Below are positions 1 through 64,000 of a stretch of DNA of 64,000 bases, one piece after another. Source of the DNA: Bolinopsis microptera. Lineage: Eukaryota > Ctenophora > Tentaculata > Lobata > Bolinopsidae. Numbering within the stretch: position 1 is the stretch's first letter; each line of letters begins with the position of its first letter. A program made the translations under genes and the position numbers. Below the pieces are notes generated by a model that worked only from the letters and a program-made list of their open reading frames with translations, was not told the origin of the DNA and did no database searches. The DNA is taken from positions 5,759,538 to 5,823,537 of the forward strand of contig NC_087084.1 in the NCBI RefSeq assembly GCF_026151205.1, in the 5' to 3' direction.

Positions 1-830
1 ACCGAGGTTCATAGATGATGCATCAGAGTAGATGACTATCTTTAGTGTAGAAATGTCTCCTAACTTTGAGAACTTTGTGTTGTAACATCCGTTGAGCTCT
101 TTCATCCGTCTGAATGCTTTATTGGCCTTCTTAACAGCTTCTACTGGATCTACACTCTTTGTTACATTTAAATCATACGTCATGAATGACAAATCTGGGC
201 GTGATTGAGCAGCTACCCAGTTCAACTGACCACATATTGTTCTAAGCTTCCTGTCAGTCGACAGATGATATATCTCATGTTCTTTATCATTGATGACATC
301 TGCTAGATCTCGGATATATTCATGTTGGTTCACTAGGATACCATCTTCTGTCTGCTCAACTGATAGACCAATGTAATTGAACTTTGATTTGCATATTTTA
401 CCAGCTTCAAAGTTTGATGTCAGTTCTTTTACAACTCTATCAAAGAATGAATTTGTACCAGCTACTAAGAAATCATCAACGTGAAGCACAAGTATTCCTT
501 CGAATCCAGTACTAGTTCTCCATATGAACAAAGCAGGATCTAACACTGATTGAGTACAACCAAGGTTGATAAGAAGTCCCTTCACACTGATAAACCAAGC
601 TCTTGCAGCATCATTTAAACCATACACTGTCTTTCTCAATCTCCACAAATAACCTTTTTCTACATGAGCTTCCTTGGGTGGTATGACATAAACATTTCTT
701 TCAATTTTATTTCCTTGCAGAAAGGCAGCTTTGATATCAATCGTTGTTAGTTGCCACTGCTGGTTTGCAGCTATAGCAAGTACAACCTTGAGAGTGTTTT
801 TGAATACTGTAGGTGACTCCATTCAATCGA
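1..830 (-). pseudogene. copia reverse transcriptase / RNase H start, frame-shifted from gag-pol
   Basis: Downstream of the frameshift the minus strand reads as copia RT in a second frame: a TTIDIKAAFLQG block (A motif), a TVYGLNDAARAW block, then LHVDDFLVAGT carrying the catalytic DD pair (about 455-490). A connection region follows, and the beginning of RNase H (a YSDAS-like motif, about 25-45) is at the window edge. It belongs to the same element as the gag-pol frame. It is called a pseudogene because it cannot be read continuously from it. The rest lies outside the window. Confidence 0.82.
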
Positions 831-3800
831 CTGATTTTGCTCTTGAAATCCACGGACTACTAACCGGGCTTTAACTCCAAGTTCAGTGCTGGGTTTTTCT
901 GTTATTACCCAAGTTGTTGTAATGACATTCTGATCACAATCCTTGACTTCATCATATACTTCTCTCTGCTTCCAGTTAGTCAATTCAATAACTTTAGCCT
1001 TAATAACCACATCTTCACTGTGTCTGGAAGTGGGAATTGTCACAACATTACATTCTTCATGATCGTCTCCAGGTTCTTCATCAATAGCAGCATCAGCTTT
1101 GTACATAGCCGTCTTTGTACAATCTATCAGCTTTTCTTCATCTTGGGTTGTCATAAGTTTCACCCAGTGATCTTTTCTGCCAAGCCGTTTTCCTTTTTGA
1201 GTCACGGTACATGTCTCCCATTCATTTTCCTTTCCTTCTTTAACAAGTTTCACCGTATCTCCGACCGAAACATCGTTTTTCTGAAGTCTAGTTTCCAAAT
1301 ACTTAATCTTGAGTTGTTGTTTTTGTTCATTGGAAATTATCTTAGAGTCTATTTCAAGTATTGGTGAGGAGCTCATAATTTCTTGTCCTGTTGGTATGTC
1401 CTCTGTTTCCACTGGCACTTGAAATTGAACAGGCATTTCTTCTATGTTTTCAGCAGCTTCATCAAACTGATCATCGTTAATATTGACTGCTTCATCATGT
1501 TGGCTATTCTCTGTTTCCAATATATCATCATTGTTTTGGTTGTGCTCGTCACTCACTATATATTCTCGTTTCACAATTCTACAGCTTGCTGCTTTGATAA
1601 GCAGTCCTCCATGCCTCAGTATAAGAGTCTTTCCTTCCTTGCCGACTATCTTGGCAGGTCCTTTCCAGCGTTCAATATTAGGTCTTTTGTAGAATACAAC
1701 ATCACCAATCATAAAGTCTTGGTTGATATCTCGTAAGGGTCTTTTCAAAGCTCTTTTAACTCTTTCTGAATTCTCTGCCTCTAGATATGCTTTTCTGCTT
1801 AGATACATTGCATTAAGATTCCTTTGAATGTCGCTTGATAATGATTCATCTGCTCCTTCATTAGCAGGTAACAAGTTGTAAGATACCCCAGGAAAGTTTG
1901 GATTCTGACCTGTCACTATCTGCACTGGAGAAAATCCACTGACATTGTACAGTGTGTTCTTGGCATTGATTGACCATGCAAGTGCTATCTTCAATGGAAA
2001 CCCGTCATACATCATTTTAAGCACTGATTTGTCAACCACAGCATGGTTTCTTTCACATAAGCCATTTGACCAAGGTGAGTAGGCACTGGTAACACAAATT
2101 TCAAAGTTGAGTTGTTCACTGAGATCATTAAGTTCATTGTTTGCGAATTCTCCTCCATTGTCCACTAATATTTTTCCTGGAGGCCCCATACCTGCTGCAA
2201 TCCATTCCATAGTAAAGGCTTTTATTACTGTCTCTGGCTTTTTGTTGGAAATCACCCTAGCTTTGCAGAATCTAGAGAACATATCAACAATGTAAATCAC
2301 ATAACCATTGATTCCAGTAAATTGTTTCAAATCAAGAGCTACTACCTCATTGAACTTCGTTGCCATAGGTAATCCAACGACTGGTGTGGAGGGTGTTCTT
2401 TTATATCTCGCACAGGCATCACATTCTTTTAGCACTTGATCAATCACCTTGTTTACATTTTCACCTTGTACGTTCGCATTTTTGGTAATCTTTTTCAGAT
2501 TTTCTGCTGAACAATGACCCAGCTGCTTATGAAGTTTGGTAATGCTGCTGACTGTGTCATCTAGATTGACTAGATTACATTGCTCTTCTATAGCAACTTC
2601 ATTATAATCCCATAGAGATATGCCAATCAGACCTGACTCGGTTGTTATAACAGGGATCACCTCTCCATCTACTTCAATCGTACTTGTACCAAGGTCTAAT
2701 TTAAACCCTCGCTTTGCCATCTCTTCTTTGGAGATCAGAAATGGAATATTCCTTTGCACTATATCAGCCCAAAGGAATGTCTTCTTTCCGGCAATTATAC
2801 AAGGTACTCTCACCGCATCTGCGGCAGCAATAGGGTCACTACCTCCAAAACTGTATTTTGAACGGGCGTCTGACACTTTCAGGAGTGCTTTGTCCTCTTC
2901 TGTCAGGTTATCTATGTACTCACGAATCCATTCTTCGCCAACTACATTCTTCGAGCAAGCAGAGTCTAAAAGTGCAACCTGATGGCATTCTGCTGTCTCC
3001 ATCTCTGAAATCTCTCTACATTCATTAACATTTTCTGATCTATCTGAATGAGGACAATCTTTAATCAAATGCATTACTGATTCGCATCTATTGCATCTCA
3101 ACCGGGGGTTAAACTTCTGAGTTGCCCTAGAGTCGTCAGCTGTCTTATATGTCTTAGAGTACTCTTTTTTGAAACTTCTAGAGTTATCTCTTCTTCGATC
3201 ATTATCTGAATATCTCTTTGGCTTGTATTCTCCTTTGCCATTATCCCTTTTGTCACGATTAAATCTTGAGATGTGATTGTTGTATGATCTGTTATTATCT
3301 GTTCTTTTCCAAGCCTTTCCTCTATTTCTCCAGTTGGTGTAGTAGGCTTCCTCTTCTTCAGACATGTTATCAGGATCTGATGATGAACGTGTAGATTCCG
3401 ACGATTCAGAAAAAAATCTCTCACCATTGAATACTGGCTCTTCTTTGATGGGCGTATCACATTGTGGTCTCTTTTCAACCTCACGGATTCCTTCACCAAA
3501 GTATTTCTTTATTGAATTCATCATATCTTCAACAACAGACTCTGTTTTAACTAACTCAACTCCAGTCATTACCAGCTTTTTGTCATTTGCTGATAAACCG
3601 CATCTTTCTAGCATGTGTAATGCTAACACAGTTCCAGGAAGAGTTATCTTGCTAATTTTCAAGTTGGTGTTGGCTTGATCAAAGTTATTCAGAAAGCTTG
3701 ACATATCTTGACTGTCCTTTCTCCTAAGATTGATAAAATCCGACCAGGATTTCATCATCTTACTGGTATCATCTTTCCTGTATGTTCTATCTAATAGCTT

Positions 3801-4193
3801 AATGATGTTTTGTACTCCTTCCCCGTCAAGAACATCGATGTCTTTGTTCTTTACTGCTGAGTTGAGCTTTGATACGACATTATGATCAGTGTGTTGAGAT
3901 ACTAGGTTGAACAAGGCATATCCTTGCTCTGCGGGGTCTACTTTTCTGACTGCACATAATTTGTCCCACATCTCAACTTGTAGTCTCCATTCCTCATAAC
4001 TCATAGATGCTTTCCATTGCGGTGGGGCTGTAAGGCGGGCTGCTGGCTGTTGGTACTGCACTTGTATTGGCTCTGGTTGTACTGGTTGTACTGGTTGTAC
4101 TGGTTGTACTGGTTGTACTGTGCCTTGACCATTTGATGATGTTGCTGTTTCAGGTGGTGGATTACTTTCTTTTTCATCTTCACTGTTTACCAT
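771..4193 (-). CDS. copia gag-protease-integrase polyprotein (frame ends early in RT)
   Basis: The open frame is 1140 codons long. It encodes the capsid-like Gag, then protease, integrase and the first part of RT, for reverse transcription and integration of the element in virus-like particles. A basic, Ser/Arg-rich stretch precedes a CCHC zinc knuckle (C-x2-C-x4-H-x4-C) near residues 366-379. A protease-like LLDSACSKN motif lies near residue 407, with DSA where DSG or DTG is usual. The integrase has its His/Cys zinc motif near 551-592 (LGHCS and CDAC) and the catalytic acidic residues in ALDLKQF, VDNGGEF and CERNH near 617, 679 and 712. The N-terminus carries a short VQP repeat made of 15-bp units (about 4075-4120). 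The frame stops just after the start of RT, where a one-base shift moves the RT into another frame. The copy is probably a recent but non-functional insertion; a sequencing error at the shift is the alternative. Confidence 0.88.
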   Translation of the reverse strand: MVNSEDEKESNPPPETATSSNGQGTVQPVQPVQPVQPVQPEPIQVQYQQPAARLTAPPQWKASMSYEEWRLQVEMWDKLCAVRKVDPAEQGYALFNLVSQHTDHNVVSKLNSAVKNKDIDVLDGEGVQNIIKLLDRTYRKDDTSKMMKSWSDFINLRRKDSQDMSSFLNNFDQANTNLKISKITLPGTVLALHMLERCGLSANDKKLVMTGVELVKTESVVEDMMNSIKKYFGEGIREVEKRPQCDTPIKEEPVFNGERFFSESSESTRSSSDPDNMSEEEEAYYTNWRNRGKAWKRTDNNRSYNNHISRFNRDKRDNGKGEYKPKRYSDNDRRRDNSRSFKKEYSKTYKTADDSRATQKFNPRLRCNRCESVMHLIKDCPHSDRSENVNECREISEMETAECHQVALLDSACSKNVVGEEWIREYIDNLTEEDKALLKVSDARSKYSFGGSDPIAAADAVRVPCIIAGKKTFLWADIVQRNIPFLISKEEMAKRGFKLDLGTSTIEVDGEVIPVITTESGLIGISLWDYNEVAIEEQCNLVNLDDTVSSITKLHKQLGHCSAENLKKITKNANVQGENVNKVIDQVLKECDACARYKRTPSTPVVGLPMATKFNEVVALDLKQFTGINGYVIYIVDMFSRFCKARVISNKKPETVIKAFTMEWIAAGMGPPGKILVDNGGEFANNELNDLSEQLNFEICVTSAYSPWSNGLCERNHAVVDKSVLKMMYDGFPLKIALAWSINAKNTLYNVSGFSPVQIVTGQNPNFPGVSYNLLPANEGADESLSSDIQRNLNAMYLSRKAYLEAENSERVKRALKRPLRDINQDFMIGDVVFYKRPNIERWKGPAKIVGKEGKTLILRHGGLLIKAASCRIVKREYIVSDEHNQNNDDILETENSQHDEAVNINDDQFDEAAENIEEMPVQFQVPVETEDIPTGQEIMSSSPILEIDSKIISNEQKQQLKIKYLETRLQKNDVSVGDTVKLVKEGKENEWETCTVTQKGKRLGRKDHWVKLMTTQDEEKLIDCTKTAMYKADAAIDEEPGDDHEECNVVTIPTSRHSEDVVIKAKVIELTNWKQREVYDEVKDCDQNVITTTWVITEKPSTELGVKARLVVRGFQEQNQSIEWSHLQYSKTLSRLYLL

Positions 4194-4349
4194 GTTTTAT
4201 TGGTTAGACGGTGCAATGATAGGCAGTAATTGTAGTGTAAAAACAGCCCCACCACTCCTATGGAGATAGATGGTTAGTCATCTTAATAAATAAATAAATG
4301 AATATAAATACAAATACAATCCAATAATAGAAATAGAAACACTGCAGCG

Positions 4350-4766
4350 ATGTGGCCCTCGCAGCTCAATGAGAATACTAACAGTAACTGTAAGACACGC
4401 AACATTGTGTACGGCGAGACGTGCAAACTTTGTACTGTTAATAACGTATACGTGGGAAAAACAGTCACCAGCCTCAGCCAACGTGTGAATGGTCATCGCA
4501 GTAAATATTATGAGATTTTAGAGGCAAGTAGTAAGGGGAATGTTGAGAGCCACAGAGATTTTGATGACGAGAATGTTTTAGGGGCACATCATTTTTCAGT
4601 TCACAATTTGAGGGAGAGATCTGATTTCAATGAAAGTTTCCATTTTGATATTTTGTGTTCTACATCCCCAGATAATATCAGAAAGTCAGAACAGTTTTAT
4701 ATTAACAAATTGAAGACACTTTATCCGTTTGGCCTGAACAATGTGAATTCCGTTTCTGGAAGCTAA
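4350..4766 (+). pseudogene. Penelope-like element remnant, GIY-YIG endonuclease domain
   Basis: The frame of 138 codons has the layout of the C-terminal endonuclease of Penelope-like retroelements. It begins with a Cys-rich lead (C-K-T-R-N, then ETCKLC), continues with a GIY-YIG core (NNVYVGKTVTSLSQRVNGH), and ends with the family-typical block SEQFYINKLKTLYPFGLNN that places the conserved Glu and GLN motif. The upstream RT is absent, so this is a 5'-truncated copy, in opposite orientation to the copia element beside it. The first Met is only the start of the open stretch, not a real start codon. Domain call confident; activity unlikely. Confidence 0.78.
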
Positions 4767-5170
4767 TTTTCATGGTGTCCCGAATTTTATTTTTAAATCG
4801 TCCATTTTTGTTTATATATGCAGTCTATCAATTTTTGAATTGCATCTTTTTGATTTAATGAACTACTGCAGACTCCACATTATTATAGTATATGCCATTA
4901 ATTTTGTTCCGATTTTAAACTATTCCATTTTGACGAGATGCTAAATTAATTTTTTGAGACTTTACTACATTTTTGATGAGAATTTTTGACATTTTCAAAC
5001 TAACCATTGATATTCTCAGATTATGTGACTGATTAAATGCTGAAGATAAAAGAAATATATTCATTTTGCTAAGATTATGTTTGCGTTTCATTGCTCAACA
5101 GCTGTTCGAAGGATCAAATTTAAGAAACACTTGTGATTCAATTCAATTGCCGTAGAACTTAACTTTTAGT
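4767..5170. other. Non-coding AT-rich stretch after the PLE remnant
   Basis: No open frame with coding character. It may contain the 3' untranslated tail of the PLE copy. A weak CTGAAGA...GAAAT string near 5040-5060 recalls a hammerhead core, but I could not fold it convincingly. Confidence 0.4.
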
Positions 5171-6190
5171 TATAAATTAAGGTGACATACACCAGAGATA
5201 GATTACAACAATAAGATTTGAGGCATTGAAAAAATTTGTTGAGACTACGCACATTCGAAAAACAAATTATTTCCTTTTTCGAAAGAAGCCAAGAGCCAAG
5301 TCAAAAATCATATCAGAACACGATTCAGATTTGATCTGTTAAGAAGTACACTCATTGCACTAAGAGGAATCAGAGGAAGATCAACGGCCCAGCATCTTGA
5401 ACTGCATGACATCTCCTTCAACCTCATCCCCCAGAAGACGAGCTTTGAGGTCTCCTAGATTTGTTTATGTAAATTTTGATATTTTACTGTACTATTTTAT
5501 GTTGTATATAATTTTACGGACGAAATGATCCCAGGGGGGACTCCCAACCCACCGCCTCGGCGGGTAGTTGACGCACCTTTCACAAGCAAGAGCCACTTTG
5601 GTCTACTTGCTGTGAGGTGTCTCAGCTACATGGGTTGGGGGTCCCCCCTTTTTTTTTCTTTTTTTTTCGAAAGTTTTGGAAATTTTGAGAAGTCTGTCAC
5701 TGTAATACCGACATTTCAGTCATTTTAAACGTTTTTTGGTTGATTTTTTACTGAACATTATTTACAATCCGTACAAGAAGCCCTTCAATGGATTTTATAA
5801 TTAAACAATAAATGACGAAGTTACAGACCAAACAAGGTCGAGAGAAGCAAAATTGAAATTTATACAAAAAATCAAAGTTGTATATTTTACCAATCACCCA
5901 GATCATACGACATCGCTTCAAAAATTCTTCATCAGCTACACATGACTGTAGCTGATGGTCATATCCAACATTTTGGAACAGGATTTCTCTAAATTTTGAG
6001 TTTTAAGGTATCAAATGTGACCTCAAACTGCAAACAACTTAGTAAAATTTAACGTAAAAATGGGCCAAAAATAGAAGATTTAAGGCTTAAAATGTGAAAT
6101 GCCTACAACTCAAAAATTATCAGTTTTTTTGAAATAGTTTTTACAGAATCGTAATCAGCTTGATAAGATGAATTTTCAGTACCAAATAAG
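5170..6190. repeat. Diverged copy of an inverted-repeat element (family also at 40434-41290)
   Basis: Several blocks match the better copy at 40434-41290: the acataccacca-like start and the aacaataagatttga block (5180-5225), the attatttacaatccgtacaagaagcc block (about 5757-5785), aataaatgacgaagttacaga (about 5807), and ttttacagaatcgtaatcagcttga (about 6140-6165). The copy is interrupted at about 5280-5655 by sequence absent from the other copy, including a strong hairpin. No coding capacity. Probably a MITE-like or foldback DNA transposon. Confidence 0.65.
5534..5648 (+). other. Long imperfect hairpin followed by T-run (possible small structured RNA or foldback)
   Basis: The arms 5534-5551 (GGGGGGAC, CCCAACCCA) and 5631-5648 (TGGGTTGGG, GTCCCCCC) pair. 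The inner arms 5565-5590 and 5606-5628 (AGTTGACGCACCT with AGGTGTCTCAGCT; TCACAAGCAAG with CTTGCTGTGA) pair as well. A small hairpin CCGCC-TC-GGCGG bulges out on the left arm. Immediately after the last C comes a long T tract with one C, like a Pol III terminator. I see no convincing A/B-box pair. Whether it is transcribed cannot be told from sequence. Confidence 0.5.
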
Positions 6191-6689
6191 TGAATTCAGA
6201 AAACAAATTGTCTTCATACAACAAATTGTTGTACATGCGCGCCGCGCATACAACAGACAAAGAATGCGAGAGAAAATATATTATTTGATGCTCGTTGCTT
6301 AGTTTTTCATTCTGCCGCAGTGCAGTTTTAATATGTTTATGAACACTATCAGCCCGGCATTCGTAAATAAAAAAGCTAAAGTTTGCTTTTACTTAATTGC
6401 TCCCGATCCCAAGGCCAGGAAACCTTATATACTGGCTGGGGCCTAACTTCGAAAGTAAAACATAAAAGAGATTATATAGCGACTTCCGGTTTTTGCAAAA
6501 TGATCGTCTTATGTTGTAAAAGTAACGCTTCCTTTACAGATTTTGAGTTATCTCAAAATCTTCAGAAAAGTCTCATTTTGGGCCGATCAAAAGTTTGCAA
6601 CTTTAGCTTTGTCCTGTGATTGGCTTAATTGTATTCCGTGCTAGCTGCTTGAATATTGGAATGTTTTTTAACGGGTGATACTATATTGG

Positions 6690-7065
6690 ACCGTTGACGA
6701 GTCCAACTCGGCGCGCGTCCTTGACCATTGTAGCGCGATGCGTTACTGTGCCGCGCCGCGCACTCAATGAGGCTTCTCACTCTCTCTCTCTCTCTAGATC
6801 AGCGAGATGCGCTACTGTGCCGCGCCGAGCTGAGATGAATTGACATCGTCAATTAACCTTGACCATTGTTAATGGTCTGGCCCGGCGCGCGCTACTTCGT
6901 AGCACTTGCCGTCGGGCCATTTCGAGAAGAAAGCGGCGCGCGCTACTTCGAAGAAATTTAGACGAGTAACATCCGTCAACGCGCGTCTTGGTAGGTTGTA
7001 AACCTACACAATGTTTTACGCGTGCAATAAACCTTAGCGCCGCGCGCGCGAGAGAGCATGAACTC
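6690..7065. other. CpG-rich island with partly duplicated GCGC segments and a CT microsatellite
   Basis: This stretch is much richer in CG and GCGC than its surroundings. It contains two near-copies of a GATGCG-TACTGTGCCGCGCCG segment (about 6735-6765 and 6805-6830) separated by a (CT)n run (6779-6796). A promoter-like CpG island or a repeat cluster are both possible. No gene start was found beside it. Confidence 0.4.
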
Positions 7066-7096
7066 GCCGTGAAGACGCGATCATCACTTTTTGTAG

Positions 7097-7465
7097 GCTC
7101 TTACTAAATCGCTCGCCCAAAAATTTCACGTGACTTTGGTTTTTTTGGTTTTGCAGCCGTACAAAACGGTTTTACATAAACCCTAATCCCAACCCTGACC
7201 ATAACCCCGAAGCTATCCATAATCCTAACCACAACCCTAACCCTAACCCGCGAGCCCTAAATAATCGAATTCACGTTTTACTAGCCTGTCACGTGACCAA
7301 AACGGTTTTTTGCCCATAACTCTCCAGGGAAGCATTTTAACCCTACGTCATGGGGGGTGATTCGGAATCAGTGTCCAAAAATACACCGATCTAGATCACT
7401 TTCATGCCTAAAGGGCCTTTTCACAAGAATTTTCTTAAAATTTGGGCGAGCGATTTAGTAGGAGC
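7097..7465. mobile_element. MITE-like element with ~29-bp inverted ends and telomere-like interior
   Basis: The left end GCTCTTACTAAATCGCTCGC (7097 on) is matched in inverted form by the right end (about 7437-7465, ending GATTTAGTAGGAGC) with one or two mismatches. The interior (about 7179-7255) is a degenerate run of CCCTAA-type hexamers, flanked by two CACGTGAC-containing segments with AAAACGGTTTT. No coding capacity. A target duplication is not obvious. Confidence 0.65.
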
Positions 7466-9387
7466 GGCGCTAGGTAGCTGACGAGTATAAGTAATATTGC
7501 AACTATATTGCGTTGGCCAGCGCTGGCTGACGAGTAATATCGCAGTGCAACTATAATTATATGATTTTGATATATTGCGCTGGCCAGCATTAAAGTTGTT
7601 GCGTTTACACTATCGCAAAAGAAACCGATGCGCTGCAGTCCGATGCGCTACAGTCCTCCCCATCTCAATTATCAAGAGCCGTATCAAAAAGCTTTTACTT
7701 GAAACCCAGCAATTGACAACACCTGGGCGTGAAATTGAGTGGCTCCCCCTAAACAGCTGGGGCATTGAACCAGCTTAGTCAATCAGCATCCCATCCCTTG
7801 CATACAACTAATTACAAAAGCGCTAATTATACCTGTTTCAAAAGCATCCTGTCTGGAAGTTTCCTGACTGCCGTGTGAATCTTTGGATCTATTTTTGGAT
7901 CTATTTTTATATTGATATGATTTTTATATACCTATATATTCCTCGCATAATTTCCATGTCCGCCTGAACAAACCTGGCACCATCAAATCTTACCTCTAGA
8001 AACCCCAGAACTCATCAAGCCTAGTCTGAATTCAAAACTAGTTGACCAGCTACGTACAGTTTCCTGGACAACTGGAACCTTTTGGGCCATGCACAAGCCA
8101 ATAGCATGTATGGTCCTGCAGTGGGGTCTCCTTGTCCTTGGATCTGTGTTTTGATCCGTCTTTTCTTAAAATTTTCCATTTGTGTCACTTAGAATCACCT
8201 TTTAAATGTTAATCGACACCACTGGTCCTAGTTAAATTTAGCCATGGCACGACTACTCGAACGTAACAGTTAAATAGGTGTGACATACTATTATATTCTT
8301 ATAATTATATCATATGAATTGATTGCACTGCTAATAAATAAAATACTTTGTTTTACTAAAATACTTTGTTTTACTAACCAACTACTTGATCAGACTGATT
8401 CACTTACAATCTACATCAACATGTGCATACATCATCTGGGAGTTAGTAGAAGCTGTTACGGGGATTTTCTGCTCGATACACCAGAGTCATCAGACATGTC
8501 TTAAAAGACGTATTTTTGGCCCCTAGATCGATTGGGATAATCGGAAGTGTTAAAAATGGGGTTAACCCGGTTTTATTTTGAAAAAAAGCCCGATTTTTAG
8601 CCCCAAAAATGGCCATTTTTTGAGGTTTTTTAGAAATTTCGACAGGTTAATTCAATAAAAAAGCTTAGATATTTTGGCTTCTTGTACAGTTTTATTTGCC
8701 GCACTAGCTAATACCAATATAATAAGCACACACAAGAGTTAACCCGGTCAAAATTTTAAAAAACCTCCAAAAAAAATGTTTTAAGCCGTCAGTTTTAAGC
8801 CGTCAGTTGAGTTTGCTCTCTGACTCGTGGGTTGAAAACATCGTGTACAGTACTTCGTAAGTAGTACAGCTGTACTTCACAACGATAATCCGCCTCCCCA
8901 ACCAAATATCTTAAATAGTAGTAGTTGTAATTGTATGAGGTTATCTGCACTCTACATTGTGCAGATAATGAGATAAAGGCATTGTCCCTATAATCACATA
9001 CATGAATGATATTGAATTATTATACTTTACGTGGTTTAAGGGGCATCCTAGAAGCCGTTATGAAACTTAATTAATCAGATATAAATCTAATTCTAAGAAA
9101 ACGAGCAGGTGTAGTTACTAGTTGAGCTAACAAATCCACGTACTCTTTATTGTCATTTTGCTTCCTTGTTGTTTGTTACACTTACTGGTCAGGATAATCA
9201 ACCTATCTTTGTTTGGTACTCGTACGTGTTTTTATATAAGTGCTGTTTAATAACCGCTGGTTGGAGTGAGTTTTATAATTCAGTGAATAAATACTAACTT
9301 ATATTTAATTCCATGATATAGCCCCACGACACCAATGGGAACTATCCCACTACCTAAATGTTCCGGTTAAGGTTTATCGTTGGGAAA
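7466..9387. other. Non-coding, AT-rich intergenic stretch
   Basis: Only short open frames without domain character. A small tandem duplication of an 18-bp AT-rich unit occurs at about 8337-8375, and two GTTAACCCGGT boxes lie at about 8560 and 8735. I see no supportable gene. Confidence 0.4.
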
Positions 9388-11241
9388 ATGCCGACTTATG
9401 ATGTCCAGTTTGTTGCAGATGAACTAATTTCAACTCAGGATAGATTATCCAACAAATCAACACCATTTTTGGTAGAGGTAAGTCTGGATTTGTATATTTA
9501 ATAAGTTATATTAATATATAGATTTAAGTGACAGAAACTTTAGACTTGTAAATACAGACGATTTATACCATTTAAGACTTTTTGCAACAGACAGAAAAGC
9601 ATGGAGAGAGTTAAGCATGATTTAGTTTATTCTGTGTTATTTTTCTCTTGGTGACTTATCAGGTCATCAAGATGTTCTTTATGTTCTATTTTTGATTTGA
9701 ATAAAGTTATATAATATAATAATATAATATTAATATACCAGTGTGTCCCATTTTGATGATCTTTCATTTGTCAGACTGACAATGTCAGTGCTTTTCCGTA
9801 ATTTGAGCTTCCAGCACCTCATATCAATCGTGTCTTGTGTTACCTCACTAATTGATCGCTGTAAAAAAATTCGGTCGAAAATTTCAAATTTTTATGCAGT
9901 AAACCTTATATACCAATGTCTTTTGCTATACACAGCTATACCTCGCATTTCGCCGAAACTTTAAATTTCTTTAACAAAAGAAGTAATAATCAACCTGAAA
10001 TTTCAGATCGAAAGGACCATAAGTTAATGAGTTCCAACACATAATCAGTATAATTAATGTATTGATAATATAGATATAATATGCTCATTATATAATCACT
10101 AAATGCAATATGAGCTCTGATAGATCACATTTTTTGCACGAATTGGCCCAACACTTTATCAAGGAACCCCGTATAGAGAGGCATACCTCAATTATAAACA
10201 ATTCCGCCCTCCAGGAGCGACCGAGGTTGCATCTTGGGAGATAAAAGGAACTACTGTTGTGCAAAAAGTGGCTGGTGCTGGCTCATTTCGATTTGTCCTA
10301 GACTTCTATATAAGGACGGAAATTTTGCAGAAAAAGTAGAAAACTTTCCCTTTGAACTGTCTCTTAATGAAAACATTTACATGCAGGTCTTGAATTGAAC
10401 TTTAGCTTTTAATAAATTCTTAAACCCACGTTGAATGTGTTGTTAATAATTATTCATATATTGAAAAATTAGTATTTTAATTTAGCTAAGGATATGTCAT
10501 CAAATGGAACTTTACTGAGAGTGTTGTGTATGAAATTCCATTTTGATTGTAAAGCAACTGTACTGCGACCAATTAGGGCTATTTACCAAGTAAAATACTG
10601 TCTTCCCTAACAGGCACAATGACCCAGCTGGAGACCGCCAGGACATTCAAGAATATCACCAGGTGGGATGTCCTATACTCCACTCCCTACTACAACAAGG
10701 TGCTCACGGAGGAACTGATCCAGCAACTGTCTTCCAGTTGGGGAATGTTGGGTAAGCGTAAACTTCCTTTATTATTATGAGTGATTACGTCAACCTCTGA
10801 ACATGTGTATGACAATGTGCATTTTTATTTACTTTTGATATCGGAGTAATTTGACCAGACGTTGCCGTTGCAGCAGACTTTGATGTTCTGTAAACGGAAA
10901 ACTTTATTTGAACGGAGAGATTCAGATATAAATGCTAAGGCTTCTAGCGTCCGTTCAAATAAAGTCCAATAAAGTTTAATGACTAAAATTTCAAAGCATG
11001 ATGACTAATTATATAAATATTATATTAGATATAAGACTTCATATTCAGTTTCACTTTCAGACTTCAAATTTTCAGGGAAGTAGGTATGAATATAAGTAAT
11101 AACTGCTATATGAAATAATTTATATTACCAGATAACATTGGATTCGCTGGATTCAGTTCTTTCTCTAGGAGTATTGCACGTGCAAGCTAAAAACAGTGAA
11201 TCTGAGGACGAGGGGAATTTGTCATACCTAGTCAAAGTAGG
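9388..11241 (+). CDS. Unrecognised spliced gene fragment (three candidate exons)
   Basis: Three stretches look like exons. 9388-9477 starts with ATG and encodes 30 residues (MPTYDVQFVADELIST...) before a strong donor GAG|gtaagt. 10614-10751 follows a pyrimidine-cag acceptor and contains ATGACCCAGCTGG, encoding a residue run with FKNITRWDVLYSTPYYNK, then a G|gtaagc donor. 11169-11241 starts after ttctctag and continues in phase (GVLHVQAKNSESEDEGN...) to a GG|gtaagt donor. Exons two and three join cleanly (phase 1). Exon one ends in phase 0 and does not fit exon two, so it may be a separate leader or translation may begin at the ATG in exon two. Later exons were not found. No family recognised. 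Confidence 0.38.
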
Positions 11242-13033
11242 GTAAGTTTCAATCAGTAGATACTGATGGGGAGGTGAACCAAATTTGTTTTGGTACCTGA
11301 CAGTGATTCTTGGGTTGATTCGTCAACACAGTAGCTTGTTAATCGTTTAAAAAAATGTTCACCTCCCCACAAGAGTCAACATTTAAAATCCTCTTCTAAG
11401 TTTGTAATATTTAATTTCAAAAGATTCATTATCTTGTAATCATTGTATTTTAAGCTTGTTGGGATTATCATTATTATATTATATATCAATATGAATATGT
11501 ATCAAATAAAAATCGTCCAAAATACATTATGACGTTTAAACAAGTAGAAATAAGACAAGCGAATTATTGTATTAAGTTACATATGTCTCAATAACTAGAT
11601 TAATGTTGGGATCTAATAGTAATATAATTTACCACAGTTGTATTGAAGACTCAACCTTCACCTTTATCGACAAAGATTCCAACTCACAGCTTATTCTCTC
11701 CGACCCAAAAATAAAAAGATTTACCTTTAAATTTTTCAACTTTTTGGATTCCCAGACTGCAATATATGTTTCGAAACCCTTTTTAAGAGATTCGGAACAC
11801 TTTTATAAGAGTTCATTTAAATTATTAGAAAAATAAATCTCATTCTGTAGATTTGCGGGGATTATTTTTTTGTTTATTATAGTGGTTGCAATTTTATTCT
11901 CATTCTCTTGTATAATGTATATATATATACTTTTAATGTATTATATATATACTTTTTGACTATTGGGTAAATTCACTTTTTATGTTGGGTCAGACATTGT
12001 CATTACCATGTAATTTAAATTTTGAATCGTTTTATCCGTTTAATTCGTTTAATCCGTTTATGTTCAAGCAAACGTCAGACGCGCTAGCCGGCTCAATATT
12101 TTTTAGATTTTGATACAACCAGACTAAAATTTTGAAGTTTGTCATATCCATGAAAAGCTAAGGTTGTAATTGATTTTACTCACAATGAATTCTTTTGCAA
12201 AGTTCCAGGGTTCACTGAATTTCAAACGACATTTCAATTTAAATTTGAAAAATTCAAATTCACTTTTGAGTTTTCGATCGGGTGCGGGTGCGGGTACGCA
12301 CGTACCGCTATCGGGGCCAGAACTTGGTACGCGCGTACCGCCGTACCGGGTGCGAATACGTATTGACCAACTATATAAGATAATTTGAAGCCTGTACTGT
12401 GCAGAGAGAAACCACTCAAAAGTCAAATCCACGATTTACCGTGCACCCGAATTGCCATACTATTTTCTTTCCCCCACAATTATCATAGTATTAATTGCAT
12501 CAATTTAACTGCTGTGCTGATCATAAGTGGAAAACATCTTAATGAGATCACAATGGAAATTTTAATCAAATTAAACGACAACGCTCGAATTGTTGAATAA
12601 GTGCCCTGAAATGTCTTTGACAAAAAATAACCGAACCTGATTAAGTTTCAATGTGCTCCAGACTCTGAGAAGTAATCTAGATCACAACAGCACAACATTG
12701 TAACTCTGCATCTAAGCACGTGCACCTAGTCCTAAGCACCTAGTGTTTTACATTTCCCTCTATTATAAAGGTTGACATTTAGTTCTGGAGCGTTAATAAA
12801 TTTATATTTTGAGATACATTTTTTGTATTTGATTGAGCACAACGGCTGATAATTTATTTTTCACAGTCTGCGTTAAACAAATTATTGAATATAATGGAAT
12901 AAAAATCATGGAGTCACATCACAATTGTTGCGGAAAGATTCTCACGAAAAAGAGGATTTGTGTCAGGAATTTATAGAATATTCTAGATATCTATATCATT
13001 CAGTCCATCGTCCTTCCTTGTAAAGTAGTCCCT
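11242..13033. other. Intergenic; contains a dispersed repeat related to 61600-61745
   Basis: The stretch from about 11930 to 12080 (TATATATAC runs, gtcagacattgtcattacca, then TCCGTTTAAT units) is the inverted counterpart of 61610-61745, where GGATTAAAC units and the same unique block occur. A CG-rich patch with GGTGCGGGT and GTACCG steps lies at 12280-12350. No supportable coding sequence. Confidence 0.5.
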
Positions 13034-14328
13034 CTACATCTCAATCTTCAGACTAAGCTTGTCACCAGGCAGGGGGAACTTCTCCGAGTCAAATGAAACA
13101 TAGATTGCATAGTTCCCGTAAACGGGTCCACTTTTCAAATGTGGTCCTGCTCCATGATCTGTTCCCTGTAGTCTCACGTCCTTACAGGTTTGAACCGGAC
13201 AGTCCTGTATGTTCGAAATGTCATGGGGCCAGTCTTTACTGAGAATGGTGTTTGTGAGTGGGTTGATGGCAAAGTCATTTCCAAGGCCGTGTGTGTTGTC
13301 GTCATTCACACCAGCTCCAGAGAGGTGTCCTCCAGTGAGTACAATCCTACAGCCGTTATTGCTATATGCCCAATTAAAAGCGAGGTCTCCACCAACAGAG
13401 AATATAGGATCGTCTCCCAAATTATCAGCATCATCGGCAATTGACTCCTGGATTGGCCCTCCTTGAGTAACAATTTGTCTGCCCGGGTTCATGTTTTTCA
13501 GCCCGAACCTGAACAAAGTTATGTTATCAAAAACTTATAATTTACAGATTGTAAGTGGTATAGCCAAATCCAGGCAGAGAATTAGTTCCCGGGGGAAAAG
13601 TGTGCATACCTTGTACTGAATGATTCTCCCAAGACTTTGAACTTGAAGACCTTGACAGCATCCACAACACCTCGCTGATGTCTCACAATAGCGATGTAGT
13701 TTGCTGGTGTAACCCACACGTTTGCACTCAAGTAGTCCTTGGTTAGGGCTTCATCATCACTTCCAATATCAATACCAGTGGCCCATCCTGAGGATAATCA
13801 ATTGATCAGCCTGATGGTGTTAGGTTATTGTCCTGTAAATGATAAAGATAACGAACGCAGCTTCGCCAATCGCCCATGTCTATTTTTATAATTTGAATAA
13901 TTTTTCTCGATTTGTTGTCGGAAAATGGCACAAAATGTCGACTTAACACTTACAACTTAAATCTCCCAATTTAAAAAACATGATAATAATTTCTTACCGA
14001 CAGTGTATCCGAATATGTGTCCGTCAGCAGGATTGATGTTCATCCCCAGGCGCCAGGTCCCCGCCTTTTCTAGCTTTTTTTCGAGTGACTGAATCTTCTC
14101 TCCAAGTACCCCTTGTCCGTCATCAAGGGACTGAATCTTCTCTCCGAGTACCCCTTGTCCCTCGTCAAGGGACTGAATCTTCTCTCCGAGTACCTCTTGT
14201 CCTTCCTTGAGCTCACTCAGCTCATCTTTTATCGCCTGTAACAGCTGCTTGGTCCCACCCTTAGACTTCTTAGACTTTGCTGCATATAATACTCCGACTA
14301 AGAAAGTTACAAAGATAAGAAACCTCAT
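13034..14328 (-). CDS. Secreted coiled-coil protein, three exons, unrecognised C-terminal domain
   Basis: Minus-strand exons 14328-13998, 13787-13610 and 13508-13034 join in frame (phases 1 and 2) at consensus GT-AG sites and give a 327-residue protein. Residues 1-16 are a clear signal peptide (MRFLIFVTFLVGVLYA). A basic KSKKSKGG patch follows, then a coiled coil of about 60 residues built of three near-identical 14-residue units (LGEKIQSLDEGQGV type), which should oligomerise. The remaining ~220 residues are a Gly/Asp-rich globular region beginning at TWRLGMNINPADGH, with two cysteines in DCPVQTC, and ending with a conserved-looking beta-rich tail. This suggests an extracellular matrix or lectin-like trimeric protein, but I do not recognise the domain. 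Start choice is set by the signal peptide. Confidence 0.82.
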
Positions 14329-15441
14329 AATGAATTCGAATTGTAGAAATGATAATTGTCTTTCTAGTCTCTAATCTACATTAGGTGTAAGGTGGGCGTT
14401 TGGATAGAAAAACCTGATGAGGTGTTTACTATTCTAATTTCTAATTTCTTTTGTGTTATAACTGTTAGAGGACTTTTTTCGTGTGATAGTTCGTCAACAA
14501 TTAGGCTAGCTCGTTATAAATGCAATAAGTCTTAAAGTCTGATGATGATGATGAGAATAATTACGTTCATTGTTATAAATTTGTATAATTTCTAAACCTC
14601 GTGGCTTCAACATTCAAGAGGCTGGACATTTCAAAACAGGACCGTGTTGCTATTTTTAGAGATTAAACAACAAACTGAGGTCTGAGATAGAATTGTAACA
14701 TCAGCAGGTGGGGTGGTAACCATCATGCTGAACGCCGCCGGTCAATTTGACCACGCCGCCGGTACCACTCCCGGCGTACGACGGCGTGGCGTGACTTATG
14801 TAAAATCCTAGTTTGCCATGTTATTGGCAGTACTTATGTACTAAACACAAGTCAATGTCATACATCGTAGAATTTAAACACTTGACAAGTTAACAACAAC
14901 TATTGATCAACAAAAATCATCGTACAATGAACCCATTTACATTTTACTTTATTTCCCAAACTATGTTACTCATCAATCGTTTAAATTTATGAAATGATTC
15001 ATTAAGATCATTATCGACCTTTTTTTGTGTTAATGAATAACCAAATTTTGTTTGGATACTTTGAAACATATCTAAAAGTGTTGAGAGCAATCCCGGAGCA
15101 TTGAGGTCGCAGCATTTTATGTTCTATAAGGAATAAAAATTCGATGAGGTTAATTGATAATTCCTCGTCATAAAGTCATAAGTAACACTGGTTGGATCAC
15201 AATGAAAAGGGACTAAGGTTTACTTAAAATGAATTTTCCTGACACGTTCAATAGATCTTGTAGGAAAATTGAAATATAGCGTTACAGTGAAACGATCAAA
15301 GAAAAAACAATAACAATCAAATCGACAGTCTGAGAGGGAAACTTAAGGATACAAGGATACAATACAACAGCAAACCCACTCAGTAGTCAGTCGGCAATAC
15401 AACGTTTTAAGGCTACGATTTGTATTAAGTCAGCCAGATTA
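14329..15441. other. Intergenic, upstream of the coiled-coil gene
   Basis: No coding evidence. The stretch should hold the promoter of the minus-strand gene. A short CG-rich patch with three GCCGCCGG-like boxes lies at about 14727-14790. Further right the sequence is AT-rich. Confidence 0.4.
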
Positions 15442-16344
15442 CCTTATCGGACCTTATTTGGACGGACATTACATGAACGGACATAATTATGAACGGAAAT
15501 TAATATGAACGCTCGAAGGCATTCAAAACCATGAAAAATCCGAATTTTTTTCAATCGTTTTGACGTTTTTTTAATTTCAGCAAATGATTTTTGAATCCAT
15601 TTTTTATACAGTAAGTAAGAAAAGCAGTCATTAAGCAGTAAAAATGTTAAAATATGTGTACGCGATCAGTTTCTAATATCACATATCATCTTCATCAAAT
15701 GGCCATGGGTTTTCGTGCATGAAATAGTCCATGCTTAAACTTAGCATCAGTGATTTCTAGCTTAATGGAAACCTTTTTTTTTATCAAACTACCCCGGTCC
15801 TGCATTTCAGTGTTAACTTTTACAAGCCATTCGGCGTGAAGTGGCTTTATCTTAGACAACTTAAGGTTAACCTTAACATCACGTGGAGCTTTCCTAGCAC
15901 AGTTTCATAACCGCCCCTGAGTAATATGAGCTATAACAACGTCGGACAATGTCCTTGGCAACACGATTTACCGTAGTATCTAGAGGCTGGAACAAGTTTG
16001 TCATGTTGGCGGGGACTAGTTCATGAACTATGTTGTTGAGTGCCATAATTTCGTTGACTTTTTTCCGCCAAGTGACCCTTGAAAACATCATATGCTAGTA
16101 AAGTTTTCTGTGCCTCCGGCAGACCAAGGAGAACCTCTCCGTCGTTAACTTACGGCACAATAAAGTTCTCAAAGTTGTCATACTCTGGACAAAAAGTTCG
16201 AAATGGAAAAATTTTTGAAAAAAATTCAACAGACTTTAACTTGGACGGACATTAATTGAACGGACTTTATTTGAACGGACATTAAGATGAACGCTAGGGC
16301 CTCCAGCGTTCAAGTAATGTCCGTCCAAATAAGGTCCGATAAGG
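15442..16344. mobile_element. Non-autonomous pogo/Tigger-type DNA transposon, copy 1
   Basis: The ends are inverted repeats CCTTATCGGACCTTATTTGG and its complement, flanked on both sides by TA (15440-15441 and 16345-16346), the target duplication of Tc1/mariner and pogo elements. The interior carries a minus-strand fragment of a DDE transposase (15894-16091). Subterminal boxes of GAACGGACATTA type recur in direct and inverted form. A near-identical copy lies at 61772-62680, and an end remnant at about 43190-43277. Confidence 0.88.
15894..16091 (-). pseudogene. Pogo-family DDE transposase fragment
   Basis: The 65-codon minus-strand frame contains HELVPANMTNLFQPLDTTVN. It matches the end of the DDE catalytic domain in pogo/Tigger/Jerky transposases, where VPANxTxxxQPLD is a hallmark. 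The second Asp motif and the rest of the enzyme are absent. It is carried by the transposon at 15442-16344 and is frame-disrupted in the sister copy at 61772-62680. Confidence 0.8.
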
Positions 16345-17160
16345 TAGTCATTATTGAAACGTATCACTATCAAGTCAGCTGTTGAAAATAACGCAGCTAT
16401 AACCAGTGAACGTAGTCATACTGCAAATTAATCGCGATGCATATTCGAACGAAGTATCGTTATATAGAATTGTAATTATAGGACTTAAAAAGGCAGTTGA
16501 TGGAAGTTTAGCGTCCGCCTATGGCCTAACGGGCGCAATTCTTGTTAATCATAATGTATTAATTTGAAATTCGAAATGCGACAATATAATATTTATATTT
16601 TGTTTTGTGATCATTAAAGCTTCCAATTCCAGTGCCTCAATCGTGAACTATATAAATATTTTCGGTAAAATGTTGGAAAGTTAAGTTTTATTACTATAAG
16701 GGGAAATTCTGTCAAATTTGCTGAGTACGTGATATATTATTTGTTATTGCACTGTGAATGCGTTTGATACTTTATTAAGTCGTGTGTTAAAACATGTGTA
16801 ATGTTGGTACAATAATTATTAATGGAAACTTGCCCGTATTTTGCTGAGCTGACACATGTTTTCCAGGTCCTGAAATGTAAATTGGATTGTGTAATGAGTT
16901 TAAGCGAAATGCTTACATTTGTTTATGCCAGGTATTAAATCTAAGGTTGATTCGTTAACGTTTTGCTTTAATGCTTTGTATCGTGAGTTGTTAAAGAATT
17001 TGTTACTATTATTTTGGTTACATTAACAAAGTCGTCGCATTTTTTCCGCTTCCAACAGTTTTATATAACCTCCAAGGTTCAAATAGGACGTTCAATTTTC
17101 ATATGCTAAAAGTTAAAACGACTAAACGCTCGATCAAATAGATACACTGACAAATGTGAA
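16345..17160. other. Intergenic, presumed promoter region of the P450 gene
   Basis: AT-rich, with no coding frame or repeat recognised. It lies immediately upstream of the first P450 exon. I can assign no promoter element with confidence. Confidence 0.4.
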
Positions 17161-20100
17161 ATGGATAACATGATCGATATTTTATCGAGAGAAGTGGAAT
17201 ATAAAGCAGATCTGCTCGAACAGCTACTTCTTTTCACTCAGTCCAATGTATTGAAATGGAGCTGGAAAGTAGGGCGAATGGGAGCAATTTTCTTATTTCT
17301 TAGCTTGCTGAAAGCTTTCCACAATACTGCTGTAAGTCATATTCCAGTAGAAATCCATGCCTTATCTCCCAAAATAAATAGGAATAATAAATATTGTCAT
17401 CTGCAAAGTAAAATACTTATAATGAAGATATACACTTATAACTTTATAATTTGCTGTTTTACATTCCCAGTACAGAGAGTATAATTATGATTAAAACTTT
17501 TAAACTAAATGAAAATTTACCAGAAAATGATATATTTCATGAAGTAAAGATTAAACGGTACCAATCACCGATGATTGGTATTGTTTGAGGCTATTTGCAG
17601 TTGGTTCGCAGTCATTTCCATAATTAAAAAATCACTAAACCAAGTTAAACTTACAACTTATTGTCACTGCATATTGCATATACATGCCTGGTGATGACGA
17701 TTTTTAATCCTTCCATAGTTAAAACACCGTCGATACCGTCACCTTCCCGGACCACCTAGAGACAGCTTCATTTCTGGTCACGTGGACACCTTGAAAAAAC
17801 AGCAAAAGTCTCACGGTCACAGTCACAAATGGTTTTACTTTCTTTTCAGGGTAAATTAACATACTTCCATATTTTGCTGAATATATACTTATTATATATT
17901 CGTTCAATTTAAATGATTTCGAAGAATATTTCGTTTGGCTTATAGTTATATATAAAACCAGTTTGTACATAAAATGACGATATTCTTAAAGACAATATTT
18001 TCGCAACAGGAATACGGAGGTGTCTCCCTGATTTGGATCTACAGGTCTCCAAAGATTCTGATCTCTAGTCCCAGTTTTTGTAGCCTTCTCATAAGAGCTC
18101 CAAGTACTCACCAATCTAGATACGAAGTCTACAATAACGTTAGAATGATGTCTGAATTTATACGCATTAACTTTAAAAGTTATGATTAATAATTAAAAAC
18201 ATTTCAAATAGGAAACGTATAGAATGTACTGACTGTCAGCTCTTTTTCCGATTCTTCCAGAGCGCCATTATTAATTTTTCTGTTGATTGTACTTATAACC
18301 GACTTATTATTATGATTGATTTTAAATCCCTCGTGATCAGCTGTCTCTCCAATAGTATCTAATTCCACATTCAAACCAATTAATACTAACCATTCCCACA
18401 GTTGTCGCGAGAAGGACCCCTGGTGGATGCTGTCTCCACTGGTAAAAGTATTCTCACTGATCAGGACTCTCTTCACAGACAGCAGAGAAGAGGTGTTTAC
18501 CTGAGGTCCATGCACAGAAAATCTTTCCAGCACATTGTGGATTCTGGTAAGTTGTTTAAATCGAGAATTTCGGGCGATGGAATTGCTTATAGTTATAATT
18601 ACTTAATTGCAGTATTAGTCGTTCTTCCTTTCATGTTCGTGAATAATAATCCTGGACCAGGCAAAAGTCCTGCTCACATTGGGACGTCCGCTCGGTTTGT
18701 CGATGTAATCCGAATTATATGGTCTAAATAACATTAATTACTCGGGTACACTTTTTCACCAGTGGGGCATTTCTCGGAATCACGCCCTTTTTGACCGCAC
18801 CCATATCGCGACCCCCACTATAAATTATCTCGGCTTCTGATTGAGATACAGACCTCAGGCATGAACCAAAATGTGCCCAGGATGCATGTTTATATTAGTG
18901 CTATGAAGATACTTAAGGCCTAAGAGACTTATTTTTTGAGAAATCGCCAAAAATCCGATTTTACTATATAACAGCCTCGCAAGTAACAATTATTACATTT
19001 ATTTCAAGATATCTCAGCTTCTGATTGGAGCTAAGCGCTCATCTTGGGCATTAAAATGGTCAGCATCATCATATTAAGTGGGGTAGAGCATGGTTTTAAA
19101 GTCTTGAGACTTCAGGTTGTTGAGTTATTAGGTCAGATCCCATTTTTATGCTCTCGCGAGTAGCGATTGATGCACTTATTTCAAGATATCTCAGCTTCTG
19201 ATTGGAGCTAAGCGTTCATCTTGGACATTGAAATGGTCAGAATCATCGCATTGAGTGGGGTAGAGCATAGTTTTAAAGTCTTTAGACTTCAGGTTGTTGA
19301 GTTATTAGGTCAGATCCCATTTTTACGCTCTCGCGAGTAGCGATTGATGCACTTATTTCAAGATATCTCAGCTTCTGATTGGAGCTAAGCGTTCATCTTG
19401 GGCATTGAAATGGTCAGAATCATCACATTGAGTGGGGTAGAGCATAGTTTTAAAGTCTTGAGACTTCAGGTTGTTGAGTTATTAGGTCAGATCCCATTTT
19501 TACGCTCTCGCGAGTAGCGATTGATGCACTTATTTCAAGATATCTCAGCTTCTGATTGGAGCTAAGCGTTCATCTTGGGCATTGGAATGGTCAGAATCAT
19601 CACATTGAGTGGGGTAGAGCATAGTTTTAAAGTCTTGAGACTTCAGGTTGTTGAGTTATTAGGTCAGATCCCATTTTTACGCTCTCCCGAGTAGCAATTG
19701 ATGCACTTATTTCAAGATATCTCAGCTTCTGATTGGAGCTAAGCGCTCATCTTGGGCATTAAAATGGTCAGAATCATCACATTGAGTGGGGTAGAGCATA
19801 GTTTTAAAGTCTTGAGACTTCAGGTTGTTGAGTTATAAGTCAGATCCCATTTTTACGCTCTCGCAAGTAGCGATTGCCAAGAAATATCAATAAAATTTCA
19901 CTAAAACCTCTAGCCCTAGGAACATTCATTACCCCACTTAATTTGATCATTCTGACCATTTTAATGCCCATGATAAGCGCTTAGCTTCAATCAGAAGCTG
20001 AGATATCTTGTAATAAGTGTGTCAATCGCTACTCGCGAGAGTGTAAAAATATGTTTTAACCTAATAATTCAACAACCTGAAGTCTGAAGACTTTGAAACC

Positions 20101-23100
20101 ACGCTCTACCCCACTCAATGTGATGATTCTGACCATTTCAATGCCCAAGATGAACGCTTAGCTCCAATCAGAAGCTGAGATATCTTGAAATAAGTGTAAT
20201 AATTGTTACTGCGAGACTGTTATATAGTAAAATCGGACTTTTGGCGATTTCTCAAAAACTAAGTCTCTTAGGCCTTAAGTATCTTCATAGCACTAACATA
20301 AACATGCATCTTAGGCACATTTTGGTATATGTCTAAGGTCTGTATCTCAATCAGAAGCTGAGATAATCTATAGTGGGGGTCGCAAAACTGGTGAAAAAGT
20401 GTACCCGAGTAATTAGTGTTATTTAGGACCATATAAGTCGGATTACATCGAGAAACCGAGCGGACGTCCCAATGTGAGCAGGACTTTTGCCTGGTCCAGG
20501 ATTATAAAAGGAAGTTAAGCCGTTTGTGAACACACAGTAGAACTAGATTATGAAAGTTAAATGGAAATATATAAATATTCAAAGTATCTGTGCTGTGACA
20601 GCTCTGTGACAGTGTTGTGACAACACTGTGACAACACAACAAACTTCCCCATTCCTCAGTCCAAGAAGTGTCAGACAACATAATCTTAGCATTGAACAGA
20701 CTAGAGGAGACAGACATTAGGGGAGTAATACTAACGTTTGTTCACCGCATCATGGCGGATTCCTTGTTTGGAATTGACACTTCAGATTATGAAACTGATT
20801 TGAAGCCCCCTCTGAATGCTTTCTTCTCACAGGTAAGGGAGAGTAAGGGGTAAGGAGTAAGGAGTAAGGAGTAAGGAGTAAGGAGTAAGGAGTAAGGAGT
20901 AAGGAGTAAGGAGTAAGGAGTAAGGAGTAAGGAGTAAGGAGTAAGGAGTAAGGGGTATAAGGAGTAAGGAGTAAGGAGTAAGGAGTAAGGAGTAAGTGGT
21001 ATAAGGAGTAAGGAGTAAGGAGTAAGGAGTAAGGAGTAAGGAGTTAGGAGTAAGGAGTAAGGAGTAAGGAGTAAGGAGTAAGGAGTAATGAGTAAGGAGT
21101 AAGGAGTAAGGAGTAAGGAGTAAGGAGTAAGGAGTAAGGAGTACGGAGTAAGGAGTAAGGAGTAAGGAGTAAGGAGTAAGGAGTAAGGAGTAAGGAGTAA
21201 GTGGTATAAGGAGTAAGGAGTAAGGAGTAAGGAGTAAGGAGTAAGGAGTAAGGAGTTAGGAGTAAGGAGTAAGGAGTAAGGAGTAAGGAGTAAGGAGTAA
21301 TGAGTAAGGAGTAAGGAGTAAGGAGTAAGGAGTAAGGAGTAAGGAGTAAGGAGTAAGGAGTAAGGAGTAAGGAGTAAGGAGTAAGAAGTAAGGAGTAAGG
21401 AGTAAGAAGTAAGGAGTAAGGAGTAAGGAGTAACGAGTAAGGATTAAGGAGTAAGGAGTAAGGAGTAAGGAGTAAGGAGAAAGGAGTAAGGAGTAAGGAG
21501 TAAGGAGTAAGGAGTAAGAAGTAAGGAGTAAGGAGTAAGAAGTAAGGAGTAAGGAGTAAGGAGTAAGGAGTAAGGATTAAGGAGTAAGGAGTAAGGAGTA
21601 AGGAGTAAGGAGAAAGGAGTAAGGAGTAAGGAGTAAGGAGTAAGGAGTAAGGAGTAAGGAGTAAGGAGTAAGGAGTAAGGAGTAAGGAGTAAGGAGTAAG
21701 GAGTAAGGAGTAAGGAGTAAGGAGTAAGGAGTAAGGAGTAAGGAGTAAGGAGTAAGGAGTAAGGAGTAAGGAGTAAGGAGTAAGGAGTAAGCAGTTAGGA
21801 CTAAGAAGTAAGGAGTAAGGAGTAAGGAGTAAGGAGTAAGGAGTAAGGAGTAAGGAGTAAGGAAAATTAATGATTCATCTGATCGAAAATTTTTGGCATC
21901 CTAGAAAGCTAGCATTAGTTTAAAATCCCCGAAACACGATTCAAACTATTGCAGTTGGAAATGGCAGGAAAAATTAAAATGAAGAGCAGACGCAGAACGA
22001 GTGGTTTCATGAATTGGTTTTCATATAAAAACGTTGAAGAGTTCGAAATAAACGAAGATGCTTCGTATGAAGATATGGATCCTGATAAAGAAACCATTGA
22101 AATAAGAAGGTCATTGATTATAGTGTTATGTCACGTTATGCCCAAATAAGGAGATATGTGCGTTATTTTCTACTTGTACTTCTCTTCCTTCTAGATATGT
22201 CCCTTAAGTATAATACTGAGACGTTTGAGGAGTGGAGGAGGATAGCTGCTTGAAAAGAACTAGCAGAATTAACACGACTCTGATTTCAGATTGATATATG
22301 AGCATGTACAGATAACAAAACAGTTGCTAAGAAGGAAGAGCTGGGCTGAAAAACAAGACACGGACCTTGTTGCTGCAATACTCACGCAAGATGGTATGTT
22401 GACAATTTAATTATTTACATACAAAAATAATTTTGAAGTTACTTACGATTTTACAACGTTCAATATAATTGTATGGATACGAATAATGATAGAAATATAA
22501 TAAATGGTTCATTGACATTTGAGTGTTGGTGATATCCAATGCAACCTGTACTTGATTTGAGTGTTGGTGATATCGAGTGCAACCTGTACTTGATTTGAGT
22601 GTTGGTGATATCCAGTGCAACCTGTACTTGATTTGAGTGTTGGTGATATCCAGTGCAACCTGTACTTGATTTGAGTGTTGGTGATATACAGTGCAACCTG
22701 TACTTGATTTAAGTGTTGGTGATATCCAGTGCAACCTGTACTTGATTTAAGTGTTGGTGATATCCAGTGCAACCTGTACTTGATTTGAGTGTTGGTGATA
22801 TCCAGTGCAACCTGTACTTGATTTGAGTGTTGGTGATATACAGTGCAACCTGTACTTGATTTGAGTGTTCATGATATCCAATGCAACCTGTACTTGATTT
22901 GAGTGTTGGTGATATCCAGTGCAACCTGTACTTGATTTTAGTGTTGGTGATATCCAGTGCAACCTGTACTTGATTTGAGTGTTGGTGATATCCAGTGCGA
23001 CCTGTACTTGATTTGAGTGTTGGTGATATCCAGTGCAACCTGTACTTGATTTGAGTGTTAATGATATCCAGTGCAACCTGTACTTGATTTGAGTGTTGGT

Positions 23101-26100
23101 GATATCCAGTGCAACGTGTACTTGATTGAAGTGTTGGTGATATCGAGTGCAACCTGTACTTGATTTGAGTGTTGGTGATATCGAGTGTAACCTGTACTTG
23201 ATTTGAGTGTTGGTGATATCGAGTGTAACCTGTACTTGATTTGAGTGTTGGTGATATCCAGTGCAACCTGTACTTGATTTGAGTGTTGGTGATATCGAGT
23301 GTAACCTGTACTTGATTTGAGTGTTGGTGATATCGAGTGTAACCTGTACTTGATTTGAGTGTTGGTGATATCGAGTGTAACCTGTACTTGATTTGAGTGT
23401 TGGTGATATCGAGTGCAACCTGTACTTGATTTGAGTGTTGGTGATATCGAGTGTAACCTGTACTTGATTTGAGTGTTGGTGATATCGAGTGTAACCTGTA
23501 CTTGATTTGAGTGTTGGTGATATCGAGTGTAACCTGTACTTGATTTGAGTGTTGGTGATATCCAGTGCAACCTGTACTTGATTTGAGTGTTGGTGATATC
23601 GAGTGTAACCTGTACTTGATTTGAGTGTTGGTGATATCCAGTGCAACCTGTACTTGATTTGAGTGTTAATGATATCCAGTGCAACCTGTACTTGATTTGA
23701 GTGTTGGTGATATCCAGTGCAACGTGTACTTGATTGAAGTGTTGGTGATATCGAGTGCAACCTGTACTTGATTTGAGTGTTGGTGATATCGAGTGTAACC
23801 TGTACTTGATTTGAGTGTTGGTGATATCGAGTGTAACCTGTACTTGATTTGAGTGTTGGTGATATCCAGTGCAACCTGTACTTGATTTGAGTGTTGGTGA
23901 TATCGAGTGTAACCTGTACTTGATTTGAGTGTTGGTGATATCCAGTGCAACCTGTACTTGATTTGAGTGTTGGTGATATCCAGTGCAACGTGTACTTGAT
24001 TGAAGTGTTGGTGATATCGAGTGCAACCTGTACTTGATTTGAGTGTTGGTGATATCGAGTGTAACCTGTACTTGATTTGAGTGTTGGTGATATCGAGTGT
24101 AACCTGTACTTGATTTGAGTGTTGGTGATATCCAGTGCAACCTGTACTTGATTTGAGTGTTGGTGATATCGAGTGTAACCTGTACTTGATTTGAGTGTTG
24201 GTGATATCCAGTGCAACCTGTACTTGATTTGAGTGTTGGTGATATCCAGTGCAACCTGTACTTGATTTGAGTGTTGGTGATATCCAGTGCAACCTGTACT
24301 TGATTTGAGTGTTGGTGATATCCAGTGCAACCTGTACTTGATTTTAGTGTTGGTGATATCGAGTGCAACCTGTACTTGATTTGAGTGTTGTTGATATCAA
24401 GTGCAACCTGTACTTGATTTGAGTGTTTGTGATATCGAGTGCAACTTGTACTTGATTTGAGTGTTGGTGATATCCAATGCAACCTGTACTTGATTTGAGT
24501 GTTGGTGATATCGAGTGCAACCTGTACTTGATTTGAGTGTTGGTGATATCGAGTGTAACCTGTACTTGATTTGAGTGTTGGTGATATCGAGTGTAACCTG
24601 TACTTGATTTGAGTGTTGGTGATATCGAGTGTAACCTGTACTTGATTTGAGTGTTGGTGATATCCAGTGCAACCTGTACTTGATTTGAGTGTTGGTGATA
24701 TCGAGTGTAACCTGTACTTGATTTGAGTGTTGGTGATATCCAGTGCAACCTGTACTTGATTTGAGTGTTAATGATATCCAGTGCAACCTGTACTTGATTT
24801 GAGTGTTGGTGATATCCAGTGCAACGTGTACTTGATTGAAGTGTTGGTGATATCGAGTGCAACCTGTACTTGATTTGAGTGTTGGTGATATCGAGTGTAA
24901 CCTGTACTTGATTTGAGTGTTGGTGATATCGAGTGTAACCTGTACTTGATTTGAGTGTTGGTGATATCCAGTGCAACCTGTACTTGATTTGAGTGTTGGT
25001 GATATCGAGTGTAACCTGTACTTGATTTGAGTGTTGGTGATATCCAGTGCAACCTGTACTTGATTTGAGTGTTGGTGATATCCAGTGCAACGTGTACTTG
25101 ATTGAAGTGTTGGTGATATCGAGTGCAACCTGTACTTGATTTGAGTGTTGGTGATATCGAGTGTAACCTGTACTTGATTTGAGTGTTGGTGATATCGAGT
25201 GTAACCTGTACTTGATTTGAGTGTTGGTGATATCCAGTGCAACCTGTACTTGATTTGAGTGTTGGTGATATCGAGTGTAACCTGTACTTGATTTGAGTGT
25301 TGGTGATATCCAGTGCAACCTGTACTTGATTTGAGTGTTGGTGATATCCAGTGCAACCTGTACTTGATTTGAGTGTTGGTGATATCCAGTGCAACCTGTA
25401 CTTGATTTGAGTGTTGGTGATATCCAGTGCAACCTGTACTTGATTTTAGTGTTGGTGATATCGAGTGCAACCTGTACTTGATTTGAGTGTTGTTGATATC
25501 AAGTGCAACCTGTACTTGATTTGAGTGTTTGTGATATCGAGTGCAACTTGTACTTGATTTGAGTGTTGGTGATATCCAATGCAACCTGTACTTGATTTGA
25601 GTGTTGGTGATATCGAGTGCAACCTGTACTTGATATGAGTGTTGGTGATATGCAGTGCAACCTGTACTTGATTTGAGTGTTGGTGATATCCAGTGTAACC
25701 TGTACTTGATTTGAGTGTTGGTGATATCCAGTGCAACCTGTACTTCATTTGAGTGTTGGTGACATTGAGTGCAACCTGTACTTGATTTGAGTGTTGGTGA
25801 TATCGAGTGCAACCTGTACTTGATTTGAGTGTTGGTGATATCCAGTGCAACATGTACTTGATTTGAGTGTTGGTGATATCCAGTGCAACCTGTACTTTAT
25901 TTGAGTGTTGGTGATATCCAATGTAACCTGTACTTGATTTGAGTGTTGGTGATATCCAGTGCTACCTGTACTTGATTTGAGTGTTGGTGATATCCAATGC
26001 AACCTGTACTTGATTTGAGTGTTGGTGATATCCAGTGCAACCTGTACTTGATTTGAGTGTTTGTGATATCCAGTGCAACCTGTACTTGATTTGCAAACAT

Positions 26101-27863
26101 ATCAATAATAGCTTCTCCCACGCATAAACTGGGCACGATATAACACTGCACCGCACTCCCTGTCTAGACAGCAATAATGCTTTATAATTGCTGTATAATT
26201 GCTGTATAATTGCGTGAGAGATATCCAGAAGATTCTTTATTGTTAAATGTATAACCCGGATGGCTAATGTTTTCACAATAAAGAGACTGAGATCAGATTC
26301 TTCCGGAAACGAATATCCTTATGGCTTTAATTCCTTTCTGAGCTTGTCATTAAAAGCAATCTTTCCGTTTCAAGTTAAAAGATTACTATCTCAGAGTGCA
26401 AGGTGGACGATGAGCTGATAGTTAACGATATAATTTCACTGTTTCTAATCGGAAGAGAACTTCTTACTACTCACATTATCCAGACACTCTTCAGCATCCT
26501 CTCTGGTATGTAATTGTATTGTAAAATCCCGATTGACCGCGGATTATTTCAAGGGGAAAGGAAACTGCTGCGGTAAATCGGGGTTTACTGTATTATTGAA
26601 GAAGTAGCTTAGGGCAAATAAAATCCCATCACAATGAATGGAACCATAAGTGAGCCACAAACAGAATTGATATGATTGGATTTGACTTTGAAGCAGTCTT
26701 TATCAATTATCAGTTACCATACAGTGTACAGTGTACACACATTAATTTTGACAGTTTAGAGAACTCCACAGAGTTCAGTAAACAGTTAGCTGAATTATTT
26801 GAATGTTATTGTAATGAAAACTCCAACAAATTTTCCACCCTCTCCACTCCACCCTTGCACGTCACACACCACTCATCATTAACACCACTACAATATATAA
26901 TTATATAATCACCCCTTCACAACATCATCCCCAGAGTCCAGACCCCAGCTGAAGACCATTTGCACATCTATTTTGAAAGCTCCTGCTAAAACAAACTTTT
27001 CGTATCACTTATATGTCTTAAATAATCTTCCTCCAGGTTAGCTAAACAGTATAGCTTATACTTTATGATCCTGCTGTTTCAGCCAACTATTTACTAGACT
27101 CGTATCGAGTATACACTATAATTAAATCCTATTCAGACCGCGAAGTTTACATACGAGTGATATCAGAAATGGACCTACTATTTGGAGAAAACGCTGATCC
27201 CCCTTACTCAATTATCAGTAAGCTCAAGTACCTAGATTTGTGCATTCTCGAGAGCTTGAGGCTGAACCCTCCACAACCCACAGTACGATCTGTTCCTAAA
27301 ACCAGAAAGAATATCTACCTGGGCAAGTAAGTTGGAACTTTACTAGCTGTTAAAAATCTATTTTGTGTGTGATAAATTGCTTTTGTTATTTAAGTGCGCA
27401 TCAAAGGAAGGAGCCAGTCACTTTCACTAAAAGATAAGGGATGATCCAAAGATTAAAAATCGAACCAAAATTCCCTGCTCTCCTCAGGTACCTGATGAAG
27501 AAAACAAGCCGCCACCAAAGCACTGACTTTATCCTCTCAATCTACAACATTCATCGTGATCCTGATCACTGGGGCCCTGACCCCCACTCTTTCAATCCTG
27601 ATCGTTTCCTCGGCAGAAACATGACTCGTCTCAGACCTTGCACGTTCTTTCCGTTTTCATTTGGCAGTAGAGCATGCATAGGAAAAGATTTTTCGCTCAT
27701 GGCGACAAAGGTATTTTTGGTAAAATTGCTGAGGATGTTTGATGTGGGTTTATTATCAGGCGGGCCACCTAAATACACTGATCATTTAAGCTTGAGGATA
27801 AGTTCGGCTATCAATTGTAGTCTTTCTAAAACCAAAATAAATTTCAAACGTTTTGGAGAATAG
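17161..27863 (+). CDS. Cytochrome P450, about ten exons
   Basis: Haem-thiolate enzyme, probably anchored in the endoplasmic reticulum. Exons read: 17161-17331 (ATG, hydrophobic anchor GAIFLFLSLLKAF), 18010 to about 18103-18130 (EYGGVSLIWIYRSPKILIS, the usual beta-1 region), 18402-18546 (C-helix region with HRQQRR), 20660-20832, 21955-22109, 22290-22393, 26395-26505 (I-helix), 27083-27326 (K-helix ExxR in ESLRL), 27488-27863 (FNPDRF, then haem loop FSFGSRACIG, stop). From 18402 on every junction keeps phase. Summed length is about 520 residues, normal for the superfamily. Two oddities: the Pro-rich hinge expected between exons one and two was not found, and the I-helix reads IGRELLT, so the oxygen-activating Thr of the (A/G)GxxT motif is replaced by Leu. 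The donor of the second exon is uncertain. The introns hold very large tandem repeats. CYP family not assigned. Confidence 0.9.
18646..20505. mobile_element. Foldback element with internal ~180-bp tandem repeats (in P450 intron)
   Basis: The left end (ATAATCCTGGACCAGGCAAA, 18646 on) and right end (to 20505) are inverted copies over at least 200 bases, including GTCCTGCTCACATTGGGACG and the ATTACTCGGGTACACTTTTT block. Inside the left arm a ~180-bp unit (starting TTATTTCAAGATATCTCAGC) is repeated about five times up to about 19870. One and a half units follow in inverted orientation (19940-20210). No coding frame. It lies wholly within the intron between exons ending 18546 and starting 20660. 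Confidence 0.85.
20833..21863 (+). repeat. 7-bp minisatellite GTAAGGA (about 145 units) starting at a splice donor
   Basis: The array begins at the GT of the authentic P450 donor (CACAG|gtaaggg at 20833), passes through a few GTAAGG-like variants, and continues almost unbroken for about 1 kb. Variants (ataagga, gttagga, gaaagga) recur in blocks, for example near 20950, 21000, 21195 and in a duplicated block near 21390-21610. This points to repeated unequal exchange or slippage. Every unit contains GTAAGG, which is itself a good match to the first six bases of an intron. Confidence 0.95.
22517..26092. repeat. 38-bp minisatellite, about 94 units, with higher-order structure
   Basis: The unit runs from GAGTGTTGGTGATATCCAGT to CTTGATTT, 38 bases in all. 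Point variants (CCAGTGC versus CGAGTGT, GTTAATGATATCC, ATTGAAGTG) mark units. The marker units repeat together at a distance of about 1102 bases (29 units), for example 24330-24480 with 25440-25580, so a block of 29 units was duplicated. The unit has no stop codon in any minus-strand frame, which creates long spurious open frames there. The array fills most of the intron between exons ending 22393 and starting 26395. Confidence 0.96.
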
Positions 27864-29943
27864 GGTGGCAATTTAGAATGAACATGTTCGCTGTCAGTCT
27901 TAAGAGATTTAATTCAAGTCGCTTGAATTTGTATGCAATACACTGTGAATGTTACGTCATTCTTATTGTTTATTGTCTAATAATCAACACTTTGATTATA
28001 TAATTTGATTATATATATTTCCAATTTGATTATATTCTTGGCTGTGAATTTTAAACTAAGTCTGTCTGACTGTCTGTGGACTGTGACCCAAATTGTTAAG
28101 TTTGTTTTTAAACCTATTTCATTTGGTATTTGTTCTTTGCCTAAACCCAAAAGCGGATAGAAGTTGTACCGATTTTGGCAGCTTCTTTTCTAGAAGCTTC
28201 TTTTGTCTTGTCTAATTTAAATGTTAATTTTCAGTATTGTTTTCTGAGAACAAAGATTTACATTAAAATTGTATTTAATAAAGCTACTGGCTGGCTAGCC
28301 CACATAGAGAAAAGTTTAATCGCTTTCAGACAAAATACTGTGATTGAAAATGGACTAATGAACCTGAGGATAAATCGAATTAAATTAAACTTGGAGATAC
28401 GGTGAAATCTATGTAACTGAACAAAAAGGAATAAATTAGTGAACAAAACAGAGTTGGAACGACAAAATTCCAGTCGATTAGATGTTTGGTTTTTATTGCT
28501 CACTGCAGCCTATGAATTCGTCTGTACAGGATCTCACGCACAGTTGCTTATCTTGCTTATTTTTGGATATTATTAATTATCAAAGCTCTCCCATTCCGAA
28601 TCCTTGTAGCTCTCGTTAATTAATAAAACAAAAGTTAAAACAAAAGTTAAATTTATTACCAATTATTCAATCAATACATATCATAAATTCTAATATTGGA
28701 AACACAATGCAGAATGGATGTCTTAAACTATAATTTGTTGTCACTAATAATCTATTTACTTTCAAAGTTGAAATTTAGTTAAGTATGAAATGCCACCACA
28801 TCATAGTTAGGGTAAAATATAATTCTTAAAAATTTTAAAATTAAGAAGATTGCTCTATGACTTAAAATTTAAAATTTAGCTAAAGATGTCTAATTTTTAA
28901 GTAGTTGGTTACAGTTTATGACAGTACTGGCATGACCAATTTTATTGTGGCTGGTAAAAGGACCCAGTTGCCTGTAAGGGCTTTACCGAACCCCTGGGGA
29001 CCACAATGTGATAGGATCAGGCCAGATGTTTCTATGTAGAGCAATTTATTTATTTCGGAGCTATGGTTACGTGGTATAGTTGGTGGTCATGTTTAAAGGT
29101 CAGTTTATCCTTGTGTTCTAATTATCCATCCAGATGCTTAGTGATGTGAGTAAATCATGCCCTTCTACATTATATAACGTTTAACTATAAATTTGTTTTT
29201 ACCACAGAAACTGTGGCACTAAGGTCAAGAATTAAAAATTTGTACTCTCATTGATAGTTAAAGCGTTTTTTTTTCCCCAGCACTACTACACAACAAAAAC
29301 CTGTCGGCCCACCGAGGAAACACAGTCGCAGAACAAAGAACCCAATTGTGCTTCTCTATTCTGCGATCGTGTGTATTTACTATAAACTAGCTAAATGCAG
29401 TTAGTAAAATTTTCTGGAATCATTCAAGTCGTTTGATTAGTTTATGTGTCAAAGTAATGTCCATGATAATCATATTTTTGGATCCCCGGTGGGCAAACAC
29501 TCGTCCCAAAGGCTAAGGCAAACCTGTCAATGTTTCCCCATACGAAGTAAGGAGAACACATACTCAGCCTACAACTCCACCCATGGGACGAGACGTCGTG
29601 AGCCTCAAAATATATAGCATATACCCAGTCAGCAAACACTATACACAACATACATACGATACCAATCAATGTATAATGCCATTACTTCATTTAAAAGAAA
29701 ATACATCTGCTATCTAATTTTTTTAAAAATTGAAGAATAAACCTGAAGAGAGGAGAAGGAGAGAGGGGTTTGGGAGAGGTAGAGTAGGAAAACAACAGGA
29801 TCCTGTGCCGCAGGATTTTAAAATTTGTTGTATGATGATTCGTTTTGTGTCGTCTCTTAGATTAATATAGGTCTGATACCCTTGTCATGGTTCTTTGCAA
29901 TAACACCGTGGTTTACTCATGTGATTATGTTTACTAAATCAAC
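27864..29943. other. Intergenic after the P450 gene
   Basis: AT-rich, without supportable coding frames. The P450 polyadenylation signal is not certain, though several AATAAA-like strings occur after 28000. No transposon end recognised. Confidence 0.4.
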
Positions 29944-31150
29944 CTATTTCAATGATAATTCATTTGCATCAAAGTTGTAACTGCACCAAAGTTGTCGGTC
30001 ATATTTAGACTGTTGTTCTAACAAAGATTTCTTGAGATTATTCTTGAATATACTGATGGGAGTGGAGAAGTCTATTTCACTTGTTGACTTACGGCAGTGA
30101 TTCCAAATACTAGTTGATTGATAGATGAATAGTGAGGATGGAGTGGGTGGGATGAAGTAGTTGTCTCGTCTTGGTGACCTGTTGAATAAAGAGAACATTG
30201 AGATTGGTGATTGGAACTTATTAATTTTGAACATTTCCAGTAAACAGTGCAACTTATGAAGATTGTGGACAGTCAGGAAGTTATACTCGTTACAGATTGG
30301 TTTACTGTGTTCTAGTTCAAAGAAATCTTTGCCTAACATCTGCTTGATAACTTTACCGGTCTTATCCCTAGTGATAGGCCTTACTCTGGCACATGTTTTG
30401 AACTTATTGAAGTATGCATCATTATCACCAAAGAGAATTCTTATGCATTTCTTTTGTGTTTTAAATATGGCTTCTAGTTTATTATTTGATACACCTCCCC
30501 AAACAGATATTCCATAACATAGGTGTGATTCAAAAAGGGTGTGGTACAGGTCCTTATATAGTTTTTTAGGTACACAGCGTCTAATTCCACATAGTCTACC
30601 TATCTCACATTTCAATTTACGGTTTAACGCTCTTAAGTGAGCATCCCCGTTCAGTTTTTGGTCAATAATGACTCCAAGAAACTTAGTTTCCTCCAAAATT
30701 TTTAATTACTATATTATTTAGTGTCAGTTCTAATTCATTGGTGTTTGAATCTGGTTCATTTCTACAGTTCGGCTTAAAGTGGATATAGCAACATTTCTTT
30801 ATGTTGATATGCAGCAAGTTACTCTTCATATACTGATGAACAAGTTTAAGAATTTTATTAGCTTTGCAGTAAAGTGTTTTTATACATTTATCTACAACAA
30901 ATATGTTGGTGTCATCGGCAAAAAGTATAAACTTACCTAGGTCTGATACTCTATATATTTCATTGATGTAAATAATGAAAAGCAAGGGACCTAATACTGA
31001 CCCCTGAGGAACACCAAATATTACAGACAGTTTTTCGGATTCTTCTCCAAGTACTGAAACATATTGCTGTCTATTAGAAAGGTAACTGGCTATCAATTTA
31101 TTTGCAGTCCCTCGAATTCCATAATCATTCAGTTTTTTAAGCAGGGCGCG
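29944..31150 (-). pseudogene. 5'-truncated LINE: C-terminal half of a non-LTR reverse transcriptase
   Basis: Two minus-strand frames form one broken RT. 31096-30683 carries GVPQGSVLGPLLFIIYIN and the catalytic FADD motif (LFADDTNIFV). 30696-29944 continues with the FLGVIID block of the thumb and the usual C-terminal region (HLCYGISVWGG). The frames are shifted near 30690. The RT fingers, the endonuclease and ORF1 are missing upstream of about 31150, as in ordinary 5' truncation. CR1/jockey-like RT; clade not determined. Confidence 0.85.
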
Positions 31151-31313
31151 ACTGTCGTATCTGATTCAGCAGTATTTTAGTTGGTTTTGATTCGTCATCT
31201 TCCCATGGTAGCTTAAGCCTAAATTTAAATAGAGGCCTGGCAGCCGTTCATCGTGTGTATCTATCATCTCTGCATCACGCGAGCTGTCCACGTACCACTG
31301 CATTCCTGCAGTG

Positions 31314-31438
31314 GTACTCAAATCTCCTTCAATCTCCTTCAATAGCTCCTTCAATCTCCTTCAATCTCCTTCAATCTCTTTCAATTTCCTATAATCTCCT
31401 TCAATATCCTTCATTAATCTCCTTCAATCTCCTTAAAT
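31314..31438 (+). repeat. Minisatellite of CAATCTCCTT units
   Basis: About ten imperfect 9-10-bp units (TCAATCTCCT and variants) lie between the LINE remnant and a longer direct repeat. Confidence 0.75.
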
Positions 31439-31925
31439 CGCGCAAAAGCGTATATTTATTTATTTAGTGATTTTGACACCACATTAGATTTTCGGGACCT
31501 ACATTTTTCATTCCTTGGCCAGTTTTGTATTTCTTCATACTGGTCAAAAACATTCGAACCAACCAAAAATGATTGTATGGTATATCTCTATCACGGTCTT
31601 CGCGGAAAGTTGATGTCGTGGTGTAAATAAAATAGTAACAGATATATAGATATATATAGAATAACCTCGCAGTACGTTTTATAAAACAGATTAGGTCTTT
31701 GTCTTCGTCTAATGCATTTGCCTTTGTCTAATGTTTGAAGAATAATACTCTTTGTTATCTACAATTGTCTATAACAGCTACAGCAAGACGTACCTACATA
31801 GATTACTAGATTAGGTCGAGTGAGTTTCATTTCACCTGCGTTGTATAATTTACGTGACTTACATTAGTTAGTTTGGGTTTAAATTATTCATTGTGACGTA
31901 TAGTCCCGTAGACCTATAAACCTAC
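31437..31925. repeat. Direct repeat, left copy (contains TTTTGACACC MITE)
   Basis: It begins CGCGCAAAAGCGTATATTTA, contains a small inverted-repeat element (TTTTGACACCAC to GTGGTGTAAATAAAA, 31468-31633), and continues through ATAACCTCGCAGTACGTTTT and CAGCTACAGCAAGACGTACC. It is repeated nearly unchanged at 32674-33225, on the far side of a foldback element. Confidence 0.85.
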
Positions 31926-31938
31926 TTTATGGCCACTT

Positions 31939-32669
31939 GAACGAACACTGATGGGACATTAAGACAACATTAAGACAACAATAAGACAACAATAAGACAA
32001 CATTAAGACAACAATAAGACAATATTAAGACAACGTTAACGCAACAAACACCAAAAGACAACAAACGATAGGACAACATTAAGACAACATTAAGGCAACA
32101 TTAAGGCAACATTAAGGCAACATTAAAGCAACAAATTCCTTGTATTAATGTTGTCTTAAATGAGTTTGTTGTCTTAATGTTGTCTTAATGTTGTCTTAAA
32201 TGAGTTTGTTGTCTTAATGTTGTCTTAATATTTTATCATATTTTGTTGTCTTATCGGTGTTTGTTGTCGTAATGTTGTCTTATTGTTGTCTTATTGATGT
32301 CTTAAATGATTTTGTTGTCTTAATGAGTTTGTTGTCTTAACGTTGTCTTAATGGTGTCTTAACGTTGTCTTAATATTTTATCATATTTTGTTGTCTTATC
32401 GGTGTTTGTTGTCTTAATGTTGTCTTATTGTTGTCTTATTGTTGTCTCATTGTTGTCTTATTGTTGCCTTAATGTTGTCTTATTGTTGCCTTAATGTTTG
32501 CTTTAATGTTGCCTTAATGTTGCCTTAATGTTGTCTTATCGTTTGTTGTCTTATTGGTGTTTGTTGCGTTAACGTTGTCTTAATGTTGTCTTATTGTTGT
32601 CTTAATGTTGTCTTATTGTTGTCTTATTGTTGTCTTAATGTTGTCTTAATGTCCCATCGGTGTTCGTTC
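31939..32669. mobile_element. Foldback element of GACAACATTAA / TTAATGTTGTC units
   Basis: The ends are inverted copies: GAACGAACACTGATGGGACA (31939 on) and its complement, ending at 32669. The left arm is made of GACAACATTAA-type units to about 32135. The right arm is made of the complementary TTGTCTTAATG units, about three times longer, with internal repeats of a segment containing ATATTTTATCATATTTTG. No coding capacity. Confidence 0.88.
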
Positions 32670-32673
32670 TAGT

Positions 32674-33225
32674 TATCGCGCAAAAGCGTATATTTATTTA
32701 TTTAGTGATTTTGACACCACATTAGATTTACGGGACCTACATTTTTCATTCCTTGGCCAGTTTTGTATTTCTTCATACTGATCAAAAACATTCGAACCAA
32801 CCAAAAATGATTGTATGGTATATCTCTATCACGGTCTTCGCGGAAAGTTGATGTCGTGGTGTAAATAAAATAGTAACAGATATATAGATATATCTATATT
32901 AATATAGATATCAGGACCATTGTTGACTATAACTCTATTTTATTGTATCACCATACCACGTGTAGTAGAATAACCTCGCAGTACGTTTTATAAAACAAAT
33001 TAGGCCTTTGTCTTCGTCTAATGCATTTGCCTTTGTCTAATGTTTGAAGAATAATACTCTTTGTTATCTACAATTGTCTATAACAGCTACAGCAAGACGT
33101 ACCTACATAGATTAGGTCGAGTGAGTTTCATTTCACCTACGTTCATTTCACCTACGTTGTATAATTTACGTGTCTTACATTAGTTAGTTTGGGTTTAAAT
33201 TGTTCATTGTGACGTATAGTCACGT
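32674..33225. repeat. Direct repeat, right copy
   Basis: It matches 31437-31925 in order and orientation, including the TTTTGACACC MITE (32704-32870). It has an extra ~70 bases near 32880-32965 (ATATAGATATC and a GACTATAACTC block). Confidence 0.85.
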
Positions 33226-33469
33226 AGACTTATAGACGCTAGACGTATAGCCTAGTAGTCTAGGCAGAGTTTAGTTTAGGTCGAGAGAGCTTTATTTTAT
33301 ATTGCATTTGGACAGTTCAGTTTCTGAGTCTGCTGGGCGCTTTTCAGGGTGACTGCCTATCTGGGTGTCTGTTTACACTTGTAATTGCAGGTGCACTCTT
33401 TGAACTCCGAACCATCCTCGCTACTATAATGGGCAGGCCAGTTCATATCCGCCCATCACTAGTCGAGGC
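33226..33469. other. Short non-coding stretch before an RT fragment
   Basis: No gene or element recognised. Confidence 0.3.
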
Positions 33470-33715
33470 CTTCCCCTTGACACTGAGTATGCAGATGATG
33501 TCGACTTGAATGATGAAGATGAAGAAAACCTGAAGCACATCTTGCCTGTGGCAACAGATGTGCTGAAGCGTTGGAATTTCTTTGTCAATGAAGATAAATC
33601 TGACTTCACTCATGTGTACTCAGCGCATTCAGGGGAAAGGACGCAACTGGAAAGCCTATTGCTGGTAGTGAGGAGTGGAGGAAAAGCATCACACTGGGCT
33701 CCATGACGTTGAAAC
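33470..33715 (+). pseudogene. Non-LTR reverse transcriptase fragment
   Basis: The plus strand reads EYADDVDLNDEDEENLKH with the catalytic ADD of RT, then FFVNEDKSDFTHVY. After a frameshift near 33640 comes a block with SEEWRKSITLGSM that normally follows the palm domain in LINE RTs. Only about 80 codons remain. It differs in sequence from the other LINE pieces in the window. Confidence 0.75.
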
Positions 33716-33975
33716 AGTTTGCCCATACCCTAACCCGGCGCCTTATACTTATTGGCGTTTTGACAAAGAAATTTAGACGCCTATCATTTAAGTCAAGGTC
33801 ATTAGGACGCTTTGTAACACCACTGAACTGTCGGCCGGGGATTATGTTCGGTATTCACAAAATATTCTCAAAAAATAATAATATAGTACATCAGAAAAGA
33901 TAAAGGCAAGAGCTCAAACTGCAGATTCACACAAGGACTCAAGGACTTAGTCAGCTGACAGTGCCACTAGGCACA

Positions 33976-34030
33976 ATGTTGCAGCTACTGTTGTTGATTA
34001 TGTTCCTTAATGAGGCGGTCAGCTCTCAAG
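33976..34030 (+). CDS. Receptor exon 1: signal peptide
   Basis: ATG at 33976 opens MLQLLLLIMFLNEAVSSQ, a hydrophobic secretion signal with a small-residue cleavage region. The exon ends in phase 1 (CAAG|gtttgt) and joins the next exon in frame at GCT GTT AAG. This fixes the start of the receptor. Confidence 0.8.
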
Positions 34031-37000
34031 GTTTGTGAATTGTGTACAATTAAATTCTCTGTCTTGTCTATGGACATACGTTATTGGAAAATGTAGATTT
34101 CTCTTTTTCTCTACCTTGTGACAAAATTTAATCTCTACAGTACAGCTTAAAGAGCAAGTTTCTGGATCACGCCGTTTATTTTGAATTCTCTTTGCTGTAT
34201 TGCATCATCTATATGTACTATTTGTAAAAGTTTCAAATCAAAAATCAAGTTTGACATGGATTTATTATTTATGTTTCAGCTGTTAAGCCCACTGATTTCG
34301 TGGAACCTACCGAAAATATGGAAACTATAACGGAAGTTATCGCTGCAACAAATGATGTTGAAACAACTAGAAATGACTTAACTGTTATACCAACCACTGC
34401 TGAACCAACCACTGCTGAACCAACCACTGCTGAACCAACCACTGCTGAACCAACCACTGTTGAACCAACCACTGTTGAACCAACCACTGTTGAACCAACC
34501 ACTGTTGAACCAACCACTGTTGAACCAACCACTGTTGAACCAACCACTGTTGAACCAACCACTGTTGAACCAACCACTGTTGAACCAACTACTGATGAAC
34601 CAACCACTGTTGAACCAACCACTGCTGAACCAACCACTGCTGAACCAACCACTGTTGAACCAACCACTGTTGAACCAAACACTGTTGAACCAACCACTGT
34701 TCAATCAACCACTGTTGAACCAACTAGAAATGAATCTACTCTTGAAGGAACAGAGATTGACCCCACTGTTGAACCAACTACTATTGAACCAACCACTATT
34801 GAACCAACTGCTGATGAACCAACTGCTGTAATTGAACCAACCACTGCTGAACCAACCAATGTTGAACCAACCAATGTTGAACCGACTACTGATGAATCAA
34901 CTACTGTTGAACCAACTGAAAATTACTCCACTGAAGCTGAAATTTCATTCCGAATCGTTGATGAAAATAAAAATGACGTCACGAAGGGAGTACAAGGTTT
35001 ACTGCTCTACAACGGTGGGACAGTTTGTGACGACGATTTCAGCATGGATGCAGCATTTGCGATCTGCAAAGAAATGGGATATGTGAGTGCAATCAACTGG
35101 GACAGTGGAAACTATTTTGATGTTCAGGAAGACTTAGTGATAAAACTAGATGATGTAGCTTGCAGTGAACAAAGTTGGTCCTCTTGTTCTTACAGCGAGT
35201 CTAACAACTGTGGACATAGCGAAGATGTGTTTCTCACATGTATAACAGGTAACTTTACTATTCATTCAATTTCTAATTTTTAAATACATAGCATACAATT
35301 AATTTGTGACTGCACTCAAAACTATCATAATCCAATGAAACTTGAAAGGTACAACGTACGTCCGTACCCTTGCTAAACCCATATTAACTAAGCAGGACTA
35401 CATGTGTTACTTTACAAGCTCATAAACAAGTTAATCTAAATCTCTCGAGACCATTGGACGTTTTGTATGTCCATTGCATCGAAGTAGAACTGAAAATGTT
35501 GTATTCAATTCAGATGTTGAACCAACTAGAAATGAATCCACTGATGAACCAACTAGAAATGACTCCACTGTTGAACCAACTGAAAATGACTCCACTGAAG
35601 CTGATATTTCATTTCGAATCGTTGATGAAGATAGCAATGACCTCACGGAGGGAGGACGAGGTTTGTTGCTCTACAAGGGCGGGACAGTTTGTGACGACGA
35701 TTTCAACACGGAAGCAGCATTTGCGATCTGCAAAGAAATGGGATATGTTAGTGCAATCAACTGGGAGAGTGGAAACTATTTTAGTTTTCAAGAAGACCTA
35801 GAAATAAAACTAGATGATGTCGCTTGCAGTGAACAAAGTTGGTCCTCTTGTTCTTACAGTGAATCTCACAACTGTGGCCATAGCGAAGATGTGTTTCTCA
35901 CATGTATAACAGGTAACTTTACTATTCATTCAATTTCTAATTTTTTTCCCTACTCTTGCCGAAGGCAAAAAGATCGTAGGGAATAAGTAATCGGGTTTGG
36001 ATATATGAGGTGGCCCGATGGTCCTACGTTGACGACAAAAGTCTGCTCCTTCGCAATATAGACCACTCCTCTATAATTATGTGTATAAAAGGAACCTATT
36101 TTGCGCGCGCGACGCCAGTTATGTGTTAATTAATTACAGGCATAGCAACCAGTTTTAGGTGCTTGACGACTGTTACACAGGTTGCCATCGGGTTAAAATT
36201 TACTCTAATTCATTAATATAGCATATTAGTCATCTGAGCGGATCAATCATCAATATAAGTATAAATATTTTGTTGAAACAAGCTTAATAAATTACCGAGT
36301 GATAAAATTCAGCAAGTCAAAACAAATTAAATTATTATATCAGCTGATAAACTCGTGGCCGATTATTTAACAGTTGATCGACACTGAATCGTAAAAAGCG
36401 ATTACATATTTAAGAACAAATGCTACTTTACATTTACATTCAAGAAGCAACTAAGATCAAGATTGCGGTATGCTTTTAAAGAATCCTATATAGTATATAG
36501 TCGATGGTGCTTTAGATGTGTCGAGTAAGCATCAAAATGTATTAGTTTATGTTAGATACAAATAATAACTAAGATGAGACAAAATATTTTATTACAGTCA
36601 ATAAAGTTGGCATACGATGTAATAATATGACGTGACATAATACGCAACGTTAACACGAAACAAACCGCGCAAAATATGAAATGATCTACTACCAAACCAC
36701 ATACAGATCGACGGCGACACCTCAGATGCGCGCAGAATTTTACAAGTTCTGCACGCCTAATATAATGAAAATGATTATCACGTGCGCAAAACACCACTCT
36801 GGGATACAATAAAGTAGAACATTGTAGGCAGTAGGGAAATTTGATCGTGCGTGGTGTTACCGCGGCGAAATTCTTGTTAAATACATAGCATACAATTAAT
36901 TTGTGACTGCACTCAAAACTATCATAATCCGATGCAAAACTTGAAAGGTACAATTGTACGTCCGTACCCTTGCTAAACCCATATTAACTAAGCAGGACTA

Positions 37001-40000
37001 CAAGTATTACTTTACAAGCTTATTAAACAAGTTAATCTAAATCTCTCGAGAACATTGGACGTTTTGTATGTCCATTGCATCGAAGTAGAACTGAAAATGT
37101 TGTATTCAATTCAGATGATGAACCAACTAGAAATGGATCCACTGATGAACCAACTAGAAATGACTCCACTGTTGAACCAACTGAAAATGACTCCACTGAA
37201 GCTGATATTTCATTCCGAATCGTTGATGAAGATAGCAATGACCTCACGGAGGAAGGACGAGGTTTGTTGCTCTACAAGGACGGGACAGTTTGTGACGACG
37301 ATTTCAACACGGAAGCAGCATTTGCGATCTGCAAAGAAATGGGATATGTTAGTGCAATCAACTGGGAGAGTGGAAACTATTTTAGTTTTCAAGAAGACCT
37401 AGAAATAAAACTAGATAATGTAGCTTGCAGTGAACAAAGTTGGTCCTCTTGTTCTTACAGTGAATCTCACAACTGTGGCCATAGCGAAGATGTGTTTCTT
37501 ACATGTACAGGTAACTTTTCCATGTATTGACAAAATTATAATACCACTTACCTTGCCATTATGATAGCTAATTGCAAATATATATTATATATATATACAT
37601 ATATATTATATCGGGGCACTGATGATTGGTATTGTTTTATACATATTATCATGAAACGGATCGTTTGCCCGCCAATTTGATTTGTTTCGATTGTTCGAAT
37701 TATAATGCTCCTGCTTAACTGCAGTCGAGCACTCTCTTTGGGAAACCAAGGAACAACTATTTATTATATATATAATTATATAGCAAACACAAGATAATAG
37801 GAAATAAATCATAAAATCGAGTGGCAAAGTAGTCTCGACTCACCCATAGCTTCTCCATAAACGTCATGAGCTTTGTACACTAAATCGTTGAAATTACTTA
37901 AACACACTATATAACACTACTATATAAAATGTACCTTTACAGTCATCCTCAAATTATTTGTTATATATAACAAATAATTTGAGGATGACTGTAAAGGTAC
38001 ATCTTACCGACATTTGAAGTCAAGGCGTTGTTTTACTGACAGTTGTGGCTGACTGACAATTATATATATATATTTGAGCCATACTGATGAGTCCTAATAG
38101 GACGAAACACTGTGTATATGGATATATATATATAATTTTAATACTTTCAACACTACTATATAACAAATAATTTGAGAATTGATGTAAATAAACGATGCAA
38201 AGACTTTCGAAGATCTAATCACAACCGCTTTCTTTTATTGTGTAGAAGTCCAGCCATGAAATATATATATACTAGAAACCCGCTAGTCGAAAGCTTTGTT
38301 CGAGGAAATTTTAAAAATCAGTTATGTTTTAATTTCTCTTCATCATATAGCTCTGTTATACTGTAGACATAATGGAATTTATCTAACAATGGCGACAGCG
38401 TTGTTAGTATTCGGATTCCCAAAACGATACTTTTTACCGCATCAAAAAATACCAATCACAACCAAAGTTATGAATATAAGTCATAGCGTGAGCGTAAATG
38501 TGAGCTAGTTTTGAAATTATGACGTAGCATACAGCATAATATATAACAACGCGCGTTGTTAAGATGTTCTTGCTCGCGCACGTGCATTTTTATCGTTGCT
38601 ACGCAACAGCGCAGTAAACCTTTGCTAAAATAACGCCATTATTCTAACGATTATTTAACCTCACTTCCGACGTTAATTATAAAAAATCTAAAGCCTAAAT
38701 CAAAATTCTAAGAATGCTATAGCCTATTCCTATCCTTTTTCTACAACCCTGCTAAAAATGGCGAGGTTTCAACTCCATTTGCGAGCTGGGTTTGGCATCA
38801 CCAGAGGGTCATTTTGAGGTCGATTTTCGGTGTTTTTTCTTCTATGTCCCCGTTGCCGGGGAAATTTCGTCAAGTTTAAATTATAGTATAGATATATATT
38901 TCGTTGCTGTACTCCTACACATTAAAAGTCGGTGTTGATTAGATCTTCGAAAGTCTTCGCATCATTTATTAAACATCGTCATATATATATACTAGAAAAC
39001 CCGTGGTCACAGGGAGAAAGCTAATAGTATTTTTTGTTAGGAAGTTTAAATCGCGTCAAAAAATATTCAGCACAAATGAAGATACAGCCAATTAAAATGT
39101 TGCTCGTACTAGACTAAACACAGCGTAATATCAACAAAACCTATCGTTAAAAAAATCATTGCACGTGCACGTGCGTGTAATAACCCTCGTTACCATGGTT
39201 GCTATGCAACTTCCTATTTCTCGTCGGATTTGCACGTGGGCGGTCGTACATACAGACAACAAAAAGAATTTTCTGAATTGTAATAGAGATATATATATAT
39301 TGTTAGTCAGCCACAACTGTCAGTAAAACAACGCCTTGACTTAAAATGTCGGTAAAATATACCTTTACAGTCATCCTGATATAAAGACAAGTTAGCAAAT
39401 TTATTAAAAATATCAATCATTCAATCAATCAAATAAATTGAAATTAAAAATTTAGAAACTTACGTAACTCAGCAATTCAAATAACTGATGGGTGAAAATT
39501 CTAAATGAGTGGTAGAGGTGAGGAAATAAAATATGCAAGAAAAAAAATCATCTTTCTTCTCTAACACTCATCCCTCCAAAGCAAAGTATTTTAACGTTTT
39601 AAGCTGGTTTTACCAAAAGTTCTCCCTTTGTTTACATATACTTAGTCTATCCTGGGCGCATTGCTCAAAATTCACTACTATACGTCAACTTTCTCTATAA
39701 TAGAAACATTAATGTCCTTACTTAAAGTACTGGTAAACAACTTAGTGGTGGTACGGTCAAGATTGTGCAAAATCTCATTATCTATAAAATGGCAGGACAG
39801 TTCGCAAGTCCTTCTTTGGGTTTTAATGTGAGATTTATGGTTCCTAAATCTAACCTTTAGAAAGTCTAAAGTGCATCCTATATAACTTAACTTACAATTA
39901 ATATCATTAACTATGTATAGAAAATTTTTGGTATCACAGTCCAATCACAGTCCAATATATATATTGTCAACACCGACTTTTAATGTGTAGGAGTACAGCA

Positions 40001-42110
40001 ACGAAATATATATATATACATATACATGTATATATATAGTAAGTTTTCAGTCTTTTAAGTAGACTTATCTAGGATGGTCTTTAGGATGTTCTTAGTAACT
40101 ACTTTGGATTTGTGTAAAGTTTGATAATAATATATATATTTGATAATAATATATATATATATATGCTCGCCTAGTTTACTAAGCTTGAGCACTCTGGGAA
40201 TGAATAGATCTACCACTTAGAAAAACAGCAATTTGTTGTTTTCTTGAAAGCTGAAAGGTGTACACTGTACATAATTACCCTTTATGAACACATGTTATAT
40301 AATAGTCAGTGCTTTAATGTGACAATATTCTTTGGGGTTATGATGGATCGAGGGCTGTCAACTATAGCATGACGTATCACACAGTTTTTGTTGTATTAGA
40401 ATTTTGAATTGATGCCATATATTAAAAGGACATACACCAAAACATTTTTTGCCAGGATTCGAGATTTGACTTCATATTATGAAAATATAAATAAAAACAA
40501 TAAGATTTGATACACTGAAAATTTTTTTAGAGAGTACACACTAAAATACCGATAATTTAGTAATTTTAAAAGTTTGGCTGTTTTTTTGCTGACCATTATT
40601 TACAATCCGTACAAGAAGCCTTCCAAAGGATTAAATAATTGAACAATAAATGACGAAGTTACAGAGAGAAGCAAAATTGAAATTTTTGCCAACTGTTAAA
40701 GTTGTACATTTTACCAATAATCGACGTCATAAGATATCGCTTCAAAAATTCTTGTGAGTGTAGCCACGATGATCATATCCAAATTTTTGGAACATGATTT
40801 CTCTCAATTTTGAGTTTCACTTTCAAGGTATGAAATCTGACAAAGGTCTTAGTAAAATTCATATCTCAAATAGTATCAGTTTTTTCGAAATAATTTTTAC
40901 AGAATCGTAATCAGCTTGACGAAACAAAACTTCTAGTTCCAAATTTATAATACTTAAAGACACAAAATTTGTAAACAAATTTGTACAACTTGTACAAAAT
41001 TTATACAAGGGGGGAGGGACCCTTGTATTCGAACTAGAAAATTATTTATGACCATTTTTCTTCTAAAATCATCTATTTGTTACTAAAAGTTTCGTCTTAT
41101 TATCGGTATTTTATTTTTAGTGACAGACTTTACCAAATGTTAAAAAATTTCCAAAAAAAATGTTTTTGAAAGTGCGTACTCTCAAAAAATTTGTTCAATG
41201 TATCAAATCTTATTGATTTTATCTATATTTTCATAATATGAACTCAAATCCTGAATCCCGGCAAAAAAGGATTTGGTGTATGTCCCCTTAAGCCTTAAGG
41301 TATATTAAAAGTTAAGCTTTTACTTTGTAGAAAACAAACTAAACAAATGAACCATTTTAAGCTGGATCTGTATTCAAACTGGTAGACGAAGATGGTAGCG
41401 AAGTAAGGGCGGGAGAACAAGGACTATTACTGTTCATGGAAGGAACAGTGTGCGATGATGGCTTTGATTTCAACGCTGCTAATGCGATCTGCAAAGAGAT
41501 GGGATACGAAAGTTCTCAGAGCTGGAACAGTGGATTAGTATACGATAATATGCAGAACAGTCTTGACACAAACTTAGATGATGTCGACTGCCGTGAAGAA
41601 GTGTGGTCCTCTTGTAGTTACGTGACATCAGAGGAAAACTGTGGTCACGAAGAAGATGTTTTCATTACATGCATAGGTAAAATATCTTTATTTCCTAGTT
41701 TTAAGTTTACCAATAAATAATTATTACCTATTAAATTCGCGTTTTTGACACCACTTGGGGATCCAAATTTTGGGCTCTAAAACTCTTATTTCTTGGCCAA
41801 TTTTTAATTATTTCATGCTGATTTGGATGCAATTAAAGCATTTGACCCAGTCAACAACGTTCCAGTTGAATATCTTTTACGGTTTTTGCGGAAAGTCTCG
41901 TTAAAGTTGATACCGTGGTGTCAGTAAAATGGTACGGAACCCTCCATATTATATATCGTCTCGCTTTATATATAGTAAGATATATACAAGAAAAACAACG
42001 ATTCTGCAAACTTACAGTTTCATGCAAACGCAATCATCAGTGTCAGAATAACTTACTATTACTAAATCCATATATTGTCCTAACACGCTCCTTCATAAAA
42101 TTAACTGAAC

Positions 42111-42141
<31 letters not shown>

Positions 42142-45100
42142 AAAATCAAAACAAAACGAAACGAAAAACAAAATAAAATATTCCTAATAGAAGCATTTCT
42201 TGATCATAAATTTGTTGGTGTGCCTACATTTGCTAATAAATTCTTTTCTCACATTTAATAGATTGTCGTCTTTATTTAAAATAATATAAAGTTTTTCAGT
42301 AAGGCAGAGATGACAATCTTTTGTACCCCCCCACCCCCCCCCCCCCACCCCCCCCCCCCTTGTACGGATGAGCATGTTGGATTATTTTCCAAAATATTTT
42401 ATACGGGGTTTGTTTATCTTTCAACTCCCATATTTTCTTAAATAGCTCCGTCTGGTTTCGTAGCTTACTGAGTTTGAAAGAGCTTGTGTGTGTACTGAAG
42501 CGGGTCTTAAAAGTGTTTTCAGTTAGCCCAATATATTTGTGCTCTTTCTTTTCCTTTTCTACTGCAATCGTTGCTTCATATATCACTACGGGGCTTCCAG
42601 GCACTGTCCTTTTAGTAGGCACATTTCCGGCTTCCTGCAATTGCACATTTTCGCCTTTATTGTAGGTTTTTTCTGAGCTTGGTGTCTGGTGATCACTAAG
42701 ATGGATCCTATGTTGGGTAGGCAGCTGTACGATAGCTTGATTTTGTTTCTGTTGAACAGCTCGTGGAATTTTGTCCTCTGGGGAAGTGTTTGTCTAGTAA
42801 TGTTTGTTGTTACATTCGAGCAGTAAAGGGGGTTGAACCATACGACATTCCTGGATCTCTTCCTGTTGGCTCATGGCAAGGCTGGTATCTGTAAACTATA
42901 GTTGGTGGTCGTGGCCGCTATCGTTAAGAGCTGTTCCGTAAACCCCTTTCGCTTTGTCAAACTCTTCTTTATTGCAGGAGATGTCCGATAGTCGCCGGTT
43001 TATCATTTTGGGGAGATTGTTTATGATGGTTGGTGGGTGGTTTGCAAAAATTAATACAGACTTAAAGCAAAAAATGCCGAAATTTTGACATTTTTTTGAA
43101 TTTTTACCCGGGGAAATCTTGGGTTCTCTTTGCTACAAAAAAACGCCCAAAACGGTATGAAAATTTGGAATTTTAATGGTTTTGAATCAGAATGCCTTCG
43201 AGTGTTCATTTTAATGTCCGTTAATAATTATGTCTGTTCAAAATTATGTCATGTCAAATAACGTCCGATAAGGTAAATTTTTTAACAGGAATGATGAACT
43301 CAAAGTCAATGGTATCCGGAACTGACGAAACAACAACAACAACACAAGAAAGTGACATGTTGGACAGTTTGACGCAACCAGGTATGTTTTGCTATCAACA
43401 AATTTACCCATGAAAGTTTCCGAAACTTTAAGTTTCGGTCGGCGCCTTTTGAAAATTTCCGGGATCAGTTTGATGGACTAACATTTTGTCCGGAGTTGGC
43501 TAATCTGGTCATTGGCGTTTCGCTGTATGAGTGTATGAAGTAATAAGCAAGCAAACAAATACCTTAAGCTTCTTTCAACACATGTGTGATGTGTAATTTG
43601 TATCAGCACGGGCTGTTATAAGTGTATATATAAAGATATAAAGATATAAGGAGTATAAACTACACCATGTGCGGTATGAAACCGCTATAAACCAATATCC
43701 TGAAAACCTGTATTGTTTTCAAATATAATCATTGTTTCCCTCAGAAATGTTATCTTCTCCTGCTGGTACCTCAATTGGATACTCTGGGGATAAAATGATC
43801 CTATTTTGTGAAGCCAGTTTCTTTCCAAATATTCCAATGACTATTGAATGGAAGGTGGCACGTGGTAACAGTTTTGCTGAAGCAGGTATGCGGAGTGATT
43901 CGGCTTTTAAAAATTAACATAGATAGTGAAACAAGTACGAATTACAAATATATATATACAAATTATCATTAACAAATTATCATTTTTGATCAATAAGAAT
44001 CATTATTTTTCATACATAATATTTTGTTACCAAAACCCGAATAAGTGGACTGTCACCAGTGCCTTTTTTCTAAACAAAATTTAACATGATGTCAATTGAG
44101 TCCTACAAAAAAAATTAGTCCTATACCGAAAAAAAACAAACATTAAAAAATCATTTATTTTTGTTTGGCAAAAGGAGACATTGACGACGGTCCAGTTTTT
44201 GGTAAAACACTAATTAAACACCAGGCACTTGTTATGTTTTTGACTCCTACAATTTTTAACTGCGGCAGTGAAATCCCGGCCGAAGGCCGGGTTATACTAG
44301 TATTATATATATGTATATGATTGTACCTTAGGGCAAATAAATTTGGGTCACAATAAATTTGGTTACCATAATTTTGGTTACCATAATTTTAGTCACAAAT
44401 TTCGCAAATTTTTTGTCTGCAACAATTTTAGTCACATTTTTCGACTTTTCGAGACCATTTTCCATTCCATTTACCTTAAGAACGGCAAAGTTAGTCTACA
44501 CCGTCTGAGCATTACAGATTAAGCTGCAATGCATTACTCACGAATTTCAATAACATCGGATCCAGAGTTTGTGACTCTGTATCACTAAGTTCTTCAGTAC
44601 ACTGTTCAGTGTTCAGTTTCTTTTTCACCCTTTTTCGACTTGACCATTTCTGTCGGTACGACGTAGTTTATGTCGATATGATTCAATTAAATTGAATGGA
44701 AATCACCTAACATAAAGCATTTTCTTAACTTCTGTCCATGACTTCGCGTCACCAAAATGTAAACCAAAATCGGACTTATGCTATTCTGATTCTTTGACTT
44801 TTTCTTTTACGTTTCCTTACTAAAGTTTTAAATTATAAACTATGATCATATATATAGACACGGTACGCAAACGTATCTATAATATATTTCAGGCTGTTAT
44901 ACAAGCTACGAGCAGAATGTTGGTCTGTTTCCTGATTCCCAGTTATTATTACAGAGGGAGTTCAGGAGTTTTGAGAGTTGTCAGGAATGGTGTGATGATA
45001 CTCCCCGCTGTAAAGGAGTAACCGTGAGTCCCGAGAATTGGGCTACCCGAGAGTGCTTTCTAGTGGGCACTACGCACATAACCGCAAGGAGTGGATGGAC

Positions 45101-48100
45101 TGCGAGTTCTCTAACTGATTGTGACCAGGGTAAATTACACAACGCATTTTTCCTTTTTAAGCTCTAGCGCTTTTTATCGTGCATGGTTTTCCGTAGGCCT
45201 CAGTGCCTGAAAGTGGTGCCTCAAGGGCCTTAAAGTGGTGCCTCAAGGGCCTCAGTGCCTCAATGCGTCACAAAGTTATCTGGATCTTGTATGATCCAAG
45301 TACAACAGTCCTGGACATCTCACTATCCCAATATACCTTTAAAACAGGATTTACAAAATGAACCACATACAATTTGACTTTTTTTGAAAAATCATCACCG
45401 CCTGCCTCATTAGCAAAATTTAGCAAAATTTAGCAAATTTTGCTGTCCACTTTTGTCCGTCTGGCAATGTCCTGTCCTGTCCTTTTTGGATTCTATCTGA
45501 CAAGCGGACATAGACGGACGTGATCTATCAATTCAAAAATGAGCACCCGTCTGAACAGATTAAGCTGCAGATTACAGATTAAGCTGCAATGCATTACTCA
45601 GGAATTTCAATAACATCAGATCCAGAGTCTGTGACTCTGTGTCACTAAGTTCTTCAGTACGCTGTTCGGTTCCTTTTTCACCCTTTTTTGACTTTACCAT
45701 TTCTGTTGGTACGACCTAGTTTATGTCGATATGATCCTTCAGCCGTTTCAACAGACCATGCATTGGGATGGATCGATTAAAAATGTAATGTCCAAGAGGA
45801 GCTCTAACCCTTTAAGTGCTATAGGAATTTGGTACGGTTTTGTACAGTAGGAACGGTGATGTCATTATATTAATTATAAAGCCCTATAAACAATGTAGGA
45901 AATGTAAGCTTAATAATATTCAATAGTCATGTCATATATGCTCTACTGAAATTTTGGTCTCCTTTAAAATTAGTCGTCGAAAAATTTAGTCTCATGAAAT
46001 TTGGTTTACTCCAATTTTCGTCAAAAGTTTGACTAAATTTATGGTAGACTAAATTTGTCGTTCTTAAGGTAAGTAAGAAAAAGCCGAAATAACGTCTTAT
46101 TTGAAGATTGGATAACTTATGCTCTTGTCTTGACATAGCCGACAATACTTTTTAAAACAGTTTCAAAACAGTTTCACTTTCGTGTGAATGACCTCCTTAA
46201 AATGATCAAATTCAGCTACCAATGAAAGCTGAAAGGTGTACTTTACCCTTAATGAACACATATTATATATTATAAGATTGTGAGCAAGAAATAGCCTAAA
46301 TACAATCATATTTGAAAAGTGATTCACCTATGCTCCTGGCATAACAGAATTATCAAATACTTTAATAATCAGTTTTAATGTAAATTGTACATCCAAAAAT
46401 AAAATAATCTTAATCAAATTCTTAATTCTCATCAATGATAGCTGAAAAGTGCACTTCAATTTATGTTCTTATTATTTTTAAAATGACGCGACTGTTTCAA
46501 TTCAAATTCAATATATGTCCCTGTAGGACAGCCACCTCATAAAAACAAATTTTAATGGAAGCGATGATAACAGAACATTTTTATCTTTTCGTCCAATGTA
46601 CCCAAAGAAAAATATATTACTCAAGAAGCCCACCATTCAAAATACAAGAATTTTGAAATCCAAATATTTTACTTACTACTAGGTGTAAGCTAAATATTTG
46701 TTAAGATTTCCGAAAATTTACTGGAAATTATTTCTATCTTGCTCATATTGCTATTTTACCTGGGGACCTCAATACCTCATGCTTTTTCTGTTCATAAACA
46801 GATTAAATCGATCATAAACCGATTGAAGCTGCGGCGGAATGACACTAGGCTGAGCGCCGCCCAGCGACTATTTTCAAGCAAGTTAAGGAACTCTTTTCAG
46901 ATGAAGAACTATTTGGATTCAGAATCGTTGATAAAGATGGCAATGACCTGACGGCGGGAGGACGAGGTTTGTTGCTCTATAAGGGTGGTACAGTTTGTGA
47001 CGACAGTTTCAACGATTATGCAGCATTTGCGATCTGCAAAGAAATGGGATATGATAGTGCAATAGCCTGGGAAAGTGGAAACTATTTTGATGTTCAGGAA
47101 GACTTACTGATAAAACTAGATGATGTCAGTTGCAGTGAACAAAGTTGGTCCTCTTGTTCTTACACCGAGACTAACAACTGCGACCATAGCGAGGATGTCG
47201 TTCTCACATGTTCAGGTAACTTTTCTCACCTTGCTAACCCAATTATGGTCATTACTTATGCAGCTGCATATGCAGTAATGGGAGAGAGCGCGAGCCCCGT
47301 AACTCTTACCGTTTTCTTGATTAAGCTGCTCAAGCCATTTTATGTAACATTTGTGGTACAAAACCACCAATTAAACCACTTACCACCGACCGATATAAAA
47401 AAACCTTTACCTTTTAAATTTGTCAGAGTTTTGTCGGCACTTTACCGAAAAAATCAGCCCCGTAACTCTTACCGTTTTCTTGATTAAGCCGCTCGGAAAT
47501 TACACACGCACACACAGAAAACACACAGAAAACACACATTCACTCTGAGATTATTGTTTAAGATTATCCACGAGAAAGAATTGATAATGAGATACTATTG
47601 GATAATGGATATGTGAGGGCACTCCGAATAGAATTGCTCACCTAATGCGGGTTTTGAATTAGCGGGTAATTACTCCTACCCTTTTTAACTGCGGCAGTGA
47701 AATCCCGGCCGAAGGCCGGGTTACACTAGTAGTATTATATAGAGGGGAAAAAGGTATAGTGAGTATAATGGCGGCGGTCGTGCTTGCCAGCACTGTGATA
47801 TAGATATATCTTTTGGTATATATACCAAAAGTAATTTTAATCTATTTTCAGGAACTCATGATTTTAAACTTGTTGACAACGAAGGAGAGGAAGTTACGGT
47901 TGGGGAACGTGGCTTGCTATTGCATAACGAAGGAACAGTTTGTGGGGACGATGAGTTTAATGCCAACGCTGCAAATACGATATGCAGAAAAATGGGGCAT
48001 TCAGTTGCTAAGAATTGGGGATTTGGAAATCAATCTGAATTTCAGAGTAACTTGACTATAAATTTAGCCGGTGTGAATTGTATTGTCGACGGTTCCTGGT

Positions 48101-49152
48101 CATCTTGTGATTATAACTTGGATAACCTTACCTCCTGTGAACATAGTCTAGATGTATTTCTCACCTGCTGTGGAGGTATGTTTTTTTGAGAAATTAAAAA
48201 AATAAAATAAAATAAACATTAAAATATATCACAGAGATTCTGCATTGTCATAAACTATAGCAGTTAAAATCTTTAATTAGGTAATGATAACCATTAATTT
48301 TAAGAGAGCGTTACGAACATCGAGGGCAGGAGTTCTTTGACCATTGGATGTCTTTCCTACGATGAAAACCATCGAAATAACTACACATGCCTCGTGGAAT
48401 ACCCTGATATTGAATTATCACTACAGTCTTATCCGGCGTCCGTCTATGTTAAAGGTTTACTATGTGAAAATTACGTCTGTTCTTATTTTATACCTGTAGC
48501 ATTCTCAGAAAAATAACGTATAATTCAAAGGTGGTTAATTCCACTCAACATCTCTTAAATGACAGATTTCCAGACAACAAATACAAAATGATAAAAAATA
48601 TTCTTATTTTTTTTCAATAAAGCCTCTCACTAAGCTTTTTCATCACAGGATTTGTTGAATCAGACCCAGAGATTCACAACAAGCAAGCTGGTGAAAACGT
48701 AACGTTAACTTGTTTATACGTGACTACAGGCAATGTATCTGTGTCGTGGACAAAGGTAAATATAATTGATAGAATGTAAATGTCTAACGCTTTTTCCCGT
48801 CCAAAGATTGTGCATGTGCACTGTGCAGTAGTGTGTAGTGTTTATTAAAGAATTTAAAAAGCCCTTATAATACTTTAATATCACTAGCAGGAACCCGTCG
48901 CGTTTTTGACACTTATACTTGGGGTCAAAATTTTGGGCTCTAAAATTTTTATTCCTTGGCCCATTTTTATTTTTTCATGCTGATTTGGAGGCCATTAAAG
49001 CATTTGACCCAGCCAAAAAAGTTTCAGTTGTATATATTGTATGGTTTTTGCGGAAAGTCGCGTTAAAGTTGATGCCGTGGTGTCACTGTCAGTAAAATGG
49101 TGCGGATAAACACATATACATATATATATTATATCACCTTAATAACACAAGA

Positions 49153-49225
<73 letters not shown>

Positions 49226-52200
49226 TGATGATCGTCTGTGTGTCCGTGTGTAATTTCCGGTCGGTTATATCAAAAAAACGGTAAGAGTTACGGGACTGGT
49301 TTTTTCGGTATAGTGTCGACAAAACTCTGACGAAGCCCATAAGCAATTTTTTTAAAATCGGTCGGTGGTAAGTGGTTTAATTGATGGTTTTGTACCAAAA
49401 ATGTGACATAAAATAGCTTGAGCAGAACGGCAAGAGTTACGGGGCTTGCTCTCTCTCTCTCTCTCTCATTACTGTATTATATGTAGCGTCATAATTGGGT
49501 TAGCCCAGGAAGATTCGCTGTAATGTTATACCATAAGCTTATTAGGGGAGGGGGGACTGTTAGTGTTTGAGGTCTGTTTGGACTGCAGAGAGAGAGTTCA
49601 TACGACAATGTAATGTTATGCCTGTTTTCAAATATAATAGGCGGGTGTGGTGCGGAGTTAACAAGGGTTAATTTCTATAACGATTTAAATAAAAATGGAA
49701 AGCGGTTCAAGACTTACTGGGTGGCGCTCAGCCTGTCATTCCGCCAAATCTTTATGAACATAATAGCCTGGAGTCCCCAGGTAATTCAAGACGGGAGTGA
49801 TGAGGTGTAATAGTCGGTGTGCAGACCTTATGAATATGATCATGGAATGTGGTGCCTAATGGCTAATAATGACTTAATTATTCACGAGAAAGAACTGATT
49901 ATGAGATTATTGTTTAAAATGCTTTTGGGTCACCTAATGCGGGTTTTGACTCAGCGGGTAATTACTCATACCCTTTTTAACTGCGGCAGTAAAATCCCGG
50001 CCGAAAGCCGGGTTACACTAGTATATAATATATATACATAATTGTGGGTGGCGTCGTCTGCTGAAGAAGGAGGAACCACAGGGTCCTTTGGTTCAATCCC
50101 CCTTCTCTGTCACTGTGGAGACCAATGATGGAAGGAAATTCTTCAATCTGTTGGAGAAACACTTCCCTCGGGACAATCCACTACACAAGATCTTGAACCG
50201 GAACAGTGTAAAAGTCTCATACAGCTTTATTAAAAATATGGAATGCCTCATAAAATCCCTGAACAAGCAGTTGATTCGTCAGCACCAGGAAACCCAGGAA
50301 CCCACCACACGGCACTCGGCAGTGCTACTGCCGCTCCAGGAACTCCTGCCCACTAGACGGAAAGTGTTTATCGAAGTCTGTGGTATACATGGCGACCCTC
50401 CGTACGGAAAATGAGAAGCACCACTACATCGGAATGACGGAACGCACATTCAAGGAACGGTACAACGGGCACACGTCATCATTTCGCCTGGAGTGGTACC
50501 GAAATAGAACCAAACTGTCGGAGAATATCTGGTCCTTCAAAGACCGTGAGTTAGAATTCATATCAGGATCGAATGGACAATAATCAGACGTGGACACGGA
50601 TACAGAGCCGGCCAGAACAGCTGCGATCTGTGCACGTCTGAGAAATTGGAAATCTTACTTCGATCCTCTGGACCTCTGAGCCACACTTAACTCCAGGATG
50701 GAAATCCTTACAAAATGCCGCCAAAAACGGAAATCGGGAAATTCCTTTTATAATCTAATGACTCATATATGAATATCTAACCCCTAGTATTGTTTCACGA
50801 GTGAATGTTTATGTTAACTTTTAGCTTTGTAATTTTAATTTTAGTTCCTATACCTCAGTTGTCACTGATGATATCATGGTTTTGTATCATAATTGAAACA
50901 TTTGTCTGACTCAACCGGTCGTTTCATTTTGTATATATATATTATTAGTCAGCCACAACTATCAGTAAAACAACGCCTTGACTTCAAATGTCGGTAAAAT
51001 GTACCTTTACAGTCATCCTGATATAAAGACATGTTAGTAAATTTATTCAAAATATCAATCCATCAATCAATCAAATAAATGAAATTTAAAATTTAGAAAT
51101 TTATGTAACTCAGCAATTCAAATTATGGTGGGTGGAAATCCCAAATGAGTGGTAGAGGTGAGAAAATAAAATAAGCAAGAAAAAATCATCTTTCTTCTCT
51201 AACATTCATCCCTTCAAAGTGTTTTAAAGTTTTAAGCTGGTTTTGCCAAAAGTTCTCCCTTTGTTTACATATACTTAGTCTATCCTGGGCACATTGCTCA
51301 AAATTCCCAACGTCAACTTGCTCTATAATAGAAACATTAATGTCCTTACTTAAAGTACTGGTAAAAAACTTAGTGGTAGTACGGTCAAGATTGTGCAAAC
51401 CTCATTATCTATAAAATGGCAGGAAAGTTCACAAGTCCTTAATTGAGTTTTAATGTGGGATTTATATATATATATATATATATCGTCTCGCTTTATATAT
51501 AGTAAAATGGAGCTACACCAGGTTTAAGGACTTCCATCTCATTACATAATATTCATCATTAAATAAATATAATAGATTTGTAGTGCTGTAATTAGTTTGA
51601 GTTTGCTAATTAATGTATGTTAACAAATTTTAGGGTTCTGAAAGTCTGTTCACCGGACTAACGACGTATCTCGGTGATGGTGTGACCCAGGGAGCTTTGG
51701 TGTTATCTAATCTGTCCGTGACAGACTCTGGATTGTATAGTTGTTTTGCAGAGGAAGAAGGAAGAGAATCATATGTTGCAGTTACTCTCAATGTGTTTGG
51801 TTGGTTCAAAAACATGTGTTAATAAAACAAAATTAGATAAAACAAAATTGTATTTTATACCCACAATCAATTTATATTTAGTCAACAAATTTAAAGTCAA
51901 ATTAACCATTTGTTGTTATTCCTTATCGGAATTTATTTATTATATCTAGTAGCTCTGGTGTTCAGCAATAAAATTTACATTGCATTTACATAACTATTTT
52001 GAAATTTTGTATTTATTAACAGGATATTGTTCTTTTTAAAAATTACAGCTAAATCTGTATATTGAAATATGCATATCAGATCTGTTTAAATTTTCATATG
52101 GAATAATAACTTACCTAATAATGAAACAAATGCCTCTTGCAATATATGTGTACCAATTGGCATTTGCTCCATATATAAGGAGTAGACGCTACAACATGTG

Positions 52201-55200
52201 GAATAAAACCACTATAATGTATAAAAGTATAAACAATTATCTTGAAAATCAGGATTTTATCTTTTTTTTATAATTGCTATTTCCATCAGGCATTATATCT
52301 TCTCCTGTCAATTCTATTGGATACTCTGGGGATAAACTAACACTTCTTTGCGAAGCCAGTTACTTTCCAAATATTCCAATGACTATTCATGTTTGGAAGG
52401 CTGAAGCTGGCAGCAACTTTTCTAAATCAGGTATCCTACAATATTGAGAGTTATTTTTGAAAAAAATTTGTTACTCAAGGAAAATTTTGTATTCTTAAGA
52501 AAACTTAGTTATTGAAAAAAAGTGAGTTTTTATAGATCCGATTTTCTTTGTTAGGAGCTGTGGTCAAGATTACCACTATTAGATAGAGCATTACAGCTTC
52601 GTGCTTACCCCGGTAATATTTTTAATGTGAAGCGTATTCGTGTAGGAAAGAAGGATGTATGTTCACCTTTATTACCGTTATATCAACCGACGAAGAAACA
52701 TATACGTTATCAACAGAGCGGATTATACCGTTTTTGATAAAATGCCTTTATTTGCTTGATAAACTTTCAAGTCCTGGTATATCCACAGATATGTTCAATA
52801 AGCTATGTATAAAAGAAAACTACGATTTCATGGGAGCTGACATAATAATGGTAAATGACGTGGACTCTTTTATGGACTGTATAGCTCTGTGCTTTGACCA
52901 GGCTGGCTGTGTCTCAGTCACCCACCAACCAGCCACCTCCAGATGCTGGCTCAAACACACGGAGTTTGGTGATAACCCTCAGGACATGGACGGGGTCAAC
53001 AGCAGTAATCTCAAATGTTGGCCAGGTAATTTGTTGATTAGTTACGTAATTTCTTTATAATCGGAATATTTGTTGACTGCACCTTTTATTACTACTAGCA
53101 GGAACCCGTCTAACCTAAAGTGGTGTCAAGATTCGACAGACTAAAATAACTATTACCTATTTAATTCGCGTTTTTGACACCGAATTTGTCAATTTATGGG
53201 CACTAATATTCTTATTCCTTGTCCAATTTTTTTAATTTTTTCATGCTGATTTGAAGGCCATTAAAGCATTTGAACCAGTCAAAAAAGTTTAGGTTGTATA
53301 TCTTTTACGGTTTTTTGCAGAAAGTCGTGCTAAAGTTGATGCCATGCCCATATTGGTGTCACTGTCAGTAAAATGTTACAGATAAACATATACATATACA
53401 TATACGTACATACATACATGTTACATGGTAAGGTCTCCTCCTAGTCGTTGGAGTGGCCTGCATCACACACATCGCGTTGGCGGCGTAACATATGTCTCCA
53501 CTGTACTCGGTTGGTAGCCAAAGCTTCTGTTGTGTCGTTGTCAATGTTTTCAACACCTGTAAACTTAGCAGCATCTTCGAGTACGCAGGACTTCCAGTTC
53601 TTACGGGGTCTGCCCCTTGACTTCTTTCCATAATTTGGCTTCCAGTTCAACAGAAACCTCGGTAGTCTAGAGTCTGGCATTCTAACTACATGTCCATACC
53701 AACGTAGCCTGGCAGCACTGATGAAAGTCTCAACTGACTTGATGCCAGCCCTCCTAAGAACTTCGTCGTTGGTCACATGAAAGAACCATTTAATCCTAAG
53801 GATCCTTCTCAAGGAGGTTTGATGGAAAACCTCGAAGCGTTTCATCTGCTTTTTGGTGGTGTTCCAGACTTAAGCTCCATACAACAAGATGGTGAGGACA
53901 GCAGCCCTATAGATCCTGATCTTGGTTGGAGTCTTTATAGTTCTGCTATTCCAAATGTTCCAGAGCTGATGAAAGGCGCCATTAGCCTTCTGAATACGGA
54001 CATCCAGGTCTCTGTTGATTGTCCCATCCCCACTGATAGTTGCACCCAGGTAGCCAAAGTTGATAACCTGCTCGACGGGTTCACCCTCAACCGACAGCTC
54101 AATACAATCATCCTTGATGAAAGGTCGCTGGGAGGCGCACTTACTTACAGCTATGCATTGGGTCTTCTTTGCATTTATTCTGAGCCCAGCGTAGGAGCTG
54201 TAATGAACTAATAGATCAGTTGATTCCTGTAGGCCCTCCCCTGAGTTGTCCATAATAGCCATGTCATCAGCATAATCGGTGTCCAGAATGACCTTTTCCT
54301 CGACCGTCTTCATCTCTTTCTGCAGCACTGCGCCTTGACTGATGATCTTGTTGGTCTCAGCCAGAAATGCAGAAAAGTTTAGGCAGAAATTAAAGACAGG
54401 AGGTGCTTGAATGTCACCCTGACCTGTGCCTGAGTTAACATCAAACCAGTCTGTCAGCTCCCCATTAACCCTCACGGCACTCATGGTACCCCCAAAAAAA
54501 GACTGAAATATTCTGACATATTTTTCAGGCAGCCCATAGTGTCTCATACTGCACCAAATAAAGTCCCTTCTGATAGAATCGAACGCTGCCTTGAAATCCA
54601 CAAAATTAATGTAAAGAGGAATGTTAAACTCAAGACAGTTATGAATAATAGTTCGGAGAGAATAAATCTGATCAATACATGAGCGGTTTTGTCTAAATCC
54701 GCACTGGTTCTCCCTGAGGAGACACTCCATACCAGCATGTAACCGCTTATATGTATATATACAATATACATCCATATATATCGTCTCGCTTTATATATAG
54801 TAAGATATATATCTTCTCGCTTTATATATAGTTAGATCATAGAAATTGAAATTGGCCACAATTGAAAAGTAGCCATATCCTGAAAAAACTTTCAACGGGT
54901 TTTGATAGTTGGCTTGGACCGTAAACGGACACACTATATTTTAATGGACATTTATAAAATTAACGGTAGGGCCTCCAGACACAGAAACAGCAGTTATAGA
55001 ATCAACCGAAAACGATGACGCTGCCAACGGTTTGTTTAAATTATTCAGTTAAAGTATATTCTCTTGAGACCAGTCCTTTCCTCAAATGAATTAAATAAGA
55101 TTCGTTGCAGTGCAATCTTGCCGCTCGTCACAGCTGGTGCTGTAAAACCCCATTTTACTGCGGCTGTTTCCTTTCTCTAAGGCTTGAATTTCGCAGTATA

Positions 55201-58200
55201 TTGTGAGTTTACAGCACATTCATAACCACTAACCAATGCATTCAATGATCAATCTCTGCCATGAAAAATATCTAAAGCATGCTGGTTTATATACATTTGA
55301 ACGTGCACAATATTTAAAGCATGCTGGTTTGTATAAATTTGAACGTGCACAAAATCTAATGCATACTGGTTTGTATACATTTGAACGTGCACAATATCTA
55401 AAGCATGCTGGTTTGTATACATTTGAACGTGCACAATATCTAAAGCAATAAAGCATACTGGTTTTTAAACAATTGAACGTGCACAATATCTAAAGCATGC
55501 TGATTTGTATACATTTGAACGTACACAATATCTAAAGCATACTGGTTTGTAAACAATTGAACGTGCACAATATCTAAAGCATGCTGGTTTGTATATATTT
55601 GAACGTGCACAATATCTAAAGCATACTGGTTTGTATACATTTGAACGTACACACATGGTTTCAGACACGTTTTCACTTGTTGATATCGAAGGCGGAGCAG
55701 CTGCGGCCGGAGAACATGGTTTGTTGCTGTACCAAAATAAAGGTACTGTTTGTGCGGGTCCTCACTTTGATGGCACCGCTGCAAATGCAATTTGCAAAGA
55801 AATGGGGTATTACAGTGCCAAGAGGTGGGAAGTGGGAGATTACTTGCAGGGGAGCCTGAACATTTCACTTGCTAGTGTGAATTGTGAGAATGATACGTGG
55901 GAGTCCTGTGATTACTCAGAGACAATCCCTTCCTCCTGTCACCATGGTCAAGACGTGTTTCTAACCTGTTGTGGAGGTAGATAAATATATTAATGAGTAA
56001 ATAAAATTAAGTTTTTTACAGCACAATTATAATCGTAAGTATGAATTTCTAGCCCCAGATATGAAATATGATGAAACGAGATCTTCCACATATCAAAATT
56101 GCAGATTGAGATAATTCATAAGAAATGCCAAGTATCATGGTGCTAATATTGAATTGGAGGTCTGCATGAAAATACTCTATCCATTCATTAGACATAACAA
56201 ATAATGGTATGCAATTATTTCAAAGACCGAAACTAATAATACAACTTTTTTTTAGATTCCATGGTGTCAACCACAGAGGGTAAAGCCACTCTGACTATCG
56301 GATGTCTTTCTTATGACAGAAACAATGAAGACAAGTACAAATGTTTTGTTGACTACTCAGATGAAGGTATAACTCTTCAGTCGCGTGATGCAGCGCTTAT
56401 TCATGTAAAAGGTTGGTTATACATACCTTGGATTAATTTTTTGATTGGATTAGTGGTGTTCCTAAAACTGGTACATACTTTATAACCTGGAGGGGTTGTC
56501 TAAAATATATAAGTGATACGAAAAGTTTATTAAGCAGGATCAGCGTTCAAATTACTTTTAACTTGTGTAAATCGTATTCCGCATTATAACCTAACTATTT
56601 ATCCCCCAAAGGATTTCTTGGATTCAACTCAGTGGTGCACAAAGTAATTGCTGGTGACGAACTTTCTATCTCTTGTACTTACATGACAACAAAGAATGTA
56701 TCTGTTGCCTGGAAAAAGGTTATTTTTTATAAATAACCGAACGTTTGAGGGAACCCCCTTAATCTTTTCTTTGAATAGACATTTAGGAACACTTTTTTAT
56801 CAATAACTTGGCTTTGTACAAGAAACATGCTTCATCCTTTAATCTGTAAAATTACATAAAATAGATTTTTTAGGGCCTGTCGTGATATCATGGATCGCTT
56901 AGGTTCCACCAGGATCTGGTAGTCCTCATAATTCTGCGGCCTCTATGTGTCGTCATCTCGCACAACTCCGAAAAACCGTTGTGAGTTTGGCATGTGAAAT
57001 TTGCAGCCCTCCAGACATCGATTGGGTTAACGAGTTGTCGTACGTCACCTCAAGATCGGGTGACAGGGGGCTGAACAGGCCAGAACCCAATTGATTGGGT
57101 CTGAGGTCACGTGATTATGAGCCTGAGGTCACGTGACTATGACGTCACCAGAGCTCGTTCTCCGTTTCCCGCTCTTTGGACCAGGTGAGCTTGCATGCTT
57201 GTGAAAGTGGGTGTAAGTACAGCTGTACTGTAGTTACATCCAATTACCCCTAATAGAATGAAGATTTATTTTCTGACAGAAAGCTAGAAATTTACCAAAA
57301 TATCGACTTAGTTCAAAATTTATTTTGATGACCACTCCTGACCTAAAATTGCACGAGAAATCGATTAAACTTGGTTTCAGAACTCAACAATGCTTCCTTA
57401 TGCCTTAAAATCCATTTTTATCGATACAATAAACATTTTGATCCTGTGGATTAATTAGTAACAGGTAACAAATGCACAAAAAAAACCATCGCACTTACAT
57501 TGCATTCTTAACGGGTCGATTTCGAGTGACCAATAATCGTCGTGATGATATTTATACGTCATGCGTTCCTGATCATCATCAGCAATCAAGAGACAGGAGC
57601 GGCGATTGCTTTAAATCAACGGTTTACGTTATTTTTGTGAATTCGACCCCTGTTTTTAACGGTTATCACACTTTGTCATTGAATGTATTGAGGATAGCTT
57701 TACAAATAAGAGGACCAGTAAATAAAATTGTCACAAGTGTTTCTCTCATTCACTTTCGATAAGACACAATGAAAATTCTTACTTAACCATAAGATTCGGA
57801 ATTTTTCAACATTTGAAGAATATCGGCATTTTATAAAATGTAAGTTCAATTTTTACAAAAAATCAACGAATCGTATGGTCGACAGGTTCAAGTCTACTAG
57901 CAGGAACCCGTCTAACCCATTTTGACAGGTCACGGGACCACCACGAATTGAATTATAAAGATCTATCCAAATTCCACGAAGACTACGGACCAAGTTTAAA
58001 TACTTCATTATAGTTGGATTCGGGAAGCAGTTCAATTGTGCTTTGCACGGAACAACTTATATCACGAGACCGCCATTTCTGTTGAACCGAGAGATTGCAA
58101 ATCAAACTAGTTTCAATTTCAGATCACCTTTTATGTGTTCATTTGTGGTGGACTGGTCAGTATACAAACGTGGCACGTGCGGGCATATTTCTCAGTTTGA

Positions 58201-59185
58201 GTTACGAATTGCTTCATGCCTGAGTTAAGTAATTCTTTGTGGTCGACTTGCTTTCGATTAAAACTTCATTAAATGAAATCGCTTTACTTGCTGGACAACA
58301 AACGCAGCCACGTCGTAATTCTCCCAATAACTGCTGTGTAGAAGAGCTGGCAGGATGAGAGAAGGAAAAGAGCGCATAGCTTCAGGATAGCTTTACAAAT
58401 AAGAGGACCAGTAAATAAAATTGTCACAAGTGTTTCTCTCATTCACTTTCGATAAGACACAATGAAAATTCTTACTTAACCATACGATTCGGAATTTTTC
58501 AACCGTTGAAGAATATCGGGCATTTTTCAGAATTTGACCGCCAAATTTTGTTAAAGGCCTAACTTAAAATTCTAATACAAAACTTAAGGTCATGAGGCGA
58601 TTCTACGTCGATTCTGAAAATTTCATGAAAAACTATTGAAACCCTATTGAGTTCTATTGTTTTGAGCGAAGTCAGTTTTGCAAATATCGCGAACTGATAT
58701 ATGGGCGATTTTGTTCATTTTTTGCAACTATTTGAACACAGAATCCACAGTTAGGTAGATATTGAGCTGATAATCATAGAGAATGTGTAGTATAGGCTTA
58801 CCTTCCATATAAAGTTGGTTTCATTCAAAAATATTGATATTTGACCAATTTATGGGCAAAAATCGATCAAATTTGGTGCGTATGCCCAAATATGGTCATA
58901 TGGTTTTTGGCTCATAACTCAGTCATTTTTTGTCCAATCTTGATGAAAATTCATATACGAGTTCAGGGGACCACTAGTTACAAAAAGAGCACCTAAAATT
59001 TGGGTTTTGGGCATGTTCAGGGTATTTGGCTAAATTGGGCCTGATTTGGACCAAATATGGGCGTGGCTGCCCCGCGGGCACCGTTTGGCGGTTGGGGTCC
59101 GGGACCCCCTCAAAAGTTCGGTCACCGGTCCTAGTTTGTTGGTTAACTGCTATCTCGAAACTAAGTTTCACAAAAAAATCAGGAG

Positions 59186-59233
<48 letters not shown>

Positions 59234-60715
59234 TTAAGGCATAAGGAAGCATTGTTGAGTTCTGAAACCAAGTTTAATCGATTTCTCGTGCAATTTTAGG
59301 TTAGGAGTGATCATCAAAATAAATTTTGAACAAAGTCGATATTTTGGTAAATTTCTAGCTTTCTGTCAGAAAATAAATCTTCATTCTATTAGGGGTAATT
59401 GGATGTAACTACAGTGCAGCTGTACTTACACCCACTTTCACAAGCATGCAAGCTCACCTGGTCCAAAGAGCGGGAAACGGAGAACGAGCTCTGGTGACGT
59501 CATAGTCACGTGACCTCAGGCTCATAATCACGTGACCTCAGACCCAATCAATTGGGTTCTGGCCTGTTCAGCCCCCTGTCACCCGATCTTGAGGTGACGT
59601 ACGACAACTCGTTAACCCAATCGATGTCTGGAGGGCTGCAAATTTTCACATGCCAAACTCACAACGGTTTTTCGGAGTTGTGCGAGATGACGACACATAG
59701 AGGCCGCAGAATTATGAGGACTACCAGATCCTGGTGGAACCTAAGCGATCCATGATATCACGACAGGCCCTATAGATTTTTATTTAAATCGAAAGTTGTT
59801 ACAATTACCGCTAAAAACTATAAAAATGTTTAGGAAGGAACAAAAAGATGTGCACAGGGAATATCTGTTTACCATGGCAACGGAAGGAACCAAGGCACCT
59901 TAACATTCTCAAACATTTCTGTTGCAGACTCTGGTGGATACAGTTGCTGCGCTGTGGAGGACGGAAGGGAGATACTGTCTTCTGGGATAGCCAATGTAAA
60001 AGTAATAGGTAGGTATCATAACTTGGTAGATGTGTTCGTTAAAACTGAAGATGTAATGTGTATTCTAAATTGAGTTCTCGATCCGGCAAGTAAGTATTGA
60101 AAACATGTTTAACTTTTGAGATGTAGTGCATAAATGAGAAAATGCATGGACATTGGACAGCCACGCCTAATTCTACAGTTTTTAAAAACTTCATAATATG
60201 ATTTTTTCAAGTGTGCCCCAAGTAACTTTTTGCCTCGGCTGTGCCCCAACTGTGCCCTATAAATGGTGTCCCAAGTATGTGTAGTTTCCCTAAACTGTGC
60301 TTCAAGTCATTTTTTGCCTCGACTGTGCCCCAAGAGTGCCCAAACTGTATTTGCCCCTACTATGCCCCAAGTGTGCCCCAAGTGTGCCCCAAGTAACTTG
60401 TTGCCCCAAGTGTGCCTAGCTAGATTACCAACCGGTCTGATTTAAACATAACTTTCTTTTTTTGTGGAGAGGCTGGGCAATATAACTTGTTGTTGTTGCT
60501 GTCATTTTCATTCACTGTAGTGTCATATTTATTAAATGTCATATCTTTTAAACATCTTCAGCTCAGTGCAGTGACTTTATTTTCAGATATAGTTACTCAA
60601 CCTGTTTCCACTGTTGGATTCTCAAATGATGCTTTGACTCTTGATTGTTTTCTAAGCTATTTTGACGAAAACACCAGTATGTATTGGGAAGATGAAAACG
60701 GAATCAAATTAAGAG
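33976..60715 (+). CDS. Large modular receptor: signal peptide, Thr-rich stalk, SRCR x7, PAN x2, Ig domains (3' end outside window)
   Basis: Exons read in order: 33976-34030 (signal peptide), 34280-35248 (EPTTV repeats plus SRCR1), 35514-35912 (SRCR2), 37115-37510 (SRCR3), 41361-41676 (SRCR4), 43289-43381 (Thr-rich linker), 43745-43885 (Ig first half), 44893-45129 (PAN1), 46901-47215 (SRCR5), 47852-48175 (SRCR6), 48305-48454 (Ig second half), 48649-48755 and 51634-51799 (V-type Ig), 52290-52430 (Ig first half), 52789-53025 (PAN2), 54979-55029 (linker), 55665-55976 (SRCR7), 56256-56411 (Ig second half), 56612-56718 and 59834-60008 (V-type Ig), 60587-60715 (Ig first half). All junctions fit; all are phase 1 except the phase-0 split inside each V-type Ig. 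SRCR, PAN and Ig are extracellular ligand-binding domains, so a cell-surface or secreted recognition protein is likely. No transmembrane or cytoplasmic part is in the window. It could be two tandem genes, but I see no second signal peptide. Confidence 0.85.
34280..35248 (+). CDS. Receptor exon 2: EPTTV-repeat stalk and SRCR1
   Basis: The first half is a Thr/Pro/Glu-rich low-complexity segment made of about thirty 15-bp units encoding EPTTV, EPTTA and variants (34396-34915), expected to be O-glycosylated and extended. The second half is an SRCR domain: FRIVDENKNDVT, GLLLYNGGTVCDDDF, AICKEMGY, KLDDVACSEQSWSSCSY, NCGHSEDVFLTC. It has six cysteines in the group A pattern, but on a single exon, which is the group B habit. 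Confidence 0.9.
34396..34915 (+). repeat. Coding 15-bp minisatellite (EPTTV)
   Basis: GAACCAACCACTGTT units in frame with the receptor, with GCT/GTT/GAT variants at the fifth codon. Twelve or more neighbouring units are identical, so the length is likely to vary between individuals. Antisense open frames here are artefacts of the repeat. Confidence 0.92.
35514..35912 (+). CDS. Receptor exon 3: SRCR2
   Basis: After a ttcaattcag acceptor the exon encodes a short Thr/Glu stalk (EPTRNEST type) and a complete SRCR domain with the same six cysteines as SRCR1. It ends ACATGTATAACAG|gtaac. It is phase 1 at both ends. Together with its flanking introns it is a duplicate of the SRCR3 exon. Confidence 0.92.
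35943..36880. mobile_element. About 935-bp insertion in a duplicated intron
   Basis: The introns after SRCR1 and SRCR2 share the sequence aatttctaatttttaaatacatagcat. After SRCR2 this is split, at the T-run, by about 935 extra bases and then resumes at 36881. The insert therefore entered after the exon duplication. It begins with a hairpin (CCCTAC ... GCC-GAA-GGC ... GTAGGG, about 35948-35981). I recognise no coding domain in it, and class is unknown. Confidence 0.7.
37115..37510 (+). CDS. Receptor exon 4: SRCR3
   Basis: Almost identical to the SRCR2 exon, both in the short stalk (EPTRNGST, EPTRNDST, EPTENDST) and in the SRCR domain. The difference at the end is ACATGTACAG|gtaac, which lacks one codon of SRCR2. 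The near identity of the preceding intron (36881-37114 with 35281-35513) shows a recent tandem duplication. Confidence 0.92.
37931..38000. repeat. Perfect 70-bp palindrome (head-to-head PLE tails)
   Basis: The arms GTACCTTTACAGTCATCCTC...TTATA and their exact complement meet at a TATATA centre, 35 bases each. The arm sequence recurs, followed by the same downstream block, at 39350-39385 and 50998-51020 in PLE tails. The palindrome thus joins two PLE 3' tails in opposite orientation. Confidence 0.9.
38001..38078 (+). mobile_element. PLE 3' tail leading into the ribozyme
   Basis: The block ATCTTACCGACATTTGAAGTCAAGGCGTTGTTTTACTGACAGTTGTGGCTGACTGACAA is found, in inverse orientation, below the PLE pieces at 39300-39375 and 50945-51010. 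It therefore marks the same element family. Split here into shorter motifs: CCGACATTTGAAG, AAGGCGTTGTTTTACTGACA and GTTGTGGCTGACT. Confidence 0.75.
38079..38121 (+). ncRNA. Hammerhead ribozyme (type I)
   Basis: All invariant parts are present in order. Stem I is CCATA (38079-38083) with TATGG (38117-38121). The core is CTGATGA (38084-38090). Stem II is GTCC-TAATA-GGAC (38091-38103). The core GAA follows (38104-38106). Stem III is ACAC-T-GTGT (38107-38115), with the cleavage base A at 38116. TA runs on both sides can extend stem I beyond an internal loop, as in the hammerheads of Penelope-like elements and retrozymes. It should self-cleave after 38116 in transcripts of the plus strand, the strand of the receptor gene. 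Confidence 0.9.
38192..38965. repeat. Inverted repeat pair within PLE-derived intron DNA
   Basis: GATGCAAAGACTTTCGAAGA (from about 38195) returns inverted at 38940-38965. A further inverted pair, TTTCGTTGCTGTACTCCTAC at about 38898 and its complement at about 39975-40010, brackets the PLE fragment. Two TACTAGAAA-CCCG boxes (38270 and 38989) lie between. This is nested inverted copies of related elements; no coding sequence seen. Confidence 0.6.
39290..39960 (-). pseudogene. Penelope-like element fragment, GIY-YIG domain and 3' tail
   Basis: The minus-strand frame 39944-39678 encodes FLYIVNDINCKLSYIGCT and RFRNHKSHIKT, a GIY-YIG nuclease core of PLE type. A frameshifted end follows, then the tail block that ends in a TATATA run at about 39290. 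The RT is missing. It belongs to the same family as 50938-51470. Confidence 0.75.
40434..41290. mobile_element. MITE-like element with ~130-bp inverted ends
   Basis: AAGGACATACACCAAAA at the left returns as TTTGGTGTATGTCCCCTT at the right. The inverted match continues through AATCAAATCTTATTG-type blocks and the TACACAC/GTGCGTACTCTC region for roughly 130 bases. The interior shares ACAATCCGTACAAGAAGCC and AATAAATGACGAAGTTACAG with 5170-6190. No open frame. Confidence 0.78.
41361..41676 (+). CDS. Receptor exon 5: SRCR4
   Basis: After a ccattttaag acceptor the exon encodes an SRCR domain: FKLVDEDGSEVRAGEQ, LLLFMEGTVCDDGFDF, AICKEMGYESS, NLDDVDCREEVWSSCSY, NCGHEEDVFITC. It is phase 1 at both ends. 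It is more diverged than SRCR1-3, which are near copies of one another. Confidence 0.9.
41746..41935. mobile_element. TTTTGACACC MITE family member
   Basis: It begins TTTTTGACACCACTTGG and ends CCGTGGTGTCAGTAAAATGG, short inverted ends with a shared interior (TTCTTGGCCAATTTTT, TTCATGCTGATTTGGA, TTTTTGCGGAAAGT). Relatives lie at 31468, 32704, 48900, 53168 and, inverted, 61437. A TATATATCGTCTCGCTTTATATATAGTAAG block follows and recurs at 51480 and 54778. An (ACTAA)n run lies at 42107-42140. Confidence 0.7.
42290..43065 (-). pseudogene. Degenerate Penelope-like element: RT thumb to GIY-YIG
   Basis: On the minus strand the order is an RT C-terminal block (NNLPKMINRRLSDIS, then EEFDKAKGVYGTALNDSG, about 43060-42905), then a connector with stops and frame breaks, then the frame 42646-42296 with KYIGLTENTFKTRFSTHT (GIY-YIG core). 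It is interrupted near its end by a poly-C tract (42326-42359). Inactive copy. Confidence 0.78.
43190..43277. mobile_element. Pogo-element end remnant
   Basis: GAATGCCTTCGAGTGTTCAT and TAATGTCCGTTAATAATTATG up to GTCCGATAAGGTA match the terminal ~90 bases of the pogo elements at 15442 and 61772. The remnant ends 11 bases before the acceptor of the next receptor exon. Confidence 0.65.
43289..43381 (+). CDS. Receptor exon 6: Thr-rich linker
   Basis: Phase 1 at both ends; encodes about 31 residues with ETTTTTQESDMLDSLTQP. It is probably a flexible, glycosylated spacer between SRCR4 and the first Ig module. No domain. Confidence 0.65.
43745..43885 (+). CDS. Receptor exon 7: N-terminal half of Ig domain (module 1)
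   Basis: The exon encodes SSPAGTSIGYSGDKMILFCE and NIPMTIEWKVARGNSF: the B-strand cysteine and C-strand tryptophan of an Ig fold, then it stops before strands E and F. It is phase 1 at both ends. The matching second half is the exon at 48305-48454, with PAN1, SRCR5 and SRCR6 lying between them. The same half-domain recurs at 52290 and 60587. Confidence 0.85.
44247..44300 (+). mobile_element. Helitron-like 3' terminus
   Basis: ACTGCGGCAGTGAAATC is followed by the hairpin CCCGGCC-GAA-GGCCGGG (44275-44291), then TTATACTAG and a host T. A 3' hairpin followed about ten bases later by CTAG before T is the Helitron signature. The same end occurs at 47729 and 50021. Confidence 0.65.
44301..44892. 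other. Intron stretch with dispersed repeats
   Basis: A ~170-bp block from GATTAAGCTGCAATGCATTA (44518-44690) is repeated in direct orientation at 45567-45735. TTTGGTTACCATAATTTT units near 44350-44400 have inverted counterparts near 45940-46060. No exon seen. Confidence 0.55.
44893..45129 (+). CDS. Receptor exon 8: PAN/apple domain 1
   Basis: The exon encodes about 79 residues with the cysteine spacing of PAN/apple modules: GCYTSYEQ, SFESCQEWCDDTPRCKGVTV, RECFLVG and a final TDC. These modules bind proteins or glycans. Phase 1 at both ends; it sits between the two half-Ig exons of module 1. The counterpart in module 2 is at 52789. Confidence 0.82.
45130..46900. other. Intron with repeats, no exon recognised
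   Basis: Contains short GGTGCCTCAAGGGCCT tandem units (45215-45265), the second copy of a ~170-bp direct repeat (45567-45735), and inverted copies of AT-rich blocks. Open frames near 45927-46145 and 46739-46951 show no domain. Confidence 0.45.
46901..47215 (+). CDS. Receptor exon 9: SRCR5
   Basis: SRCR domain closest to SRCR1-3 (FRIVDKDGNDLTAGGRG, KGGTVCDDSF, AICKEMGYDSA, KLDDVSCSEQSWSSCSY), with CDHSEDVVLTC at the end. Phase 1 at both ends, acceptor cttttcag, donor TTCAG|gtaac. Module 2 has only a short linker exon at this position. Confidence 0.9.
47235..47729. mobile_element. Helitron-like element, 3' part
   Basis: It ends with CCCGGCC-GAA-GGCCGGG (47704-47720), TTACACTAG and T. The last ~150 bases match 49870-50021 directly. 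The preceding part (GCCCCGTAACTCTTACCGTT, ACCACTTACCACCGACCG) matches 49260-49460 in inverted orientation, so this copy is rearranged. No 5' end was found. Confidence 0.6.
47852..48175 (+). CDS. Receptor exon 10: SRCR6
   Basis: Divergent SRCR domain (FKLVDNEGEEVTVGERG, EGTVCGDDEF, TICRKMGHSVA, NLAGVNC, GSWSSCDY, SCEHSLDVFLTCCGG). It ends with a CC pair, shared only with SRCR7, its counterpart in module 2. Phase 1 at both ends. Confidence 0.9.
48305..48454 (+). CDS. Receptor exon 11: C-terminal half of Ig domain (module 1)
   Basis: The exon encodes EGRSSLTIGCLSYDENHRNN and YTCLVEYPDIELSLQSYP: strands E, F and G of an Ig fold with the YTC cysteine, but no B-strand cysteine or tryptophan of its own. 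It completes the half-domain at 43745-43885. Phase 1 at both ends, so the two halves would join in frame if the three exons between them are skipped. Confidence 0.83.
48649..48755 (+). CDS. Receptor exon 12: V-type Ig, first part (module 1)
   Basis: Encodes HNKQAGENVTLTCLYVTTGN and VSVSWTK, B-strand Cys and C-strand Trp. It starts in phase 1 and ends in phase 0, the only phase-0 boundary type in the gene. It joins 51634-51799. Confidence 0.88.
48881..50021 (+). mobile_element. Helitron-like non-autonomous element, both ends present
   Basis: The left end is TCACTAGCAGGAACCCGTCG after an A. The right end is CCCGGCC-GAA-AGCCGGG (49996-50012), then TTACACTAG before a T. This fits the Helitron rule (5' TC, 3' hairpin plus CTAG, insertion between A and T, no target duplication). 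The interior holds the TTTTGACACC MITE (about 48900-49100), a (GT)n run of about 70 bases (49153-49224) and a CT run. No Rep/helicase coding, so it would depend on another element. Confidence 0.62.
49153..49224. repeat. (GT)n microsatellite
   Basis: About 35 uninterrupted GT units within the Helitron-like element. The His/Thr open frame on the other strand is an artefact. Confidence 0.95.
50066..50930 (+). pseudogene. Penelope-like element remnant: RT end, GIY-YIG, 3' end with ribozyme
   Basis: Frame 50088-50414 ends the RT region with NDGRKFFNLLEKHFPRDN and HKILNRNSVKVSYSF, the block that precedes the endonuclease in PLEs. Frame 50380-50583 carries HYIGMTERTFKERYNGHTSS (GIY-YIG core) and ENIWSFKD. 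The frames are shifted between these. The 3' end at about 50860-50915 folds as a degenerate hammerhead. Upstream RT lost. Confidence 0.82.
50858..50915 (+). ncRNA. Degenerate hammerhead ribozyme at a PLE 3' end
   Basis: CTGATGA (50865-50871) and GAA (50895-50897) flank a weak stem II (50872-50894, two mismatches). Stem III is ACA-TT-TGT (50898-50905), with cleavage base C at 50906. Stem I pairs GTCA (50861-50864) with TGAC (50907-50910), and after a two-base bulge GTT with AAC. All core parts are present, but stem II lacks its usual G-C closing pair, so activity is doubtful. Confidence 0.55.
50938..51470 (-). pseudogene. Penelope-like element fragment, same family as 39290-39960
   Basis: The minus-strand frame 51398-51186 reads HNLDRTTTKFFTSTLSKDIN and NFWQNQLKTLKHFEGMN, the end of the GIY-YIG domain. 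Below it comes the shared tail (TCAGGATGACTGTAAAGGTA, GTCAAGGCGTTGTTTTACTG, GTTGTGGCTGACT), ending in a TATATA run. It lies tail to tail with the remnant at 50066-50930. Confidence 0.75.
51634..51799 (+). CDS. Receptor exon 13: V-type Ig, second part (module 1)
   Basis: Encodes GALVLSNLSVTDSGLYSC and EEEGRESYVAVTLNVFG, the classic D-S-G-x-Y-x-C block of an Ig V-type domain. It starts in phase 0 (tttag|GGT) and ends in phase 1. It completes the half at 48649-48755. Confidence 0.92.
52290..52430 (+). CDS. Receptor exon 14: N-terminal half of Ig domain (module 2)
   Basis: Same length (141 bases) and near-identical content to 43745-43885: SIGYSGDKLTLLCEASYFPN then IPMTIHVWKAEAG. Phase 1 at both ends. 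Its second half is at 56256-56411, beyond PAN2, a linker and SRCR7. Confidence 0.88.
52789..53025 (+). CDS. Receptor exon 15: PAN/apple domain 2
   Basis: Same length (237 bases) as the PAN1 exon. Encodes NKLCIKENYDFMGADIIMVN, DSFMDCIALCFDQAGCVSVT, RCWLKHTEF and a final KCWP, a PAN cysteine pattern. Phase 1 at both ends. Sequence is much diverged from PAN1 although its place is the same. Confidence 0.85.
53095..53375. mobile_element. TTTTGACACC MITE copy behind an ACTAGCAGGAACCCGTC box
   Basis: ACTAGCAGGAACCCGTC (53094-53110) resembles the left end of the Helitron-like element at 48881. The MITE core follows (TTTTTGACACC at about 53170 to GGTGTCACTGTCAGTAAAAT). Probably a truncated Helitron-like piece interrupted by the LINE. 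Confidence 0.55.
53441..54775 (-). pseudogene. 5'-truncated LINE reverse transcriptase in receptor intron
   Basis: The minus-strand frame 54775-53870 carries ENQCGFRQNRSCIDQI, VDFKAAFDSIRRD (motif A), SGTGQGDIQAPPVFNF (motif B) and TDYADDMAI (catalytic ADD). The frame 53845-53441 continues after a frameshift with FHQTSLRRILRIKWF, RLRWYGHVVRM and GRPRKNW, the usual C-terminal block of this RT type. The upstream endonuclease is missing; the break lies in a TATATA run at about 54760. Confidence 0.88.
54979..55029 (+). CDS. Receptor exon 16: short acidic linker
   Basis: 51 bases, phase 1 at both ends, encoding DTETAVIESTENDDAANG. In module 2 it holds the place that SRCR5 holds in module 1. Small, so less certain than its neighbours, but splice sites and phase agree. 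Confidence 0.55.
55255..55660. repeat. 42-bp minisatellite directly before a splice acceptor
   Basis: About nine units starting AGCATGCTGGTTTGTATACA and ending CACAATATCTAA. The unit length is a multiple of three, so frames on both strands stay open without being coding. The last unit runs into the acceptor TGGTTTCAG of SRCR7 at 55664. Confidence 0.92.
55665..55976 (+). CDS. Receptor exon 17: SRCR7
   Basis: SRCR domain most like SRCR6 (FSLVDIEGGAAAAGEHG, KGTVCAGPHF, AICKEMGYYSA, SLASVNC, TWESCDYS, CHHGQDVFLTCCGG). Phase 1 at both ends. It sits between PAN2 and the second Ig half in module 2, as SRCR6 does in module 1. Confidence 0.92.
56256..56411 (+). CDS. Receptor exon 18: C-terminal half of Ig domain (module 2)
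   Basis: Encodes TEGKATLTIGCLSYDRNNED, KYKCFVDYSDEG and a closing strand, homologous to 48305-48454. Phase 1 at both ends. Completes the half-domain at 52290-52430. Confidence 0.87.
56612..56718 (+). CDS. Receptor exon 19: V-type Ig, first part (module 2)
   Basis: Same length (107 bases) as 48649-48755; encodes HKVIAGDELSISCTYMTTKN and VSVAWKK. Starts in phase 1, ends in phase 0. Its second part lies 3.1 kb away, beyond a MULE-like insertion. Confidence 0.88.
56871..59772. mobile_element. MULE-like element with ~538-bp inverted ends and 9-bp target duplication
   Basis: The ends TAGGGCCTGTCGTGATATCA and its complement begin near-perfect inverted arms (56871-57408 and 59234-59772). The element is flanked by TAGATTTTT on both sides (56862-56870 and 59773-59781), a 9-bp duplication as made by Mutator-like transposases. 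The interior has a direct repeat of about 130 bases (57700-57830 and 58385-58515) and a 46-base C run just inside the right arm. No transposase frame recognised. It splits the intron of the second V-type Ig. Confidence 0.88.
59188..59233 (+). repeat. Poly-C tract of 46 bases
   Basis: An uninterrupted C run inside the MULE-like element, immediately before its right inverted arm; the Pro- and Gly-run frames here are artefacts. Length in an assembly is approximate. Confidence 0.9.
59834..60008 (+). CDS. Receptor exon 20: V-type Ig, second part (module 2)
   Basis: Encodes TLTFSNISVADSGGYSCCAV and a closing strand ending ANVKVIG. It has the D-S-G-x-Y-x-C motif with an extra Cys beside the canonical one. 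Starts in phase 0, ends in phase 1. Confidence 0.9.
60205..60425. repeat. Irregular minisatellite of GTGCCCCAA units
   Basis: GTGTGCCCCAAGT-type units spaced irregularly, with CTGTGCCCCAACT variants and longer TTTTTGCCTCG spacers. Intronic. Confidence 0.75.
60587..60715 (+). CDS. Receptor exon 21: N-terminal half of Ig domain (module 3)
   Basis: Encodes PVSTVGFSNDALTLDCFLSY and MYWEDENGIKLRG, homologous to the exons at 43745 and 52290 but shorter. Phase 1 at both ends. It opens a third module; its second half is not seen in the remaining 3.3 kb, as expected if modules are about 8 kb long. Confidence 0.75.
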
Positions 60716-61003
60716 GTTTAATTTTAAATCTAATTTTAGATTCATATTGCGAGTATTTTTTAATTATCAGTATCACCGTTTAAGATTCGATAAAATACGA
60801 TCTTTTAATCATTTATTAGTTTGCTCAATTAGCTGCCCTGACGTTAAAAATGCGGCTCCTGCTATGTGTTGGTCCGACCAATTAAATGTAAGATATTTGT
60901 GTTAATTGTCCGTTCCTTAACCATGCCATAAGTAATCATTGTGCGTTAACTGGGCCATTAACAACCATTGTGTGTTAACCGTGTATTAATTAACTGTGCC
61001 TTA

Positions 61004-61213
61004 ACCGTGTGTTAAGTGTGCGTTAAGTGTGCGTTAAGTGTGCGTTAAGTTTGCGTTAAGTGTGCGTTAAGTGTGCGTTAAGTGTGCGTTAAGTGTGCGT
61101 TAAGTGTGCGCTAAGTGTGTGTTAAGTGTGCGTTAAGTGTGCGCTAAGTGTGCGTTAAGTGTGCGTTAAGTGTGCGTTAAGTGTGCGTTAAGTGTGCGTT
61201 AAGTGTGCGTTAA
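61004..61213. repeat. 11-bp minisatellite GTGTGCGTTAA
   Basis: About 19 nearly identical units, with a few GCTAA and TTTGCG variants, preceded by looser AACCGTG/TGTTAA units from about 60900. Confidence 0.92.
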
Positions 61214-61436
61214 CCATCGACAGATTACCGAATCACCAAACTAAGTTACTGTTATTTTTCATCCAGCCATTCAGTATGCAACTTACAATGCAATCCCATT
61301 TTTGAATTTGTTTTGTATCAGAATACTGTCAATGTAAATTTGAATGTAACACTCAATTTTCTTATATGATATTTAATTGAATTTTCAAATAAAACAATAA
61401 AGCAATCATCAGTAATTTAAATTGATATAATTTATT

Positions 61437-61745
61437 TTTGAAATACGAAACTGAAAAATAGGCCAAGGAATAAAAATGTTAGTGCCAAAAATTAGGACCC
61501 CCGTCCAGGTGGTGTCAAAAACGCGAATTAAATAGGTAAAAATTATTTTAGACATTTAGTCTCTAATTGAGTCTTGATATCATTTTAGAGTAAGAGTTAG
61601 ACGGGTATTTGGCTTATTAAACGGATTAAACGGATTAAACGGATTAAACGATTCAAAAGTCAAACTACAATGGTAATGTCTGACCAGATATAAAAAATTA
61701 AATTTACCCAAAAGTCATAAAGTATATATATACAATGAACCCCGT
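61437..61745. repeat. Inverted remnants of dispersed repeats
   Basis: 61437-61530 is the minus-strand form of the TTTTGACACC MITE (AGGCCAAGGAATAAAAATG to GGTGGTGTCAAAAACGCG). 61610-61745 holds GGATTAAAC units and a block complementary to 11930-12080. Confidence 0.6.
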
Positions 61746-61771
61746 AAATCTTAAGAGTGAGATTTAAAATA

Positions 61772-62680
61772 CCTTATCGGACCTTATTTGGACGGACATT
61801 ACATGAACGGACATAATTATGAACGGACATTAATATGAACGCTCGAAGGCATTCAAAACCATTAAAAATCCGAATTTTTTTCAATTTTTTGACGTTTTTT
61901 AATTTCAGCAAATGATTTTTAAATCCATTTTTTATACAGTAAGTAAGAAAAGCAGTCATTAAGCAGTAAAAATGTTAAAACATGTGTACATGATCAGTGT
62001 CTAATAAGTAATATCACATATTATCATCTTCTCAAAATGAGTTTTCGTGCATGAAATAGTCCATGCTTAAACAAGCATCAGTGATTTCTAGCTTTATGGA
62101 AACCTTTTTATCAAACTGCATACCCCGGTCCTGCATTTCAGTGTTAACTTTTACAAGCCATTCGGCGTGAAGTAGTTTTATCTTAGACAACTTTAGGTTA
62201 ACCTTAACATCACGTGGAGCTTTCCTAGCACTGTTTCATTACCTCCTCTCAGTAATATGAACTATAACAACGTCGGGCAATGTCCTTGGCAACACGATTT
62301 ACCGTAATATCTAGAGGCTGGAACAAGTTTGTCATGTTGGCGGGGACTAGCTCATGAACTATGTTGTCGAGTGCCATAATTTCGTTGACTTTTTCCGCCA
62401 AGTGACCCTTGAAAACATCATATACTAGTAGAGTTTTCTGTGCCTCCGGCAGACCAAGGAGAACCTTTCCGTCGTTAACTTACGGCACAATAAAGTTCTC
62501 ATAGTTGTCATAATCATATTCTGGACAAAAAGTTCGAAATGGAAAAATTTTTGAAAAAATTTCAACGGACTTTAACTTGGACGGACATTAATTGAACGGA
62601 CTTTATTTGAACGGACATTAAGGTGAACGCTAGGGCCTCAAACGTCCAAGTAATGTCCGTCCAAATAAGGTCCGATAAGG
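61772..62680. mobile_element. Non-autonomous pogo/Tigger-type DNA transposon, copy 2
   Basis: Ends CCTTATCGGACCTTATTTGG inverted at both sides and TA target duplication (61770-61771, 62681-62682). It is close to base-for-base like 15442-16344, including the transposase remnant (62225-62410), which is frameshifted here. Same orientation as copy 1. Confidence 0.88.
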
Positions 62681-62728
62681 TACTTAATAATTTAAATGAA
62701 CTCTTCTGAAAGTGTTCCGAGTCATAGA

Positions 62729-64000
62729 TTATAATTTGGCAATATTGTTAATGTTAGGAATTTGTTTGGAGGACGCTTTAGGGAATCTTCGTTCATGAGC
62801 TTTGGTAAGGAACCTTCCTAGGTCTCCGATGGTTGTAGGGTGTGCGAAGATCTGTACAATGTCAGAAAAGAGTAATGTTTTACTTTGTTGGGACAAACAG
62901 TGGCGGAGATCTTCATAGAGAGGGCAAGTACGCAATACATGAAGTTCATCTTCGATGATTGGATCAGGGAAAGGAAGCTCTAGAAGAAGATCGAGTGACT
63001 CCACATCTGTAGTAGAACAGTGTTTGCATGCCCTATTCGAAAGTTTATGTCGATGCATGCCGTGTCTTCCAGTTTCGATGTTGTATTGATGCGAGCTTGT
63101 TCTGAGTTGCGCAAGTCTCCTAGTCTGCTGTGGCCGTAGGTTGATCGACAGGTATGTTTCGCAACCGAAGCTTGCCTTGATGAGGTTGTAGAATCCTAGT
63201 TTTCTGTTGAGTTTTCGCTCTTTGTTCCATTGTTGAACGAAAAGGGTTTTCATAGCCTCGCTGATTTTGAGCGGGTTTGAAATATCACTTCCTCCTGTCA
63301 GTTGTTTCACTGTGTTCTTGGTGGATTCCAGCCGGGAGAACCATAACAGTTTCAGATCCCTCTGCTCGGCGTAAGCGTGCCACACTAAAGAAGAGCATCC
63401 CTCTTTGTCCAGTCCCTCCAACCTCCCAAGGTAGCTATAGACTTGGGACGTAAGCTCGATGGCAAGCGGGTATCTTCCAGTGTCACCCCACACAGCGGTG
63501 TTTGAAGTCGATTTGTTGACATTCATAGTCCATTTCATAAATGATAGGTGAACTTTCTCCAGGGGGTCTTTTGCTGTATCCTGAGTAGCCGGATAACTCC
63601 CCGAAGCAAAGATAGACATGAAGTTTGTCATGGGAAGCCAGATCTGACACCCGTAGGATAGAACAGGAACAATCAGAGTGTCGAAAAGCTTAAACACAGT
63701 TGTCTTCCGAAGGTATCGAAGGTCAAGCAAACTCTTGAGAGAGAAGTAGCTCCGGAGCCCTTTTTGTCTAAGCTTTATCTGAGCAAGTTTTAATGATCCC
63801 GTGAGTGTGAACGTAATTCCAAGATATGTGTACTCACGCACTGATGGCAAGGTCATTTCCCCGTAGACAAAATTAGTACTGTCCTTGAGCACCCGTCCTG
63901 CCCGGTTAAACACCATAATTGCTGTTTTTGATATGTTAACCGATAACCCCCACTCTTGACAGTAGGTGTGTAAAACTTCTAACATTCTTTGAAGACTCTC
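62729..64000 (-). pseudogene. LINE reverse transcriptase, C-terminal half (continues beyond window)
   Basis: The 418-codon minus-strand frame starts after the RT catalytic motif, with CQEWGLSVNISKTAIMVFNR and YTYLGITFTLTGSLK (thumb-region blocks). It continues through DTLIVPVLSYGCQIW to a C-terminal region with a Cys/His cluster (CKHCSTTDVE, VLRTCPLYEDLRH), the zinc-knuckle-like end common in LINE ORF2 proteins. The frame is intact to its stop at 62729 and open at the window edge, so the copy may be young. Palm domain and endonuclease lie outside. Confidence 0.85.

Follow-up and report, generated by a model that had tools for sequence, protein, structure and literature searches.

When the two halves of an immunoglobulin (Ig) domain are encoded on either side of exons for PAN and SRCR domains, are the inner exons skipped to give a plain Ig domain, or are they kept, so that the Ig domain must fold from two pieces lying far apart in the chain? 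The question is raised by a locus of the ctenophore Bolinopsis microptera, within a stretch of 64,000 nucleotides (C13:5759538-5823537; hereafter the window, whose numbering is used throughout unless another contig or stretch is named), which we analysed together with searches of the 264.65-Mb assembly of 232 contigs. Two of the 32 glutamate-receptor matches in this genome were compared with the PDB; one is nearest to the Mnemiopsis receptor ML032222a (E 2.2e-37), in keeping with a ctenophore, and the other to vertebrate-type delta-1 receptors (E 2.3e-19), which is uninformative in this respect. Megabase-scale positions in the family searches fall on C1-C13, in agreement with the 13 chromosomes of described ctenophore assemblies. 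All features given with coordinates inside the window are on the + strand. The answer that we favour, and consider reasonably probable on what the sequence offers, is an insertion of PAN and SRCR domains within the Ig domain: the main protein would keep the inserts, and the Ig domain would fold from two separated pieces.

Organization of the locus

The locus appears to encode a large extracellular protein, in which one kind of Ig domain, here called IgA, is present three times, each time in an IgA-IgB pair. Module 1, which contains the first copy, is preceded by the exon of SRCR4 (41362-41676; SRCR profile, 6.3e-39, with acceptor and donor), the last SRCR domain upstream of it, and by a Thr-rich linker exon of phase 1-1 (43289-43381), predicted from its open frame and splice sites. 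Its five exons are F1 (43745-43885), the front half of IgA domain 1, which comprises strands A to C' and carries the B-strand Cys and the C-strand Trp; PAN1 (44893-45129); SRCR5 (46901-47215); SRCR6 (47852-48175), which adjoins the back half; and B1 (48305-48454), the back half, which comprises strands D to G and carries the E and F strands with a YTC motif. F1 and B1 were assigned on splice sites, frame, profile and the Ig domain that they form when joined. The three inner exons are present between the halves as the preliminary description had it, with limits that agree to within a base or two. IgB of module 1 follows as a front half running from phase 1 to phase 0 (48649-48755) and a back half (51634-51799), which when joined match Ig_3 at 2.3e-9; the halves of this domain are thus themselves divided, by a phase-0 intron of their own.

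Of the SRCR exons, SRCR5 (with a Pfam SRCR match at C13:5806518-5806751), SRCR6 (Pfam SRCR, 3.5e-7) and SRCR7 of module 2 all match the SRCR profile and possess the six canonical Cys residues expected by the rule for group A SRCR domains. Against the PDB, SRCR6 finds an SRCR domain of DMBT1 (E 8.5e-4), in which a Ser is aligned to a Cys that SRCR6 has in addition. PAN1 matches Pfam PAN_1 with E 0.0029 and 17.8 bits, below the cut-off of 21.4 bits, and its counterpart PAN2 in module 2 with 1.3e-7 and 31.8 bits, above it; the scan of PAN2, like the isoform table for module 2, used a start four residues longer on the N-terminal side, the extra residues containing no Cys. Both PAN exons are exactly 237 bases long and each encodes six Cys. 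In PAN1, the exon opens with the first of these as its earliest complete codon, and the last is third from the end. In apple domains the first and last Cys pair with each other, and if the same holds for PAN1 its two ends would be held together, which would suit a domain that hangs from another as a pendant insert.

The interruption of IgA described for module 1 is real, but it is not unique to that module. Module 2 (52290-56411) has the same layout, namely F2 (52290-52430; splice sites and frame), PAN2 (52789-53025), SRCR7 (55665-55976; SRCR profile, 2.6e-55, SRCR7 being one of the three seeds of that profile), which again adjoins the back half, and B2 (56256-56411), and it too is followed by an IgB domain. 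The front half of that domain (56612-56718) was placed by a DNA match to 48644-48757 and by splice dinucleotides, and for the back half (59834-60008) the acceptor at 59834 was chosen among four nearby AG acceptors, its phase 0 agreeing with that in module 1. Identity between the two modules is 62% for F1 and F2, 51% for B1 and B2 and 52% for SRCR6 and SRCR7. The F exons have diverged less than B1/B2, PAN1/PAN2 or SRCR6/SRCR7, so that the history cannot have been one simple copy; the DNA match between F1 and F2 also covers roughly 100 bases of the intron upstream, so this exon may be the product of a later copying or conversion event. The layout of the two modules probably goes back to a single evolutionary event.

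That such an arrangement might be an artefact of the assembly or of the gene model, with exons from separate genes, or tandem copies in scrambled order, brought together, has to be considered in a region rich in repeats and retroelement-like frames. We regard this as very improbable, given that the same order is found twice, in diverged sequence, on one strand and with matching phases, and that there is no N in the window, in the downstream stretch between F3 and B3 of the third copy, or in stretches L008-L010.

Exon phases and the search for other partners

All five exons of module 1 are flanked by AG and GT splice sites, are divisible by three in length and have phase 1 at both ends. The preliminary description had noted that all boundaries are of phase 1 and that the reading frame survives whether the inner exons are skipped or kept, and this is borne out for every subset: the frame stays open in all 8 ways of keeping or dropping the three inner exons of module 1, and in all 4 for module 2. 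It had left the choice between a splice switch and an Ig fold with inserted domains to be made. In the first of these, the PAN and SRCR exons would be cassettes, and the gene would alternate between a plain Ig and a PAN/SRCR ectodomain at the same place, perhaps according to cell or stage. The open frame of every subset, which follows from inner exons that are all of phase 1-1, is what a switch would need, and so is the Ig-like character that the joined halves have kept; a passage on Dscam, where a single exon covers no more than the beginning of an Ig domain (PMC1397879), can also be counted in its favour. However, phase 1-1 is common to most exons here and therefore carries no signal of switching. 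Since every subset is in frame, phase cannot decide between switch and insertion, and we rejected phase symmetry as a sign of a splice switch.

Against a switch, moreover, profile search found no competing second back half beside F1 or F2. Similarly, we agree with the earlier statement that neither F1 nor B1 has another partner half next to it, as a profile search of the window and about 19 kb downstream found none, and a hidden partner half near either exon was rejected on that basis. A partner test also covered 186 open phase-1-1 segments of 120-200 bases between 43.3 and 60.1 kb, and among the top 14 of the 378 scored joins the best scores are those of F1 or F2 joined to B1 or B2 and of length variants of these joins. 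F2 scores 79.4 with B1 and 75.0 with B2, and the meaningless join of F2 with itself reaches 73.7; joins of two front halves score nearly as high as F2-B2 because each F exon itself matches the profile.

The two halves belong to one Ig domain

Neither F1 alone nor B1 alone has a match in Pfam. An HMM search of the joined halves, a check that had been proposed, gives Ig_3 matches for F1+B1 (E 5.9e-4, 20.7 bits) and F2+B2 (2.1e-3, 19.0 bits), but both are below the Pfam curated cut-off of 30 bits. The same is true of the uninterrupted IgA copies in module 3 (5.1e-5, 24.1 bits) and on contig C5 (1.7e-4, 22.5 bits). A profile of all four joined copies finds, among the 60 of 238 PDB rows listed, DCC, NCAM, contactin, MHC and antibody chains, and it aligns with DCC over almost its full length; its best E value, 1.8e-5, belongs to a whole chain and adds up a number of weak Ig matches, no individual DCC Ig domain scoring above about 12 bits. 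With plain F1+B1 as the query, the best match is DSCAM (E 3e-4), for which the best single Ig domain gives 13.3 bits in a weak alignment. On this alignment, to Ig1 of DSCAM, the exon junction falls in what we take to be the C'-D loop, and an extra Cys of B1 falls at the end of strand E; the strand names used here are likewise those that we assume. By eye, the spacing from the Trp to strand E in the joined F1-B1 domain is normal, and its length is consequently compatible with a form in which the inner exons are skipped. AlphaFold modelling of B1 with B2 yielded a mean pLDDT of 51 and no usable model.

Copies of IgA that are not interrupted provide the most direct evidence that the halves belong together. 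A genome search with F1 returned four matches, of which two are F1 itself and F2, the third is on C5 and the fourth, which is weak, on C10; a search with B1 returned three, namely B1, B2 and B3. The C10 match was rejected as a chance one, with E 0.02 and one stop inside the frame, and no Ig back half was seen among the nearby frames, which were inspected by eye. On C5, the front exon (L010 4763-4894) is separated by a phase-1 intron of only 161 bp from the back exon (5056-5150, continued in 5283-5358), and the IgA domain is followed by an Ig domain that by eye resembles IgB. Used as a query in turn, the C5 front half recovers F3 at 60587-60715, the front half of IgA domain 3, which is also supported by profile, splice sites and frame. 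Its back half, B3, is about 9 kb past the end of the window, at 72936-73103 in window numbering. The F3-B3 intron, of 12.2 kb, contains no PAN match to profiles made from the local exons and an SRCR match of at best E 5.9; F3 and B3 are probably an uninterrupted copy within the same gene as modules 1 and 2.

With halves that are neighbours on C5 and with no inner exon found in module 3, halves of the F1 and B1 type belong together, and the earlier proposal that F1 holds only the front of an Ig fold and B1 only its back is thereby upheld. That F1 and B1 are halves of one Ig domain appears well supported. The same two relatives suggest that the undivided IgA is probably ancestral and that PAN and SRCR exons entered its intron. 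As an Ig fold must presumably exist whole before it can be interrupted, insertion would also be the likelier direction of change.

It could still be argued that the halves in modules 1 and 2 are vestiges that no longer form an Ig domain and persist as linkers or small hairpins beside PAN and SRCR. The Ig_3 scores of both modules are lower than those of module 3 and C5, and the inclusive chain, in which the inner domains are kept, gives no Ig match. On the other hand, both modules have retained the B-strand Cys, the C-strand Trp and the F-strand YxC, in alignment with module 3 and C5, and F1 to F3 and B1 to B3 all have splice sites and stop-free joins. B1 and B2, moreover, differ more at third codon positions (0.57, as against 0.32 at first and second positions together); the corresponding values are 0.27 and 0.19 for F1/F2 and 0.41 and 0.29 for SRCR6/SRCR7. 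F1/F2 have a dN/dS ratio of about 0.51 and SRCR6/SRCR7 one of 0.34, dS not being estimable for B1/B2. We therefore consider a vestigial Ig domain improbable.

A pair of additional cysteines in the divided copies

The evidence that bears most closely on the choice between insertion and skipping is the distribution of Cys residues. SRCR5 has six, and SRCR6 and SRCR7 have seven, the seventh directly behind the last canonical one (codons 48169-48171 and 55970-55972, respectively). As a control, the 30 genome matches with the highest scores among 150 listed, together with the C13 stretch, yielded 66 SRCR matches, and 46 of these were scored after the removal of end-shortened matches and of repeats of the same domain. 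A Cys right behind the last canonical one occurs in 2/46, and these are SRCR6 and SRCR7, the very domains that precede B1 and B2. In both back halves, strand E in turn ends with a Cys (LTIGC; codons 48349-48351 in B1 and 56303-56305 in B2), a position occupied by Ser in B3 (LVIES) and in the C5 copy (LTIGS). None of nine other Ig-like strings has a Cys there, at least one of the strings being doubtful and the motif used being one that misses B1 to B3.

These residues have opposite consequences for the forms that retain the last SRCR domain and for those that do not. Across the 12 isoforms that the two modules allow, the number of Cys is even in 6/6 with the last SRCR domain, the full chain of module 2 having 16, and odd in 6/6 without it. 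The extra strand-E Cys would leave the plain Ig form of a splice switch with three Cys in both modules, versus two in each of the uninterrupted copies (joined F3-B3 and C5). The co-occurrence of the SRCR-end Cys with the strand-E Cys, their absence where there is no insert and the odd number that results from skipping argue for insertion, and on this evidence we regard a splice switch, the chief competing reading, as rather unlikely. Because the modules probably stem from one event, the Cys pair is not to be counted as independent evidence twice.

It is tempting to speculate that the two additional residues perhaps form a disulfide between the last SRCR domain and strand E. If the DSCAM-like alignment holds, the chain would leave the SRCR domain and enter strand D with the strand-E Cys opposite, so that the extra Cys residues would come close together. 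An AlphaFold model of SRCR6 with six SRCR domains of the window has a pLDDT of 69, and the Cys pair lies in its last strand (99-106), which would support the pair weakly at most.

Discussion

In the evolutionary model that we propose, PAN and SRCR exons would have entered the phase-1 intron that divides IgA, a case of intradomain exon shuffling, and copying of the module would then have spread the split layout to a second IgA. The main protein would retain the inserted domains, with PAN and SRCR hanging from the C'-D loop of the Ig domain, and the Cys at the SRCR exit would pair with that of strand E and so tie the last inserted domain to the Ig. Exon shuffling is usually described, after Patthy, as adding complete domains at the boundaries between domains. 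In the present locus, complete modules seem instead to have been inserted into an intron that cuts through a fold, and with undivided relatives both in what appears to be the same gene and in a second one, the states before and after can be compared directly. The Cys tie, if true, would illustrate one route to the fixation of an insertion of this kind.

What the protein might do is the least certain part of the model. It could be a receptor for recognition or adhesion, with the Ig domain as its hub and with PAN and SRCR providing the surface for binding; it might terminate in a frame with LDLa repeats and a rhodopsin-type seven-transmembrane (7TM) region. Such a role is suggested by the types of domain and by a passage of a Mnemiopsis study that reports changes in SRCR gene expression upon exposure to Vibrio (PMC11797021). 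Further downstream, the same strand has an eighth SRCR domain, encoded by two exons, and behind it, with the phases matching, a frame of 1280 aa that contains LDLa repeats in three stretches and a match to the rhodopsin family of 7TM proteins covering only profile positions 151-260 of 260. If the exons of the window and this 7TM frame belong to one gene, the product would be a GPCR with a very large ectodomain. The entire combination, in which an Ig domain with two or three pendant domains at its C'-D loop and a new disulfide is part of an LDLa-containing ectodomain of a rhodopsin-type 7TM protein and undivided copies survive, is a tentative proposal that we think possible but would not call likely.

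SRCR-rich proteins have also been described in Mnemiopsis and in sponges. The passage on Mnemiopsis describes an expansion of SRCR proteins with novel domain combinations (PMC11797021), and one on sponges describes Adhesion GPCRs that bear SRCR repeats (PMC4302439). These resemble the present locus in their SRCR content, and the passages in question mention no split Ig domain. The sponge receptors are, furthermore, Adhesion GPCRs, whereas the downstream 7TM region here is a partial match to the rhodopsin family that would be linked to the exons of the window by phase and strand. Among the titles and abstract beginnings of the literature matches listed, no case of PAN or SRCR dividing an Ig domain appears, which does not amount to proof of absence.

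Closer parallels exist for the division of a domain as such. The half-Ig exons in the Dscam passage offer alternatives for one and the same portion of an Ig domain, and no foreign domains are mentioned there between halves, whereas in Bolinopsis unrelated domains lie between them. The split PH domain of PLC-gamma, as a passage of PMC8803661 describes it, has autonomously folded modules inserted in its middle; it is like the split IgA in this respect and differs in fold, in the nature of the modules and in its intracellular location. The closest precedent is integrin beta, where an Ig-like fold is likewise interrupted by a complete folded domain and its two halves are far apart in the sequence: passages of two sources describe the vWA (I-like) domain as an insert of the Ig-fold hybrid domain, which is itself inserted in the PSI domain (PMC1538996, PMC9856412), and one of a third notes the likeness of the hybrid domain to the I-set (PMC3392225). 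Integrin beta has one vWA domain as its insert, and the Bolinopsis locus has PAN with one or two SRCR domains. Unlike integrin beta, the split Ig domain of Bolinopsis has kept the usual Cys/Trp signature and has undivided copies in the same genome. How discontinuous domains arise, the integrin hybrid domain among them, becomes a question that can be tested at a single locus.

Discussion

The front-half exons of the first two IgA domains, F1 and F2, each extended by roughly 100 bases into the preceding intron (window 43644-43889 and 52173-52434, respectively), share 70% DNA identity and are closer to each other in sequence than are the remaining exon pairs of modules 1 and 2, the two units with an interrupted IgA. 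It is possible that gene conversion has taken place between these stretches.

Upstream of SRCR4, the last SRCR exon ahead of module 1, three SRCR frames lie at window 34255-37530, where this gene probably has its N-terminal coding region; the first shares one open frame with a long, mucin-like TTVEP-type repeat. Beyond the window end, the stretch C13:5833679-5838319 (L009 1179-5819) contains SRCR8, split over two exons, and after it, in matching phase, a frame of 1280 aa in which LDLa repeats occur together with a partial rhodopsin-family 7TM match; the locus might encode a giant SRCR/Ig/PAN GPCR.

Retroelement-like minus-strand frames, recognized by eye only, occur at window 771-4196 and 29944-31165, inside the PAN2-SRCR7 intron (53870-54790), and between F3 and B3, the halves of the third IgA domain (2667-5400 of L008, past the window end). 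Plus-strand frames at window 27055-27863 resemble, by eye, the C-terminal part of cytochrome P450. A tandem repeat of short unit (window 20750-21900) reads TPYSLLL on the minus strand, and a long tandem array (22411-26163) leaves several minus-strand frames open.

On C5, a gene within 15971000-15980900 (L010) carries several tandem Ig domains, as judged by eye, an uninterrupted IgA among them, and provides a useful outgroup for the C13 locus.
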